This document shows positions 1 to 64,000 of a stretch of 64,000 bases of DNA, piece after piece. The position numbers and the translations under genes were made by a program. The stretch comes from Mesorhizobium sp. PAMC28654. GTDB taxonomy: Bacteria; Pseudomonadota; Alphaproteobacteria; Rhizobiales; Rhizobiaceae. The notes under the pieces were generated by a model, which had not been told where the DNA came from, ran no database searches, and saw only the letters and a program-made list of their open reading frames with translations. Location: assembly GCF_020616515.1 (NCBI RefSeq), contig NZ_CP085135.1, forward strand, positions 2,666,001-2,730,000, read 5' to 3'. Each line of letters starts with the position of its first letter. Positions within the stretch are counted from its first letter, which is position 1.

Positions 1-25
1 AGAATTCGATCGCGTGTTCACTCAT
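1..25 (-). CDS. possible 5' end of a gene cut by the left edge
   Basis: Read on the minus strand, an ATG at 25-23 opens a frame (MSEHAIEF) that runs off the left edge. A GGGA purine stretch lies about 10 bases upstream. Only eight codons are visible, so no function can be given. Its start would face away from the empty stretch downstream of minE. Confidence 0.3.
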
Positions 26-610
26 ACTGCTGTTCCCTGGCGGCAATGCCGGTTGGTAATCATAAACGTGAACACCCGCAAAAGGATGCAGGTGCCATTC
101 CAGCCGAGTCGCTGTCGCCCGGCAAGCCGATGTTATCCAAGCTCCACAGAGCCGAAGGAAATCGAGGTTTCAAGGAACACGTCTATCGTTGAGATGATTG
201 TTACCGCTGGCCGGGATCAAGCCCAGCATCGTGCCGTTGTTTCTATTTGCTTTTTCCGGTTTTCAAGCCGATTTTCATCACAATAGTTGTCACAATACAC
301 AGCACGTTTACAGCTGCTTCGTGGGCGCATCCCCAAGGAGCGCGGTCGAAGCCGCCGCTATATAGTGACATCCTCGGATAATGTCGACTCTCGTTCCCTG
401 GCTGCTTCTTTCCGCCGCGTCATGGGTAAGCGACTGTGTCGCTGGAGAGCCTGCATCCAACCCTGAGAGGGCGCGCGCAACACCGCAACGGCATTGCGAT
501 ATGTGGAGATTGCTCAAGCCGCAAGCAAGGCTCCGCCTGCGGGTTTGAGGTCCAGTCAATTCCCGACAACGGACGTCCAATAGAATTGCTGAATGCGTGG
601 ATTTGTACGC
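26..610. other. intergenic stretch, no supported gene
   Basis: Reading frames of 90-177 codons cross this stretch on both strands, but none shows a recognisable family, a convincing ribosome site or rhizobial codon bias. The base composition is lower in GC than the flanking min genes. I see no repeat or RNA gene. It probably holds the promoter of the gene cut by the left edge. Confidence 0.5.
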
Positions 611-661
611 GCCGCGGAAATCCCGCGGCTGTAGCGGCCTTCGGATGGTTTCCGAAGGCCG
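611..661 (-). terminator. two tandem hairpins downstream of minE
   Basis: Two perfect stems follow the min operon: GCCGCGG/CCGCGGC (611-617 with 623-629) and GGCCTTCGGA/TCCGAAGGCC (636-645 with 651-660). They lie about 60 bases beyond the minE stop on the minus strand. No T-run follows either stem, so they may protect the mRNA 3' end or act as a Rho-assisted end, not a classic intrinsic terminator. Confidence 0.4.
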
Positions 662-719
662 TCTGCCCAGCAGGCCCGTTTGAATTCCGGCCCCCGGGGG
701 TTTGCTGGCAACCCGCCCG

Positions 720-1010
720 TCAAGCCAGGAGTGGCATCTCTTTGGACTGGGTGGCCAGAACGGTGCTCTTGTTGGGGATCTGGATATCGATCTCCAGCGT
801 CGACATTGTCTCGCCGCGGTCCATGCTCACCTGCAGATAGTCCTGGTCGATCTGAACGTGCCTGGCAATGACGGCCATGATCTCCTCGCGCAACACGGAG
901 ACGAGATCGGGCTGGTTGCGATTGCGGCGTTCGTAAGCCAGCAGGACTTGCAAGCGCTCGCGCGCCACCGGCGCGCTGCGGCGGCGCTTGAAGAGGTCCA
1001 GAAGCATCAT
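720..1010 (-). CDS. minE: MinE, cell division topological specificity factor
   Basis: MinE stimulates the MinD ATPase and drives Min oscillation at the inner membrane, keeping the division-inhibiting MinCD complex away from mid-cell. The 96-residue length is normal. The N-terminus ([19 protein letters not shown]) fits the family's membrane-targeting and MinD-contacting helix, followed by the LLAYERR segment and a C-terminal dimerisation domain. Two ATG codons lie in tandem (1010 and 1007). The first overlaps the minD stop (ATGA), and GGAGG sits just upstream, so translation is probably coupled. It is the last gene of minC-minD-minE. Confidence 0.96.
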
Positions 1011-1822
1011 GCCGCCCTCCTACCCAACAGCCGATCGAGGAAGCCCTTCCGCTCGAAAGGCACCACGACCGGGAAATCCTCGCCTTCAAGCCGCCTTGCC
1101 GCGTCGATATAGGCGCGTGCCGCGGAGTTCATGGTCTCGCTGAGCGTGACCGGTGCGCCCATGTTGGATGCGCGCAGGATGTCCTGGCTCTCCGGAATGA
1201 TGCCCAGCAGCGGCGTGGACAGGATTTCCAGGACGTCATCAATGCTGAGCATTTCGCCGCGCGAAGCGCGCGCCGCGTCGTAACGGGTGACGAGAACATG
1301 CTTCGCGATCGACTCGCCCTGCTCCGCTTTCATCGTCCTGGCGTCGAGCAGGCCGATGATGCGATCGGAGTCGCGGACGGAACTGACTTCCGGGTTGGTC
1401 ACGATCACCGCCTCGTCGGCGAAGCGCATGGCCAGTTGCGCGCCCCGCTCGATACCGGCCGGACTGTCGCAGAAGACATAGTCGAACACCGAGCGCAACT
1501 TGTCGATCACTTCGCCGACGCCTTCCTCGGTGAGGGCATCCTTGTCGCGCGTCTGCGAGGCCGGCAGCAGGAACAGCGATTCGACCCGCTTGTCGCGGAT
1601 CAGTGCCTGCGAAAGCTTGGCCGTTCCCTGGATGACATTGACGATATCGAACACGACCCGCCGCTCGGCGCCCATGATCAGATCGAGATTGCGCAGGCCG
1701 ACATCGAAGTCGACCAGGGCCACCTTTTTGCCGGTCTTGGCGACCGCCGCTCCAAGGGCGGCCGTCGAGGTGGTCTTGCCGACGCCTCCTTTGCCGGATG
1801 TGACCACGACTACTTTGCCCAT
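1007..1822 (-). CDS. minD: MinD, septum-site-determining ATPase
   Basis: MinD is the membrane-binding ATPase of the Min system; it recruits MinC and is released by MinE. At 271 residues it has the usual length. The deviant Walker A motif KGGVGKT is at residues 11-17, the [11 protein letters not shown] segment follows near residue 38, and the C-terminus ends in the amphipathic membrane-targeting helix (about 259-269, [11 protein letters not shown]). It lies between minC (42-base gap) and minE (4-base overlap), the conserved order for this operon. Confidence 0.97.
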
Positions 1823-1864
1823 GTTTAATGCCTCCGTTATTGTTGCTTGAGCGATGCGAGATTG

Positions 1865-2593
1865 TCAGGTGAACGCTGCGATGCGCAGCACGTCGTTTTC
1901 GAGAAAGGCCTGTATCGTCCGCCCGCGAGAAGCCGGCTCCATCTCCTCGGCCGTACAATACCAGCCGTCGACAGACAGAAGTTCGGCTTCGTTTTTCCGG
2001 CAGAAGATGCGAGCCCCGGCATTTCCCTGAGCCCCGGCGGATGCGCGTCCACGCAGCGTGCCGTAGACATGGATGGATCCCCCCGCGATGATCTCGGAAC
2101 CGGATGCGACGGAGCCGAGGACGATCACATCGCCATGCGGATGAATGATCGACTGGCCGGAGCGTATCGGCGACTTGATCATCAGTGAGCTCGGCGATTG
2201 CGGCTCGTTGATCTTGGGTTGCGCGGCAGCCTTCGCATTCTGCTCGGGCTGCTGCATGAGCAGCGCGTCGCCCGTGGCTTCCTTGGCCCCGGTGAGTCGA
2301 GGCGGCAGATCCGCGCCAAGAGCAGTGTCGCCATCGGCCTCGATCGCGTAGACGCGTATGCCGCGTTCGCCAAGTTCGGCGATCAGGCCCTCAATCTCGC
2401 CCACCTGCGGCTTCAGCATGTTCAGATCAAGCACGACCGGGCGGCCGGCGAAGAAACCGGGAGAGTTGCCGATCCACTGATCCAGGTCCTGCAGCCAGTC
2501 ACTCAAGGGCGCTTCGGGGGTAAGCGTGAAGGCCACAAACGAACGCGCCCGAAAGCGTATGGATTTCTTCTGGATGGGAGTGGCGCAGGTCAC
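1865..2593 (-). CDS. minC: MinC, septum site-determining inhibitor
   Basis: MinC blocks FtsZ ring assembly at cell poles when recruited by MinD. The 242 residues divide into an N-terminal FtsZ-inhibiting domain (about 10-100), a Gln/Ala/Pro-rich linker (about 110-140) and a C-terminal beta-helix for dimerisation and MinD binding. The last carries the family motifs RSGQ (144-147) and HVYGTLRGRA (175-184). It is the first gene of the minus-strand min operon, so the operon promoter should lie in the 336-base gap above 2593. Confidence 0.95.
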   Translation of the reverse strand: MTCATPIQKKSIRFRARSFVAFTLTPEAPLSDWLQDLDQWIGNSPGFFAGRPVVLDLNMLKPQVGEIEGLIAELGERGIRVYAIEADGDTALGADLPPRLTGAKEATGDALLMQQPEQNAKAAAQPKINEPQSPSSLMIKSPIRSGQSIIHPHGDVIVLGSVASGSEIIAGGSIHVYGTLRGRASAGAQGNAGARIFCRKNEAELLSVDGWYCTAEEMEPASRGRTIQAFLENDVLRIAAFT

Positions 2594-2929
2594 GCGGGCG
2601 ATTCCTTACTGATTGGTTAAGGCTAGCCAGCGATGGTTAACGAAAAGTAAATATCGAGGTCACGGACGGCTTTTTGGCGTAGCCATTTCCCGACGGTTTT
2701 GGCGGGATGGACCGAGACGCCGTGCGGCGCGTGGCCCTTCGCAATCAAATTCACTGCTTGAATCCAATTTGACCCTTGAAAGCGTCACTCCGCGCTCCCA
2801 ACTCTGCGGTGCGGGCCGGGCCCCTCTGACTGTCGCCATTGGCGATTGTGATGTCGGACCGCAGTAACGGGCCCCATTTCATACCTTTCGGTCAATCGGG
2901 CTCATTCCTTATTCGGTCGGAGATCCCGC
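2594..2929. other. divergent intergenic region between minC and the zinc-ribbon gene
   Basis: This gap separates two divergently read genes and must hold both promoters. I see no palindrome, RNA gene or further reading frame with a recognisable product. No confident -35/-10 pair stands out. Confidence 0.4.
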
Positions 2930-3229
2930 ATGACATCATCTATCCTAGGTTTGGCTTGCCCCACCTGCCGCGTCGCACTCGTGATGAGCGAACGGCAAGG
3001 CATCGAAATCGACTATTGCCCGCAGTGCCGTGGCATCTGGCTTGATCGAGGAGAACTCGACAAGATCATCGAGCGCGCAGGCAAGGAAGCAGCGCCCGCA
3101 CCGCAGGCACCTCCCGCATACTCCCAACCGCAGCCGCACGGCCGGGGCCGTGATGACGACTATTCCCGCTCGCAGGGCCATCACTACCCGAAGCGGAAGA
3201 AGTCATTCTTCGAAGAGTTGTTCGACTGA
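2930..3229 (+). CDS. TFIIB-type zinc-ribbon protein
   Basis: This is a 99-residue soluble protein. Its N-terminal half is a zf-TFIIB domain with two Cys pairs, CPTC (Cys10, Cys13) and CPQC (Cys30, Cys33), followed by the family's RGIWLDRGELDKI segment. Such ribbons bind one zinc ion; the cellular role of this widespread bacterial family is unknown. The C-terminal half is a low-complexity Pro/Gln/Arg/His tail ending in a short FFEELFD motif. The gene stands alone, ahead of the Tim44-like gene on the same strand. Confidence 0.85.
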   Translation: MTSSILGLACPTCRVALVMSERQGIEIDYCPQCRGIWLDRGELDKIIERAGKEAAPAPQAPPAYSQPQPHGRGRDDDYSRSQGHHYPKRKKSFFEELFD

Positions 3230-3309
3230 CCCCCATAGACCGCTGGTCCCTCTCGGGACCGGCGTCACCAAGACCTTGCCAAACCGCCGCCGTGGAGGGC
3301 CGCCTGATC

Positions 3310-4299
3310 ATGATTTCCAGAACAAACCGATTTGCCGCGCTGGTTGCAAGACTATTCCTGGCCTTTTCGATGGTCGCGATCGATCATGCCGAAGCGCGGC
3401 GCGGCGGCAGCTTCGGCAGCCGAGGCACGCGCACGTTCCAAGCCGCCCCGCCGACGAACACCGCGCCGGCGCCGACCGCTCCGCTCGAGCGCTCGATGAC
3501 GCCCAACACCGGGACGAACAATGCGGCCCGCCAGCCACAGGCCAGCCCGCAGCGACCAGGCTTCATGAGCGGCTTCGGCGGATCGATGGTGCGCGGCCTG
3601 GTGCTTGGCGGCATCATCGGACTGCTGATGGGGCAAGGGTTCGGCGGCCTCGCCGGCATGTTCGGGTTTCTGCTTCAGGCGCTGCTGATCGGCGGCGCGA
3701 TCATGCTGGCCATTAGCTTCTTCCGCCGCTCGCAGTCCGCGCGCGGACCCGCACCAGCCTTCGCCGGGGCCGGCAATGCCGGAGCTTCGGGATTTGAGAA
3801 CCGCGCCGCGCCGCGCGACACAGGGAATGCGCCTTCCTTCACGATTCCCGGCTTTGGCGGCGGCTCGGGTGGGAGCACCCCGGCCGATTCGGACGAAATC
3901 ACTCTAGGCCGGACCGACCTCGACAGCTTCCAGCAATTGCTGACTGAGGTGCAGGAAGCTTTCGGGCGCGAAGACCATGCCACGCTGCGCCGGTTGGTGA
4001 CACCCGAGATGGTATCCTACCTGTCCGAGGAACTGGCCGACAACGCCCAGAACGGTGTCAAGAACGAGGTGACGGACGTCAGCCTGCTGCAGGCCGACGT
4101 CGCGGAAAGCTGGCGCGAGGGCGACCGCGACTATGCCACCGCCGCATTGCGCTACGAGTCCCGCGACGTGACGCGCGAGCGAGCCAGCGGCAAGATCGTC
4201 GACGGCGATGGAGACCATCCGACTGAAACGACCGAGTTGTGGACATTCACGCGCCAGAATGGCTCGGGCTGGAAGCTCTCGGCCATACAGCAGGCCTGA
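3310..4299 (+). CDS. Tim44-like domain membrane protein
   Basis: I chose the start at 3310 because it opens directly on a signal or anchor segment (MISRTNRFAALVARLFLAF); an in-frame start at 3292 would only add charged residues. The 329 residues show that N-terminal segment, a Pro/Ala/Thr-rich linker (about 45-85), a Gly-rich hydrophobic stretch with probable membrane spans (about 92-138), a second Gly/Pro linker, and a C-terminal Tim44-like (NTF2-fold) domain from about 200. Bacterial members are inner-membrane proteins of uncertain role; the mitochondrial relative acts in import. Confidence 0.82.
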   Translation: MISRTNRFAALVARLFLAFSMVAIDHAEARRGGSFGSRGTRTFQAAPPTNTAPAPTAPLERSMTPNTGTNNAARQPQASPQRPGFMSGFGGSMVRGLVLGGIIGLLMGQGFGGLAGMFGFLLQALLIGGAIMLAISFFRRSQSARGPAPAFAGAGNAGASGFENRAAPRDTGNAPSFTIPGFGGGSGGSTPADSDEITLGRTDLDSFQQLLTEVQEAFGREDHATLRRLVTPEMVSYLSEELADNAQNGVKNEVTDVSLLQADVAESWREGDRDYATAALRYESRDVTRERASGKIVDGDGDHPTETTELWTFTRQNGSGWKLSAIQQA

Positions 4300-4371
4300 T
4301 CGCGGCAATGAGGCTCGACCGGTTGGGCACGTCTCAAACAATGGCGGGTTGATCCTTCAGGCCATCTATCC

Positions 4372-4411
4372 GCACCTCGCAATCAAGCGCCTCGGCTTGT
4401 TTGCGAGGTGC
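4372..4411 (+). terminator. hairpin terminator downstream of the Tim44-like gene
   Basis: The perfect 11-base stem GCACCTCGCAA/TTGCGAGGTGC (4372-4382 with 4401-4411) is extended by an inner CAAGC/GCTTG stem, and CTTTCC follows. It lies 73 bases after the stop codon. The T-run is short, so the efficiency as an intrinsic terminator is uncertain. Confidence 0.5.
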
Positions 4412-4570
4412 CTTTCCATACACACGATCCGCCTCACCCCGTAATCCAGCTGGGTCCGCGCATCGCTTCCCCAGGCACAGTGCGATCCCCGCATTGGCCC
4501 TTGAACGCTCAAGTCGGACCCGCGTAACATCGCGGCATCTGAACTGAGTCTGCTTCATTCGTCCGGGCTA

Positions 4571-6453
4571 ATGCCCGGATGGGTCTGGATATTTTCCTTG
4601 AATACGCAAGCAAGCAGCAGCGCGACGGAGCGCGGCAAATCGTTTGCCCATGTGGCGGAAGCCTCCTGGGGCAAGGGCCTCAGCACCTTGCTGCGTATCG
4701 TGCGCATGACGCTGCGCCACCCCTGGCAGGTCGCGATCACCCTCGTCTCGACTTTCATCGCCGCGACGCTGCAGCTTTTCATTCCGCGCCTGCTGGGACG
4801 CGCCATCGACCAGGCGCAGGGCGTGATGGCCGCGGGTGCCGGTGCCGCGGCGGAGCAGGCGTTGTGGAACACGGCACTGACGCTGCTCGTCGTCAGCATC
4901 CTGCGCGGTCTCTTCACCATGGCGCAAAACTATTATGGCGAAGCCGTCGGCCACCGGACAGGCTATGAACTGCGCCTGGCTTTCTACGAAAAGATCCAGC
5001 GCCTGAGCTTTTCCTACCATGACAAGGTCCATACCGGCGATCTCATCACGCTTGGGTTGCTCGATCTCGATGGCGTGCGCATGTTTTTTTCCACCGGCAT
5101 CCTGCGCGTGGTTCTGCTCGGCGTGCTGATCGGCGTCGGCGCCTACCTCCTGATCAGCATTGATCTCGTGCTCGGTCTGCTCAGCCTGAGTTTCGTGCCG
5201 TTCGTTGCCTGGCGATCCTCGGTCACCCAGCTCAAGTTGCGCAGCACCTGGCTCACGTTGCAGCAGCGATTGTCGGTGCTGAGCCGGGTGATGGATGAGA
5301 ATCTCGGTGGCATTCGTGTCGTGCGTGCCTTCGCGGCGCAGCGGCACGAGCTGGAAAAGTTCGACCGCGCCAAGCAGGACGCGCTGGACCTTGCCAATGA
5401 GCGCGTCGACATCCGCGTCAGCAACACCGGCGCCATGAACTTCTCGTTCCTCGCCGCCATGGGCCTGGTGCTGTGGTTCGGTGGCCAGAAGGTGATTGCC
5501 GGTCAGATCAGCGTCGGCACATTGGCCCAGTTCCTCACCTTCATGACCATCCTGCAGATGCCGGTGCGCCAGCTCGGGCTGATGGTCAATTCATTCGCGC
5601 GCGCCTCGACCTGCGGCACGCGGCTGTTCGAGCTGCTCGACGCCGAACTCGACATCAGGGACGCGCCGGGCGCCAGGGATCTCGTCATCACCGATGGCGT
5701 TCTGCGCTTCGACAATGTCGGCTTCCGCTATGCGGGCGCGGGCGACCGTCCGACGTTGTCGGGCATTTCCTTCGAGGCGAGGTCCGGCGAGACCATCGGC
5801 ATTGTCGGCCCGCCAGGCAGCGGCAAGTCGACCATCGCGCATCTGATCCCGCGCTTCTACGACGTGGCATCCGGCACCATCACCATCGACGGCCAGGACA
5901 TCAGCAAGGTCACGCTGCGATCGCTGCGCAAGGCGGTAGGCGTCGTGCAGCAGGATGCGTTTCTGTTCACCACCTCGATCGAGAACAACATCGCCTATGG
6001 CAATCCCTGGGCGCGCGAAACCCGCATCGGACAGGCCGCCGAGTATGCCCAGCTGCACAACTACATCATCGGACTTCCCGCCGGCTACACCACGGTGGTC
6101 GGCGAGCGCGGCGCGTCCCTTTCCGGCGGCCAGCGGCAGCGCCTGACGATAGCGCGCAGCCTGATGCTGCGGCCATCGGTGCTGGTCTTCGACGATTCCA
6201 CCGCGGCAATCGACGCCGGCACCGAGCAGCGGATCAGGGCGGCCAGAAGCGTTTCGCCAGGGATCGGGTGACGCTCATCATCTCGCACCGGCTGAGCTCG
6301 CTGATGCATGCAGACCAGATCCTGTTCGTCGAGGGCGGCCGGATCGTCGAGCGTGGTACGCACGAAGAACTGCTGGCGCTCGGTGGATGCTATCGCGCGC
6401 TCTACGACCTGCAGCTTCGTCCGGACGACGATCGAGCCGTGGGAGCAGCGTGA
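4571..6453 (+). pseudogene. ABC exporter subunit A (membrane + ATPase), frameshifted
   Basis: This is a half-transporter of the ABC exporter type: six membrane segments (about 45-330), then an ATPase domain with Walker A GPPGSGKST (413-421), signature LSGGQ (517-521) and Walker B. The Walker B reads LVFDDS, with Asp542 where the catalytic Glu normally sits. The first frame stops at 6271. The conserved end (KRFARD...LIISHRLSSL, H-loop) continues in another frame to 6453, so there is a one-base shift near 6238-6250. Restored, it would have about 627 residues, normal for the family. Its stop overlaps the start of the next exporter gene (TGATG), so the two form one unit. The substrate is unknown; multidrug or lipid is typical. 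Confidence 0.85.
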
Positions 6454-8345
6454 TGTCGACACAGAGCGACGACGAGAAGGACGACACCAGCGGACGGCCG
6501 ACAAAGGCTGTCGTCGGCTCGCATCGCGACGAGGAAGAGGTTTTTGGCAAAGCCTACGACCCGCGCATTGTCAGGCGTATCTGGAGCTTCGTGAAGCCGT
6601 ATCAGGGCAAGATCCTGATCTCGGTCGCCGCGGTGCTGGTGTTCACGCTGACGCAGCTCGCGATCCCGCTGATCATCCGCTACGCCATCGACCATGGCAT
6701 GACGAAAGGCAGGCTCGACCAGTCGGTGATGATCTCAGCGATCGGCGCCTTCACGGTGATCATCCTCATCAACTATGCCGCCAGCCATGTGCAGGAAAGC
6801 GTCGTCGGCAAGGTGGCCGAGAATGTGCTGTCGGACCTGCGCCGCGCCATGTTCAGCCATCTGCAGCGCGTGTCCCTAAGCTTCATGGACAAGACCGAGG
6901 TCGGCCGGCTGATGTCGCGCCTGCAGGGCGACGTCAATTCGATGCAGGAATTCCTCGAGACATCCGTCATGTCGGTGGGCGACATCGTACTGTTGTTCGG
7001 CATCGTCAGTGTCCTTTTGTGGCTGGATTTCCGGCTCGGGCTGCTGACGCTGTCGACCATGCCGGTGCTGTTCATCGTGCGCCTGTTCTGGCTGCCGCGC
7101 GCCAAGGTCGCCTTCATGGCCGCGCACGAAACAAACTCAATCGCCAACGGGGCGCTGGCCGAAGGCATCCATGGCGTGCGCACGGTGCAGAGCCTGGAGC
7201 GCCAGCACGTCAATTTCGACCTTTATGACGAAAAAGTGCTGGCCAACCTCAATGCACATCTGCGGTCGGCGAAATACGCCCAGGTGATGGTGCCGATCGT
7301 CGATACGCTGACCGGCATCGCCATGGCGACGGTCATCGTCGTCGGCGGTTCGATGGTGCTGTCGCACAGCCTCGACGTCGGCGTCATGGTGGCGTTCCTG
7401 TTCTACATCCAGCGCTTCTTCGACCCGATCCGCTCGCTCACCATGCAATACAGCGTGATGCAGCGCGCCATGGCCTCGGGCCAGCGCATTTCCGAAGTGC
7501 TCGACGTGCCCGTCGACGTCAGCGACAAGGACGAGGCCATCGCGCTGTCGCGGGACATGGACGGCTCGGTCGAGTTCAGGAACGTCACTTTCGGCTACCG
7601 GCAGAACCAGCCGGTGCTGAAGAACATCTCCTTCCGCGTCAATCCGGGTGAGACCGTGGCGCTGGTCGGCCCGACCGGATCGGGCAAGTCCAGTTCCATG
7701 GCGCTGGTGCACCGCTTCTACGATGTCTGGTCGGGTGAGGTTCTGGTCGGCGGCCATGATGTGCGTGACCTGACGCAGGACTCGCTTGGCGACCAGGTGG
7801 CCATGGTCTTGCAGGAGCCGTTCCTGTTCTCCGGCTCGGTGCTGGAGAACATCCGCTACCACAAGACATCAGCCACCCGCGAGGACGTGGTTCGCGCGGC
7901 GCAGGCCGTCGGCGCGCACGATTTCATCGAGCAACTGCCCAATGGCTACGATACCGAACTCGAGCAGCGCGGCGGCAATCTCTCGCTCGGCCAGCGCCAG
8001 CTGATCAGCTTCGCGCGGGCGCTGGTGGCCGACGCCAAGATCCTTGTGCTTGACGAAGCCACCGCCAGCATCGATTCCTACACCGAGATGCTGATCCAGA
8101 AGGCACTGGTGAAGCTGCTGGAAGGCCGGACGGGGCTGGTCATCGCCCACCGCCTGGCCACCATCCGCGGCGCCGACCGCATCATCGTCCTGCAGAACGG
8201 CGAGATCGTCGAAAGCGGCAACCATGAACAGTTGATGGAAAGAAAGGGCCTCTATGCCCGGCTCTACAACATGAACTACGCCTCGTTCGACGACATCGCG
8301 GAGGGCGAGATGGAACTGGAAGCGGCGGTCGGCAAGGCGACATGA
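6453..8345 (+). CDS. ABC exporter subunit B (membrane + ATPase)
   Basis: This is the second half-transporter of a pair, 630 residues from the ATG at 6453, which overlaps the preceding stop codon. A charged N-terminal tail leads to six membrane segments (about 50-330) and an ATPase domain with Walker A GPTGSGKSS (406-414), a signature altered to LSLGQ (510-514), and Walker B LVLDEA with an intact catalytic Glu535. The partner has the opposite defects: good signature, Asp for Glu. This matches asymmetric heterodimeric exporters such as BmrCD or TM287/288. The substrate cannot be told from sequence. Confidence 0.9.
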   Translation: MSTQSDDEKDDTSGRPTKAVVGSHRDEEEVFGKAYDPRIVRRIWSFVKPYQGKILISVAAVLVFTLTQLAIPLIIRYAIDHGMTKGRLDQSVMISAIGAFTVIILINYAASHVQESVVGKVAENVLSDLRRAMFSHLQRVSLSFMDKTEVGRLMSRLQGDVNSMQEFLETSVMSVGDIVLLFGIVSVLLWLDFRLGLLTLSTMPVLFIVRLFWLPRAKVAFMAAHETNSIANGALAEGIHGVRTVQSLERQHVNFDLYDEKVLANLNAHLRSAKYAQVMVPIVDTLTGIAMATVIVVGGSMVLSHSLDVGVMVAFLFYIQRFFDPIRSLTMQYSVMQRAMASGQRISEVLDVPVDVSDKDEAIALSRDMDGSVEFRNVTFGYRQNQPVLKNISFRVNPGETVALVGPTGSGKSSSMALVHRFYDVWSGEVLVGGHDVRDLTQDSLGDQVAMVLQEPFLFSGSVLENIRYHKTSATREDVVRAAQAVGAHDFIEQLPNGYDTELEQRGGNLSLGQRQLISFARALVADAKILVLDEATASIDSYTEMLIQKALVKLLEGRTGLVIAHRLATIRGADRIIVLQNGEIVESGNHEQLMERKGLYARLYNMNYASFDDIAEGEMELEAAVGKAT

Positions 8346-8440
8346 CCGCGGCTGGGAGCCCCGCCGCGAGGGCGACCATAGTCCAACAGCGTTGACGGCA
8401 GGAGCCTCGGATCATAGCCAGTCGGCATAGGTTTCCGCAG

Positions 8441-8486
8441 TTGACTTTCCGAACATAAACATATTTTTATGGATCGGAAAACTCGT
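8441..8486 (+). promoter_or_regulatory. candidate promoter and operator upstream of the M81 peptidase
   Basis: TTGACT (8441-8446) is followed by an A/T-rich block containing TATTTT (8462-8467) and TTTTAT (8465-8470), with spacings of 15 or 18. TTTCCGA (8446-8452) and TCGGAAA (8474-8480) form an inverted repeat around it. The motif CGGAAAAC resembles sequences upstream of the peptide-binding protein gene and the dehydrogenase gene of the same island. This is pattern-reading only. Confidence 0.35.
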
Positions 8487-8512
8487 TTCAAGTCAGCGCC
8501 TGAGGTGGTTTC

Positions 8513-9977
8513 GTGAAGTTGTTCATTGCCGGGCTGGATACTGAAACCAATACGTTTTCTCCGATACGCACCGGCCATCACGCCTTTGTCGAGGGCCAGA
8601 TTGCCCATGGCGATGCGACGACGAAGCCGCTGAATTGCTGCTCTTCGCAACTCTTTGTCTGGCGCAATGCGGCGCGCGAACGCGGCTGGAATGTCGTCGA
8701 AAGCCTGTGCGCCGTGGCTGAGCCCGGCGGCACGACGACACGCCGTCTACGAGGATTTCCGCGGTGAAATCCTGCGCGACCTCAAGGCCGCCATGCCGGT
8801 CGATGGGGTGCTTCTCGCCCTGCACGGCGCTTGCGTCGCCGAGGGCTACGATGATGTCGAAGGCGATCTGCTAGCCCACGTCCGGGCGCTGGTCGGACCC
8901 GATATCCCGGTTGGCGCGGAACTCGACCTGCACTGCCATCTGACTGATCGTATGGTCGAAAACGCCACCATGATCGTCGCCTACATGGAATATCCCCATA
9001 CCGACATCGAGGAGCGCGCAGGCCATCTGTTCGAGCTGATGGTCAAGGTGCTGGCGGGAGAGATCCGCCCGGTGATGGCGCTGTTCGATTGCCGCATGAT
9101 CGGCACTTTCAGGCCCCATCAACAGCCCTTGCGCGGACTGGTCGACCGGATGAAGGCGAGCCAAGGCCGCGACGGCATCCTTTCGGTGTCGTTCGGCCAC
9201 GGCTTTCCGTGGGGCGATGTCGCGGATGTCGGCGCCAAGATGCTGGTCGTCGCCGATCGCGACGCGGGCAAGGCGCATCAAGTCGCCTCCGCCTTCGGCC
9301 GCGAGATTTTCGCCCTGCGCGAAGCGTTGGAACCCCATCATCTCAGCATCGACGACGCGCTTGACCGCGCGATGGCGATCGAGGGCGGCCCGGTCGTGCT
9401 GGCCGACGTTTCGGACAATGCGGGCGGCGGCGCTCCGGGCGACTCCACCTTCGTCATTCGTCGCGTCATCGAGCGCGGCATACGCGGCGTCGCCAGCTGC
9501 CTGTACTGGGATCCGATCGCGGTGCGGCTGTGCCAGGCCGCCGGCGAAGGCGCGACGTTGCCGCTTCGGATCGGCGGCAAGATCGGGGCGGCATCGGGCG
9601 AACCGATCGACCTCAATGTCACCGTGCGCCGCATCGCTTCAGGCGTTACCCAACGCTTTGGCGTGGTGCCGCTGCCGATCGGCGATGCCGCCTGGGTGAG
9701 CGCCGACGGTATCGATCTGGTGATCAACAGCGTGCGCACGCAAACCTTTCACCCCGAATGCATGACCGCGCTTGGTCTTGATCCCGCCACCCGCAAGATC
9801 GTGATCGTCAAGTCGAGCAACCATTTTCGGGCCGGTTTCGAGCCAATCGCCAAGGACATCCTCTATGTGGCCGCCCCCGGAGCGCTGCAGCCCAATTTCC
9901 GCGATCTGGCATACACCAAGCTGCGGCAGCCATACTGGCCGAAGGTCGCGGAACCGTTCGCGGAATTGGCGCTGTAA
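8513..9977 (+). pseudogene. M81 family metallopeptidase (MlrC-like), frameshifted
   Basis: The M81 family includes MlrC, a metallopeptidase that cleaves linearised microcystin fragments; many members sit with peptide transporters. Family features are ALHGAC followed by the YDDVEGDLL segment, ELDLHCHLTDRM with probable metal ligands, and a C-terminal VKSSNHFRAGFEP motif. Translation starts at GTG 8513 (MKLFIAGLDTETNTF, typical of the family). The first frame stops at 8767; the rest (VYEDFRGEILRDL onward) is in another frame, so a single shift lies near 8736-8742. The restored length is about 488 residues, as expected. It faces away from the exporter genes and heads an apparent D-peptide island. 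Confidence 0.85.
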
Positions 9978-10055
9978 TCAGCGCCAGGATTCAGCGTTTG
10001 CGGCGCGTGTGCCGTGTAGATAGATCGCCCTCGCGCGCCCACCCACCATCCGCTT

Positions 10056-11081
10056 TCAGATATCACCCGCCTGCGCGCGGTGACAGCGCACCGAGCGCGG
10101 CCATGCCACCTTGTCCGGCTTTGGTGTCGTGGCAGTCCCGGCAGGATCGCCGAATTCGATGAGCGACTGCGGACGGTCACAGCCGGCGGCGGCGAAGGAG
10201 CAGCGGTCGCGGTAGTAGCAGCCGGTCGGCAAGATGCGGTTGTTGGGAAGCTCGCCGACACGGGTCGCTGCAAGCTCGGGCAGCGGGTGCTTGAGGCTCG
10301 GAACCGTGGCCAGCAAGGTCCTGGTGTAGGGATGCGCGGGTGAATCGAGCACCTGCACGGCAGGTCCGGCCTCGACAATCTGGCCCAGATACATCACCGC
10401 CACGCGATCGCAGAAGTGGCGCACGAGCGAGACGTCGTGCGAGATCATCAGATAGGCGAGGCCCAGCTCGCGCTGAAGTTTCAGCAGCAGGTTGATGATC
10501 TGAGCCTGCACGGAGACGTCCAGCGCGGATGTCGGCTCGTCCAGGATCAACAGATCCGGATCGGTGCTGATCGCCCGCGCAACGGCGATGCGCTGCCGCT
10601 GGCCGCCGGAGAATTCATGCGGCCGCCGGTCGAGGTGCTCCGGCCGCAGGCCGACGGAAGCGGCAAGTTCGGCGGCGCGAGCCCGCAACGCAGCCTTCGA
10701 CATTCCGCCGCGCACATGCAGCGGCTCGGTGATCAGTCGCCACACCGGCAGGCGAGGATCGAGCGAGGATTGCGGGTCCTGGAACACGATCTGCATCTGC
10801 TGGCGGATTTCACGTTTGCGCTTGCCGCGCGCGTCGTGAAAATCCTGGCCGTCGATCAGCACCTTGCCCGAGCTCCGCTCGACAAGGCCGATGATCGCCT
10901 GGACGAGCGTGCTCTTGCCGCAGCCGGATTCACCGACAATGCCGAGGCTTTCCCCCGGGCGGATCGCAAGGTCAACCTTGTTGACGGCATGAACATGCGA
11001 GGTGGCCCGGCCGAACCAGCCTCCGGGAATGGGAAAGTTGACGGTAAGGTCCTCGACGCTGAGAAGAGGCGCGGTCGTCAT
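10056..11081 (-). CDS. dipeptide/oligopeptide ABC importer ATPase (DppF-like)
   Basis: This is the second ATPase of a peptide importer, 341 residues. It has Walker A GESGCGKST (50-58), signature FSGGQRQ (157-163), Walker B LLILDEP (177-183) and the C-terminal oligopeptide-transporter extension with its Cys-containing segment (GCYYRDRC...C). I chose ATG 11081 because it overlaps the stop of the upstream ATPase gene (ATGA) and begins just before the conserved LSVEDLTVNF strand. It is the last gene of a five-gene transporter operon. Confidence 0.92.
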   Translation of the reverse strand: MTTAPLLSVEDLTVNFPIPGGWFGRATSHVHAVNKVDLAIRPGESLGIVGESGCGKSTLVQAIIGLVERSSGKVLIDGQDFHDARGKRKREIRQQMQIVFQDPQSSLDPRLPVWRLITEPLHVRGGMSKAALRARAAELAASVGLRPEHLDRRPHEFSGGQRQRIAVARAISTDPDLLILDEPTSALDVSVQAQIINLLLKLQRELGLAYLMISHDVSLVRHFCDRVAVMYLGQIVEAGPAVQVLDSPAHPYTRTLLATVPSLKHPLPELAATRVGELPNNRILPTGCYYRDRCSFAAAGCDRPQSLIEFGDPAGTATTPKPDKVAWPRSVRCHRAQAGDI

Positions 11082-12118
11082 TGCGTGGCCTCGCTCATGA
11101 TGCTCGATGGTTGGATTGTGCCGCGCCGCCAGCAGGCGACGAGATGACCGGGAGCGGTCGCCACGGACGGAGGTTTTGCCAGGCACTGGTCGTTGGCTTC
11201 GGGACAGCGTGGCCGGTAGAAACAGCCCTGCGGCGGATCAAGCAGGTTGGGCACGGTTCCGGGGATGGCCTCAAGCTCCGCTTTCGGCTCCACGCGTTCC
11301 GGCAGGCAGCGCAGCAGCGCTTGCGTATAGGGATGCTGCGGCGCTTCCAGCACCGCCCGCGTCGGACCGGACTCGACGATGCGGCCGGCATACATGACGT
11401 AGAGCCGGTCGCAGAGCTGCGAGACAACAGCGATGTTGTGCGAGATGAAGACGACCGAGGTGCCGGTTCGCTTGGCGCGGTCGAGGATCAGCCGCAGGAT
11501 CACGGCCTGCACAGTCACATCCAGCGCCGTCGTCGGTTCGTCGGCAATGATCAGGCCGGGGTTGCACGAGAACGCCATGGCGATGAGCACGCGCTGGCGC
11601 ATGCCGCCCGACAGCTCGAACGGATAGGCCTTCATGATCCGGTCGGGTTCGGCGATCAGCATGTCCTTGAGGATGCCGCGCGCCGTGCGCTCGGCCTCTG
11701 CCTCACTGACCGCCTCATGCCGCCGGATGACGCCGACCAGTTGCTTGCCGATGCGGATGGTCGGGTTGAGCGCGTTCATCGGCTCCTGGAAGATGGTCGA
11801 GACCAGCTTGCCCCTGACATCCTGGAGCTCGGTTTCGCCCATCGCGAACGGATCGCGGCCAAACAGGCGGATGCTGCCTGATGTGACGCGGTAGCGGCCT
11901 TCCGGCAGGAGCCGTGTCGCCGCCATCGTGGTCACCGACTTGCCGCATCCGGACTCGCCGACAAGGCCGACGATCTCGGAGGTGCCGATCTCGATCGTCA
12001 CGTCGTCGAGCGCCTTGATGGCGCCGGCATAGGTGGGGAATTCCAGCGACAGGCCTTCGATGCTCAACGCTGCGGGTTTTTGCCCGGCAGACTTCAGTAT
12101 TCCGGATGCCGCCGCCAT
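11078..12118 (-). CDS. dipeptide/oligopeptide ABC importer ATPase (DppD-like)
   Basis: This is the first ATPase of the importer, 346 residues from the ATG at 12118, which overlaps the stop of the permease gene. Walker A is GESGCGKS (54-61), the signature is LSGGMRQR and Walker B is LIIADEPTTALDVT, the standard Dpp/Opp form. The C-terminal extension carries GCFYRPRC. It pairs with the DppF-like protein on the cytoplasmic face to energise peptide import. Confidence 0.92.
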   Translation of the reverse strand: MAAASGILKSAGQKPAALSIEGLSLEFPTYAGAIKALDDVTIEIGTSEIVGLVGESGCGKSVTTMAATRLLPEGRYRVTSGSIRLFGRDPFAMGETELQDVRGKLVSTIFQEPMNALNPTIRIGKQLVGVIRRHEAVSEAEAERTARGILKDMLIAEPDRIMKAYPFELSGGMRQRVLIAMAFSCNPGLIIADEPTTALDVTVQAVILRLILDRAKRTGTSVVFISHNIAVVSQLCDRLYVMYAGRIVESGPTRAVLEAPQHPYTQALLRCLPERVEPKAELEAIPGTVPNLLDPPQGCFYRPRCPEANDQCLAKPPSVATAPGHLVACWRRGTIQPSSIMSEATQ

Positions 12119-13014
12119 CACCGTCCTCCCAACCGTGGATCGAGCATGTCGCGAATGCCGTCGCCCAGCAGGTTGCAGCCCATCGCGGTGATCAGGATGG
12201 CAAGGCCGGGAAAGGTGCAGTACCACCACTGGTCGAGGATGTAGTTGCGGCCGGTGCTGACCAGCGCGCCCCATTCGGACGTCGGCGGCTGTGCGCCCAG
12301 CCCGATGAAGCTCAAGGCGGCAGCGATCAACACGATGCCGCCGAGGTCAAGCGTTGCCTGCACGATGATCGGCGACAGCGCGTTGGGCAGGACATGCCAG
12401 CGCAGGATGTAGAGCGGCGAAGCGCCGAAGGTACGCGCCGCCTTGACGAAGACGCGCTCCCGCAACGACAGCGTCTGCCCGCGCGCCAGCCGCACATAGG
12501 CGGGGATGCGCACCAGCGCCACGGCCAGCATCGAGTTGACCAGGCTTGGCCCAAGTGCCGCCGCGAGCGCCATGGCCAGGACCAGCGCCGGCAGCGCCAT
12601 GATGACGTCCATCAGCCGCATGATCGCGGTATCGATGCGGCCGCCCAATATGGCGGACATGCATCCGATCACCACGCCGACACCAACCGATATCAGGACG
12701 ATCATGAACGCCGCGACGCAGGAGGCACGCGAGCCGAAGATGATGCGTGAAAACAGGTCGCGACCCACCTCGTCGGTGCCGAACCAGTGCTGCGCGCTCG
12801 GCGGTTGCAGACGCGCCGACAGCATCAGCTTGTCGGGATTGTAGGGCGCGATCAGGGGTGCTGCGACAATCATGATGATGACCATGACGATGATCGCCGC
12901 GCCAACCAGCGTCAGGGGGCTGCGGCGTGACAGATACCAGAGAAAATGCAGCCGCGATTTCCAGCCGGAAGCGGCTGGGACGGCCTGTATCGCGGGAGAG
13001 GTCACACTCATCAT
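12118..13014 (-). CDS. peptide ABC importer permease (DppC-like)
   Basis: This inner-membrane permease has 298 residues: a short cytoplasmic N-terminus, a first span near 37-58, a periplasmic loop with the family motif HWFGTDEVGRDLFSR, and five more spans. The EAA-type cytoplasmic loop (AARTFGASPLYILRWHVLPNAL) contacts the ATPases. It overlaps both neighbours by a few bases, so translation is coupled. It is clearly the DppC/OppC class rather than DppB. Confidence 0.92.
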   Translation of the reverse strand: MMSVTSPAIQAVPAASGWKSRLHFLWYLSRRSPLTLVGAAIIVMVIIMIVAAPLIAPYNPDKLMLSARLQPPSAQHWFGTDEVGRDLFSRIIFGSRASCVAAFMIVLISVGVGVVIGCMSAILGGRIDTAIMRLMDVIMALPALVLAMALAAALGPSLVNSMLAVALVRIPAYVRLARGQTLSLRERVFVKAARTFGASPLYILRWHVLPNALSPIIVQATLDLGGIVLIAAALSFIGLGAQPPTSEWGALVSTGRNYILDQWWYCTFPGLAILITAMGCNLLGDGIRDMLDPRLGGR

Positions 13015-14027
13015 CCGATCTCCCGGATCTGCGGATCGGCGAACATGTAGGCGATGTCGACGATCAGGTTGATGAGGACATAGCCGATCGATGCAACCAC
13101 GGTGAATCCCATGATCGCGGGAAAATCCAGCGTCTGGATCGAGGTGACGACATAGGTGCCCATGCCCGGCCAGGCGAACACGGTTTCGGTCAGCACCGCA
13201 CCGTATAGAAGGTCGCCCAGCGCCAGGCCAAGCAAGGTGATCGACGGGATCAAGGCGTTGCGCAAGGCATGGTTGAAGATGATGACCCGGCGACGCAGGC
13301 CGCTGGCGCGCGCGGTCCGGATGTAGTCCTCCTGAAGCACGTCCAGCATCGATGCCCGGATCTGGCGCGTGATGACACCGAGATTGGCGAAGGCGAGCAC
13401 GAAGGAGGGCAAGATGAGATGCCGCACCGAGCTCCAGAACGCGTCCATGCGACCCTCAAGCAGGGAATCGATCAGGAAGAAGCCGGTGACGCGCGTTGGG
13501 AGCGCGATGCCCATGTCGATGCGCCCGCTGCCGGGCAGTATGTGCAGCTTGGCGTAGAACAGCAGCACCAGAACCAGCGCGAACCAGAACACCGGCATCG
13601 AGATGCCGCAGACCGAGATGGTGCGCGCCACCTGATCGATCGGCCCGTCCTTGTAGATGGCGGACGCAACGCCAAGCGGAATGCCGATCACGATCGCCAG
13701 GATCAGGGAGATGGCGCCGAGCTCCATCGTTGCCGGTAGGAAGGTGGCGATGTCGCCGGCAACCGAGCGCCGCGTGCGCAGCGAGGTGCCGAGGTCGCCA
13801 TGCAGCAGGTTGCTGACGTAGATGGTGAACTGGTCCCACACCGGCCGGTCGAGCCCGAGGTCACGCCGCACACTCATCAGCGTCTCGGCGCTTGCCCTGT
13901 CGCCAGCGATCATCCGGGCTGGGTCGCCTGGGATCAGGTGGGAAATGATGAAGGTGATGACAGCGACGCCGAAGACGACGAAGAACAGCATCACGAAGCG
14001 GGGAATGATAATGCGCATGATCGTCAT
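13011..14027 (-). CDS. peptide ABC importer permease (DppB-like)
   Basis: This permease has 338 residues and the DppB/OppB architecture: an N-terminal span (FVMLFFVVFGVAVITFII), the HLIPGDPAR loop, and four to five further spans. The coupling helix is near ARASGLRRRVIIFNHALRNALIP, and FAWPGMG precedes the end. It forms a heterodimeric channel with the DppC-like protein. About 265 bases without a visible gene separate it from the binding-protein gene upstream, where I see no strong hairpin. Confidence 0.92.
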   Translation of the reverse strand: MTIMRIIIPRFVMLFFVVFGVAVITFIISHLIPGDPARMIAGDRASAETLMSVRRDLGLDRPVWDQFTIYVSNLLHGDLGTSLRTRRSVAGDIATFLPATMELGAISLILAIVIGIPLGVASAIYKDGPIDQVARTISVCGISMPVFWFALVLVLLFYAKLHILPGSGRIDMGIALPTRVTGFFLIDSLLEGRMDAFWSSVRHLILPSFVLAFANLGVITRQIRASMLDVLQEDYIRTARASGLRRRVIIFNHALRNALIPSITLLGLALGDLLYGAVLTETVFAWPGMGTYVVTSIQTLDFPAIMGFTVVASIGYVLINLIVDIAYMFADPQIREIG

Positions 14028-14292
14028 GTGAGGCCGGTCCTCGTGGCGCTGCGGGCTTCTCTTTATCCCTACGGAACTTGGCGACCGGCAAGGCGTTGCG
14101 CCTCACCGATCGTCAGACATTATTCGACGCTTCCCGGACTCAAGTTATCTTCGAGACTACACGGCCAGACGCTTCCGGCAACCGACCGGAAGGCATCTGG
14201 CGTTGCAGCGCTGCGCAAGGCAGGGATGCCTAAAATGTCAGATTCCATATGTGCGACGAACGGGAGCGCCAATGGCGCCCCGTCGCGCGCGG

Positions 14293-15834
14293 TCATTCCG
14301 ACTTCGACATGGTGGCGAAGTTGTAGACCTGGATCAGCATCGGGTTGTAGACGTAGCCCTTGACCACCGCGCGGCGCGCGAAGATGTCATTCTTCTGCAT
14401 CAGGTAGAGGTAGGGCGCATCTTCAGTCGATAGCTTCTGTGCCTCGAGATAGAGCTGCTCGCGCTTTGGCTGGTCGATGATGCTTGCGGCCTCGCGAACA
14501 AGGCCGGCGACCTTGGGATTGTTGTAGAAGGCGCGGTTGCCCGGGCCGCCCATCCGGTCCGGATCGAACCAGTAGTTCATGAACATGTAGGGGTCGGCGA
14601 AATCGGGCGTCCATGCACCTGGCGCCAGGTCGTAATTGCCGCTCGCCGCCATTTCGCGTTTGGTGGTGTCGGCAACGGCCTGCAGGTCGAGCTTGATGCC
14701 GATGTCGGCCAGATTGGCTTGCAAGGCGAGGCCTACCGGTTCCCAGGCCGTGTCGGCCTGCGAGAATGTGTAAGTGAGGTGGATGTCGGACTTGCCGGAT
14801 TCCTTCAACAGCGCCTTGGCCTTCTCGACATCGTAGCTGTACTGGAAGCCTTTGGGGTCATGCCCCCACATGCCATCCGGAACGGCGCCGCGCATCTGCT
14901 CGGCCTGGCCCTGCATGATGCCGTCGACGATGCCCTTGTAGTCCACCGCGTAGGAGATTGCCTGGCGCACGCGCACATCGTCGAGCGGCGGCCGCTTGTT
15001 GTTCATATAGATGTAGTTGACGTAGAGGCTCGGATTGCTCTCGACAACGATGTTGCTGTCGCTTTTCAGCGCGGCGGCCTGGTCGACCGGAACCTGTTCG
15101 ATGATGTCGGCATCGCCGTTGACGAGTTGCAGGCGGCGCGCCGAGATCTCTCCTACGGTGCGCACCACGATCTGCTTCAGGGCCGGAGTTGGGCCACTGT
15201 AGTGCTCATTGCGATCGAGCACGACGCTCTGGTTGCGTTCCCAGCTGGTGATCTTGTAGGCGCCGCTACCGGCGGTGTGCTCGGCCAGCCAGGCCTTGGC
15301 CATGTCGCCATCTTTTTCGTGCTCCATCACCTTGGGATTGATGATGGCGGCACCGGAGACGGCCATGGTCGAAAGGAACGGCGCGAACTGCGACGACAGG
15401 ATGAACTTGACCGTGCTGGGATCGACGACCTGAACTTCCTTCAGCACGGGAAAGGCATCGGAAGGACCGGCCTTGAGTTTCAACGCCCGGTCGAAGCTGA
15501 ACTTGACGGCCGCCGCATCGACATCCGTGCCGTCATCGAATTTGTGGCCCTTGGCCAGCTTGAAGGTCCAGACAGTATTGGTATCGTCGACGGACCAGCT
15601 TTCGGCAAGCTCGGGAACGACGTCGGTGGTGGCGCCCTTGTAGGCCACAAGGTGCTCATAGGCGGCATAGATGAAGGTATAGCCGCTGTTGCTGATCTCG
15701 ACACCGGGGTCCGCGGTCGGCGCATCCTCCGCCCGGCTGAGAACCAGCACATCCGACGCGGCCCAAGCCGCTTGCGTGAGCGATGAGGTGACTAAAAGGG
15801 CAAGGCCCAGCTTCTTCCAGTGCGCGAAAACCAT
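14293..15834 (-). CDS. periplasmic peptide-binding protein (SBP family 5)
   Basis: This binding protein delivers substrate to the importer encoded just downstream. From ATG 15834 it has 513 residues; GAGGGTAGAGAG precedes that ATG, while a longer frame would start in untranslated leader. A Sec signal peptide (MVFAHWKKLGLALLVTSSLTQAAWA) is followed by the family-5 signature region (FDDGTDVDAAAVKFSFDRAL) and DDVRVRQAISYAVDY. The family binds di- and oligopeptides, among other ligands. The surrounding D-specific hydrolases suggest D-residue peptides. Confidence 0.92.
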   Translation of the reverse strand: MVFAHWKKLGLALLVTSSLTQAAWAASDVLVLSRAEDAPTADPGVEISNSGYTFIYAAYEHLVAYKGATTDVVPELAESWSVDDTNTVWTFKLAKGHKFDDGTDVDAAAVKFSFDRALKLKAGPSDAFPVLKEVQVVDPSTVKFILSSQFAPFLSTMAVSGAAIINPKVMEHEKDGDMAKAWLAEHTAGSGAYKITSWERNQSVVLDRNEHYSGPTPALKQIVVRTVGEISARRLQLVNGDADIIEQVPVDQAAALKSDSNIVVESNPSLYVNYIYMNNKRPPLDDVRVRQAISYAVDYKGIVDGIMQGQAEQMRGAVPDGMWGHDPKGFQYSYDVEKAKALLKESGKSDIHLTYTFSQADTAWEPVGLALQANLADIGIKLDLQAVADTTKREMAASGNYDLAPGAWTPDFADPYMFMNYWFDPDRMGGPGNRAFYNNPKVAGLVREAASIIDQPKREQLYLEAQKLSTEDAPYLYLMQKNDIFARRAVVKGYVYNPMLIQVYNFATMSKSE

Positions 15835-15930
15835 CTCTCTACCCTCTGAGGTTCGGTGGACTCGAACGACGCCTGTTTCCGGCAATTTGTCCGCACGATC
15901 AGATTAGGCAACGATTTTCCGAAGCGCAAC

Positions 15931-16635
15931 TTATTTTCTTATCGTACGCGCCACTTGCTCGACCTTGGCGCGTGGCGCCAATTTTGAAATGGCGCTTTCC
16001 TCGATCGCGGATGAGCCGATCGCATCGATCAGGTCTTTCTCGGTCGTGGAGCAGATACAGACAAAGCGTGCCGGCTTCTCGCTGACCGTCACATAGGCAT
16101 GCCCCATGGTTGCGTCGAAATAGACGGAATCCCCGACCTTCAAGGTCACAGGCTCATAGTGCTCGGTGTGAAGTTGCAGCTCGCCTTCGACCACATAAGT
16201 ATATTCTTCGCCGACATGGCGAATGAAAGGGCCGAATTCTTCCATCGTGCGGGCGTGCGCCACGCCGAACATCGGGACGATCGATTTTTTCGAGATGTCG
16301 GTGCACAAATAGAGGTAGTCGTAGTTCTTGGTCTTGATGGAGCGGCCTTCGCCGGCCCTGCTGATCGTGCGGCGTCCCAACGGACTCGGGCTGGCTTCCG
16401 TGGCACGGGTCCCGAACAACTCGACAATGTCGACCTTCAACCCTTCCGCCAACTGAACAATGCGGTCGTAGGTCAACGACATCTGGTTGTTTTCAACCTT
16501 GGACAACGTAGATATGGCGAGCCCTGTCATCGCGCTGACTTGCGACAAGGTCCAGTGATTGCGCGTGCGGATTTCCCGCAGGAAATCGCCCAGGCTGGCT
16601 TTCTGATCCGTCATATTCGTTGCCGCATCCCGCAT
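15931..16635 (-). CDS. XRE-family regulator with C-terminal cupin domain
   Basis: The 234 residues carry an N-terminal helix-turn-helix of the XRE class (about 15-68, LSQVSAMTGLAISTLSKVENN) and a C-terminal cupin fold (about 115-195, EEYTYVVEGELQLHTE, then DSVYFDATMGHAYVT). Members of this class, such as PuuR, commonly repress amino-acid or amine catabolic genes and respond to a small ligand held in the cupin. It sits between the minus-strand importer operon and the plus-strand D-amino-acid genes, so it probably controls both. The start could also be ATG 16614. Confidence 0.88.
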   Translation of the reverse strand: MRDAATNMTDQKASLGDFLREIRTRNHWTLSQVSAMTGLAISTLSKVENNQMSLTYDRIVQLAEGLKVDIVELFGTRATEASPSPLGRRTISRAGEGRSIKTKNYDYLYLCTDISKKSIVPMFGVAHARTMEEFGPFIRHVGEEYTYVVEGELQLHTEHYEPVTLKVGDSVYFDATMGHAYVTVSEKPARFVCICSTTEKDLIDAIGSSAIEESAISKLAPRAKVEQVARTIRK

Positions 16636-16678
16636 TTCAGGTCACTAACGATAGTACACTCTAATTTTTTGCGCGATA

Positions 16679-16740
16679 TGGAAAACTGCTTGATCTATAG
16701 GAAAAATAAGTTTCTGATGAGATCAATCAGTATCGGGTGA
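16679..16740 (+). promoter_or_regulatory. candidate operator and promoter of the D-amino-acid operon
   Basis: The stretch between the divergent regulator and the dehydrogenase gene is A/T-rich. It contains TGGAAAAC (16679-16686) and GGAAAAATAAG downstream of it. Related CGGAAAA motifs occur upstream of the peptide-binding protein gene (15915-15921, minus strand) and the M81 gene (8475-8481). This is a candidate binding site for the XRE-cupin regulator; no -35/-10 pair is clear. Confidence 0.3.
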
Positions 16741-17892
16741 ATGATGTTCGACTTTGTTGTGATCGGCGGCGGCATGGCGGGCGCCTCCGCTGCCTATGAG
16801 CTGGCCGATGGGGCGAGCGTCCTGCTTCTCGAGCGAGAGGAGCATTGCGGCTATCACACGACGGGCCGCTCGGCCGCGCTCTTTTCTGAAACCTACGGCA
16901 ACGCCACCATCCGGTCGCTGACGAGGGCCAGTCGCGGTCCGTACGAGGCGCCACCGGCCGGCTTTGCCGACCACCCTCTGCTGACGCCGCGCCATGTGCT
17001 TTTCATCGCGCGTGCCGATCAGGAAGCAAGCATCGCACATCTGGCCGAGATATTCGCGCGGACGGGCGGAAAGCCGTCGCGGGTTCTCAGCACCGACGCC
17101 GTGCGCGAGCGCGTGCCGATCATGCGCGCCGACTATGTGGCGCAGGCCCTACTCGACGAGACCTCGATGGACATCGACGTCCACGCCCTGCATCAAGGTT
17201 ATCTGCGCGGCGTGCGCGCCCGGGGCGCCCGCATCGCGGTCTCCGCCGAAGTCCTCGATATCGATCGGGGTTCCTCCGGCTGGCGGATCACCACGGCCAA
17301 GGAGCAATTCGAGGCCAGAACTATCGTCAATGCCGCCGGCGCGTGGGCCGACACCATCGCGGCCATGGCCGGTGTTGCAACGGCCGGACTGACGCCACTG
17401 CGGCGTACCGCCATGATGCTGGACCTGCCCGATGGCGTTGACGCTTCGTCCTGGCCGCATGTGATCGACGTCGATGAGGAGTTCTATTTCAAACCCGATG
17501 CCGGGCGGCTTCTGGCCTCGCCGGCGGACGAAACGCCAAGCGCTCCTTGTGATGCGCAGGCCGATGAGTTTGACATTGCCGTCGCCATCGACCGCATCCA
17601 GCAAGCGGCCGACCTGCCGGTGCGTTCGATTTCGCGCCGATGGGCGGGCCTGCGCACCTTCGCCGCCGACCGTAGTCCGGTGGTTGGCTTCGACCCGCAT
17701 TGCGAGGACTTCTTCTGGTTGGCTGGCCAGGGCGGCTATGGCATCCAGACCGCCCCGGCGCTGGCGAAAGTGGTCGCCGCACTGGCCCACCGCAGACCCA
17801 TTGCCGACGAGATCCTCGAAGCCGGTTTCGATCCCGATACGGTGTCGCCCGCTCGCGCCGGGATTGGCGCCGCTGTATATGCCACCACATAA
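16741..17892 (+). CDS. FAD-dependent D-amino acid dehydrogenase (DauA-like)
   Basis: This 383-residue flavoenzyme of the DAO family has the dinucleotide fold GGGMAG at residues 9-14. The segment GYHTTGRSAALFSETYGN with LTRASR is characteristic of D-arginine dehydrogenase (DauA) and close relatives, which oxidise D-amino acids to keto acids plus ammonia. The C-terminal flavin-contacting region is GQGGYGIQTAPALAK. Only 24 bases separate it from the next gene, a D-amino-acid PLP enzyme. A broad D-amino-acid substrate range is inferred from family and context. ATG 16744 is an equally possible start. Confidence 0.85.
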   Translation: MMFDFVVIGGGMAGASAAYELADGASVLLLEREEHCGYHTTGRSAALFSETYGNATIRSLTRASRGPYEAPPAGFADHPLLTPRHVLFIARADQEASIAHLAEIFARTGGKPSRVLSTDAVRERVPIMRADYVAQALLDETSMDIDVHALHQGYLRGVRARGARIAVSAEVLDIDRGSSGWRITTAKEQFEARTIVNAAGAWADTIAAMAGVATAGLTPLRRTAMMLDLPDGVDASSWPHVIDVDEEFYFKPDAGRLLASPADETPSAPCDAQADEFDIAVAIDRIQQAADLPVRSISRRWAGLRTFAADRSPVVGFDPHCEDFFWLAGQGGYGIQTAPALAKVVAALAHRRPIADEILEAGFDPDTVSPARAGIGAAVYATT

Positions 17893-17916
17893 TTCTGATC
17901 TGGGGGAGATCATCCA

Positions 17917-19179
17917 ATGGCCTTCAACCTTGACGCGCTGGCGTCGGTCGTCCTGGACGACAGCATCAAGGGCATTCCGTTCGGCGCAACGCTCAGGCTC
18001 GCCGATGTCGCCAGCCAGGGCTGGAATTTGCTTTCCGGCGACCTGCCGCTGCCGGCAGCGATCATCCGTGCCGACGCGCTGGCCCACAATTCGCGCTGGA
18101 TGCAGCGCTTCGTGGCCGAGCGTGGCGCGCTGATTGCCCCGCACGTCAAGACGACAATGTGCCCGCAGATCATTGCCCGCCAGATCGCCGATGGCGCCTG
18201 GGGCGTGACTGTCGCGACGGTCCAGCAGATGCGGGTCTGCCGCGGCTTCGGCGCGGAGCGGATCATCCTTGCCAATCAGGCGGTCGGACGATCGGAGCTC
18301 GACGCGATCGCCGCCATGGTCGGGGAACCCGACCTCGACTTCATGATGATCGTCGACAGCGCAGCCGGCATCGAGGCGGCAGCAGAAGCGATGCGGCGCA
18401 ACCAGCTTGAGCGCCCGCTGCAACTGCTCCTCGAACGCGGCTACCCGGGCGGCCGTACCGGATGTCGGACCAATGATATCGCCCTCGCCATCGCCAGGCA
18501 GATACGCGCCACCCCGGGGCTTCGCCTTGTCGGGATCGAGGCTTTCGAAGGTCTGATCAAAACCGAGAACGGGTCACCCGAGCAGGCAGTCGGGGGTTTC
18601 ATGGATGAAATCGCCGCACTCTTTGGCCTTTGCGTGGGTGAAGGCCTGTTCGAGAGCGACGCGCCGCTGGTCACGGCCGGCGGCTCTTCCTACTACGATA
18701 TCGTCATCGACAGGCTGGCGAACTGCGGCGCCCGCGTGGTGACGAGAAGCGGCTGTTACGTCACACACGATTCCGGGCTCTATCAGAGCGCACACCAGCG
18801 CCTGCAGGCCAAGACCGGCGAACAGGACGGCCTGCGCCGGGCGCTTGAAATCTGGACCTATGTACAATCGATTCCTGAGCCCGGGCTTGCCCTGCTGACC
18901 GCGGGCCGGCGCGACTGCGGCACGGATTCGGGATTTCCGGTGCCGCTGCTCCTGTCACGCGCGGGCGCCCCCCCGCAGGACTTGCCGCCAGGGTGCGAGA
19001 TCGTCAACCTCAACGATCAGCACGCCTACATGCGCTTCCCCGCCGATCTGCCGCTTGCGGTCGGCGATCGTGTCGGGCTCGGCATTTCCCATCCATGCAC
19101 AACGTTCGACAAGTGGCAGATCATCTACCTCGTCGACGACGACTACACGGTGATCGAAGCCATGAAGACCTTCTTCTGA
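17917..19179 (+). CDS. D-serine deaminase-like PLP enzyme (DSD1/D-threonine aldolase fold)
   Basis: The 420 residues adopt the alanine-racemase-type barrel followed by a C-terminal beta domain. Lys78 in APHVKTTM is the expected PLP-binding lysine, and His392-x-Cys394 (GISHPCTTF) matches the zinc ligand pair of eukaryotic-type D-serine dehydratases. The family includes D-threonine aldolase, D-serine dehydratase and related D-amino-acid deaminases; the exact reaction is not certain. GGGGGAGA precedes the ATG. The position after a DauA-type dehydrogenase supports D-amino-acid breakdown in the cytoplasm. Confidence 0.85.
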   Translation: MAFNLDALASVVLDDSIKGIPFGATLRLADVASQGWNLLSGDLPLPAAIIRADALAHNSRWMQRFVAERGALIAPHVKTTMCPQIIARQIADGAWGVTVATVQQMRVCRGFGAERIILANQAVGRSELDAIAAMVGEPDLDFMMIVDSAAGIEAAAEAMRRNQLERPLQLLLERGYPGGRTGCRTNDIALAIARQIRATPGLRLVGIEAFEGLIKTENGSPEQAVGGFMDEIAALFGLCVGEGLFESDAPLVTAGGSSYYDIVIDRLANCGARVVTRSGCYVTHDSGLYQSAHQRLQAKTGEQDGLRRALEIWTYVQSIPEPGLALLTAGRRDCGTDSGFPVPLLLSRAGAPPQDLPPGCEIVNLNDQHAYMRFPADLPLAVGDRVGLGISHPCTTFDKWQIIYLVDDDYTVIEAMKTFF

Positions 19180-19238
19180 AGCTTCTCGCGGCGATGCCCT
19201 GTTGATTGCTTCCGATTGATTTTGCGAGGAGACCACCG

Positions 19239-20909
19239 ATGAGCAGACTTTCCGCCGCCGCTGTCGAGCTGTTCGAGGATTTGATCCGGCAGCAGGTCGA
19301 GGACAAGGCGATCCCCTCCATCTCCTATGGCCTTGTCGACCACGACGGGCTGATGGCGGCCGGCCATATCCAGCGCCATGACCGCAGCTTCGCCATGGGT
19401 GACGACACCTGTTTCCGGATTGGCTCGATCACCAAGACATTCACCGCCTTGTCGATCATGCAGCTTGCCGAAAAAGAGCTCGTCGATCTCGATGTCGACG
19501 TTTCCGAATACCTGCCCGGCTTCAAGCCGATCAACCCGTTCGCCGGGCGAGAGGGCGGCCCGCATGGCTCACAGATCAGCCTGCGCAAACTGCTGAGCCA
19601 CACCGCCGGCCTGGTGCGCGAGCCCAAGAGCGGCCACTATCTGGACGCGGCGCGTCCGCCACTGGCCGATACCGTCGCCGAGCTCGCCAGCTCGACGCTG
19701 AAACAGGATCCGAGCCTGGGCGAGATGCATTACTCCAATGCCGGCATCGCCGCGGCCGGCAGGGTTATCGAAACGGTGACGGGCAAGAGCTATGCCGAAT
19801 ACGTCACCGAGAATATCCTGAAGCCGCTTGGCATGGACCAGACCTCATCAGGCCTGGCGCCCGGGATCGCCGAGCGCCTAGCGCCCGCCGACATGTGGAC
19901 GCTGGACGGCGACAGTCCCGCGCCCGTGTTCGACCTTGGCGGCCCGCCGGCCGGCAACATCTATTCCACCATTGGCGACATGGCACGTTATGCCCAGTGC
20001 CTGCTGCGCGGCGGCTTCGCACCGGATGGCCGGGCGATCGCATCGCCCGCTTCGCTGCGCGAGATGTGGGTGCCTATCGGCAGGCGTCCCGCCGCTGAAA
20101 GAGTGGCGAACACCTACGGCCTTTGCTTCGGCGTCGGCGATGTCGATGGCTGGACGTCCGTTGGCCATGGCGGTGCGGTCTATGGCTACGCCTCGCAGAT
20201 GATCCTGCTGCCGGCCGCCGGCGTCGGCGTGCTGATCTTCTCGACGCTGGACTTCTCCAACCAGATCGGTGCGCGGCTTGGTGTCGAGGGGCTGCGCATC
20301 GCGCTGGCCGAACGCCGCATGGGCACGCTACCGTCGCGGCGGCAGAGCCTGCCGGCTGTCGCCGTCGACCAGCTTGCCGCGCTGCCCGGCCACTACCGGC
20401 ACGAAACTTCCGGCGAGGTCGTCGAGGTCAAGGCCAAGGGCGGCAAGCTCTATCTGATGGGCGAAGGCGTGCCGTTGCAGATCCGCCCCATCGCCGGTCC
20501 CGATTTCACCATTGACGGGCGCATCTATGGACGCGACGCCGAATATCCACACATGAAGCTGTCATTCCCCGCTCCCGGCGCGCTGGTGTGGAAGAGGGCG
20601 AACTGGTCACGCATTGAGGCACTGCCCACAGAGTCAGTGCCGACCGGGATCGCGCCGCATCTCGGCGAATACGGCCCGGACTTCAACATCACCTATCTGA
20701 GCTGCAGCCATGGCGAGTTGAAATGCCTGATCGAGTATTTCTGCACGCATAGCTGCGAGCCGGTGGACGCCGGGCGTTATCGAATGCATGGCCTGCTCTA
20801 CGAAGAGGAAATCCTCGAACTCGACGCCGTCGACGATCACGGCCGGCGCGGCATCCGGGTTGGCCCGATGTTCCTCGAGCGCCGGCCCACCGCAAAAGCG
20901 GGCGGCTGA
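19239..20909 (+). CDS. serine hydrolase of the beta-lactamase/D-aminopeptidase (S12) family
   Basis: The ATG at 19239 has a good ribosome site (GAGGAG); an earlier in-frame start at 19206 does not. The 556 residues begin with an S12 penicillin-binding fold: SxxK with Ser63 and Lys66 (GSITK), YSN at 165-167, and an HGG motif (GHGGAVYGY). About 180 extra C-terminal residues follow, fitting the multi-barrel layout of Ochrobactrum D-aminopeptidase DAP, which removes N-terminal D-residues. No signal peptide is seen, so it is probably cytoplasmic. It is the third gene of the plus-strand D-amino-acid operon. Confidence 0.82.
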   Translation: MSRLSAAAVELFEDLIRQQVEDKAIPSISYGLVDHDGLMAAGHIQRHDRSFAMGDDTCFRIGSITKTFTALSIMQLAEKELVDLDVDVSEYLPGFKPINPFAGREGGPHGSQISLRKLLSHTAGLVREPKSGHYLDAARPPLADTVAELASSTLKQDPSLGEMHYSNAGIAAAGRVIETVTGKSYAEYVTENILKPLGMDQTSSGLAPGIAERLAPADMWTLDGDSPAPVFDLGGPPAGNIYSTIGDMARYAQCLLRGGFAPDGRAIASPASLREMWVPIGRRPAAERVANTYGLCFGVGDVDGWTSVGHGGAVYGYASQMILLPAAGVGVLIFSTLDFSNQIGARLGVEGLRIALAERRMGTLPSRRQSLPAVAVDQLAALPGHYRHETSGEVVEVKAKGGKLYLMGEGVPLQIRPIAGPDFTIDGRIYGRDAEYPHMKLSFPAPGALVWKRANWSRIEALPTESVPTGIAPHLGEYGPDFNITYLSCSHGELKCLIEYFCTHSCEPVDAGRYRMHGLLYEEEILELDAVDDHGRRGIRVGPMFLERRPTAKAGG

Positions 20910-20996
20910 CGGTGTCTTCAAAGCATTCGCCCGGGCAGATCGACCGGCGGTCGAGGTCGATGACCGGGCTTCTTTAACATCCAGGGAGGACAGACA

Positions 20997-21794
20997 ATGA
21001 AGGTATTCATCAGCGCCGATATCGAAGGCACGGCCGGCATCACCAATTGGGACGAGGCCAAGAAGGGCAATCCCGACTATGCCGAGTTTCGCGAATACAT
21101 GACCGACGAACTGGTCGCGGCCTGCGAGGGCGCGAGGGCGGCTGGCGCCACCGAAGTGGTGGTGAAGGACGCGCACTCGACCGCGCGCAACCTCATCTTG
21201 TCAAAACTGCCGGACTATGTCCGTATCGTGCGCGGCTGGAGCGGCCATCCCGACATGATGATGTTCGGCATAGATGACAGCTTCGCCGCCGCACTCTACA
21301 CCGGCTACCACAACAAGGCGGGGACAGACACCAACCCGCTGGCGCACACCTTGACCGGCACCGTGTCGCGGCTGCTGATCAACGGCGAGGTCGCCTCGGA
21401 ATATACGCTGAACGCGCTCTGCGCGGCGCGCTATCGCGTGCCTTCGGTGTTCCTCAGTGGCGATGCCGGCATGTGCGCCGAAGCGAAGGTGCTGGTGCCG
21501 GCCATAGGCACGGTGGCGACCAGCGAGGGCTTTGGCCCGGCAACCTCGTCGCTGACGCCTGGAGCCTCGGTCAAGGCGATCCGCAACGGGGTTGAAGCGG
21601 CGCTGTCGCGCGACCTGTCGGCCTGCCTGCCCCGGCTGGCCGACCGTTTCGAGCTGGTGGTCGAGTACACCACGCCGATCGAAGCCTATCGGGGCAGTTG
21701 GTATCCGGGCGTCGAGCACGTGGCGGCGCGCACGCTCCGCTTCAAGGCCGCGGATTTCTTCGATATCCAGCGCGCGGTGCGTTTCATCGTCTGA
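20997..21794 (+). CDS. dppA: D-aminopeptidase DppA (M55 zinc peptidase)
   Basis: The 265 residues match the M55 family, a ring-forming zinc D-aminopeptidase first described as DppA of Bacillus subtilis. The ligand pattern is clear: Asp8 and Glu10 (SADIEG), His60 (DAHST), His105 (TGYHNKAG), then HTLTG near 117 and a Glu in the 131-135 region. DppA releases D-Ala and similar residues from short peptides. GGGAGGA lies upstream of the start. It is the fourth and last gene of the operon, beside a peptide importer as in Bacillus. Confidence 0.92.
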   Translation: MKVFISADIEGTAGITNWDEAKKGNPDYAEFREYMTDELVAACEGARAAGATEVVVKDAHSTARNLILSKLPDYVRIVRGWSGHPDMMMFGIDDSFAAALYTGYHNKAGTDTNPLAHTLTGTVSRLLINGEVASEYTLNALCAARYRVPSVFLSGDAGMCAEAKVLVPAIGTVATSEGFGPATSSLTPGASVKAIRNGVEAALSRDLSACLPRLADRFELVVEYTTPIEAYRGSWYPGVEHVAARTLRFKAADFFDIQRAVRFIV

Positions 21795-21884
21795 GAAACA
21801 GGAAATGCCGCCGGGATAAGGATTTCGGCGGCTTCGCCGCACCGCCCATCCAAGCTGAGCTGCCGCGGTCCGAGGTGGCGATGT

Positions 21885-22310
21885 CTATGCCTGTATGGTC
21901 GGGGTGGTATTCGGGAGCAATGCCTCCTCCGCCTCATGGTCTTCGGGAAGGCTCTCACCGTGGAGGAGCAACGGTGTTCCTAACCAGACCGGGTCAATCA
22001 AATGGTCTCGCCGCGGGTTCGTGGTGTTGGGATGAACAAGAATGCTGAGACCGCGATGGTTGAGCATCAGCCATGGCACGAGGCTGGCAAAAACGTCGTT
22101 TGCGAATGAGACCTGAACCATCGGTTGATCATGCGGCCCGACCTTCGCGTCATGCCAATTCCCAAGCCGAACCAGAAAGCGTTCGCCGATCGCCGCCCGC
22201 AGCCACTCCGCATCTGGGCGGGTACTCTGGCCGTCGTAATAGACATGCGCATGATAGCTGGCGATTTCCGAAAGGAGCCGAGGCTCATTTTTCACGCCGG
22301 AAAGGTTCAT
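21885..22310 (-). CDS. DOPA 4,5-dioxygenase family protein
   Basis: The 141 residues carry the hallmarks of the small DOPA-4,5-dioxygenase-like family: YHAHVYYD with an HxH pair, [13 protein letters not shown], and [14 protein letters not shown]. Plant and fungal relatives cleave catechols; bacterial members are mostly uncharacterised. I prefer ATG 22310 ([10 protein letters not shown]) because residues upstream of it in the longer frame are not family-like. It is a single minus-strand gene between the D-peptide operon and glutathione peroxidase. Confidence 0.8.
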
Positions 22311-22475
22311 TTCATATCTCCCACGCTCTCGCTGACCCGACTTGTACTGGCAGCCCACACATAAAGGGCATAGCTCAAGGTGCCCAGCAATTTAGTCCTG
22401 GAGAATAGCGTTCCTTGACGGGCACGGCAAAGCGACCAATGTACGGGCGATGTTTGCCTGTTGGGAATTTTACCT

Positions 22476-23024
22476 ATGACAGCCTCGATCCATGACATCC
22501 CGTTCAACCGTGCCGACGGCTCGGCCACAAGCCTTGGTGAATATGCCGACAAGGTCCTGCTGATCGTCAACGTCGCCTCCAAATGCGGCTTCACCAAGCA
22601 GTATGATGGGCTGGAGGCGCTCTATCGCTCGTATCGTGATCAGGGCCTGGTGGTGCTCGGCTTTCCGGCCAACGACTTCGCCGGCCAGGAACCTGGCACG
22701 GACGGCGAAATCCAGGAATTTTGCCGGCTTACCTATGGTGTCGACTTCCCGGTGTTCGCCAAGATCGCGGTGAAAGGACCACACAAGCATCCCCTTTATC
22801 AGGCGCTTATCGAGGCGCAGCCGAAGGCTGTCTTCAAGCCGGACAGCACACTGCTCGCCCGGCTGGCCGGGAAAGGCGCCGCGCCCTCGCCCAGCGAAGT
22901 GAGTTGGAATTTTGAGAAGTTTCTGGTCGATCAGAAGGGGGTCGTTGTCGCCCGTTACGGCTCCGACACTGAGCCGGGGGACGACGCGATCGTCGACCCT
23001 GTCCGCAAGCTTCTGGCGATCTGA
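22476..23024 (+). CDS. glutathione peroxidase
   Basis: This 182-residue thioredoxin-fold peroxidase has the family tetrad: Cys37 (NVASKCGFTKQ), Gln71 (FAGQEPG), Trp144 and Asn145 (SWNFEKFLVD). It reduces hydroperoxides with thioredoxin or glutathione. The peroxidatic residue is Cys, not selenocysteine. ATG 22476 fits the family N-terminus (ASIHDIPFNRADG) better than 22461. No signal peptide is present, so it acts in the cytoplasm. Confidence 0.92.
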   Translation: MTASIHDIPFNRADGSATSLGEYADKVLLIVNVASKCGFTKQYDGLEALYRSYRDQGLVVLGFPANDFAGQEPGTDGEIQEFCRLTYGVDFPVFAKIAVKGPHKHPLYQALIEAQPKAVFKPDSTLLARLAGKGAAPSPSEVSWNFEKFLVDQKGVVVARYGSDTEPGDDAIVDPVRKLLAI

Positions 23025-23172
23025 CGCAACAAACCGCCGCCCACTCCACCATTGGGCATCCGGCCATCGATGGCTTCTCAACAAGGCCACCGCGCGCCCA
23101 TAGGTCGCGGCACCATCGTCGCTTTACCGCTTCGGCGGTGAAGCCGCCCACACAAGCCGAGGAGAATAGGCC

Positions 23173-23973
23173 ATGGATCTGCAACTGAATGGTAAACGTG
23201 CCTTGGTCACTGGCGGCAGCAAGGGAATTGGCCGCGCCATCGCCCGGCAACTGGCCCTGGAAGGCGTGGATCTTGTCGTCGCCGCCCGCAACGCCGCCGA
23301 TCTGGACATTGCCGTGCGTGAACTGGCCGCGGAGACCGGACGCAAGGTCGTCGGACTGACCGTCGACACTCAGGATGACGGCTCGGTCAGAGCGCTGGTG
23401 ACGGGAACGGTCGCGGCGCTCGGCGGTCTCGACATTCTGGTCAACGCCGCGGCCAAACCGGGCGGGCAGGCACCGCCGCCAAAGCTGGCCGAGATCACCG
23501 ATGACCTGTTCTGGGGTGACGTGGACGTCAAGGTGATGGGCTATCTTCGCACGGCGCGGGAGGCTGCTCCTCATATGGCCGCCGCCGGCTGGGGCCGGAT
23601 CATCAACATAAGCGGCCTCGCCGCACGCCAGACTGGCTCGATCATCGGCTCGATCCGCAATGTCGCCGTCTCTGCCCTGACCAAGAATCTCGCCGACGAA
23701 TTGGGTCCGAAGGGGATCAACGTGACGGTTGTCCATCCCGGTCTGACCCGCACCGAAAAGACCGCTCCCGTGGTCGCCGCTCGCGCGGCCTCGGCGGGTG
23801 TGACGCCTGAGGAAATCGAACGGCGTCTGGCCGCCAATATCGCGATCGGCCGGCTCGTCGATATGGCCGAAGTCGCCGATGTCGTTGCCTTCCTTGCCTC
23901 GCCTCGAAGCGTTGCCATCAACGGCGATGCGATCGCCTGCGGCGGCGGGATCATGGGGCCGATACATTACTAG
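23173..23973 (+). CDS. short-chain dehydrogenase/reductase lacking the YxxxK pair
   Basis: The 266 residues have the classical SDR cofactor motif TGGSKGIG (13-20) and the VNAAA equivalent of NNAG. Aligned on the helix LTKNLADELGPKGINV, the positions of the catalytic Tyr and Lys read Gly159 and Asn163 (GSIRN). The upstream Ser147 is present. The protein is otherwise intact and well conserved in form, so it may bind NAD(P)H without ordinary SDR catalysis, or use another residue. The function is unknown. Confidence 0.85.
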   Translation: MDLQLNGKRALVTGGSKGIGRAIARQLALEGVDLVVAARNAADLDIAVRELAAETGRKVVGLTVDTQDDGSVRALVTGTVAALGGLDILVNAAAKPGGQAPPPKLAEITDDLFWGDVDVKVMGYLRTAREAAPHMAAAGWGRIINISGLAARQTGSIIGSIRNVAVSALTKNLADELGPKGINVTVVHPGLTRTEKTAPVVAARAASAGVTPEEIERRLAANIAIGRLVDMAEVADVVAFLASPRSVAINGDAIACGGGIMGPIHY

Positions 23974-24071
23974 ATTGCCGAAATGACCGCATTGGGCAAC
24001 GGCACTCCAGTAGAGCCTCCATGAGAAAGAGTCCTGGCGAGATTGGCAGCGGTCTTGCTATGGCGACGCGG

Positions 24072-24296
24072 TCAGACCATTTCGGGCAGCATAAATAATG
24101 CGCGCTTGGCGTAGGCAGACGCCTCTGGTGCAGCTTTCGAAACATCGAATTCGACGTATGGCTGGTAACGCGCAAACCACTGCTTGGCGAACCTGATGGC
24201 GAACCGGTCAGTAAACCTTGGATAGATAACGATAGTGGCGGGCCCGAAGGGCGGTGTGCCATAACCGTTGATTTCGTTCGACTTTTCGTGGGCCAA
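24072..24296 (-). CDS. small hypothetical protein or gene fragment
   Basis: This 74-codon minus-strand frame has protein-like composition (IVIYPRFTDRFAIRFAKQWF) but starts at TTG, with a stop five codons upstream, and matches no family I recognise. The region is lower in GC than its neighbours. It could be a short unknown gene, a remnant of a larger one or chance. Confidence 0.25.
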   Translation of the reverse strand: MAHEKSNEINGYGTPPFGPATIVIYPRFTDRFAIRFAKQWFARYQPYVEFDVSKAAPEASAYAKRALFMLPEMV

Positions 24297-24454
24297 AATC
24301 GGAAATCATCCCGTATCGTTCGGTATGCCCGCATCTGCAAAACAGCAAGCGCTGTCGGCGCGGCCAAGTCCGACCACCTCTCATTTATCGACCTTGCGCG
24401 CCTCATCAACATTTTTGACCTGCAAGCCAAAAGGCCGATACGACATAAAATCAC

Positions 24455-24483
24455 TTGACTTATTTCCGTTTCGGAAATGAAAT
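24455..24483 (+). promoter_or_regulatory. promoter with perfect palindrome before the Lrp-type gene
   Basis: TTGACT (24455-24460) and TGAAAT (24478-24483) are spaced by 17 bases. Between and overlapping them lies the perfect 17-base palindrome ATTTCCG-TTT-CGGAAAT (24462-24478). It covers the first in-frame ATG (24477), which argues that the true start is 24513. A palindrome on the promoter of an Lrp/AsnC gene is a natural autoregulatory site. Confidence 0.55.
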
Positions 24484-24512
24484 TGATAAATCGTGCCGAT
24501 ACGGACAGCCAG

Positions 24513-25019
24513 ATGACACAACGCTACCTTATTGACGACCTTGATCGTGAGATCATCCGTTATCTCACTGAAGACGGACGCCTCTCGGCGGCCGAGATTG
24601 CAGGCAGGATGGGAGGCGCATCGGAGCGCACGATCCGAAATCGCATTGCAGCGCTGTTGCAGGCCAAGATGATCGTCATCGGGGCTATTCCCGATCCAGT
24701 GGCGCTTGGACGCGACGTTCAGGTCGAACTGATCATCGAGGTTGAACCGGGGCGATTAGAGGAAGTCGCGATCCTGCTCGCCGAATATGACGAGATTGGC
24801 TACCTCGCCGCGACCAGCGGCTCGTCGAATCTTAGCGCTTCGCTTTTCGTCACCGACCATGCGGCGCTTCTGGAATTCATCGACCAGGAACTAGGCAAGT
24901 TGCCCGGTGTCAGCCGGGTGACGAGCATGGTTGTCCTGCGGCTCTACAAGGTTTTCGGCACAAGGACGACCGCCGCGCTCCCCCGTGGAACCGGCCCTGG
25001 CGCTAAGAAGAAAGGATAA
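24513..25019 (+). CDS. Lrp/AsnC family transcriptional regulator
   Basis: From ATG 24513 (MTQRYLIDDLDREIIRYL) the protein has 168 residues. It has an N-terminal winged helix-turn-helix (LSAAEIAGRMGGASERTIRNRIAALLQ) and a C-terminal ligand-sensing domain (RAM type). The C-terminal tail is basic (GAKKKG). The preceding palindromic promoter suggests autoregulation. The hydantoinase-like gene begins three bases after its stop, so the regulator is the first gene of the catabolic and transport operon it presumably controls. Confidence 0.88.
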   Translation: MTQRYLIDDLDREIIRYLTEDGRLSAAEIAGRMGGASERTIRNRIAALLQAKMIVIGAIPDPVALGRDVQVELIIEVEPGRLEEVAILLAEYDEIGYLAATSGSSNLSASLFVTDHAALLEFIDQELGKLPGVSRVTSMVVLRLYKVFGTRTTAALPRGTGPGAKKKG

Positions 25020-25022
25020 CCC

Positions 25023-26567
25023 ATGCTGCGCATTGGGGTGGACGTGGGCGGAACCAATACGGATGCGGCACTGCTGCGCGGCTCGGAAGTCCTGGCGACG
25101 GTGAAAACCTCGACCACGGCGGACGTAACCTCGGGCGTCGGCGCTGCGATCCGCGCAGTTCTCTCCGAGGCTGGAGTTGCGGCTGCCTCGGTCAATGCGG
25201 TGATGATCGGCACCACGCATTTCCTCAATGCCGTCATCGAGGGTCGTCATCTTGAAAAAGTCGGTGTGCTAAGGCTCTGCGGCGCGGCGACACGATCGCT
25301 TCCGCCGATGATCGACTGGCCGGATACGCTACGTCCCATCGTTGAAGGTGGCGCTGCCATGGTTGGCGGTGGCGTGAACTATGACGGCTCGGAAATCGCG
25401 CCCCTCGATGTGAAGGCGATCCGTGCGGTTTGTCGCGACTGGCGCGCCAAACGCGTCCCGGCGGTCGCGATTTGTTCAGTCTTTGCGCTGGTAGATCCGC
25501 GCATGGAAAATGAGGCGGCCGAGATTGTTGCCCAGGAAATGCCCGATACCGCCATCAGCCTCTCGCACCGTATCGGCCGCACCGGTCTTTTGCCGCGCGA
25601 AAACGCGACGATCCTCAATGCGAGCCTGAATACGCTCGGTCGCGAGACAGTCGGTGCCTTTCGCGCCGCCTTCGCCACGCTCGGCCTGAATTGCCCGCTC
25701 TATCTCACACAGAACGACGGCACGCTGATGGCGGCGGAATTCGCCGAGCGCCATCCAGTCTTCACCATCGCTTCAGGCCCCACCAATTCGATGCGCGGCG
25801 CTGCCTTCCTCACCGGCCTCAGTGATGCCGCCGTGATCGACATTGGCGGAACGACCACCGATATCGGCCTGCTCGTCGCAGGCTTTCCACGGACTCGCAG
25901 CGAAGGGGCGATGATCGGAGGCGTACCGACCAACTTTCGCGTGCCGGATGTCTATTCTTTCGGCCTTGGCGGCGGCAGCATTGTGCGCCCCGATCCACAG
26001 CCGAAGATCGGGCCAGATTCGGTCGGGTTCCGCCTGCCCCAGAAAGCGCTGTGCTTCGGGGGCGACACGCTGACTGCCACTGATATCGCCGTAGTGGCGG
26101 GTCTCGTCGACCTGGGTGACCGCAACCGAGTTCGCCATATCAAACCCGAATTCGCCCGGCAGATGCTGGCGCGGATGAAGGCCAGCATCGAGACGGTCCT
26201 CGACCGGATGAAACCGAGCGCGGATCCAATCCCCGCAATCTTGGTTGGTGGTGGCTCGGTATTGGTCGAGGGATTGCTTGCGGGAACCTCGGTTTCGCTG
26301 AGGCCGGATCACTTTGGCTCGGCCAACGCGATCGGCGCGGCCATCGCGCAGGTTTCAGGTGAAGTCGACAGTGTTGTTTCCCTGGAAGGCACCAGCCGCG
26401 AGATAGCTCTGGAGGCGGTGGTCGGCGAGGCGCGATCGCGCGCCATCGAGGCCGGAGCCGACGCCGATACCTTGACCTTGGCCGAAATTGAAGAAACGCC
26501 GCTGGCGTATCTGCCCGGCAATGCCATTCGCGTCGCGGCGAAAGTGATTGGGGAATTGCGGGCATGA
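25023..26567 (+). CDS. hydantoinase/oxoprolinase family protein
   Basis: The 514 residues match the HyuA/oxoprolinase N-terminal fold: GVDVGGTNTDAALL at the start, IGTTHFLNAVIE, and the second phosphate-binding motif DIGGTTTDIGLL near residue 278. Members hydrolyse cyclic amides such as hydantoins or 5-oxoproline, often with ATP. Stand-alone proteins of this length next to DUF917 are common but largely uncharacterised. The stop overlaps the start of the DUF917 gene (ATGA), showing coupled translation. Confidence 0.85.
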   Translation: MLRIGVDVGGTNTDAALLRGSEVLATVKTSTTADVTSGVGAAIRAVLSEAGVAAASVNAVMIGTTHFLNAVIEGRHLEKVGVLRLCGAATRSLPPMIDWPDTLRPIVEGGAAMVGGGVNYDGSEIAPLDVKAIRAVCRDWRAKRVPAVAICSVFALVDPRMENEAAEIVAQEMPDTAISLSHRIGRTGLLPRENATILNASLNTLGRETVGAFRAAFATLGLNCPLYLTQNDGTLMAAEFAERHPVFTIASGPTNSMRGAAFLTGLSDAAVIDIGGTTTDIGLLVAGFPRTRSEGAMIGGVPTNFRVPDVYSFGLGGGSIVRPDPQPKIGPDSVGFRLPQKALCFGGDTLTATDIAVVAGLVDLGDRNRVRHIKPEFARQMLARMKASIETVLDRMKPSADPIPAILVGGGSVLVEGLLAGTSVSLRPDHFGSANAIGAAIAQVSGEVDSVVSLEGTSREIALEAVVGEARSRAIEAGADADTLTLAEIEETPLAYLPGNAIRVAAKVIGELRA

Positions 26568-27684
26568 GGTATTGGACGCTCACGGAAGCCGACATCGATC
26601 GCATCGCCATCGGCTGCGGCATCCTGGGCACCGGCGGTGGTGGGAGTACCTATCACGGCTTGCTACGGGCCAAGGCCTTGCTGCGCGAGGGTAAGCGCAT
26701 CCGCATGGTGCGGCCCGCGGACATGGCGGCCGACGCGCAGATTCTCGGAATTGGCGGCATCGGCGCCCCGACGGTGGGCATCGAGAAGATCGCCGAAGGC
26801 GGCGAAGGCGTGCGACTGCTGAATGCTCTTGAACGGCATATGGGCCGCAAGGTCGATGCTCTGCTCGGCGACGAGATCGGTGGCGGCAACGGTATTGCAC
26901 CGATGCTGACAGCGGCGCTGGTCGACCTGCCTGTGGTCGATGCCGACGGCATGGGCCGTGCCTTTCCCGAAGTGCAGATGACGACCTTCTTCATCCACGG
27001 TCAGGCGGTGCAGCCGGCGGCCCTCGCGGATGCGGAAGGCAATGTGCTGGTCGTAACCGAGGCCACCTCGCCGAAGATGCTGGAGAAGCTTTTGCGTGCG
27101 GGGACCATCGCCATGGGCTGCACGGCGTTGATGACGACGGCGCCGATGTCCGGCGATTTCGTGCATCGCTTCGGCGTGCCGCATACGACGAGCCAGGCCT
27201 GGAGCCTCGGCGACGCGGTGCTCACCGCGCGCGCCGCGAAGCCGATCCGGTCAAGGCGATCCTGAAACAGTCTGGCGGCGCGCGGCTGATGGGCGGCAAG
27301 GTCACGGATATCGCTCGCCGCGTCATGGCGGGCTTCACTCGCGGCAAGCTGACCGTGGCGGGGCTTGATGGCGATGCGGGGCGAACCCTGACCGTTGACA
27401 TCCAGAACGAATACCTGGTCGCACGCGAGGACGAAAAGATCATCACCATGGTGCCCGACCTGATCTGCATAGTGGATTCGGAGACCGGTCGCGCCATCGG
27501 CACCGAGGAGTTGCGCTACGGCCTGCGCATCGACGTGTTGTCCATGCCAGCGCCCGTGCTGCTGCGCAGCGAGATCGCACTAGCCACCGTTGGGCCGCGG
27601 GCCTTCGGCTATGACTTCGATTTCGTGCCCATGGGCGTGTCCGCCGATGCGCCTGCCGTGCCTCATTACAAAGAAGACGCCTGA
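26564..27684 (+). pseudogene. DUF917 (S-methyl-thiohydantoin desulfurase-like) protein, frameshifted
   Basis: The N-terminal part (DIDRIAIGCGILGTGGGGST...GDEIGGGNG) and the C-terminal part (GGKVTDIARRVMAGFTRGKL...EDEKIITMVPDLICI) are typical of DUF917, whose Pfam entry I recall as S-methyl-thiohydantoin desulfurase-like. The first frame ends at 27265. The second, READPVKAILKQSGGARL onward, runs to 27684, so one shift lies near 27225-27237. The restored length of about 373 residues is normal. It is coupled to the hydantoinase-like gene, implying a shared cyclic amide or thioamide substrate. Confidence 0.82.
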
Positions 27685-27718
27685 TCGTCCGTACGTAGCC
27701 AAACAATGGGAGACTGAA

Positions 27719-29282
27719 ATGGATCGTCGCCACCTTCTGAAGACCGCAGCGCTCGCCGCGATCGCCACCGCCGGCAGTTCGCGTTGGAACTTGACCATGG
27801 CAGAAGGCAAGGGAAGTATCTTCACACTTGCCTATCCGACCAGCTTTCCCGATCTGGATCCGGCAACCTCCTTTTCGAATGACGGGGCGGTGCTCGCCAA
27901 TGTCTACGAGGGGCTGACGCGCTATATCCCGGCGACCGAAGGCGGCGTGGCCAAGATCGAGCCGCTGCTCGCGACATCCTGGAATGTCAGCGAGGACGGT
28001 ACAACCTGGACGTTCCACCTGCGTGATGGCGTGAAGTTCCACGACGGTAGCCCGCTTACCTCGGAAGCGGTGAAGGGCTCGATTGAGCGCACCAAGAAGA
28101 TTGGTGGCGGCGCATCTTTCATCTGGGGGCCGGTCACCTCGATCCAAACGCCCGATCCGCTGACGGTGGTTTTCGTGCTTTCTGCTCCGCAGCCGATCGA
28201 CTTGATCGCCTCGGCGGGCTTCGCATCCTGGATCTATGCCCCATCGTCGCACGGCAAGGACAATGCCTGGTTCAATGCCGGCAATGACTCGGGCACCGGG
28301 CCATTCCGGATTTCGCGCTATGAGCCGGGCCAGCGCGCCGTGCTGGATCGAAGCAAAGCCTATTGGGGCAAAGTCCCGGAACACGCTTTCCAGACGGTTT
28401 CCTTTGAGATCATCGAGGATACGACGCTCGCCCAGAACATGCTCGAAAGCGGCCAGGCCGACTGGGCCGAAAACATTCCCTTCGAGAACCTCGAGGCGAT
28501 GAAGGCCAATCCCGACCTGCGCGTGGTCGCGAACCCGTCCTTCGAGACGCTTTTCGGTCTCTATAACGTCAAGCGTGCGCCTCGACCGGCTCAAGGTGCG
28601 CCAGGCGCTGTCTCTCGCCTTCCCTTATGACGACGTGATCGCCGCCGGGACCATGGGCCTCGGCACCCGTGCCAAGGGCGTGGTGCCGGTCGGCATTTGG
28701 GGTCATGACGCGAACGCGCCGATACCGAAGACCGATCTCGAAACCGCCAAGGCCCTTCTCGCTGAAGAAGGCATCAAATCTGGCCTCGAACTGGTGATGA
28801 CCTACACGACCGCGGAGGCCCTTTCGGCGGTCGCCGGGGAACTCTGGAAGGCCAACCTGGAAATCCTCGGCATCACGCTCACGCTTCAGCCGATGGCCTG
28901 GGAAGCCCAGTGGCAGCTCGGCAAATCGAACCCGGAGGCCGCCCAAGACATCTTCGTCATGGTCTGGTGGCCGACCTTTGTCACACCCTATGACTATCTC
29001 TTCAACCTGTTCCACAGCGAGGAGAAGCCGAACTTCAACCTCGGCTACTATTCCAACACCGATTTCGACACCAAGCTCGACGAAGCGGCAAAGCTCTCGG
29101 GCACCGACCGCCCGCGCGCCGAAGCGCTGTTCATCGAGGCGCAGCGCAAGGTCGTCGAGGATGCAGCGGCGGTCTTCATGCTTGATCGTCCGAACGTTCA
29201 TGTCATTCGATCGGACATCCATGGCTATGTCGACAATCCGGCCTACGGCCATGTGACGTTTGTCAACGAACTGAGCCGGTAA
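27719..29282 (+). pseudogene. periplasmic binding protein (SBP family 5), frameshifted
   Basis: This is a family-5 solute-binding protein for the importer that follows. The N-terminus (MDRRHLLKTAALAAIATAG) looks like a twin-arginine signal. The family regions FHDGSPLTSEAVKGSIERTK and LDRLKVRQALSLAFPYDD are present, but the second is in another frame: the first frame stops at 28630, and the shift lies near 28577-28583. The restored length of about 521 residues is normal. The ligand is probably a peptide or a cyclic-amide derivative, judging from the operon. Confidence 0.85.
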
Positions 29283-29295
29283 GGCCCGTGGCAGC

Positions 29296-30321
29296 GTGAT
29301 GGAACTCATACGCTACATCTTGCGTCGGACGATCCTCTCCACCTTCGTGGTGGCAGGCGTGACCTTTCTGGTCTTTATCGTCGCACAAGTGGTTCCTTCG
29401 GACCCCGCGGCACTCTATGCCGGCCCGCGCCCCACCGCCGAGCAGATCGAAAAGGCGCGCCAGGAGCTCAACCTTGGAGCCCCCTTGCCCGCCCGTTTCG
29501 CGACCTTCGTCGAGGCCATGGCGTCCGGCAATTTCGGCACATCCTACAAGTCGCGCCGCCTAATCGCCGCGGATCTGCGAGCCTATCTCCCGGCCACGCT
29601 GGAGTTGGCGGTTTTCTCTACCGTCCTCGCACTCTTGATCGGCATTCCGCTCGGCGTGCTCGCGGCGGCGCGACAGGGGAGATGGCCTGACAGGCTCAGC
29701 AGTTTCGGCTCCGTCGCGGCGGTAGCCATGCCTACCTTCTTCCTCGCGATGATCCTTCAGCTCGTCTTCGCGCTATGGCTTGGCATCCTGCCGCTCTCCG
29801 GGCGCCTCTCGCAGGAAATATCGATCGGGGCACCATTGCCGGCGGTTACCAATTTCATCCTGATCGATGCTGTGCTCGCGGGGCGGTTCGACGCCTTCGG
29901 CGATGCCCTGAAACATCTGATACTGCCTGCATTGACACTGGCCTCCTATCCTGCCGGTGTCGCCATGCGGTTGACGCGTTCGGCGATGATCGAGATCCTC
30001 GAACGCCGGCATGTCACCGCCGCGCGCGCCCTCGGCCTTTCTGAGCCGCGCATCCTGTTCGGTCATGCGCTGCCGAATGCCATGGGGCCGGCGCTAACAG
30101 TGATCGGCCTCTCTTTCGCCTATGCGCTGACCGGTGCGGTGCTGGTGGAAATCATCTTCGCCTGGCCCGGCCTCGGCCGCTACGTCTCCGAAGCGATCCT
30201 CGCCAAGGACTTCCCGGTCATCGCCGCCGTCACCATGGTCGTGACGCTCTGTTATGTGTTGATGAACCTGTTGATCGACATTGCCCAGGCACTGGTCGAC
30301 CCGAGGGTGGCGCTATCATGA
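29296..30321 (+). CDS. ABC importer permease (DppB-like)
   Basis: This DppB/OppB-class permease has 341 residues and begins at GTG 29296 or the adjoining ATG 29299. It shows the N-terminal span after YILRRTILS, the VVPSDPAALYAG loop, the coupling segment AARALGLSEPRILFGHALPNAM, and FAWPGLGRY near the end. It overlaps the following DppC-like gene (ATGA). Sequence divergence from the permease at 13.0-14.0 kb argues for an independent system, not a duplication. Confidence 0.9.
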   Translation: MMELIRYILRRTILSTFVVAGVTFLVFIVAQVVPSDPAALYAGPRPTAEQIEKARQELNLGAPLPARFATFVEAMASGNFGTSYKSRRLIAADLRAYLPATLELAVFSTVLALLIGIPLGVLAAARQGRWPDRLSSFGSVAAVAMPTFFLAMILQLVFALWLGILPLSGRLSQEISIGAPLPAVTNFILIDAVLAGRFDAFGDALKHLILPALTLASYPAGVAMRLTRSAMIEILERRHVTAARALGLSEPRILFGHALPNAMGPALTVIGLSFAYALTGAVLVEIIFAWPGLGRYVSEAILAKDFPVIAAVTMVVTLCYVLMNLLIDIAQALVDPRVALS

Positions 30322-31154
30322 AGAGGCTTGCGCTGCGTCTGGGCTGGCCAGGCACCATCGGGCTCACCATCATACTGCTCTTCGTGCTGATCGCCATTCT
30401 CGCTCCATGGATCGCGCCCTATCCCGCGCAGGGCGCCGGCGCGCCGAACGTGATGGCCAAGCTCTCGCCGCCCTCGGCCGACTTCTGGTTGGGCACTGAT
30501 CATCTGGGGCGCGATATTCTCAGCCGCATTATCTACGGCACGCGGATCTCGCTGACGAACGGAGTGCTGATCGTCACATTTTCGCTTTTCATCGGCCTGC
30601 CGGTCGGCTTGGCGGCGGGCTATTTCGGCGGTTGGGTGGATGAAGCCCTTATGCGCTGCACTGATGTCTTCCTGGCCTTTCCGGCGCTCTTGCTGGCGGT
30701 GCTGATGGGTGCGGCCCTTGGGCCGGGCTTTCTCAACAGCATCATTGCCGTCGCTGTGACGTGGTGGCCCTGGTATGCGCGGCTAGCCCGCTCCGAAGTG
30801 CTGCTGCGCGGCCAGCCTTATGTCGAGGCGGCGCGGCTTGCCGGCGTCTCGCATCCACGCATCATCATCCGTCATATCTTGCCGGCGACCGCACGGCCGC
30901 TCACCGTGCAGGCGGCCCTCGACGTCGGGCCTGCGCTGCTGACGGCGGCGGCGCTTTCCTTCCTCGGGCTCGGTGTGCTGCCGCCCACGGCCGATTGGGG
31001 CCAGATGGTCGATGCGGGGCGCAAATTCTTCCCGGCGCGTTGGTGGTATTCGGCCATGCCCGGCCTGACGATCTTCATCGTCGCGTTGGCCTTCAGCGTG
31101 CTTGGCGACGCCCTGCGCGAGCGCAAGGAAGGCGTAGCCCGTGCCGCTGCTTGA
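30318..31154 (+). CDS. ABC importer permease (DppC-like)
   Basis: The 278 residues have the DppC/OppC layout: first span near 10-34, FWLGTDHLGRDILSRIIYG, then five spans with the coupling loop AARLAGVSHPRIIIRHILPATA and FLGLGVLPPTADWGQM. It overlaps the next gene by 14 bases. With the DppB-like protein it forms the membrane channel. Confidence 0.9.
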   Translation: MKRLALRLGWPGTIGLTIILLFVLIAILAPWIAPYPAQGAGAPNVMAKLSPPSADFWLGTDHLGRDILSRIIYGTRISLTNGVLIVTFSLFIGLPVGLAAGYFGGWVDEALMRCTDVFLAFPALLLAVLMGAALGPGFLNSIIAVAVTWWPWYARLARSEVLLRGQPYVEAARLAGVSHPRIIIRHILPATARPLTVQAALDVGPALLTAAALSFLGLGVLPPTADWGQMVDAGRKFFPARWWYSAMPGLTIFIVALAFSVLGDALRERKEGVARAAA

Positions 31155-32094
31155 GATCCGCGACCTCTCGGTCAGCATCCCCGCCCCGGATGGCGACGTG
31201 CATGCCATACGTTCGGTCGATCTTTCAATCGAGCGGGGCGAAATTCACGGCGTGATCGGCGAATCCGGCTGCGGCAAAACCATGACCGGCATGGCGACAC
31301 TGGGCTTGACGCCGAAAGGCGCCCGCATCACCGCCACCCGCTTCCATTTCGACGGCCAGGATCTGCGCGAGAACGCGGCAAGTCTGCGCGGCCGGCGGAT
31401 CGGCTTGATCTCCCAGGACCCGGCAGCCGAGCTGAACCCCGTGCTCAGCATTGCGCGCCAGATGGACGATGTCCTGCGCGCCCATAGCGATCTGCCTCGG
31501 CAAGCCCGCCATGCAGAGGCTGCCATGCTGCTCGCGGCGACCGGTCTTCCCGATCCTGAGAAAGTGCTGAATAGCTACCCGCACCAGCTCTCGGGCGGAA
31601 TGCAACAGCGCGTGGTCATCTCCCAGGCGCTCGCGACCGGCGCCGATTTCCTGATCGCCGACGAGCCAACCACGGCACTCGACGTTTCGGTCGGCGCGCA
31701 GGTTCTGGCGTTGTTGCGCAGGCTGGTGGCAGAGCGCGGGCTGACAGTGCTGATGATCACCCATGACATGGATGTCATAGCCGAAGCCTGCGACCGCGCG
31801 ACGGTCCTCTACGCCGGACGGTCGGTCGAGTCGGGCCCGGTCGAGGACGTGCTGCAGCGCCCCGGCCATCCCTACACACGCGCGCTGCTTGCGGCCCTAC
31901 CCGATGCAGCACCGCACGGCGCGCGTCTTGCCGCCATCGACGGCTCCATCCCGTCGCCGCGCTCTGTGATTGCCGGCTGCGCCTTCGCTCCGCGCTGTCC
32001 GCAGGCCATGCCGGTCTGCGCGGTTGAACCACCATCGGAACGTACTCGCACCGCTCATCGCTGGCTCTGCCATCTGTCGGGGGACGCGGCATGA
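31141..32094 (+). CDS. ABC importer ATPase (DppD-like)
   Basis: The 317 residues start at GTG 31141, inside the permease gene. It carries Walker A GESGCGKT, signature LSGGMQQR, Walker B FLIADEPTTALDVS and a C-terminal extension with GCAFAPRC. It overlaps the next ATPase gene by four bases. Cytoplasmic energising subunit, paired with the DppF-like ATPase. Confidence 0.9.
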   Translation: MPLLEIRDLSVSIPAPDGDVHAIRSVDLSIERGEIHGVIGESGCGKTMTGMATLGLTPKGARITATRFHFDGQDLRENAASLRGRRIGLISQDPAAELNPVLSIARQMDDVLRAHSDLPRQARHAEAAMLLAATGLPDPEKVLNSYPHQLSGGMQQRVVISQALATGADFLIADEPTTALDVSVGAQVLALLRRLVAERGLTVLMITHDMDVIAEACDRATVLYAGRSVESGPVEDVLQRPGHPYTRALLAALPDAAPHGARLAAIDGSIPSPRSVIAGCAFAPRCPQAMPVCAVEPPSERTRTAHRWLCHLSGDAA

Positions 32095-32883
32095 GTTCGG
32101 CCCCGATGCTCGACGTCGAAAATCTCGTCATACGCTACCGCGCCAGCCTCTTCGCTCCGCGCCCGAACCCCGCCGTCAACGGCGCGAGCTTCCGACTTGC
32201 TAAAGGCGAAACCCTCGGCATTGTCGGGGAAAGCGGCTCGGGCAAGACGAGTCTCCTGCGCGCGATCCTTCGGCTGCTGCCGGTGGAGGACGGCTCAGTG
32301 CGCCTGGAGGGGCAGGATTGGCTTCAGCTGAAAGGCCAGGCATTGCGCCGCGCGCGGCAAAAAATCGGGGTCGTGTCGCAGAATCCCTACCTCTCGCTTA
32401 GCCCACGACTGACGATTGCTGAGATCCTTGCCGAACCCATGCTTGCGCAAGGACAACGATCAAGCCCCGGCATGCGGAGAAAGATCGCGAACCTGTTATC
32501 GGACTGTGGCCTGCCTGCTGATTTCCTTGAGCGCCGCGCGCGCGAGCTTTCCGGTGGTCAGGCACAACGAGTAGCGATCGCACGCGCACTGGCGCTGGAA
32601 CCTGGGCTCATGATTCTTGATGAGCCCACCTCGGCGCTGGATGTTTCCGTGCAGGCGCAGATCCTTAACCTGTTGTCGGACCTGAAGGAGAGTCGGGGTT
32701 TGTCGATGCTGTTGGTCACTCATAACCTTAAAGCTGTCGCGCATATTTCCGACGCCCTTCTCGTCATGTGTCGCGGCGATGTCATCGAATTTGGTAGGGG
32801 CCGAAGAAGTGATGAGAGCGCCCACTCAGGAATACACACGCGAACTGCTCTCCTTTGGCCTTCGCGCCAAGTCTGCAGGGTAG
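32091..32883 (+). pseudogene. ABC importer ATPase (DppF-like), frameshifted near its end
   Basis: Walker A GESGSGKT, signature LSGGQAQR and Walker B LMILDEPTSALDVS are all intact in the frame that starts at 32091. After DVIEFG the frame becomes nonsense and runs to 33038. The expected family end (AEEVMRAPTQEYTRELLSF) continues in another frame and stops at 32883, so the shift is near 32793-32800. The restored protein has about 264 residues. If the shift is real, only the last 30 residues are replaced, so some function could remain. Confidence 0.82.
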
Positions 32884-33035
32884 GCAAATATCGCCGCGGC
32901 CAGACGACGTTCTGCTGCCGCGAAACGAAAAACCGTGTGAACGCCTTTTCCCGTAAAGATTCTTGTGCCTTCTCCTTGGGACAGCACAACAACGAAGGGG
33001 TTATCCCCTTGAAGCAAGTGAATGGATTTTTAGGC

Positions 33036-33157
33036 TAGAGCCTGTTCCATCCCGATGGAATCGGGATGCGGCTCTATCTCTTTGTTTGAGCATGATCTCT
33101 GGACAAACGGGAACCGTTTGTCCGAGAAAGCCGGACGCCACCTTTCGGGATCATGCT
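33036..33157. repeat. RIME-like intergenic mosaic element
   Basis: Two nested inverted repeats lie back to back. The first is TAGAGCC/GGCTCTA around CATCCCGAT/ATCGGGATG (33036-33076). The second is AGCATGATC/GATCATGCT (33089-33157) around GGACAAACGG/CCGTTTGTCC. The sequence resembles the Rhizobium-specific intergenic mosaic elements scattered through rhizobial genomes, which often carry a GAGCATGATC block. It lies just downstream of the second importer operon. Confidence 0.6.
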
Positions 33158-33605
33158 TTAAGCTGCCCTGCGCCATCGCTGGTTTAAGGCGCGCCAGATC
33201 GCAAACCGCTTTAATCGGGGATACGTAGCTAAAGATCGAGGGCTTCCGACGTAGAATTAGCCTAAGTCGAGGCAGCCAAGCACAGCTAGCACATCGGGGT
33301 CAGCCCCGATTCGTAGGGGAACTCGACGCGGAACATCGTGTAGGGGTCTGGCGTCACGACGGTTGCTATTGAACGAATGTAATTAGCAAGGTCGGAAACA
33401 TCCTCGAACTTGCCCGGTTTGAAGCTGCTTGGACTAGTTTAGTCAGGCCTTTCCGGTTTGATTTTCCTCGCCAAGGATCCTGGCGGTTGCCGCCAATGAT
33501 TACCGTATGGCCACAAAAAAGCTTTTGGTATCAATCTCTTCGCGCTGTGTTGCGAGCTCGGTCAATCAACATTTGCGCCACCTATTTTGATACCTATCGT
33601 GATAC
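33158..33605. other. low-GC stretch on the 3' side of tRNA-His, holding a gene relic
   Basis: Apart from the relic at 33286-33438 I find no complete gene in this stretch. It is visibly richer in A and T than the surroundings and lies on the 3' side of a tRNA gene, the side where integrative elements usually insert. No integrase or duplicated tRNA end is visible. Confidence 0.4.
33286..33438 (-). pseudogene. C-terminal relic of an unidentified protein
   Basis: Read on the minus strand, an open stretch encodes about 50 residues (FKPGKFEDVSDLANYIRSI, then PDPYTMFRVEFPYESGL) before a TAG at 33288-33286. A stop (TAA) lies just upstream and there is no start codon before the conserved-looking part. 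The residue pattern is that of a real protein end, not of random translation. I do not recognise the family. It is probably a leftover of a deleted gene or integrated element. Confidence 0.4.
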
Positions 33606-33632
33606 AAATTTTGCCGCCAAAAGGCAAAATTT
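33606..33632. terminator. hairpin downstream of tRNA-His
   Basis: The perfect 10-base stem AAATTTTGCC/GGCAAAATTT (33606-33615 with 33623-33632) has a 7-base loop. On the minus strand it lies 35 bases past the tRNA 3' end, with a T-rich flank, so it may end the tRNA transcript. Confidence 0.45.
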
Positions 33633-33666
33633 AGTAACAAATTCAATAACTTAACGGAGAAGCCGA

Positions 33667-33743
33667 TGGTACCGTTGGCTGGGATCGAACCAGCGACCTC
33701 CGGATCCACAATCCGGCGCTCTAACCATCTGAGCTACAACGGC
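33667..33743 (-). tRNA. tRNA-His (anticodon GTG)
   Basis: The minus strand folds into a cloverleaf: acceptor GCCGTTG/CAACGGT (closed by G1-T72), D arm GCTC/GAGC, anticodon stem CCGGA/TCCGG with loop TTGTGGA, T arm GCTGG/CCAGC with TTCGATC, then A73 and an encoded CCA. The anticodon GTG reads His codons. Discriminator A73 replaces the C73 normally paired with the extra G-1, and base -1 in the gene is T, as in the alphaproteobacterial clade that lost G-1. Confidence 0.95.
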
Positions 33744-33895
33744 ACGTTTGCCCGAGGGACCACGGTCGGAAGTTCATTCCGCGTGACCCGCTCTGTCGTT
33801 CGGCGATGCGTCCATACGGGCTTATGGATTTTAATTCAAGGCTTTTGGAAAGCAAAGGTCACTTCCCCACATCCGCGCGATATCGCCGGGCAAAG

Positions 33896-34004
33896 AAAAA
33901 GGCCGGCGGGAGGAGGTGCCGGCCTTTTCCAGTTACGAGCCAGCGGGAGGAGGTGCTGGCTGGTCACCCCGGGGAGCAGAGGGAGGAGGTTCCACCCGCC
34001 GGGT
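33896..34004 (-). ncRNA. predicted small RNA with three anti-Shine-Dalgarno hairpin loops (cuckoo/CcsR-like)
   Basis: On the minus strand, downstream of the phasin gene, three stem-loops present the same loop, ACCTCCTCCC. The first in transcription order is an imperfect stem (33966-34004, loop around 33981-33990). The second is AGCCAGC/GCTGGCT (33938-33961). The third is GGCCGGC/GCCGGCC (33901-33924), extended by A/T pairs and followed by a T-run, hence an intrinsic terminator. The loop matches the CCUCCUCCC motif of the CcsR and cuckoo RNAs of Rhodobacterales and Rhizobiales. It could be processed from the phasin mRNA 3' end or have its own promoter. Confidence 0.65.
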
Positions 34005-34086
34005 ATTCGCATGGTCAAGAATATTCCAGATGATCCTGTTCGAAGAAATGCGACTTTTCGTTACATCTTCGGATCATGCCTAAATA

Positions 34087-34545
34087 TCAGGCGACCTTGA
34101 TTTCCTTCATCGCCTTCTCGAAGGCGGTCTTGATCGGCTTGGACACGTCCTCGGCCGCCTTGGTGGCGACAACCTGGAAGTCCTTGGCCTGCTCGACGGT
34201 CGCTTCAACGCGCTTGCGCAGGAACGCGGTCTGCAGTTCGACCACTTCCGACAGCGACTTGGCGCCGATCAGCGCTTCGAGGTGCGAAAAGCCGGCTTCC
34301 GCGTTGGCACGCAGCGCGGCAATGGTCTTGAGCGACAGGTCGCTGGAAACGGTCTTGGCGGACTCGTAGGACGACTCCAGGGCCTTCTGGGTCTCCTCGG
34401 CGCCGGTCTTCAGCTTGGCATAGGCTTCCTTCGACTGCTCAACGCCCTTTTCGGCGAAAGCGCGCATCTGGTCGGTGGCCTTGGAAGCGTCGAAGCTCGG
34501 GAATTCAACATTTTCAATCGTGTCGGCGGTCTTGGTCCTGGACAT
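34087..34545 (-). CDS. phasin family protein (PHA granule-associated)
   Basis: The 152 residues are alpha-helical and charged, with the phasin pattern of long amphipathic helices (FAEKGVEQSKEAYAKLKTGAEETQ; LEALIGAKSLSEVVELQTAFLRKRVEATVEQAKDF). Phasins coat polyhydroxyalkanoate granules and control their size. I chose ATG 34545 because purine-rich GGATGGAAAA lies before it and the longer frame from 34629 adds unrelated residues. The acetoacetyl-CoA synthetase gene at 39-41 kb also belongs to PHB turnover. The mRNA may extend into the small RNA hairpins. Confidence 0.88.
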   Translation of the reverse strand: MSRTKTADTIENVEFPSFDASKATDQMRAFAEKGVEQSKEAYAKLKTGAEETQKALESSYESAKTVSSDLSLKTIAALRANAEAGFSHLEALIGAKSLSEVVELQTAFLRKRVEATVEQAKDFQVVATKAAEDVSKPIKTAFEKAMKEIKVA

Positions 34546-34786
34546 TTTCCATCCTTTGCAGCGGCTTTGACGGAAAGCCGTCTCGTTCATGTATGATGGC
34601 AGTATAAAGGCATTTTTTGTGCATTGCAATATCTATGTTGCAGTGCACCATAATTTTTTTGGGCCGTTAACCACGCGGCCAGATTCCAGCCTTTGCACGT
34701 TATGGCTTGTGGACCTTCGCGCCGTCGGCTTTTATTAACAAAGCGTTAACCGCAAATTGCCCGCTCCCTGAGGGTTCGCCAAGCGC

Positions 34787-37700
34787 ATGCCACCCGAAAA
34801 CTATTCCTTCCTCGATGTCGCCGTGCTCGACGCGGTCCGCCAGCGCTTTGCCGCCGGCGATGCCATCGCCATCCTCTCGACGGATCTGGAGCAGGTGATC
34901 TGGGCCAACGGGCCGGGAGCAGCCGTATTCGGCCATGCGGACATCGAGGCCATCATCGGCGCATCGGCGCGCCTGCCGCTGATTGCCAGGCGCCAGATCA
35001 TGGCGACAACCGGCTTCCCCAATATTGGCAGCGACCGCTCCATCATGGTCCGGCTGGCGACAGGCATGACAAGCCGTGCCGTCAGCTTCCTCGCCAGCGC
35101 GGTGACGATGCCCGACGGCGAAGCCGCCGTCATGCTGACGGTTCCCGCGGCTCAGACCGGCTCGCGCAGTCCCGCCGAGATCGCGGCCCGGGCCATCAGC
35201 GGCTTCACCGAACATGGCCATTTCATCGCCTTTGTCGACGCCAAGGGTAATATCGAGGCCGCGTCCGACGGCTTCGCGGCGCTGGGCATCCTGCCGGAAA
35301 CGCTTGCCGCGCTCGTGGCGGACGTGGCGAGCGAAAACGACAGGATCGTCAAACGCCTGGTTCCGGGCGGCTCTGCCTCCTACCCGGCCGGCCTCGCCAA
35401 ACTGACGGATTTGCGGCATCTGCTGGTGGTGATCGACGAGGACCAACTTGAAGGAGAAGCCCCCCTCGGCGAGCCCGCCGGCGGGATGGAAACCGGCACC
35501 AGCGCGGCAACCGTCGCAGGCGATGGCGTTTCCCGCGCGGAGCCTCGCCAGGACAATGGGCTGGCATCGCAACCGGTCGCGGATGCGACCGCCGGCGAAC
35601 CTCCCGCCCCGGACACAGCCGAGGACACCCCGGCATCGACGGAATATGACCATCGCGATTCGACCGAGCAGCATGGGGATGCCGTCAGCAGCGACGCCGC
35701 CGAAGCGCCAGTGCAGCACGACCATTGGTACTTCAATGCCGGCGCAGACGATGCGCAGCGGCCACGCCAATCAGATGCGCCCGCCGTTTCCGAGCAGCCG
35801 GTATCGCCGGTCGGTCCGAATGCCGCCGCGGAAAATGCGGGACAGAACAGCACCAAGGCAGCGACCCCACTGGCTCGTCCCGCCACCCGGGAGCTCGATC
35901 GCTCGGCGCCACCATTGCGCTTTGTCTGGCGCACCGACGCCGAAGGCAGGTTCAGCACCCTATCGCCGGAGTTCACGCAGATCGTCGGCAAGACCGCGGC
36001 CGATGTGATCGGACGGCGCTTCAAGGACGTTGCCACGACATTCGGCCTCGATGCTTCCGGCGAAATAGCCGGCCTGCTGGAACGGCGTGATACCTGGTCC
36101 GGCCGCTCGGTATTGTGGCCGGTCGCCGGTACCGACCTGAAGATACCGGTGGATCTGGCGGCGCTGCCCGTCTACAGCCGCAGCCGCGTCTTCGAGGGCT
36201 TTCGTGGCTTCGGCGTCGCCCGAACCGGCGATGCGGTGGTTGACCCCGAGGCGATCGGGATGGCGCTTGTTCCCAATGGCGCGGCGCCGGCGAGCGCCGA
36301 ACCGGAAATCGTCGAACCAGCGCCTGAAGATCCCAAGGCGGCGGATCCGTTCAAAGGCGAAGTGCCGGCTCTGACCATCGTGCCCAAGCCTGAGCGGCGC
36401 TTTGCCGACAAGGTGATCCGGCTGGCGGAGCATCGGCAGCCCGCCAATGACAAGGGCCTGTCGACACTGGAACGCAGCGCGTTTCGCGAGATCGGCGAAC
36501 GGCTAAAGAAAGACAGCGCACCGGCCGCACAACCCGAAGCCGAAAAGCCAGCTGTCGGAAACCAGCCGCAACCGGCTGCGAAAGCGGAAGTGCCTTCCGA
36601 GGTAACCCAGCCGGCGCCCGAAGCGATGTCCCAGGAAGAGGCCATTTCGGGGCACAAGGGCGAAGTGCCCGTGGCGGACCAGGACAGCGGCGGGGCTTCA
36701 AACGAGCCATCCGGCATCGATGCCGAGGACGAGAAGGATCTGGCACGGCTCGATGGCGCGACGCCGGACGACCTGCCCCAGGACAAGCCGAGCGGATCGC
36801 TGCTCAGCTACGCCGGTCATGTGGAGGAGCCCGGCAATGTCGCTGTTGGCGCCGATGAAGCACCTGTCGCTGGACCGGATAATGAACCGGCATCGCGGAT
36901 GATTGCCGACCCCGCCGCCGAGAACCAGAAACCGGATGCCATCAAGGTGACAACCGGCGCTGTCGATGACGATGACAGCATGACATCAGCCGATTTTCAC
37001 GATGCCGAGGATAGCGAGGACTGGGTACGGCCCGACGAGCCGGCCGCCGCGTCGCCCCGTGCCGACAGCGCCAGCGAGACGGCACGTCCCCGGCCACGGC
37101 TGCACGTGCCGCCGCTCAAGGCAGAAGGGTTCGTGCCATCGGCTTTTTCAGCCGGCGAGGAGACTCCGGATACATCGATCATCGGCAAGCTGCCGGTGCC
37201 GCTGCTCATCCACTCCGGCGACGAATTGCACTATGCGAATGACGAGTTCCTCAACCTGACCGGCTATGACACGGTTGAGGATCTGGCGGATGCCGGCGGG
37301 CTCGGCGCCCTGTTCTCGGACCCCTATGCCGATGACGGTGCTTCCGATGGAACCGACCGCACGCTGAAGCTGAAAACGCGTGACGGGCAGGAATTCCCGA
37401 TCGAGGCCATCCTGCGCTCCGTTCCCTGGCGCGGCGGCAAGGCGCTGATGCTGGTCGTGCGGCGTTCGGGCGAGGACGACGCACCGGCCGCAACCCTGCA
37501 TGCGGTCGCCGACGAGCAGACACAGCCCGATATTCCGGAACTCAAAGCGCGCATCGCCGAGATGCGCACCATCATCGACACCGCGACCGATGGCGTCGTG
37601 CTGATCGGCCGCGACGGCACGATCCGCTCGATCAGCCGCCCCGCGGAAGCGCTGTTCGGCTTCGACAGTGACGAGGTGACAGGCAAGCCCTTCGCTTCGC

Positions 37701-38659
37701 TCTTCGCCATCGAAAGCCAGCGCGCGGCGCGCGACTATCTCGAGGGGCTGTCCGAGCCCGGCGTCGCAAGCGTTCTGAATGACGGACGCGAGGTCATCGG
37801 GCGCGAGGCGCAGGGGCGCTTCATCCCCCTGTTCATGACCATCGGCAGGCTGCCCAGCGAGAGCGGATTCTGCGCCGTGGTGCGCGACATCACGCAGTGG
37901 AAGCGGGCAGAGGAAGACCTGACCCAGGCGCGCGCGGTGGCCGAGCGCGCCTCCTCGCAGAAGACCGATTTTCTCGCACGTATCAGCCACGAGATCCGCA
38001 CACCGCTCAACGCCATCATCGGGTTTTCCGAGCTGATGGTGGATGAGAAATTCGGGCCAGTGGCCAATGATCGTTACCGCGACTATCTGCGCGATATCAA
38101 CCGGTCGGGCAACCATGTGCTCGACCTCGTAAACGACCTGCTCGACATCTCAAAGATCGAAGCCGGCCAGCAGGAGATGGACTACGAGGCCGTGTCGCTC
38201 AACGACACGCTGGCCGAGACTGTGGCGATGATGCAGCCGCAGGCCAATCGCGAGCGGGTCATCATCCGATCCAGCTTCGCCTCGCGCCTGCCGGAAGTGG
38301 TGGCCGATCTGCGCAGCGTGCGCCAGATCGCGCTCAACATCCTGTCGAATGCCATTCGCTACACGCAGGCCGGTGGCCAGGTGATCGTATCGACCGCCTA
38401 TGAGACGTCGGGCGATGTGGTCATGCGCGTGCGCGACACTGGCATCGGCATGAGCCAGGCCGAGATCGAGCAGGCGCTGAAGCCCTTCAAGCAGATCAAC
38501 GCCCTGAAGCGTGGGCGCGGCGACGGCACCGGCCTCGGCCTGCCGCTGACCAAGGCGATGGTGGAAGCGAACCGCGCGCGGTTCACCATCAACTCGACAC
38601 CAGGCGAAGGCACTTTGGTTGAGGTGGCGTTTCCCTCGACGCGCGTGCTTGCCGAGTAA
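34787..38659 (+). CDS. large PAS-domain sensor histidine kinase (PdhS-like)
   Basis: The 1290 residues show an N-terminal PAS-like segment (about 22-65), a long Ala/Pro/Glu/Asp-rich linker, a PAS domain near 375-470, a second long disordered linker (about 490-790), and PAS domains near 798-880 and 924-1040. A HisKA domain with His1068 (RISHEIRTPLNAIIGFSELM) and a HATPase domain (N box NILSNAIRY near 1184, then GTGLGLPL) follow. The kinase core resembles PdhS/PleC/DivJ-type kinases that act on DivK to set polarity and cell cycle. No membrane span is evident, so it is probably cytoplasmic. Confidence 0.88.
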   Translation: MPPENYSFLDVAVLDAVRQRFAAGDAIAILSTDLEQVIWANGPGAAVFGHADIEAIIGASARLPLIARRQIMATTGFPNIGSDRSIMVRLATGMTSRAVSFLASAVTMPDGEAAVMLTVPAAQTGSRSPAEIAARAISGFTEHGHFIAFVDAKGNIEAASDGFAALGILPETLAALVADVASENDRIVKRLVPGGSASYPAGLAKLTDLRHLLVVIDEDQLEGEAPLGEPAGGMETGTSAATVAGDGVSRAEPRQDNGLASQPVADATAGEPPAPDTAEDTPASTEYDHRDSTEQHGDAVSSDAAEAPVQHDHWYFNAGADDAQRPRQSDAPAVSEQPVSPVGPNAAAENAGQNSTKAATPLARPATRELDRSAPPLRFVWRTDAEGRFSTLSPEFTQIVGKTAADVIGRRFKDVATTFGLDASGEIAGLLERRDTWSGRSVLWPVAGTDLKIPVDLAALPVYSRSRVFEGFRGFGVARTGDAVVDPEAIGMALVPNGAAPASAEPEIVEPAPEDPKAADPFKGEVPALTIVPKPERRFADKVIRLAEHRQPANDKGLSTLERSAFREIGERLKKDSAPAAQPEAEKPAVGNQPQPAAKAEVPSEVTQPAPEAMSQEEAISGHKGEVPVADQDSGGASNEPSGIDAEDEKDLARLDGATPDDLPQDKPSGSLLSYAGHVEEPGNVAVGADEAPVAGPDNEPASRMIADPAAENQKPDAIKVTTGAVDDDDSMTSADFHDAEDSEDWVRPDEPAAASPRADSASETARPRPRLHVPPLKAEGFVPSAFSAGEETPDTSIIGKLPVPLLIHSGDELHYANDEFLNLTGYDTVEDLADAGGLGALFSDPYADDGASDGTDRTLKLKTRDGQEFPIEAILRSVPWRGGKALMLVVRRSGEDDAPAATLHAVADEQTQPDIPELKARIAEMRTIIDTATDGVVLIGRDGTIRSISRPAEALFGFDSDEVTGKPFASLFAIESQRAARDYLEGLSEPGVASVLNDGREVIGREAQGRFIPLFMTIGRLPSESGFCAVVRDITQWKRAEEDLTQARAVAERASSQKTDFLARISHEIRTPLNAIIGFSELMVDEKFGPVANDRYRDYLRDINRSGNHVLDLVNDLLDISKIEAGQQEMDYEAVSLNDTLAETVAMMQPQANRERVIIRSSFASRLPEVVADLRSVRQIALNILSNAIRYTQAGGQVIVSTAYETSGDVVMRVRDTGIGMSQAEIEQALKPFKQINALKRGRGDGTGLGLPLTKAMVEANRARFTINSTPGEGTLVEVAFPSTRVLAE

Positions 38660-38685
38660 GGCGGGTCGCTCACGCGGACAAAGAA

Positions 38686-38706
38686 AAGGCGCCCAGCGGG
38701 CGCCTT
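38686..38706 (+). terminator. terminator hairpin after the histidine kinase gene
   Basis: The perfect 9-base stem AAGGCGCCC/GGGCGCCTT with an AGC loop lies 27 bases after the stop codon, preceded by an A-run. The downstream side has only TT before AAG, so termination strength is uncertain. Confidence 0.55.
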
Positions 38707-38977
38707 AAGTGATGGAATTTGCTGTCACAACGGGGCTTGAGCGATCGGATCCTCCGGGGATCAGAGGAACGGGATTTCTCCCTCAAGTTACATGCGACTA
38801 TCGACGCCGGCCGTTAACAACTCCTTACCGGCACGGCTAAGAATTTACCAATGTGTACCACTCATGAAATCTAGGTAAATTCGGACGACATATTTCATTA
38901 ACCATGCCCGGGCATCAAAGACCAATTCACGCCGCGATTGATTGACGATGGGCTTTCCGCACGCCGGATCGTTTGGA

Positions 38978-39074
38978 GCAATTCCAGGAAAAGTGTGAAA
39001 CGGTTTTCCGTCCGGAATTGCGTCAAGACAAAGAGATAGAGCGGTTCGGCGTTTCCGTGAAACGATGAACCGTT

Positions 39075-39078
<4 letters not shown>
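38978..39078. repeat. RIME-like intergenic mosaic element
   Basis: Two inverted repeats lie in tandem: GCAATTCC/GGAATTGC (38978-38985 with 39014-39021) and ATAGAGCGGTTC/GAACCGTTCTAT (39036-39047 with 39067-39078). This is the familiar rhizobial mosaic repeat pattern. Its right arm includes the stop codon of the acetoacetyl-CoA synthetase gene (39075-39077). The rest of the 415-base gap after the kinase gene holds one terminator and no gene. Confidence 0.6.
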
Positions 39079-41036
<1,958 letters not shown>

Positions 41037-41220
41037 GATCGTTCCTCCACGGTCATCCTCGCTTATGCATATTGCAGCGCAGCAGAGCAAGATTTTGTTC
41101 GGCCGACCCGTCCTGGCTGTGCGCACATCCCATCGCTGGGCCATAAAGACTTGAAATGCGTCAGCCGTGGGTTACACCCGTCAGGCGATTTGTCGGAATG
41201 AAAGCATAAAGGGCGAGATG

Positions 41221-43066
41221 CCATCCTCTTTGATCCGGCGCGGAATATGGGCGATCGGCGCTGCCGTGATCGTCGCCGTGCTGGTGGTTGCAGCGCTGCC
41301 GCTCATCGCATCGACGCGTATCGTGCGCGACCGCATCGCATGGGAAATGAGCGTGGAGCGGCTTCAGGGTCACCATCGAAGGCTCGCCTCGCATAGAGGT
41401 CTGGCCGACATTCCGCGCCATCCTCACTGATGTGACGCTTTCGCAATGGACGGATGCCGACGCGCCGCCGGTGATCGAAGCCGAACGTGTCGAGGTCGAC
41501 CTTTCCGCGATGGCGGCGCTGCGCGGCGACGTTGTGTTTTCAACGGCAAGGCTGGTGCGGCCGACGATAAGGGTCCAGCGCGCGGAAAACGGCTTGTTCC
41601 TGCCGGCCGTGCCTTCCGGTGGACGGATAGCGCGCTCCGTGGACACGGCACGCGGGGTGCTCAACGCCGACCCGGCCAAGCCGGATTTGAGCAAGCTGCC
41701 GTCGGATCCGTTCGGCACCATCGAGTTCAGGGACGGCCGCATGGTGGCCTCCATCGGCGGCAAGGACGTCGAGGTCCTGAGCAGCCTGACAGGCCAGGCG
41801 AGCTGGGCGGCGCTGAACAGCAATGCATCGCTGTCGGCCACGGGCATATGGCGGGGCGAAAGCGTCGCCGTGGATGTCGCTTCGCAAAAGCCACTGATGC
41901 TGTTCGCAGGCGGTGCCGCGCCTCTCACCCTTTCCTTCAAGGCGGCGCCTGCCACCTTCTCCTTCGATGGCACGGCCAGCATGTCGGAGAATGCCTATTT
42001 CGACGGCCAGGCGAAGTTTTCAGCTCCCTCGCTCAGGCGCTTGCTCGAATGGACGCAGGCAGGGATAGCACCGGGAGCGGCCATCGGCTCAGTCTCCGTT
42101 TCCAGCAAGATCACCGCGACGGCCGGGCGCGTAAAGTTTGAAAACACGGCGATTGCCCTGGACAACAATCCCGGAATGGGCGCGCTGGACTTCTCCTTCG
42201 GGGAAGCGCGGCCGGTGATCTCTGGTACGCTCGCCTTCGACACACTCGACCTATGGTCGTTCCTCTCCGCCTTCACGCCCCTGGCGCCGGTCGATGGAGC
42301 GGGGCCTGGCGAAGTCGACACAAGTTTCGCCGACCGCATCAATCTCGATCTCAGGCTTTCGGCGGCACATGCCACGGCTGGCGCGATCCAGCTTGCCGAT
42401 GTCGCCGCCAATGCCCAGGTCAAGAACGGTCTGGCTGTCTTCGACATTTCCGACGCCTCCGCCTTCGGCGGCAACGTCCAGAGCAGCCTTCGTTTCGACC
42501 GCAAGCCCGAGGGAACGCAGGTCGAGATACGGCTTCTGGCCTCCGATATCGATGGCGGCGCTTTCGGCACCGCCGCCGGGATGACGCAACTGGTGCCGAT
42601 CGGCACCGGCACCGTGTCGCTCATCCTCAAGGGACCCGGCAGGACCTGGAATTCCATATTCGAGAACGCCGATGGCTCGATTTCCGCGACCTTCGGACCG
42701 GGCGCGCTGAGCAAGCTCAATCTGCCGGCCTTCCTCAAGCACACCGAACAAGGCGGGTTCTTCGCGCTCGACGACGTTTCGGACGGAACGCTGCCGATCG
42801 ACGGAGCCGAACTGAAGGCCAGCATTTCGAAGGGCGTCGCAAGGATCGACAAGGCCGAGGCCAATTCGGCGAAATACAAGATCTGGCTTTCCGGCATCGC
42901 GTCCTATGCCGGGCGTGGGCTGGCCCTGTCCGGGGGCGTGACGCAGACGGACAAGGCGGCAACCCAGACCAATGGCCAGGGCGCCAACCAGTCTTCCTTC
43001 TTCGTCGGCGGGACGTGGACCACGCCGTTCATCTCGCCGATCAGCCGCGGCATTTCCGGCGAATAG
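41221..43066 (+). pseudogene. AsmA-family membrane-anchored protein, frameshifted
   Basis: From ATG 41221 there is one N-terminal membrane anchor (GIWAIGAAVIVAVLVVAALPLI), then the AsmA pattern: GFRVTIEGSPRIEVWPTFRAIL in a second frame, RVEVDLSAMAALRGDV and later SISATFGPGALSKLNLPAFL. The frames join near 41350-41357. The restored length is about 615 residues. AsmA-like proteins reside in the inner membrane with a periplasmic beta-rich part and act in outer-membrane lipid homeostasis. It is a lone plus-strand gene convergent with the putrescine operon. Confidence 0.78.
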
Positions 43067-43108
43067 GCCTCCCTCTACCGAAACCCCGCGCTTTATCGCG
43101 GCCGACTG

Positions 43109-43927
43109 TCAGCCGCGCTGCGCGGCCTGCTCGTCACGCTGACGCTGGACCTCGCGACGCTTGTTGGCGAGCGAAGCGATGATGACGCCGACCGCGACAA
43201 CGGCGATCAGGATGGTGCAGGCGGCGTTGATCTCCGGTGTGACGCCCAGGCGAACCTGACTGTAGATCTTCATCGGCAGCGTGGTGGCGCCGGGCCCGGA
43301 GGTGAAGCTGGCAATGACCAGGTCATCAAGCGACAATGTGAACGCCAGCATCCAGCCGGACACGATCGCCGGCAGGATGACGGGCAGCGTGATCTGGAAG
43401 AAGGTCTTCACCGGCGGTGCGCCGAGATCCATCGCCGCCTCCTCCAGTGAGCGGTCGAAGGTGACCAGGCGCGATTGCACGACGACCGCCACGAAGCACA
43501 TGGTGAAGGTGATGTGCGCGAGCGTGACCGTGAGGAAGCCACGGTCGAGGCCAACGGCAACGAACAGCAGCAGCAGCGACAGGCCGGTGATGACTTCCGG
43601 CATGACCAGCGGCGCGAAGACCATGCCGGAAAACAGCACCCTGCCCTTGAAGCGCGTGTAACGCGTCAGGGTGAGTGCCGCCAGCGTGCCGAGCACGGTG
43701 GCCACGGTGGCCGAGATGACGCCGACGCGCGCGGTTACCCAGGTGGCGTCCATCAGGCCCTGATTGTGGAACAGCGATACGTACCATTTGGTCGAGAAGC
43801 CGCCCCAGACGGTGACCAGTTTCGACTCGTTGAAAGAGAAGACGATGAGCAGCACGATCGGCAGATAGAGAAAGGCAAAGCCCAGCACGATCGAGGTGAT
43901 GTTGAAGCGGCTCCAGGTCGCGTTCAT
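43109..43927 (-). CDS. potI: putrescine ABC importer permease (PotI-like)
   Basis: The 272-residue permease has six spans and the EAA loop EEAAMDLGAPPVKTFFQITLPVILP, typical of the PotC/PotI class. I chose ATG 43927 because it overlaps the stop of the upstream permease gene (ATGA) and starts just before the first span (FNITSIVLGFAFLYLPIVLLIVFSF). It is the last gene of potF-potG-potH-potI on the minus strand. Confidence 0.9.
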   Translation of the reverse strand: MNATWSRFNITSIVLGFAFLYLPIVLLIVFSFNESKLVTVWGGFSTKWYVSLFHNQGLMDATWVTARVGVISATVATVLGTLAALTLTRYTRFKGRVLFSGMVFAPLVMPEVITGLSLLLLFVAVGLDRGFLTVTLAHITFTMCFVAVVVQSRLVTFDRSLEEAAMDLGAPPVKTFFQITLPVILPAIVSGWMLAFTLSLDDLVIASFTSGPGATTLPMKIYSQVRLGVTPEINAACTILIAVVAVGVIIASLANKRREVQRQRDEQAAQRG

Positions 43928-44892
43928 TTGTCTTGCTCCTGGGCGCGCGCCTGGGCCTGTTGGAAGATCATGATCGGCACGGTCAACAGCAGCAGCAGGA
44001 TGACGGCCACGGCCGATGAAACGGGCCAGTCGCGGTTGGCGAAGAACTCGTTCCACAAGGTCTTGCCGATCATCAGCGTCTGCGACCCGCCGAGCAGATC
44101 GGGAATGACGAACTCACCGACTGCGGGGATGAAGACCAGAAGGCAACCGGCGATGACGCCAGGCAGCGACAGCGGGAAGGTGATCTTCCAGAAGGCTGAT
44201 GTCGGCGGGCAGCCCAGATCCTTTGCCGCCTCGACCAGCGAGTAATCCATCTTCTCCAGCGAGGAATAGAGCGGCAGCACCATGAAAGGCAGGTAGGAAT
44301 AGACGATGCCGATGAAGATCGCGGTATAGGTGTTGAGGATAATCAGCGGCTGGCTGATGACGCCGGTGGCGAGCAGCAGCTGGTTGAGCAGGCCCTCGGG
44401 TTTGAGGATGCCTATCCAGGCATAGACGCGGATCAGGAACGACGTCCAGAACGGCAGGATGACCAGCATCAGCAATGTCGGGCGGATCGAGGCCGGCGCA
44501 CGCGCCATGCCATAGGCGATCGGGTAGCCGACCAGCAGCGTCAGGATGGTCGATATGCCGGCGATGACCACGCTGGAGACATAGGCGTTGAAGTACAGCG
44601 CATCCTGCGTCAGCCAGACGTAGTTGTCGAAACTGAAGCCGCCAAACCTTGAGAAGAACCCGGATACGCCGTCGCTGAAGTCGAGCGTGGGCGTATAGGG
44701 CGGCATGGCGATCGCCGTCTGCGACAGCGATATCTTGAAGACGATGATGAACGGAACGAGGAAGAAGAAGAGCAGCCAGACATAGGGAATGATAATGACA
44801 AGCCGGCTAATGAAGCCGGCGCCCAGCCGAGCCAGGATCGACTTTGAAGCGCCCGACGGAGCGACTGTATCAGCGATGGCGACATTCGACAT
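43924..44892 (-). CDS. potH: putrescine ABC importer permease (PotH-like)
   Basis: The 322 residues are of the PotB/PotH class: a hydrophilic N-terminus, a first span (VIIIPYVWLLFFFLVPFIIVFKI), a periplasmic loop, then five spans with the coupling loop VEAAKDLGCPPTSAFWKITFPLSLPG. It pairs with the PotI-like permease to form the channel. A ten-base gap follows the ATPase gene. Confidence 0.9.
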   Translation of the reverse strand: MSNVAIADTVAPSGASKSILARLGAGFISRLVIIIPYVWLLFFFLVPFIIVFKISLSQTAIAMPPYTPTLDFSDGVSGFFSRFGGFSFDNYVWLTQDALYFNAYVSSVVIAGISTILTLLVGYPIAYGMARAPASIRPTLLMLVILPFWTSFLIRVYAWIGILKPEGLLNQLLLATGVISQPLIILNTYTAIFIGIVYSYLPFMVLPLYSSLEKMDYSLVEAAKDLGCPPTSAFWKITFPLSLPGVIAGCLLVFIPAVGEFVIPDLLGGSQTLMIGKTLWNEFFANRDWPVSSAVAVILLLLLTVPIMIFQQAQARAQEQDK

Positions 44893-44902
44893 GGTCGGCC
44901 CC

Positions 44903-46042
44903 CTACCGCGTCAGCACGACGCCGGCGTCCTGCCGGAACGAAACCCAGGCCCGGTCGCTCCAGTTCAGCGGATCCTCTGTGATGCGGGATGCGTTCATGG
45001 TGCTGGCGCGCACAACCTGCCCGTCGTCCAGCTTGACGTGATAAACGGTCATGTCGCCGAGATAGGCAATGTCATACACCTCGCCCTCGATGGCGTTGGC
45101 GGTCTCGGCAGGCCTCTTTGATGAAACCTTGATCTTCTCAGGCCTGATAGCGAAGGTAACGGATGCTCCGGGGGCGGCATTGCCGGCATTTTCCGTGCGG
45201 ATCGTGATGCCGTTGCCGGCGTCGATGCTGGCCGCGCCACTCTCGCCACGCGCGATCTTGCCCTCGAACATGTTCACATTGCCGACGAAGCCAGCGACAA
45301 AGCGGGAACTGGGCGCCTCGTAGACTTCCGCCGGTGTCGCGACCTGCATCACCTCGCCCTTGTCGATGATGGCGATGCGGTCGGCCATGGTCATGGCCTC
45401 CTCCTGGTCGTGGGTGACGACGACGAAGGTGAGGCCTAGATTCTGTTGCAGGTCCATCAACTCGAACTGCGTCTCCTCGCGCAGCTTCTTGTCCAGCGCG
45501 CCAAGCGGCTCGTCGAGCAGCAGCACTTTCGGCCGCTTGGCGACCGAGCGGGCGAGCGCGACGCGCTGGCGCTGGCCGCCGGATAGCTGGTGCGGCTTGC
45601 GCTTGGCGAACTGCTCGAGCTTGACCAGTTTCAGCATCTCGGCGACGCGCGCCGCGATTTCGGGCTTCGGCATGCCGTCCTGCTTGAGGCCGAAGGCGAT
45701 GTTGTTCTCGACCGTCATATGCGGGAACAGGGCGTAGGACTGGAACATCATGTTGACCGGCCGCCGGTATGGCGGAATGCCGCGCAAATCCTGACCGTCG
45801 AGCATGATGCGACCCGCGGTCGGCTCCTCGAAACCGGCGAGCATCCGCAGCAGTGTCGATTTCCCGCAGCCGGAAGCGCCAAGCAGCGCGAAGAACTCGC
45901 GCTCGAATATGGTCAGCGACAGATTGTTGACGGCGATGAAGTCACCGAACTTCTTGGTCACCTTGTCGAATTGAATATACGGCTTGGCATTGGGGTCGGT
46001 CCACGGTGCAAAATCCCTGCGGATGCTGCCAAGCGATTTCAT
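44903..46042 (-). CDS. potG: putrescine ABC importer ATPase (PotG-like)
   Basis: The 379 residues begin with an ATPase domain: Walker A GASGCGKST, signature LSGGQRQR, Walker B VLLLDEPLGALDKK. A C-terminal TOBE regulatory domain follows (FAIRPEKIKVS, then GEVYDIAYLGDMTVYHV). Length and layout fit PotG/PotA. It energises polyamine uptake on the cytoplasmic side. Between it and potF lie a strong hairpin and a mosaic-repeat remnant. Confidence 0.92.
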   Translation of the reverse strand: MKSLGSIRRDFAPWTDPNAKPYIQFDKVTKKFGDFIAVNNLSLTIFEREFFALLGASGCGKSTLLRMLAGFEEPTAGRIMLDGQDLRGIPPYRRPVNMMFQSYALFPHMTVENNIAFGLKQDGMPKPEIAARVAEMLKLVKLEQFAKRKPHQLSGGQRQRVALARSVAKRPKVLLLDEPLGALDKKLREETQFELMDLQQNLGLTFVVVTHDQEEAMTMADRIAIIDKGEVMQVATPAEVYEAPSSRFVAGFVGNVNMFEGKIARGESGAASIDAGNGITIRTENAGNAAPGASVTFAIRPEKIKVSSKRPAETANAIEGEVYDIAYLGDMTVYHVKLDDGQVVRASTMNASRITEDPLNWSDRAWVSFRQDAGVVLTR

Positions 46043-46111
46043 GTCCCACTCCGTCTTCTGCTTGCCCCAAAGTCCGTTTCAACCCGGTTGAAACGACCTG
46101 TAGCTGTCTTG

Positions 46112-46165
46112 TTTTTGAGTACGATTTCCTTTCGGAAAACCGGTCCCCGTTTTTCCGGACCATGC
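46112..46165. repeat. partial RIME-like element between potF and potG
   Basis: The sequence TTTCGGAAAACCGGTCCCCG with TTTTTCCGGACCATGC matches the right-hand block of rhizobial mosaic elements (GAGCATGATC...GGAAAACCGG...CCGGATCATGC), but with diverged ends. It interrupts the pot operon without breaking a gene. Confidence 0.45.
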
Positions 46166-46177
46166 CCTGACGATGCC

Positions 46178-46205
46178 AGGTCCCGGCAGCTGGCTGCCGG
46201 GACCT
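46178..46205 (-). terminator. strong hairpin after potF (attenuator or mRNA stabiliser)
   Basis: The 13-base inverted repeat AGGTCCCGGCAGC/GCTGCCGGGACCT begins 11 bases past the potF stop. No T-run follows, so it is better read as a 3' stabiliser or partial terminator that lets the binding protein be made in excess over the membrane parts, as in many ABC importer operons. Confidence 0.6.
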
Positions 46206-46216
46206 GTTCGAGGATG

Positions 46217-47314
46217 TTATTGGCCGGTGACGATCTTGGTCCAGCTGCGCGTGATGATGCGCTGGGTCTTGGGATCATAGGGCGCAACGGTATAAAGCTT
46301 CTTTACCGTCTCAGCGTCGGGATAGACCGACGGATCGTCCAGCAGCGCCTTGTCGACGAATTGCTGTGAATCCTTGTTGCCATTGGCATAAAGCACGTAG
46401 TTCGACGATTTCGCGATCACTTCGGGCGTCATCATGTAGTTGATGAATTCAAGCGCCTCGGCGACATGCGGCGCGTCGGCGGGGACCGCCATCTGATCGA
46501 ACCACATCTGCGCGCCTTCCTTGGGCACCGAATAGCCGATCTCCACACCCTGCTTGGCCTCGACCGCGCGGTTGCGCGCCTGGAACACGTCACCCGACCA
46601 GCCAACCGCCAGGCAGATATCGCCATTGGCGAGCGCGTTGATGTATTCGGAAGAGTGGAACTTGCGGATATAGGGCCGAACCTTCAGCATGGCCTCTTCG
46701 GCCTTGGCGATGTCGTCGGGCGACGTACTGTTCGGATCGAGACCGAGATATTTCAGCGCCGCCGGGATGATGTCGGCCGGCGAGTCCAGCACATAGACAC
46801 CGCAGTCCTTCACCTTGGCCAGCTTTTCGGGATTGAAGAATACGTCCCAGCTGTCGATCTTGTCGGTGCCGAGCGCCGCCTGCACCTTCTTGACGTTGTA
46901 ACCGATGCCGACCGTGCCCCACATGTAGTTCACGGAATACTCGTTGCCGGGATCGTATTTTCCGGTCCGATCCGTGATGACGTCCCACATGTTGGAAATG
47001 TTCGGCAGCTTCGACTTGTCCAGCTTCTGGAAGACCTTGGCCTGGATCTGACGGGCAAGGAAATTGGCCGATGGCACGACGACATCGTAGCCACTGCCGC
47101 CGGCAAGCAGCTTGGTTTCCAGGATCTCGTTGGAATCGAAGGTGTCGTAGACGACCTTGATCCCGGTCTTCTTGGTGAAGTCATCTATGATCGAGCTGTC
47201 GATGTAATCCGACCAGTTGTAGACATTGACCACGCGATCCTCCGCGTGGCTGCCGGGCGTGAAAAGCGCCAGGAATACCGAGGTTGCCGAAAGCCAGAGC
47301 GCTTTGCGGATCAT
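46217..47314 (-). CDS. potF: putrescine-binding periplasmic protein (PotF-like)
   Basis: The 365 residues start with a Sec signal peptide (MIRKALWLSATSVFLALFTPGSHA). The PotF-like core follows: VVNVYNWSDYID, KKTGIKVVYDTFDSNEILE, VVVPSANFLARQ and YMWGTVGIGYN. These residues are closer to E. coli PotF (putrescine) than PotD. It is the first gene of the importer operon. PuuA and PuuB at 53-56 kb would process the imported putrescine. Confidence 0.92.
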   Translation of the reverse strand: MIRKALWLSATSVFLALFTPGSHAEDRVVNVYNWSDYIDSSIIDDFTKKTGIKVVYDTFDSNEILETKLLAGGSGYDVVVPSANFLARQIQAKVFQKLDKSKLPNISNMWDVITDRTGKYDPGNEYSVNYMWGTVGIGYNVKKVQAALGTDKIDSWDVFFNPEKLAKVKDCGVYVLDSPADIIPAALKYLGLDPNSTSPDDIAKAEEAMLKVRPYIRKFHSSEYINALANGDICLAVGWSGDVFQARNRAVEAKQGVEIGYSVPKEGAQMWFDQMAVPADAPHVAEALEFINYMMTPEVIAKSSNYVLYANGNKDSQQFVDKALLDDPSVYPDAETVKKLYTVAPYDPKTQRIITRSWTKIVTGQ

Positions 47315-47655
47315 GCTATTCTCCTTTGGTGGGTGTTCCTTCGCCGGCTTGCCGCCGCAAGTGCGCTGCCGGCATTTTTCTTCAGACTATTGAGCTTTCC
47401 CGGGGTCGACAAGCGCGAATTGCCAGTATTGTGGCAGTCCAACGCAGGTCCAGCGAGGACTCTATGTCGTGAGTTGGATGGCGTTCCGTTGCCGTCAGAA
47501 GCTTTCGCTACCGCGCGGACAGAAATACAACGATGTGATCCGGTCTCAAACGGGCCAGCGGGGAGACTTGGCAAGATACGCCTGTCTTGTTGTTGCCGTA
47601 TTCTCAGCCTGCCCGCCCGATAGCGACGTTGTCAATGGCAAAGCCGTGGGTTGCA
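47315..47655. other. intergenic region upstream of potF
   Basis: This 341-base gap lies between potF and the EamA gene, both on the minus strand. It should hold the pot promoter. I see no RNA gene, repeat or reading frame with a recognisable product, and no palindrome strong enough to call an operator. Confidence 0.4.
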
Positions 47656-48609
47656 TCAATTAGGAGATGGCATGCCTGTGATGCCCGGCCGCACCGGGCG
47701 CGCCTGGCGCTTGAATTCCAATCCGATATGAACGAGCAGCGCCGTGACCACGACCGTTCCGCCGATGATGGTGCGCCCCGACGGCACCTCGGAATGTATG
47801 AGCCAGACCCATATCGGGCCAAGGATCGGCTCGAAGGTGCCGAGCAACGCGGCTATGGCCGCGGGGATCAGCCTGGCACCGGTAGCGAAGAACGCAAGGC
47901 CGAGGCCGAGATTGACCACGCCGAAGGCAAAGAGAAAGCCCATGTCGTGGCCGGAAACGGCAAAAGTCGACGCCTGCGACGCCGCGAAGGCGGCGGCCAG
48001 GATCGCGCCCAGACAGGTGGCCGGCGTCATGCGCACATGGGCAAAGCGCCGCGTGATGACCGTAGCGATCGAGAACATGACGGCAATGAGCAGCGCCAGC
48101 CCGTCGCCGATGGGAGACACGGCGCCGTCAAGGGATTCCGACACCATGATGGCGACGCCCGCAATGACGGCGGCAATCGCGACCCATGTCGCAACGGACA
48201 CCGTTTCGCGAAACAGCGCCCAGGCAAAGAGCGCCGCCAGCAGCGGCACGCCGGCCTGCATCAGCAGGATGTTGGCGACAGTGGTGAAGGACAGCGCCAC
48301 GACGAAACAGGTCGATGCGACAGCAAAGCAAATCGCCACGGCAAGGCCCGGCAGCCCCATGTCGCGGAACAACTTCAAGGTGCCGCGCCAGCCGTCGCGC
48401 CAGACCATGAAGCAGAGCAGGAAGGCAGCGGCCCAGACCGATCGCCAGAACACCACGGTCCAGCTGTCATCGGCGTGGATGAAGCGGGCAAATGTGCCTC
48501 CGAAGCTCCACATCAGCGCGGACAGGAACACCAGCAGGAATCCGGTACGCTCTTCGCGCCGGGAGACAATCGGCAAGACGGCAATCGGCGGCGATGCTGT
48601 GTCGGTCAT
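47656..48609 (-). CDS. EamA/DMT family transporter
   Basis: The 317-residue inner-membrane protein has ten predicted spans in two EamA repeats (about 22-155 and 168-300). The second repeat holds the family-typical PAAIAALLGTFEPILGPIWVW segment. The drug/metabolite transporter superfamily exports amino acids or small metabolites; the substrate is unknown. The C-terminus is a short charged tail. It is transcribed toward potF with no obvious operon partner. Confidence 0.88.
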   Translation of the reverse strand: MTDTASPPIAVLPIVSRREERTGFLLVFLSALMWSFGGTFARFIHADDSWTVVFWRSVWAAAFLLCFMVWRDGWRGTLKLFRDMGLPGLAVAICFAVASTCFVVALSFTTVANILLMQAGVPLLAALFAWALFRETVSVATWVAIAAVIAGVAIMVSESLDGAVSPIGDGLALLIAVMFSIATVITRRFAHVRMTPATCLGAILAAAFAASQASTFAVSGHDMGFLFAFGVVNLGLGLAFFATGARLIPAAIAALLGTFEPILGPIWVWLIHSEVPSGRTIIGGTVVVTALLVHIGLEFKRQARPVRPGITGMPSPN

Positions 48610-48759
48610 GGGCGCGACTGTCGATGTTTTGGAGACGGTACGATGCGCAACGGACGAAAAAAACTGCCCTATTCGCGTAACGCAAAGTCAACGACCGGGC
48701 GTGATCCAGAAAAACGCGATGGTTGTGGCAAGGATCACGGTGCTACGGCCGCGACACTG

Positions 48760-50202
48760 TCATTGAAAATCGAAGGCGCTCAGGCCCGTCACCATCTCGT
48801 CAAGACCAAGCGGCCGCGTGACTGGAGGCTCGGCCCGCGACAGGCAGCCGATGCGTTCGCAAAGCCGGCAGGCTGGCCCGACGGGTGTGGCCATGACGGC
48901 ACCGGCCCTTGCCGCACCGACCGCGCCGGGCAACGCGGCGCCATAGACGATCTCGTCGCGAAAACCGATGTCGCAACCCAGCAACAACGCCGTGCGGCGC
49001 GGGCGCTCCGAGAACGAGCCTTGCGGCCCTTCGAGCGTACGGGCAATGCAGAGAAACTCCGCGCCATCCGGCATTTCCACCGCCTCGACGAAGATCTGGC
49101 CGGGCTGCGTGAAAGCGGCATGCACCGGGAGTTTCGGACAACCGCCACCGAAACGGCTTTGCGGAAATCCCTGGCTGCCCGCCTTGCGAAAGCGGTTGCC
49201 GGCATTATCGACCTCAAGCATGAAGAACGGTACCGCGGAAGCGCCGGAGCGCTGCAACATCGTCAGCCTGTTTGCCGCCTGTTCGAAGGAAACCCCGAAG
49301 CGCGAGCGCAGCACGTCCACATCGTAACGCGCCCGCGTAGCGGCGGCGTGGAAGGCCTGATAGGGCATCATCAGCGCGTGAGCCGCGTAGCGACCTAGTT
49401 CGAAACGGGCCAGACGGCGGGCCTCGTCGGTGCTCAGCTTGAGCGCCTGGATTTCGCCGGCGACCGCAACCGTCATGCGGATCAGGCAAGCCTCCATCGC
49501 GACCTCCCGCAGCTGATCGAACGGCGACAGACGCTCGGATATAAAAAGGCGCTGCGAATGGCGGTCGTAGCGTCGTCGCCAGTTGGGCATGGTGGCGACT
49601 GGCAGCACCTTGACCACGATGCCATATTCACGCTTCAGCCAGGCTTTCAATGCGCCGAACAGATCCTCGCCGGGATCGAGAACCGACGTGAATGCTTGGG
49701 CCTCTTCCTCGAGAGCCGCGAAATGGTTCGGCCGGCGCTGGAAGACCTCATGCACCTCGTCGATCGGCAGCCTAGCGCCCGAAAGCGCGGTTGCCTTGCC
49801 CTCGCGGGCCAGAAGTTCATTGAGATCGGACAGGCGTTCCGCCTGCTCGCGATAGGCGCGGAACAGCTTTATCACGGCGGCCGACGCATTGGGCGCCACC
49901 TCGGCAATCTCGATCAGTTCCTGGTCACCGGGTAGTTCGCCGACCAGCAGCGGATCGGCGAACACCTCCTTCAGCGCCGCGATGGATCCCCTCGCCTCGC
50001 CCTGCAATTCGTGAGGATCGACCTTGTAGACGGACGCCAGTTTCAGGATCAGCTGGACTGTCAGCGGCCGCTGGTTGCGTTCGATCAGGTTGAGATAGGA
50101 CGGCGAGATGCCCAGCCCTTCAGCCATCGCCGTCTGGGTCAGCCCCTTGGCATTGCGAACCCGACGAATCCGTGGACCGGCAAAGATCTTCTGGTCAGCC
50201 AT
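48760..50202 (-). CDS. ScfR/RamB-type short-chain fatty acid regulator (XRE + DUF2083)
   Basis: The 480 residues begin with an XRE helix-turn-helix (about 10-65, GLTQTAMAEGLGISPSYLNLIERNQ). An IrrE/ImmA-like middle part follows, whose metal site is degenerate (REVAMEACLI, no HExxH), and then a Cys-containing C-terminal domain (PACRLCERIGCLSRAEPP). Relatives such as RamB and ScfR control acetate and propionate genes, including isocitrate lyase. It lies head-to-head with aceA, with a 239-base shared regulatory region, so it very likely controls aceA and itself. Confidence 0.88.
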   Translation of the reverse strand: MADQKIFAGPRIRRVRNAKGLTQTAMAEGLGISPSYLNLIERNQRPLTVQLILKLASVYKVDPHELQGEARGSIAALKEVFADPLLVGELPGDQELIEIAEVAPNASAAVIKLFRAYREQAERLSDLNELLAREGKATALSGARLPIDEVHEVFQRRPNHFAALEEEAQAFTSVLDPGEDLFGALKAWLKREYGIVVKVLPVATMPNWRRRYDRHSQRLFISERLSPFDQLREVAMEACLIRMTVAVAGEIQALKLSTDEARRLARFELGRYAAHALMMPYQAFHAAATRARYDVDVLRSRFGVSFEQAANRLTMLQRSGASAVPFFMLEVDNAGNRFRKAGSQGFPQSRFGGGCPKLPVHAAFTQPGQIFVEAVEMPDGAEFLCIARTLEGPQGSFSERPRRTALLLGCDIGFRDEIVYGAALPGAVGAARAGAVMATPVGPACRLCERIGCLSRAEPPVTRPLGLDEMVTGLSAFDFQ

Positions 50203-50222
50203 CCGATCGCCCTTGACAGGAA

Positions 50223-50372
50223 TTTACAGACATTCGCGCGTGGATATCCGCGACATCGTTTTTACAATTATGACAAATTTACAGCCTCCGCCTGTCAAAC
50301 ACAACACATGTTTTCCTTTATTTATCGCGAAATTCCTGGTTTTCTCTCGCCCATTTCGCGCTGCAATGTAAA
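50223..50372. promoter_or_regulatory. candidate operator region between scfR-like gene and aceA
   Basis: TTTACA occurs at 50223-50228, 50261-50266 and 50278-50283, and its complement TGTAAA at 50367-50372, within a low-GC divergent promoter region. The central block TTTACAATTATGACAAA is partly symmetric. These repeats are a candidate site for the ScfR/RamB-type regulator; the assignment is by position only. Confidence 0.35.
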
Positions 50373-50441
50373 CTCAGTCACACATGGGCAGCACATTTGA
50401 CCGCAGCCCGAGGTAAATCGCAGAAATCTTCGGAGTGACCA

Positions 50442-51731
50442 ATGACTGATTTTTACAACCTCGTCCCCTCGGCACCGGAAGGCCGCTTCGACGGCATCGA
50501 ACGGCCCTATTCGCCGGAGGATGTGAAGCGGCTGCGCGGTTCGGTGCAGATCCGGCAGAGCCTCGCCGAGATGGGCGCTAACCGGTTGTGGCAACTCATC
50601 CATGAGGAAGATTTCGTCAACGCTCTCGGCGCGATGTCCGGCAATCAGGCGATGCAGCAGGTCCGCGCCGGCCTGAAGGCGATCTACCTGTCGGGATGGC
50701 AGGTCGCCGCCGACGCCAACACCGCGTCGGCCATGTATCCGGATCAGTCGCTCTACCCGGCCAACGCCGCGCCCGAACTGGTCAAGCGCATCAACCGCAC
50801 GCTGCAGCGCGCGGACCAGATCGAGACGTCGGAAGGCAAGGGCCTGTCGGTCGACACATGGTTCGCGCCGATCGTCGCCGATGCGGAGGCTGGCTTCGGC
50901 GGGCCGCTCAACGCCTTCGAGATCATGAAAGCCTTCATCGAGGCAGGTGCGGCCGGTGTCCACTACGAGGACCAGCTGGCGTCGGAGAAGAAGTGCGGCC
51001 ATCTCGGCGGCAAGGTGCTGATCCCGACCGCTGCCCACATCCGCAACCTCAACGCGGCACGGCTTGCGGCAGACGTGATGGGCACGCCGACGCTGGTGGT
51101 GGCCCGCACCGACGCCGAGGCGGCCAAGCTTCTGACGTCCGACATCGATGAGCGCGACCAGCCCTTCGTCGACTACGGTGCCGGCCGCACGGTCGAGGGC
51201 TTCTACCAGGTCAAGAACGGCATCGAGCCGTGCATCGCGCGTGCCATTGCTTATGCGCCCCACGCCGACCTGATCTGGTGCGAGACCTCCAAGCCCGATC
51301 TGGCGCAGGCCAGGAAGTTCGCCGAGGGCGTGCGCAAGCATCACCCGGGCAAGCTGCTCGCCTACAACTGCTCGCCCTCTTTCAACTGGAAGAAGAACCT
51401 CGACGACGCGACGATCGCCAAGTTCCAGCGGGAGCTGGGGGCGATGGGCTACAAGTTCCAGTTCATCACCCTGGCTGGCTTCCACCAGCTCAACTTCGGC
51501 ATGTTCGAGCTCGCTCGTGGCTACAAGGCTCGGCAGATGTCCGCCTATTCCGAGTTGCAGGAGGCCGAATTCGCGGCCGAAGCCCATGGCTACACCGCCA
51601 CCAAACACCAGCGCGAGGTCGGCACCGGCTATTTCGACGCGGTGTCGATGGCGATCACCGGCGGCCGGTCTTCGACCACCGCCATGCATGAATCGACCGA
51701 GCACGCCCAGTTCAAGCCGGCTGCGGAATAG
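50442..51731 (+). CDS. aceA: isocitrate lyase
   Basis: The 429 residues match prokaryotic isocitrate lyase, which splits isocitrate into succinate and glyoxylate and allows growth on acetate, fatty acids or PHB products. The active-site motif KKCGHLGGK has Cys185, and the family segments [28 protein letters not shown] and [10 protein letters not shown] are present. It is divergent from a ScfR/RamB-type regulator. A small conserved-looking gene follows. Confidence 0.97.
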
Positions 51732-51786
51732 CTGGACATAACAGAGGAAACGCCCGAAGGGGCATGGACAGACAGGGAGAAGACCA

Positions 51787-52029
51787 ATGGCATCGATCAG
51801 CCGCGTCAAGGAACGGGCAGAAGAACAGGCGACCACCATGAGCGTCGACCAGCAGGCGACGATCCGCATGCTGGCGAATGACCTGCACAGGCTCAACCAG
51901 TCTGTGATGAAGGCAGTCGAGGCGGGCGTCTCGGTGGAACTTGTGCGCTCCGCGAGGCATCATGGCGGTGACGGCAATTGGGGCGATCTCCTGATACCCG
52001 TGATCGTCACGCAGCAGCGCCACGACTGA
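51787..52029 (+). CDS. small protein downstream of isocitrate lyase
   Basis: The 80-residue soluble protein has a helical N-terminal two-thirds (VKERAEEQATTMSVDQQAT, then LANDLHRLNQSVMKAVEAG) and a short Gly/Asp-containing end. I do not recognise a named family. A GGGAGAAG ribosome site precedes its ATG and a strong terminator follows. It probably shares the aceA transcript. Confidence 0.7.
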   Translation: MASISRVKERAEEQATTMSVDQQATIRMLANDLHRLNQSVMKAVEAGVSVELVRSARHHGGDGNWGDLLIPVIVTQQRHD

Positions 52030-52054
52030 GCGAAAAAGCCCTTTTATTGAACAA

Positions 52055-52091
52055 TCACCCGCGCAGTGTCCGCGCGGGTGACTTTTATTTT
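52055..52091 (+). terminator. intrinsic terminator of the aceA transcript
   Basis: The stem TCACCCGCGC/GCGCGGGTGA (52055-52064 with 52072-52081) is followed directly by CTTTTATTTTT. This is a textbook intrinsic terminator 25 bases past the small gene. Confidence 0.85.
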
Positions 52092-52256
52092 TGCAGACAC
52101 AACAGTACAGAAGCACTACAAATTTCCCGGACTCCAACAGAGTTCTTGGTACGCTTCATTTCAACTTGACTTGGGCCGCGACCTCACGCCATTAGTCCCT
52201 CTAATTTCAACTCTGCATTGAAATAGAGCGAACGGCCCACCCCGCCCATGTGCCCA

Positions 52257-52721
52257 ATGAATCGCGAAAACGAGACTGCAAAACACCTGGGTCTGGTGGC
52301 CCGGAACACGGACGCCGAGATGTCCACGGATTTATCCCAGGTGCTGGTTGTGGGAAAATCTCCCATCAACCGCGTGGTGGTTTCAAAGATAGTGGAGAAA
52401 TCCGGCCTCAAGCCGATCTCGGAATCGCCTGAAACGGCGGCAAAGACCTTGCGATCCCTTATTCCAGGCGCCGTTGTGCTTGATGGCGGCCCGGACAACA
52501 GGGACTGCGATAGCCTGCTTTCAGGCATTGAGGCGCTGCGTCGAGCCTCGGGGAAATCACGCCCTCCCGTGATACTGCTTTCCACCAAGAACGGCACACC
52601 GGAAAGCCTGGGCCTGTCGAGCATCGTTGATGTCGTGGTCGCCAAGCCGATCACAACCGAACGGCTGCAACCGGTGATCGATCGGCTGATCGAACTGGGA
52701 CGCAAGCCGGTGGCGGGATAA
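52257..52721 (+). CDS. degenerate response-regulator receiver protein
   Basis: The 154 residues carry one receiver-like domain. The phospho-acceptor Asp is kept (GAVVLDGGPDN), as are the switch Ser/Thr (VILLST) and the Lys (VVAKPI). The acidic pair that binds Mg2+ at the end of strand 1 is replaced by Gly-Lys (VLVVGKSPINR). No output domain is present. It may act without phosphorylation or bind a partner kinase. ATG 52248 is an alternative start. Confidence 0.75.
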   Translation: MNRENETAKHLGLVARNTDAEMSTDLSQVLVVGKSPINRVVVSKIVEKSGLKPISESPETAAKTLRSLIPGAVVLDGGPDNRDCDSLLSGIEALRRASGKSRPPVILLSTKNGTPESLGLSSIVDVVVAKPITTERLQPVIDRLIELGRKPVAG

Positions 52722-52747
52722 ATCTGGCCAGCCTCAGCGGGGCAAGA

Positions 52748-53464
52748 TCACCCGGTTTCGGTGATGCTTTCGATCAGGCCGGGCAATTCTCCGAGATCGG
52801 CTATCTGGCGGAAACGAGATGCGCCCACGGGCGGCTCCACATGCTCCAGCACCCAGGTCAGTTCATGCGGCACATGAACACCCCAACCACCGGCCTCAAT
52901 GGCAGGCACCACGTCGGACTTGAGTGAATTTCCAACCATCATGCTTTTCTCCGGACCGTCGCCATGACGGCTGAAGATGCGGGCATAGGTGGCAGCGCTC
53001 TTGTCGCTGACGATCTCCACCGCATCGAACAGGTCTCCCAGACCGGACCCAGCCAACTTGCGTTCCTGATCAAAGAGGTCACCCTTGGTGATCAGCACCA
53101 GCCGAAACCTACCAGCGAGCTTTTCAACAGTTTCACGCGCGTGGGGCAGCGCCTCGATCGGGTGGCTTAGCATCTCCCGGCCCGCGGCAAGGATTTCGGC
53201 GATAACCGGGGCCGGAACGCGACCTTCGGTGAACTCGATCGCCGTCTCGATCATCGACAGCGTAAATCCCTTGATGCCGAACCCGTAGACGGCAAGGTTA
53301 CGCCTCTCCGCGTCCAGCAATCGTGCGGAGATATGCTCTTCCTCGCCATGGCCCGCGAGCATCGCCACAAATCGCTTCTCGGTCATGCGGAAAAACTGCT
53401 CGTTTTGCCAGAGCGTGTCATCGGCATCAAAGCCGATCGTTGTCAGGTTGAAATTGTGCTGCAT
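52748..53464 (-). CDS. HAD superfamily hydrolase
   Basis: The 238 residues show the HAD motifs in order: FDADDTLW (motif I, nucleophile Asp and Asp+2), LITKGD (motif II), Lys in DKSAATYARI (motif III) and MVGNSLKSDV (motif IV). A helical cap lies between motifs I and II. Such enzymes are usually phosphatases; the substrate is unknown. It is convergent with the receiver gene and divergent from puuA. Confidence 0.88.
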   Translation of the reverse strand: MQHNFNLTTIGFDADDTLWQNEQFFRMTEKRFVAMLAGHGEEEHISARLLDAERRNLAVYGFGIKGFTLSMIETAIEFTEGRVPAPVIAEILAAGREMLSHPIEALPHARETVEKLAGRFRLVLITKGDLFDQERKLAGSGLGDLFDAVEIVSDKSAATYARIFSRHGDGPEKSMMVGNSLKSDVVPAIEAGGWGVHVPHELTWVLEHVEPPVGASRFRQIADLGELPGLIESITETG

Positions 53465-53611
53465 TCGGTCACTTCGATTGAGATTTGGGAAGTCGAACCT
53501 AAGCTGCTTGGAGTAATTTTCAATCGCGTTGGGAAACGCGACCGGGTTCCCCTTCCCTTCGGTCGTGGGGCACGGCTATACTCGGACATCCGAAACCGAA
53601 CCTGGTGATTG

Positions 53612-55045
53612 ATGCCGCCTGCAAAAAAGGAAGTCCGTCCGTCGAGCCGCGGAGGACGCACCCGCACGCCTGCCTACGTAAAAAACCAACGCGGCGTGAA
53701 GAACTGGAAGGAAGTCAGCGAATGGCTGGAGTGGCGAGGCATCGAAGACATCGAATGCATCACTCCTGACCAGGCCGGTGTCGCCCGCGGCAAGATGATG
53801 CCGTCGAAGAAATTCACCTCCAACACCTCGCTGGCGCTGCCCTCGGCGGTGTTCATGACGACGATCTCCGGCGGCTACCCGGAAGACGGGAACGGCTTCC
53901 ACTATCCGGAGGACGACGGCGATCTCAAGCTGATGCCGGATCTCTCGACGCTGACCGTGGTGCCATGGGAAGAGGATCCGACGGCGGCGGTCATCTGCGA
54001 TCTCGTGCACCAGGACGGCCGCTCGGTCGAGTTCACGCCGCGCAACGTGTTGAAGCGCGTGGTGGCCGCCTATGACAAGCTTGGCCTGAAACCCGTCGTG
54101 GCGCCCGAGATCGAATTCTACCTCGTGCGCAAGAATCCTGATCCGGACTATCCGCTGACCCCGCCGGTCGGACGTTCGGGGCGGGCGATCGGCGGCGGCG
54201 CCGGCTATTCGATCGCCGGCGTCAACGAATTCGACGAACTGATCGACGACATCTACCATTTCTCCGAGAGCCAGGGCCTGGAGATCGACACGCTGATCCA
54301 CGAGGAAGGCGCCGGCCAGCTCGAGATCAACTTGCGCCACGGCGACCCGATCGAACTTGCCGACCAGGTGTTCATGTTCAAGCGCACGATCCGCGAGGCC
54401 GCGCTGAAGCATGAGATCTACGCCACCTTCATGGCCAAGCCGATCCAGGGACAACCCGGCTCCGCCATGCACATCCACCAGTCGATCATCGACAAGAAGA
54501 CCGGCAAGAACATTTTCTCGGCCGAGGACGGCTCGGAAACCGACGCCTTCTTCCATTTCATCGGCGGCATGCAGAAGCATGTGCCTAACGCGCTGGTGAT
54601 GTTCGCGCCCTATGTCAATTCCTACCGCCGGCTGACCCAGGCGGCTTCCGCCCCGGTCAACAACAAGTGGGGCTATGACAACCGCACCACGGCGTTCCGC
54701 GTTCCGCGTTCCGACCCGGCGGCGCGGCGTGTCGAAAACCGCGTTCCGTCTTCCGATGCCAATCCCTATCTGGCGCTGGCTGGCTCGCTCGCCTGCGGGC
54801 TCATCGGCATCACCAACAAGATCAAGGCCGAGCCGCCCGTCCTGACCACCGCCAATGCGGCCGAGATCGACCTCCCGCGCGGCCTGCTGGAAGCCGTCGA
54901 TCTGTTCGAGGGCGATGAGGAACTCTGCGCGCTGCTCGGCAAGTCCTTCGCCGCCACCTATGCGGCGATCAAGCGGGCGGAGTTCGAGACGTTCATGGAA
55001 GTGATCAGCCCGTGGGAGCGGGAATATCTGCTGCTGAACGTGTGA
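53612..55045 (+). CDS. puuA: glutamine synthetase family protein, probable gamma-glutamylputrescine synthetase
   Basis: The 477 residues contain the glutamine synthetase catalytic fold (APEIEFYL, HEEGAGQLEINL, GSAMHIHQS, NNKWGYDNRTTAFRVP). The sequence and the short N-terminal domain fit the PuuA class, which ligates glutamate to putrescine with ATP. The next gene is a PuuB-like oxidase and a putrescine importer lies 6 kb away, supporting this role. TTG 53609 directly precedes the ATG chosen here. Canonical GlnA and other amine-specific members are the alternatives. Confidence 0.85.
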   Translation: MPPAKKEVRPSSRGGRTRTPAYVKNQRGVKNWKEVSEWLEWRGIEDIECITPDQAGVARGKMMPSKKFTSNTSLALPSAVFMTTISGGYPEDGNGFHYPEDDGDLKLMPDLSTLTVVPWEEDPTAAVICDLVHQDGRSVEFTPRNVLKRVVAAYDKLGLKPVVAPEIEFYLVRKNPDPDYPLTPPVGRSGRAIGGGAGYSIAGVNEFDELIDDIYHFSESQGLEIDTLIHEEGAGQLEINLRHGDPIELADQVFMFKRTIREAALKHEIYATFMAKPIQGQPGSAMHIHQSIIDKKTGKNIFSAEDGSETDAFFHFIGGMQKHVPNALVMFAPYVNSYRRLTQAASAPVNNKWGYDNRTTAFRVPRSDPAARRVENRVPSSDANPYLALAGSLACGLIGITNKIKAEPPVLTTANAAEIDLPRGLLEAVDLFEGDEELCALLGKSFAATYAAIKRAEFETFMEVISPWEREYLLLNV

Positions 55046-55050
55046 TGGCT

Positions 55051-55110
55051 GAGCGAGTAGTGAGTGAGTAGCCAGTAGGCTCACAGCTCATGGCTCTCTA
55101 CTATTCGCTC
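55051..55110. repeat. imperfect inverted repeat between puuA and puuB
   Basis: GAGCGAGTAGTGAG (55051-55064) pairs imperfectly with CTCTACTATTCGCTC (55096-55110), giving a long hairpin. The left arm is built from repeated GAGTAG and GTGAG units. It occupies most of the 104-base gap between the two genes and may modulate read-through. Confidence 0.5.
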
Positions 55111-55149
55111 TCTACGTCCCTCTAAAAAATACCGAGTCTTCGCAGTATC

Positions 55150-56436
55150 ATGCCCTACCAATCCCCGATCTCTCCCGGCCGCTCCTGGTATGAGGACACG
55201 GCTGGGCCTCGACCGGAATATCCCGCGCTCGACGGCGACCGGACGTGCGACGTCGTCATCATCGGCGGCGGCTTTACGGGGTTGTCGGCGGCTGCCCATC
55301 TCGCCAAGGCCGGCACCAATGTCGTGCTGATCGAAGCGTACCGCTTCGGCGACGGTGCATCCGGGCGCAATGGTGGCCAGCTCGGCACGGGCCAGCGTGC
55401 CTGGGCCGAGGAAATGGAGGCGGAGTACGGCTTTTCCCGCGCCAAGGCATTGTTCGACCTCGCCGAGGAGGCGAAAACCCACCTCCTGGAATTCGCCGCC
55501 GCCAACCAGATCGATATCGACTATATGCCCGGCCAGTTGTCGGTGGCGCACAAGCCGCGCTATGTCGACGACTACAAGGCGCATGCCGAGATCATGGCCG
55601 GCCGCTTCGGCTACCCGCATATCTCCTTCATGGACGCCAGGGAGACGGCGGAACGACTGGGCTCGGCACGATATTTTGGCGGCACGCGCGACGCCGGCAC
55701 CGGCCACATCCACCCGTTGAAACTGCTCATCGGCACGGCCCGGGTGGCAGCGCAAGCAGGCGCTCAAATGTTCGAGCAGACACCGTCGACCGGCATCACC
55801 TCAACCGGCGGCAAGGTTAAGGTCACGACGCCCAGGGGCACGATCACCGCCGACAAATGCCTGATCGCGGTCAATGCCTATGGCGGCACGCTTGAGCCGG
55901 TGAGTGCGGCGCACATCATGCCGATCGGCTCCTTCATCGGCGCGACCGTACCGCTTGGAGCAGATTCCAAGGTGCTGCCGGGCGGCGAATCAGTCGATGA
56001 TTCCCGCTTCGTCGTACGCTATTTCCGCAAATCGGCGGACGGTAGACTGCTATTCGGCGGACGCGAAGTCTACGGGGTCAACGATCCCAAGGATATCCAC
56101 ATCCATATCCGCCGGCAGATCGCCGAGCTTTATCCCGCGTTGAAGGATGTCGAGATCACGCATGGCTGGGGCGGTTATGTCGGCATCACCATGCCGAGAA
56201 AGCCGTTCGTGCGCGAAGTGATGCCCAATGTGATCTCGGCCGGCGGCTATTCGGGCCATGGCGTGATGCTGTCGAATTTCTTCGGCAAGCTCTACGCCGA
56301 GACTGTTGCCGGCAACCGGGATAGACTGAAGATGATCGAGGATCTGAATATACCGCCCTTCCCCGGTGGACGTCGTTTCCGTGCGCCGATGCTTTTCCTC
56401 GCGCTGAACTGGTTCGCCTTGAGGGACAGGATTTAA
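55150..56436 (+). CDS. puuB: FAD oxidoreductase, probable gamma-glutamylputrescine oxidase
   Basis: The 428 residues belong to the DAO flavoprotein family: dinucleotide motif GGGFTG (39-44), the SGRNGGQLGTGQ segment typical of PuuB, and C-terminal HGWGGYVGITMPRKPFV and GYSGHGVMLSNFFGKL. PuuB oxidises gamma-glutamylputrescine to the aldehyde with release of ammonia and hydrogen peroxide. It follows puuA on the same strand. PuuC and PuuD equivalents are not in the window. Confidence 0.88.
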   Translation: MPYQSPISPGRSWYEDTAGPRPEYPALDGDRTCDVVIIGGGFTGLSAAAHLAKAGTNVVLIEAYRFGDGASGRNGGQLGTGQRAWAEEMEAEYGFSRAKALFDLAEEAKTHLLEFAAANQIDIDYMPGQLSVAHKPRYVDDYKAHAEIMAGRFGYPHISFMDARETAERLGSARYFGGTRDAGTGHIHPLKLLIGTARVAAQAGAQMFEQTPSTGITSTGGKVKVTTPRGTITADKCLIAVNAYGGTLEPVSAAHIMPIGSFIGATVPLGADSKVLPGGESVDDSRFVVRYFRKSADGRLLFGGREVYGVNDPKDIHIHIRRQIAELYPALKDVEITHGWGGYVGITMPRKPFVREVMPNVISAGGYSGHGVMLSNFFGKLYAETVAGNRDRLKMIEDLNIPPFPGGRRFRAPMLFLALNWFALRDRI

Positions 56437-56610
56437 CGAACATTGCAAAACTCTTAACAAGGGCGCACTGATGCCACAATCGGCGGCAAATGATGCCAGC
56501 CGTGGGTGATCAACGGGGATTTCTGCGGGCCTGCCCGCTTTTGGTTTTGGGACCGATGCCGATCGGACGCCGGGCTTCCGGTATTTGATCGAAAGAACAT
56601 CGGCCCGCAT

Positions 56611-57511
56611 ATGGAGGTGGCAAGAGTGAAAGAGCCCTTCAGTTTCGGCGCGCCGGAACAGCGGCGCGTTGCCATGCAATTCGGCTATGACACGCGGCCC
56701 TCGTTCTGGCAGGGAATCCAGTCGAACTCGCATCTCGTGATCGCCGCGGTCGGCACCGCGGCGCTTCTAGGCGTCGCGGCCGTGGCGCTATGGCTGGCTT
56801 TGCCGGCCAATGAGCGGCAAGCGATTGCCAGTCCCGAGCAGACCGTGCCTACCGTTCCCGTGAAGACGACCAAGGTTGCCACTACCCCTGTTGCGACCAC
56901 CGTCGCGACAATGGCATCGCCGACATCGCCGCAAGCAGATCGCAAAGCAGACAAGGTGTCGCCAATTGTTGCCGCAAAAGCCGTGGTGGTCACGGCGCTC
57001 GCATCCGACGATCCCCGCTGGACGGGATCGGGAGCAAAGCCGGCGGCCAGCACCGCCGCACCGCCGCCCGCAGGCTGCAAACCCGGCGGGGGCGGCCGAC
57101 AAACCAGCCGCCGCCGCTGCATTCGCCGAACCGGTCGCCGGAACGGATGCAGCCACGGAACTTGCCAAGGTCGCGGCGCCCAACAATGTCGACACCAGCG
57201 ACTCGGCCGATGGCACACAGACCGCCGCCATTCCCGAAGTGCAACCGGAAGTGCCGCCACAACAGCCCTCGGCCGCCGGGGATGCTGGTAACCAGGTCAA
57301 GGCAAAGCCGCAAAAAGCAGCGGCGACGGGCACCGGACGCATACTGAGGCCGGTCACCATGCGAAGCGGCCCGAAGACGAGTGCCGCCGCCATTGTGACC
57401 GTTCCCGCCAAGACATCGGTGCAGTTGGTGAGCTGCAAGCAATGGTGCGAAATCGTCTACAACGGCAAGCACGGCTGGGTTTACAAGAGCTACATCAAAC
57501 CCGGCGCCTGA
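56611..57511 (+). pseudogene. membrane-anchored SH3-domain protein, frameshifted
   Basis: From ATG 56611 the protein has a short cytoplasmic part, one membrane span (LVIAAVGTAALLGVAAVALWLAL) and a Thr/Pro/Ala-rich periplasmic linker. In another frame it ends in a bacterial SH3 domain (RPVTMRSGPKTSAAAI, then KQWCEIVYNGKHGWVYKSYI) at 57511. The frames join near 57062-57085 inside the low-complexity linker. The restored length is about 300 residues. Such proteins often bind the cell wall. The start could also be at MQFGYDTRPS downstream. Confidence 0.75.
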
Positions 57512-57668
57512 GGCGACGCCGGGCAATAGAGCCCGTCAAAGCAGCCGTTGTCGAGACATCTCGACGCTTGGCGATCGCGCCAAGCCAGCTTCGTTCCGAT
57601 CGTCTCGATTGGTAGGGCGCGGCCCCCAAGACCCAAGAAGATTTTCACGCTTTTAATCGACCCGCCGC

Positions 57669-58415
57669 TCATATGCAGCGTCCGCCATCGACTTCCAGCG
57701 CGACGCCGGTGATGAACGCGGCTTCGTCCGATGCAAGCCAGAGTGCTGCATTGGCGATGTCCAGTGGCGTCGAAAGGCGGCCAAGCGGGATCGATGCGCG
57801 GAATCTGTCGCGGATTTCCGGCGTGTCCGCGCCCATGAATTTCTCTAGCATGCCGGTTTCGCCCGCGACCGGGCAAAGGCAGTTGACGCGGATGTTCTTC
57901 GGCGCCAGCTCCACCGCCATGGATTTGGTCGCGGTGATCGCCCAGCCTTTCGACGCATTGTACCAGGTAAGGCCGGGCCGTGGCCTGAGACCTGCGGTGG
58001 AGGCCGTGGTCAGGATAACGCCGCCGCCTTGCCTCTCCATGATCGGCACCACGGCCAGCGCCGCATGGTAGATCGCCTTCATGTTGACCGCGGTGATCAG
58101 GTCGAAGGTCTCCTCGTCGACCTTGAGCATGTCGCCATTGCGATGCGTGTAGCCCGCATTGTTGACCATGATGTCGATGCGGCCGAAGGCGCTTTTCGCG
58201 GCATAAATCATCTCGTCGAATTCTGACCGCAACGAGACATCGGTCTGTGTCCAGATCGCCGCCTCGCCGATCTCGTTGGCGACGCGCTCCGCGCCCTTGG
58301 CATTGAGATCGGCGACGACCACGCGCGCGCCCTCCTCGGCAAAGCGCTTCGCCATGCCTTCGCCAAAGCCCGATGCCGCGCCAGTGATGATGGCGACTTT
58401 GTTTTCGAGACGCAT
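57669..58415 (-). CDS. short-chain dehydrogenase/reductase
   Basis: A classical SDR of 248 residues from ATG 58415 (MRLENKVAIITGAASGFGEG). Cofactor motif TGAASGFG, NNAGY, then the catalytic Tyr-Lys pair in WYNASKG and the C-terminal FITGVALEVDGGR. Asp in VVVADLN favours NAD(H). Similar proteins are annotated as glucose dehydrogenase or 3-oxoacyl reductase; the substrate is unknown. ATG 58430 is an alternative start. It is divergent from zwf. Confidence 0.88.
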   Translation of the reverse strand: MRLENKVAIITGAASGFGEGMAKRFAEEGARVVVADLNAKGAERVANEIGEAAIWTQTDVSLRSEFDEMIYAAKSAFGRIDIMVNNAGYTHRNGDMLKVDEETFDLITAVNMKAIYHAALAVVPIMERQGGGVILTTASTAGLRPRPGLTWYNASKGWAITATKSMAVELAPKNIRVNCLCPVAGETGMLEKFMGADTPEIRDRFRASIPLGRLSTPLDIANAALWLASDEAAFITGVALEVDGGRCI

Positions 58416-58430
58416 GATTTTCCCGCCCAT

Positions 58431-58728
58431 TGAGATCTCCCATAAATTGCACAGGAAGCCGCCGACCGCCGTGGCTCAGCGGTGACAGACATCGCGCCGA
58501 TTTCTCTCTTAGCTTTCGTCACATTCGCGTTCTATGCTGCAATTGCGAAAGCTTCCGGGAGCCATCGCTTGCCGACAAGCCTCTGGGTAGCGTCGGTGTC
58601 AAGGGTACATGTGGAGCCAATCAATACCCCGCGATTGGTCCTGGATGTGACACCATGGCACTGGAAAATTTAAATCGATTAGATTATATCAGCCGCGTCA
58701 CAGCGACCGGCGTCAAAGCGGACAGACC
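58431..58728. other. divergent intergenic region upstream of zwf
   Basis: The 298-base gap between the SDR gene and zwf carries an A/T-rich block just before zwf (GGAAAATTTAAATCGATTAG, 58665-58684) that probably contains the operon promoter. No HexR-type palindrome or other clear operator is visible, and I find no further gene. Confidence 0.4.
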
Positions 58729-60198
58729 ATGACCAGCCAGATCATCCCCGTCGACCCTTTCGACTTCATCATTTTCGGCGGCACCGGCGATCTGTCGGAA
58801 CGAAAGCTTCTGCCGTCGCTCTACTATCGCCAGCGCGACCACCAGTTTTCCGAACCGACGCGTATCATCGGCACATCGCGCTCGAAGATGACCGACGAGG
58901 AATTCCAGGCCTTCGCCAAGCAGGCGATTTCCGACCACGTGAAGGCCGCCGATATCGACGCCAAGGAGTTGAAGACATTCCTTGCCCGCCTATCCTACAT
59001 CTCGGCGGACGCAACGACCGGCGCCGGCTTCGACAAGCTGAAAAAGGCGATCGGCGACAGCGACAGCATCCGCGCCTTCTACCTGGCGGTGTCGCCGGCA
59101 CTTTTTGGCGACATTTCGCACAAGCTCAAGGAAAACAAGCTGATCACGCCGAACTCGCGCATCGTGCTGGAAAAGCCGATCGGCCGCGACCTTGCGTCGG
59201 CGCGCGCGCTCAACGATCTGGTCGGCGACGACTTCCATGAAAGCCAGATCTTCCGCATCGACCACTATCTCGGCAAGGAAACGGTCCAGAACCTGATGGC
59301 GCTGCGCTTCGCCAACGCGCTTTACGAACCGCTCTGGAACTCCGCCCATATCGACCACGTGCAGATCACCGTGGCCGAAACCGTCGGCCTCGAGGACCGC
59401 GTCACCTATTACGACAAGGCCGGCGCGCTGCGCGACATGGTACAGAACCACATGCTGCAGCTCCTGTGTCTCGTCGCCATGGAGGCGCCGTCGTCGATGG
59501 ACGCCGACGCCGTGCGCGACGAGAAGCTGAAGGTGCTCAGGGCCCTCAAGCGCATCAACGGCAATGAGGCGCCGAAGCATACCGTGCGCGGACAATACCG
59601 CGCCGGCGCCTCGTCTGGCGGCCCGGTGAAAGGCTATGTCGAGGAACTCGGCCACGACAGCAACACCGAGACCTTCGTCGCCATCAAGGCGGAGATCGGC
59701 ACCTGGCGCTGGGCTGGCGTTCCATTTTACCTGCGAACCGGCAAGCGGCTGGCGACCCGGGTTTCGGAAATCGCCATCGAGTTCAAGCCGATCCCTCACT
59801 CGATCTTCGGCGACAGCGCCGGGCCGATCTTCGCCAACCAGCTGGTCATCCGGCTGCAGCCCGACGAGGGCGTCAAGCAGTTCATCATGATCAAGGATCC
59901 GGGGCCGGGCGGCATGCGATTGCGCCAGATCCCGCTCGACATGAGTTTCGCGCAGTCCTTCGACGGCCGCGCACCCGACGCCTATGAGCGGCTGATCATG
60001 GATGTCATCCGAGGCAACCAGACGCTGTTCATGCGCCGCGATGAAGTCGAGGCAGCCTGGAAATGGATCGACCCGATCCAGAATGCCTGGGAAAGTGCCC
60101 GGCAGGAAGCGCAAGGCTATACGGCGGGCACATGGGGGCCGTCGGCTTCCATTGCGCTCATCGAACGAGACGGGCGGACATGGCACGAGAGCAATTGA
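58729..60198 (+). CDS. zwf: glucose-6-phosphate 1-dehydrogenase
   Basis: The 489 residues match G6PD, which oxidises glucose-6-phosphate to 6-phosphogluconolactone with NADP+. The nucleotide motif is GGTGDLS (17-23) and the substrate site is RIDHYLGKE with Asp178, His179 and Lys183. Length and ends are normal. It is the first gene of zwf-pgl-edd, overlapping pgl by 19 bases. It feeds the Entner-Doudoroff route, the main sugar pathway in rhizobia. Confidence 0.97.
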   Translation: MTSQIIPVDPFDFIIFGGTGDLSERKLLPSLYYRQRDHQFSEPTRIIGTSRSKMTDEEFQAFAKQAISDHVKAADIDAKELKTFLARLSYISADATTGAGFDKLKKAIGDSDSIRAFYLAVSPALFGDISHKLKENKLITPNSRIVLEKPIGRDLASARALNDLVGDDFHESQIFRIDHYLGKETVQNLMALRFANALYEPLWNSAHIDHVQITVAETVGLEDRVTYYDKAGALRDMVQNHMLQLLCLVAMEAPSSMDADAVRDEKLKVLRALKRINGNEAPKHTVRGQYRAGASSGGPVKGYVEELGHDSNTETFVAIKAEIGTWRWAGVPFYLRTGKRLATRVSEIAIEFKPIPHSIFGDSAGPIFANQLVIRLQPDEGVKQFIMIKDPGPGGMRLRQIPLDMSFAQSFDGRAPDAYERLIMDVIRGNQTLFMRRDEVEAAWKWIDPIQNAWESARQEAQGYTAGTWGPSASIALIERDGRTWHESN

Positions 60199-60896
60199 AG
60201 AGCGCCGCTTACGACTGGCACGCCTTTTCCGGGCGCGAGGAGCTGGCCGTGGCGCTGGCCGATCATATTGCCGAGCACTTGACCAAGGCGATCGCGAAGC
60301 GCGGCACGGCGCTGCTTGCCGTCTCCGGCGGCACCACGCCGGCAAAGCTCTTTGCGGTACTTTCGACCGCGCCGATCGCCTGGGACAAGGTGACGGTGAC
60401 GCTGGTCGACGAGCGTTTCGTGCCGGCCTCGTCGCCGCGCTCCAACGCCGGGCTGGTTGCCGCCAATCTGTTGCAGAACGCGGCCAAGGCGGCGCGTTTT
60501 GTGCCGCTCTATCACGAGGCCACAAGCATCGAGGATGCGGCTGCATCCGACAATGCAGCGCTGCAAGCGCTGCCTTGGCCGCTCGACGTCGTCATCCTTG
60601 GCATGGGCGGCGACGGCCATACCGCCTCGTTCTTTCCGGATGCCGACGACCTGCCGGTCTTGCTGGATCCATCCTCGGACAGGATCGTCCTGCCGGTTCA
60701 CGCGGCAAGCGCCGGCGAGCCACGACTGACGCTGTCGCTGGCGCGGATCATCGATGCCGGCTTCATCGCCTTGCACATCGAAGGCGGCGACAAGCGTAGT
60801 GCCTTCGAAAGCGCGATGGGGCCGGGCGAGCAAAAGCCCATTCGCGCCGTCTTCGACGCGTCTCCGAAAGCCGTAGAGGTTTTCTGGGCGCCCTGA
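60180..60896 (+). CDS. pgl: 6-phosphogluconolactonase
   Basis: The 238 residues belong to the DevB/Pgl family: [33 protein letters not shown] and [15 protein letters not shown]. It hydrolyses 6-phosphogluconolactone, the product of Zwf, to 6-phosphogluconate. ATG 60180 lies inside the end of zwf, the usual coupled arrangement; longer frames upstream are shadows of zwf. Confidence 0.96.
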
Positions 60897-60967
60897 CTTC
60901 AACTGCTGATGGTCCCGGCCGATCGCCGGAAGGTGTTCCGGGACCTCGCCTGAAAAGGACCTGTGAC

Positions 60968-62791
<1,824 letters not shown>

Positions 62792-62810
62792 CGGCACATC
62801 TGTCCCCAAA

Positions 62811-62837
62811 GAAAGGGCGGCTCCTGGCCGCCCTTTC
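62811..62837. terminator. bidirectional terminator between edd and the VWA gene
   Basis: The perfect 11-base stem GAAAGGGCGGC/GCCGCCCTTTC (62811-62821 with 62827-62837) lies 20 bases after edd and 22 bases after the end of the convergent gene. A/T pairs at its base fit use in both directions. Confidence 0.7.
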
Positions 62838-62858
62838 GAGGTAACGAAAGCACGCTTC

Positions 62859-64000
62859 CTACTGGACCGTAAGTTCGGCCCGTGCTCCCGCCTTGACCGT
62901 CACGGTGCTTTCCTTCGAGCTGGTATCCGACTTTCCCGCCACGACCACATAGTCGCCTGCCGGTATCGCTGTCTGGTACTTCTGATCATAGGCATAGCCG
63001 ACGGATTTGCGGTTGCCGTTGATGTCCTTCTTCTGCTCAAAGATCTCGATCTTCTCGGCTCCAGGCGCGGTGATGGCCAGCACGCCGGCGTTCATCGCGA
63101 CTTTCAGCTCCTGATGCTCACCGACCTTGACGGTGAACGGCTGCTCGACAACCGCCAGATCGACCGTCGCGATCATCACATAGTCGTTGGGCGGCAGCCA
63201 GAATTTGCTGTCGGGCCCATAGGAATTGTCGACATTCTCCCTTGTGCCGTCGACCCCCTTCTTCGCCTTGACGATCTGGAAGTCGATGCCGGAGCCATCG
63301 GCCTTGTCGCCGCCGGCAACATAGAAGGCGTTGACGTTGATGTTTCCAACGCCGACGATCACATCCTTCTCCGCCGTCTTGCCCGCCGCCAGCTGGATGG
63401 TTTCGGTGACCGTCCCGCTGCCGATCTTGACCGTGACTTGCTGCTCGCCGGCCGGCACGATGACCGTGGAATTGCCATAGGACGTGGTGCTGCCGCCTGG
63501 GTAGACGACCTCGACCGTCGCGCCATCCAGAACGTCGGCCCCCTCATTCGGCCGCGGATGAATGACGAGTGTGCCGGCATTCAGCGTGAAGACGGGCTTG
63601 TAGACATGGCCAGCCTCGACCTTGAGCTTCTGCTCGGTCTTCACCTCGCCGTCGCGTGCGACAACAAGGTAATCGCCTGATTCAAGATTGCCCTTGTAGG
63701 CCCCGTATTCGGTTGTGACGATATCGCCCCGCGTGCCGTCGGCTTGCGCCTTGTAGATCTCCCACACATTGCCGTCCGTCAGGGCATCGCCGCCCTCGGC
63801 GAACACAGCAGTTGGCAGGAAATTGAATTCTGGCTTTTCGGGTGCCGGAGCGGCTACGGGCGCAGGCGCGGGAGGTGCCGGCTGCGGCGCGGGTGCCGGC
63901 GCCGGGGCCGGCGCAGCCGCGGCGATGGTTTCGACCAACGCGTCGCGCAACGCCTTCTCGTCCGAAGCCTGGATGTATTTGCCGCCCGTGTTTTCGGCGA
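62859..64000 (-). CDS. von Willebrand factor A domain protein, cut by the right edge
   Basis: The frame is open to the right edge, so only the C-terminal part is seen. It starts with the end of a VWA domain (AENTGGKYIQASDEKALRDAL), followed by a Pro/Ala-rich linker (PAPAPAPQPAPPAPAPV). Three to four beta-rich repeats follow, each with a GxYxV or GDYVVVAG-type core (NLESGDYLVVARDGEV; LPPNDYVMIATVDLA; IPAGDYVVVAGKSD). They look like carboxypeptidase-regulatory-type modules, often periplasmic or surface-exposed. The true start lies beyond the window. Confidence 0.8.
   Translation of the reverse strand, partial: AENTGGKYIQASDEKALRDALVETIAAAAPAPAPAPAPQPAPPAPAPVAAPAPEKPEFNFLPTAVFAEGGDALTDGNVWEIYKAQADGTRGDIVTTEYGAYKGNLESGDYLVVARDGEVKTEQKLKVEAGHVYKPVFTLNAGTLVIHPRPNEGADVLDGATVEVVYPGGSTTSYGNSTVIVPAGEQQVTVKIGSGTVTETIQLAAGKTAEKDVIVGVGNINVNAFYVAGGDKADGSGIDFQIVKAKKGVDGTRENVDNSYGPDSKFWLPPNDYVMIATVDLAVVEQPFTVKVGEHQELKVAMNAGVLAITAPGAEKIEIFEQKKDINGNRKSVGYAYDQKYQTAIPAGDYVVVAGKSDTSSKESTVTVKAGARAELTVQ

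Follow-up and report, generated by a model that had tools for sequence, protein, structure and literature searches.

In Mesorhizobium sp. PAMC28654, a soil bacterium with legume symbionts among its kin, a 13-kb island appears to be a modular variant of the D-dipeptide use known from ddp and dppA, and a real rather than an accidental one. Its genes probably form a regulon of import, cleavage and D-amino-acid breakdown, by which dipeptides and other short peptides carrying D-residues would be scavenged. The island lies within the window, as we call the whole 64,000-nucleotide stretch that was analysed. The evidence consists of gene content, synteny, importer kinship, a shared motif, catalytic residues and module combinations, all read from the sequence.

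Pfam and ORF analysis recovered all eleven genes of the preliminary description where it had placed them: M81/MlrC, a five-gene Dpp-type ABC importer, an XRE-cupin protein, DauA-like and DSD1-like enzymes, S12 and M55 (Table 1). Two transcription units had been proposed. However, gene orientation gives at least three, with M81 reading rightwards (unit 1), XRE and ddpABCDF leftwards (unit 2) and dauA-dsd-S12-M55 rightwards (unit 3). Family searches of the 6.7-Mb genome returned three M81 genes (one in two pieces) and two M55 genes; at 1e-30 a single DSD-like gene was found, and 13 S12 genes exceeded the cut-off. Because M81, M55 and DSD genes are so few genome-wide and the set is conserved in other genomes, the island is more than a chance assembly. 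Chance neighbourhood was also rejected on the ground that the island genes stay together through rearrangement. When the right flank was compared with 41 genomes of the genus, matches were partial and scattered, and therefore no insertion boundary is claimed.

Table 1. Features of the island, in window coordinates
Feature	Position	Strand	Evidence or remark
Weak palindrome match upstream of M81	8453..8481	-	8.5 bits, second-best in 64 kb
M81 (MlrC-like), N-terminal frame piece	8513..8767	+	carries equivalent of MlrC Glu zinc ligand
M81 remainder, other frame	8655..9977	+	PF07364 and PF07171; 298 bits to microcystinase C 7ylq
DdpF-type ATPase	10056..11186	-	57% identity to E. coli DdpF; start probably near 11081
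DdpD-type ATPase	11078..12274	-	54% identity to E. coli DdpD; start probably near 12118
DdpC permease	12118..13014	-	NCBIfam D,D-dipeptide permease 487.5 bits (cut-off 434); 59% to E. coli DdpC
DdpB permease	13011..14027	-	58% identity to E. coli DdpB; DNA match to ddpBC
DdpA-type substrate-binding protein	14293..15885	-	46% over 507 aligned positions to E. coli DdpA; SBP_bac_5
XRE-cupin regulator	15931..16635	-	HTH_3 and Cupin_2
Predicted operator, palindrome type AGGAAA-N6-TTTC	16689..16717	+	between XRE and dauA
DauA-like FAD D-amino-acid dehydrogenase	16741..17892	+	313 bits to PaDADH 3nyc
DSD1-like PLP/metal enzyme, D-serine dehydratase type	17917..19179	+	328.8 bits to 3gwq D-serine deaminase
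S12 serine peptidase	19206..20909	+	PF00144; motifs SITK, YSN, HGG
Scar of deleted KBL/BioF-like gene	20902..20980	+	matches 3' end of L003 gene
M55 DppA-type D-aminopeptidase	20997..21794	+	PF04951 285.8 bits; 99.9 bits to 1hi9

The preliminary description had made its reading depend on co-occurrence elsewhere, and the set is indeed found together in other genomes. The core (M81, ddpABCDF, XRE and DSD) was found, in three gene orders, in all 11 relatives whose DSD match is at least 62%; for DSD itself this count holds by selection, the loci having been chosen through that gene. DauA is present in eight of them. M55 is found in all 11 islands, as a close orthologue in five and as a lineage of 33-40% adjoining M81 in six. 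For nine of the 11 hosts, genes were matched to loci by coordinates; the island M55 is the only M55 gene in seven of these and one of two in the other two. These relatives were selected for their similarity to the window, and part of this synteny therefore reflects common descent. Two loci reached via M55 instead of DSD, L074 and L092, carry ddp-XRE-M81-M55 with a DadA-like FAD enzyme replacing DauA and DSD, and no DSD was found within the fetched 20 kb. Thirteen more distant DSD loci, five of them contigs under 11 kb, had no island. In a family sample of 16 distant DSD neighbourhoods, M81 stood beside DSD in two and a Dpp-type permease in six. That relatives retain the set despite reshuffled or replaced parts argues for a real, though predicted, pathway.

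By kinship, the importer belongs with the Ddp (D-Ala-D-Ala) systems and not with other Dpp/Opp types. Its proteins are 46-59% identical to E. coli DdpA, DdpB, DdpC, DdpD and DdpF. In a profile search of this genome, the island DdpC was the sole match above the cut-off of the DdpC model, and ddpBC was best among the E. coli DNA matches listed. With E. coli DdpX as query, tblastn gave no match in the 64-kb window (best E 6.4). The type of the importer, together with the recurrence of D-amino-acid enzymes of three lineages beside the same core, weighs against a general peptide or opine-like uptake island serving ordinary or plant peptides, for which the D-enzyme names would denote only loose families. 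Such an island would be consistent with the breadth of the S12, M81 and binding-protein families and with the agrocinopine binders among the structure matches of the binding protein, which score below other structures. It would also fit the M55 genes, which adjoin many different Dpp-type importers; a Dpp-type permease near M55 is common anyway (27 of 40 M55 loci). We consider this explanation quite improbable.

The DauA-like enzyme keeps the carboxylate and gate residues Y53, R222, E246, Y249 and R305. In the window, H48 is replaced by Leu and E87 by Val; across the window and seven aligned orthologues, these positions hold Leu and Val/Ala/Cys. With E87 lost and H48 changed to Leu, D-Arg is unlikely as the main substrate and was rejected as such. 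The score with the DadA name model was far below the cut-off. In the DSD1-like enzyme, Lys78, His392 and Cys394, which the preliminary description had singled out, are present, and they do not vary among the window and 11 orthologues. D-threonine aldolase activity was rejected because the metal pair is His-x-Cys and not the His-x-Asp of that enzyme. The 3-hydroxy-D-aspartate aldolase model gave 71.8 bits, against a cut-off of 690. Passages of PMC4401734 describe the His-x-Cys metal site as DSD type. This site, and the presence of DSD in every selected relative as compared to eight for DauA, could mean that the target is D-Ser/D-Thr or 3-hydroxy-D-aspartate peptides of the non-ribosomal or siderophore kind, with the DSD1-like enzyme as key and D-Ala secondary. 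However, L074 and L092 have the core without DSD in the DNA fetched, and no siderophore or non-ribosomal peptide gene appears among the Pfam matches of the island proteins, so that such a target seems very unlikely.

The S12 peptidase had been called DAP-like. Its assignment to S12 stands, whereas the D-aminopeptidase model gave only 31.7 bits (cut-off 443); the best structure match is alkaline D-peptidase 4y7p (88.8 bits). In Mesorhizobium norvegicum, a twelfth gene, coding for a KBL/BioF-like PLP protein, is intact between S12 and M55 (L003:12647-13741). In the window a deletion of about 1 kb has left a scar of it, at 79% over 109 aligned positions in an alignment extending into the M55 start. 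KBL is likewise missing from M. huakuii-type loci. The M55 protein keeps equivalents of all the 1hi9 metal ligands, D8, E10, H60, H104 and E133 in DppA numbering; it scored 138.1 bits with the Bacillus DppA model, whose cut-off is 430. Of 40 further M55 loci, six have S12, KBL and M55 in that order. The S12-M55 pair resembles the end of an S12-KBL-M55 operon, linked to a transporter, that became joined to the island. G216 and G270 have the modules apart, M. huakuii-type loci have them next to each other, and in the window, as in M. norvegicum, they are fused.

The palindrome between XRE and dauA is conserved in the window, L003-L006, L012 and L112. Its recurrence upstream of M81, 8 kb off, suggests that the island units may form a single regulon. 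Scans used a 29-base matrix, which superseded a first 20-base one and was shaped after the DNA upstream of M81 had been seen; the site upstream of M81 was second best in six of six leave-one-out scans, and no match of at least 20 bits occurred in 589,505 background bases. The palindrome was also recovered in L112, a locus outside the training of the matrix. Weak copies are found in L007, L008, the M81-M55 gap of L074/L092 (6.5 bits) and upstream of M81 in the window, where 8.5 bits compare with 19.7-31.1 bits at the same place in relatives. XRE homologues, 2226 at 1e-30, are too numerous to serve as a marker.

M81 does not form a single open frame. Translation from 8513 covers roughly 77 N-terminal residues, and what follows is in the frame of 8655; the M. 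norvegicum gene is unbroken and has two additional bases at the site of the break. Motifs matching the MlrC zinc ligands E39, D167, H169 and H191/196 are all encoded, but the break separates the Glu equivalent from Asp-x-His and His. With the MlrC model, of type 'exception' and cut-off 999, the score was 325.1 bits. This break, the loss of KBL and the weaker palindrome upstream of M81 could indicate that the island is a decaying, non-working remnant in this strain, which would be compatible with function in relatives. We regard decay as unlikely: the frames of the ten remaining genes are open, KBL is absent from M. huakuii-type loci too, and an assembly error may account for the M81 break, since four further frames within the first 33 kb appear broken as well.

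Overall, import, D-residue release and deamination, as the preliminary description had proposed, is the best reading, since the set co-occurs, survives rearrangement and replacement between lineages, and contains a Ddp-type importer; the cyanobacterial or microcystin target proposed with it is not supported. Substrates, D-selectivity, the cellular place of the enzymes, regulator binding and the order of fusion are predicted from these results. The first candidate substrates would be D-Ala-D-Ala and related peptides released as peptidoglycan turns over. The peptide would be taken up by the Ddp-type ABC importer, M55 would free D-amino acids inside the cell, and the M81 and S12 hydrolases would broaden the range of cleavable bonds. 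The DauA-like flavoenzyme may oxidise D-Ala and other neutral D-amino acids to the 2-oxo acid and ammonia, and the DSD1-type enzyme may turn D-Ser-like residues into pyruvate with loss of water and ammonia. The XRE-cupin protein would control the units through the shared palindrome, with an inducer, perhaps a D-amino acid or peptide, bound by the cupin. Finally, module 1 (ddpABCDF-XRE-M81 with the D-amino-acid enzymes) would have fused with module 2, the S12-KBL-M55 tail from another peptide-transport operon.

If this is true, the island would suggest that a Ddp importer can naturally be served by something other than a VanX-type dipeptidase, and the series of modules apart, adjacent and fused would show clearly how a pathway is assembled. 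It would also place the M81 family, of which the member with a structure and a name cleaves microcystin, in a physiological context that includes a regulator and a familiar kind of importer. One could go further and propose that M81 proteins outside microcystin degraders are generally D-residue or isopeptide stem-peptide hydrolases in inducible D-peptide regulons, and that the mlrC/mlrB pair was drawn from such M81+S12 islands. The island would then represent, under XRE-cupin control, the whole path by which peptidoglycan D-peptides yield pyruvate and ammonia, made from two fused transport-linked modules. This further reading we hold to be rather doubtful.

The preliminary description knew of no account of the full set, and none was found in the open-licence literature searched. 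The island resembles the mlr microcystin cluster (MlrC, MlrB) in having M81 and S12 hydrolases near a transporter. The abstract of PMC11070527 likens MlrB to the penicillin-recognising enzyme family, by which M81 plus S12 recalls mlr, and M81 matches microcystinase C (Table 1). However, the M81 family is broad, no MlrA-type Pfam match was obtained for any of the eleven island proteins, and the importer differs, its kin serving D,D-dipeptides. Breakdown of microcystin-like cyanobacterial peptides is thus extremely improbable. As for single enzymes, Pseudomonas aeruginosa DauA shares the five carboxylate and gate residues with the island enzyme but not its guanidinium-holding E87 or its H48. The zinc D-serine dehydratases (3gwq; chicken DSD) share the PLP lysine and the His-x-Cys metal site, although D-Ser as a substrate of the island enzyme is only predicted. 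The two halves of the set have known counterparts in E. coli ddpXABCDF and Bacillus dppA. The former is listed, in a table row of an NtrC nitrogen-stress paper (PMC4066584), as 'D-ala-D-ala dipeptide transport and dipeptidase'. The island has an importer of the same kind, but in place of DdpX, unmatched in the window, it carries M55, M81, S12 and D-amino-acid enzymes, and it has an XRE-cupin regulator. In Bacillus subtilis, dppA sits in a dipeptide-transport operon. The island likewise has an M55 with conserved metal ligands adjoining a dipeptide-type importer, but this importer is of the Ddp kind and is accompanied by M81/S12 and D-amino-acid enzymes.

The core of the island, which the preliminary description had put forward as a compact set, stays together in other genomes. 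The window (G000:C1:2666001-2730000) comes from a 6.70 Mb single-contig genome, and Pfam and NCBIfam confirmed every gene identity claimed at the island. A scan of named genomes gave 24 loci with a relative of the DSD1-like PLP gene (DSD), of which the nearest is a Mesorhizobium gene 91% identical. In all eleven loci with at least 62% DSD identity (L003-L012 and L022), M81, the five ddp genes and XRE were found within 10 kb. The remaining 13 loci (37-44%) showed no island, five of them being contigs shorter than 11 kb. M55 is present in 11/11 relatives, at 87-97% identity in L003, L009, L010, L011 and L022 and at 33-40% in L004-L008 and L012, where it adjoins M81. DauA occurs in eight (absent from L007, L008 and L022) and S12 orthologues, 76-90% identical, in five. 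Three gene orders were observed: M81, ddpFDCBA-XRE, DauA-DSD (window, M. norvegicum, Phyllobacterium); DauA, XRE-ddpABCDF, M81, DSD (M. huakuii and kin, and L022 without DauA); and ddpFDCBA-XRE, DSD, M81, M55 (Pseudochrobactrum). Seven of nine hosts searched (L005 and L009 left out) have a single M55 gene, located by coordinates in the island; the other two, both Pseudochrobactrum, have two, one of them inside it. Overall, the island is a real, co-inherited D-peptide utilisation set, its substrates and D-selectivity being predictions.

Three of 61 genus genomes have the island binding protein (1e-180): its own genome and two others, with 97% and 53% identity; the island is therefore sporadic. 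A 477 kb plasmid carries it in Phyllobacterium sp. T1293, where the annotation gives M55, M81, ddpC, XRE, an FAD-binding oxidoreductase and an amino acid deaminase; one flank has a creatininase-family gene and the opposite flank an ABC-S12-M81-FAD set. In a family sample of 297 genomes, DSD (1e-30) was present in 38, M55 in 40 and both in 17, as counted by hand, against 5.1 expected under independence without correction for kinship or genome size. Of 16 neighbourhoods fetched for distant DSD genes (34-51% identity), M81 adjoins DSD in two (L047, L049) and a Dpp-type permease lies within the 20 kb in six.

M55 also belongs to a second module. We fetched 40 of 49 M55 loci, one being the second M55 of the window's genome; the nine left out comprise the M55 of the window, two loci already known as islands and six fragments. 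The 12-20 kb fetched for each locus contained a Dpp-type permease in 27 cases, M81 in seven, S12 in six, KBL in six, a DauA- or DadA-like FAD gene in three, XRE in two and DSD in none. All six S12-bearing loci have the order S12-KBL-M55, each adjoining an importer. KBL is BioF/Kbl-like (184.7 bits to the bioF model, cut-off 426). Two loci, L074 (genome G216) and L092 (G270), carry the window's core (ddp 62-82%, XRE 64 and 67%, M81 75% identical) plus M55 and an FAD enzyme 80% identical between them, for which the best NCBIfam model in L074 is D-amino acid dehydrogenase (160.5 bits, cut-off 383); neither DauA nor DSD was seen in the fetched stretches. The same genomes have S12-KBL-M55 at separate places (L094, L093). 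In M. huakuii-type loci the two modules are adjacent, with two importers but no KBL, and in M. norvegicum S12-KBL-M55 directly follows DauA-DSD. The window has S12-M55 at that same place, KBL being deleted with a 79% scar left. The order in which the modules fused is our inference. A third module of like style, with a further ABC importer, S12 and M81, adjoins the Phyllobacterium island.

Features of the window and of related loci
Feature	Position	Remark
Broken-looking frame	4571-6271	window
Broken-looking frame (M81)	8513-9977	window
Broken-looking frames	26564-27265; 27590-28630; 32091-33038	window
DOPA 4,5-dioxygenase-family gene	21885-22358	window, just downstream of M55, opposite strand
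Second possible peptide/amide operon	24477-33038	window; another Dpp-type importer, AsnC-type regulator, hydantoinase-like HyuA, S-methyl-thiohydantoin-desulfurase-like protein (short frame)
Permeases of second importer	29296-31154	window
Third module	13278-24059	L112, also with FAD oxidoreductase; right side of L004 and L012
Creatininase-family gene and another binding protein	3-806; 4308-6806; 1-1819	L074; L091; L112; beside island
ddpABCDF set, then KBL-like gene	3534-10282	L089 (G342)

At its break, the window's M81 has two bases fewer than the M. norvegicum copy. Five broken-looking frames in the first 33 kb suggest assembly indel errors or local gene decay, the four besides M81 being judged by eye or from split family matches. 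Given these four and some split genes detected elsewhere in the genome by family searches, assembly error is possible for the M81 break; it is unlikely for the missing KBL, a deletion of about 1 kb. Downstream of M55, a query made of the DOPA 4,5-dioxygenase-family gene plus the next gene matched 30 of 40 other genus genomes at least in part, mostly over this part.

A palindrome of the type AAGAAA-N6-TTTCTT lies between XRE and dauA. A 29-base matrix was built from six loci (window, L003, L004, L005, L006, L012) and each locus was then scanned with a version lacking its own site. The XRE-dauA site came top in 6/6, followed each time by a site upstream of M81, the latter scoring 8.5, 19.7, 28.2, 28.3, 27.7 and 31.0 bits, respectively. 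Across 589,505 bases of other loci nothing attained 20 bits and one match reached 18. The DNA upstream of M81 had been viewed before the matrix was fixed, which gives greater weight to loci that did not enter the training set. In L112, the M81 site again came second (31.1 bits), this locus being Phyllobacterium like four of the six training loci. The first match lay at the XRE-ddpA junction in L009, L010, L011 and L022 (17.8, 22.6, 6.1 and 10.6 bits); L007 and L008 gave no convincing match (best 10.2 and 7.3 bits). In L074 and L092 it fell on the far side of ddpF (22.1 and 17.6 bits), their M81-M55 gap scoring only 6.5 bits. Because the L074 match fronts the creatininase-family gene, that gene and the extra binding protein may be further regulon members. 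Since palindrome and XRE are co-inherited, we infer that the XRE protein binds the palindrome; the island units are probably co-regulated.

Among the hydrolases, M55 retains the metal ligands of DppA. S12 has the SITK, YSN and HGG motifs and best matches alkaline D-peptidase (88.8 bits), and the larger M81 piece matches microcystinase C with 298 bits and 3iuu with 154 bits. The PLP enzyme is closest in structure searches to the D-serine deaminase 3gwq (328.8 bits), followed by D-threonine aldolases (79.5 and 72.4 bits). Lys78 and His392-x-Cys394, already pointed out in the preliminary description, are conserved without exception in the window protein and 11 orthologues, whereas the aldolase 4v15 has His-x-Asp at the latter place; PMC4401734 gives His and Cys as metal ligands of the dehydratase, His and Asp of the aldolase. 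The FAD enzyme best matches PaDADH (313.3 bits). It keeps E246, but E87 is replaced by Val and H48 by Leu; in seven aligned orthologues (L003, L004, L005, L009, L011, L012, L112; L006 and L010 left out) position 87 carries Val, Ala or Cys and position 48 Leu. With both residues replaced, a neutral substrate such as D-Ala would be likelier than D-Arg.

By sequence, the importer is of the Ddp type. DdpC reaches 487.5 bits with the NCBIfam model for D,D-dipeptide permease (cut-off 434); of the model's 31 matches in the genome, many of them partial, only the island copy exceeds the cut-off, the next scoring 305.8. An E. coli control genome gave no match over this cut-off, yet E. coli records annotate ddpC (8/8 listed). 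With the DNA of the two permease genes as query, each of the eight E. coli records listed matched at its annotated ddpB-ddpC, at about 66% identity and 73-76% query coverage; 4,894 of 5,426 genomes gave some match. In L089, a ddpABCDF set (51-63%) is directly followed by a KBL-like gene (73%), with no M81, M55 or XRE match in 20 kb. Compared with E. coli MB53, the island proteins are 46, 58, 59, 54 and 57% identical to DdpA, B, C, D and F; the permeases of the window's second importer are 42-43% identical to DdpB/C. A DdpX query found no match in the 64-kb window (best E 6.4). Here, the Ddp importer is accompanied by M55, M81, S12 and D-amino-acid enzymes in place of DdpX.
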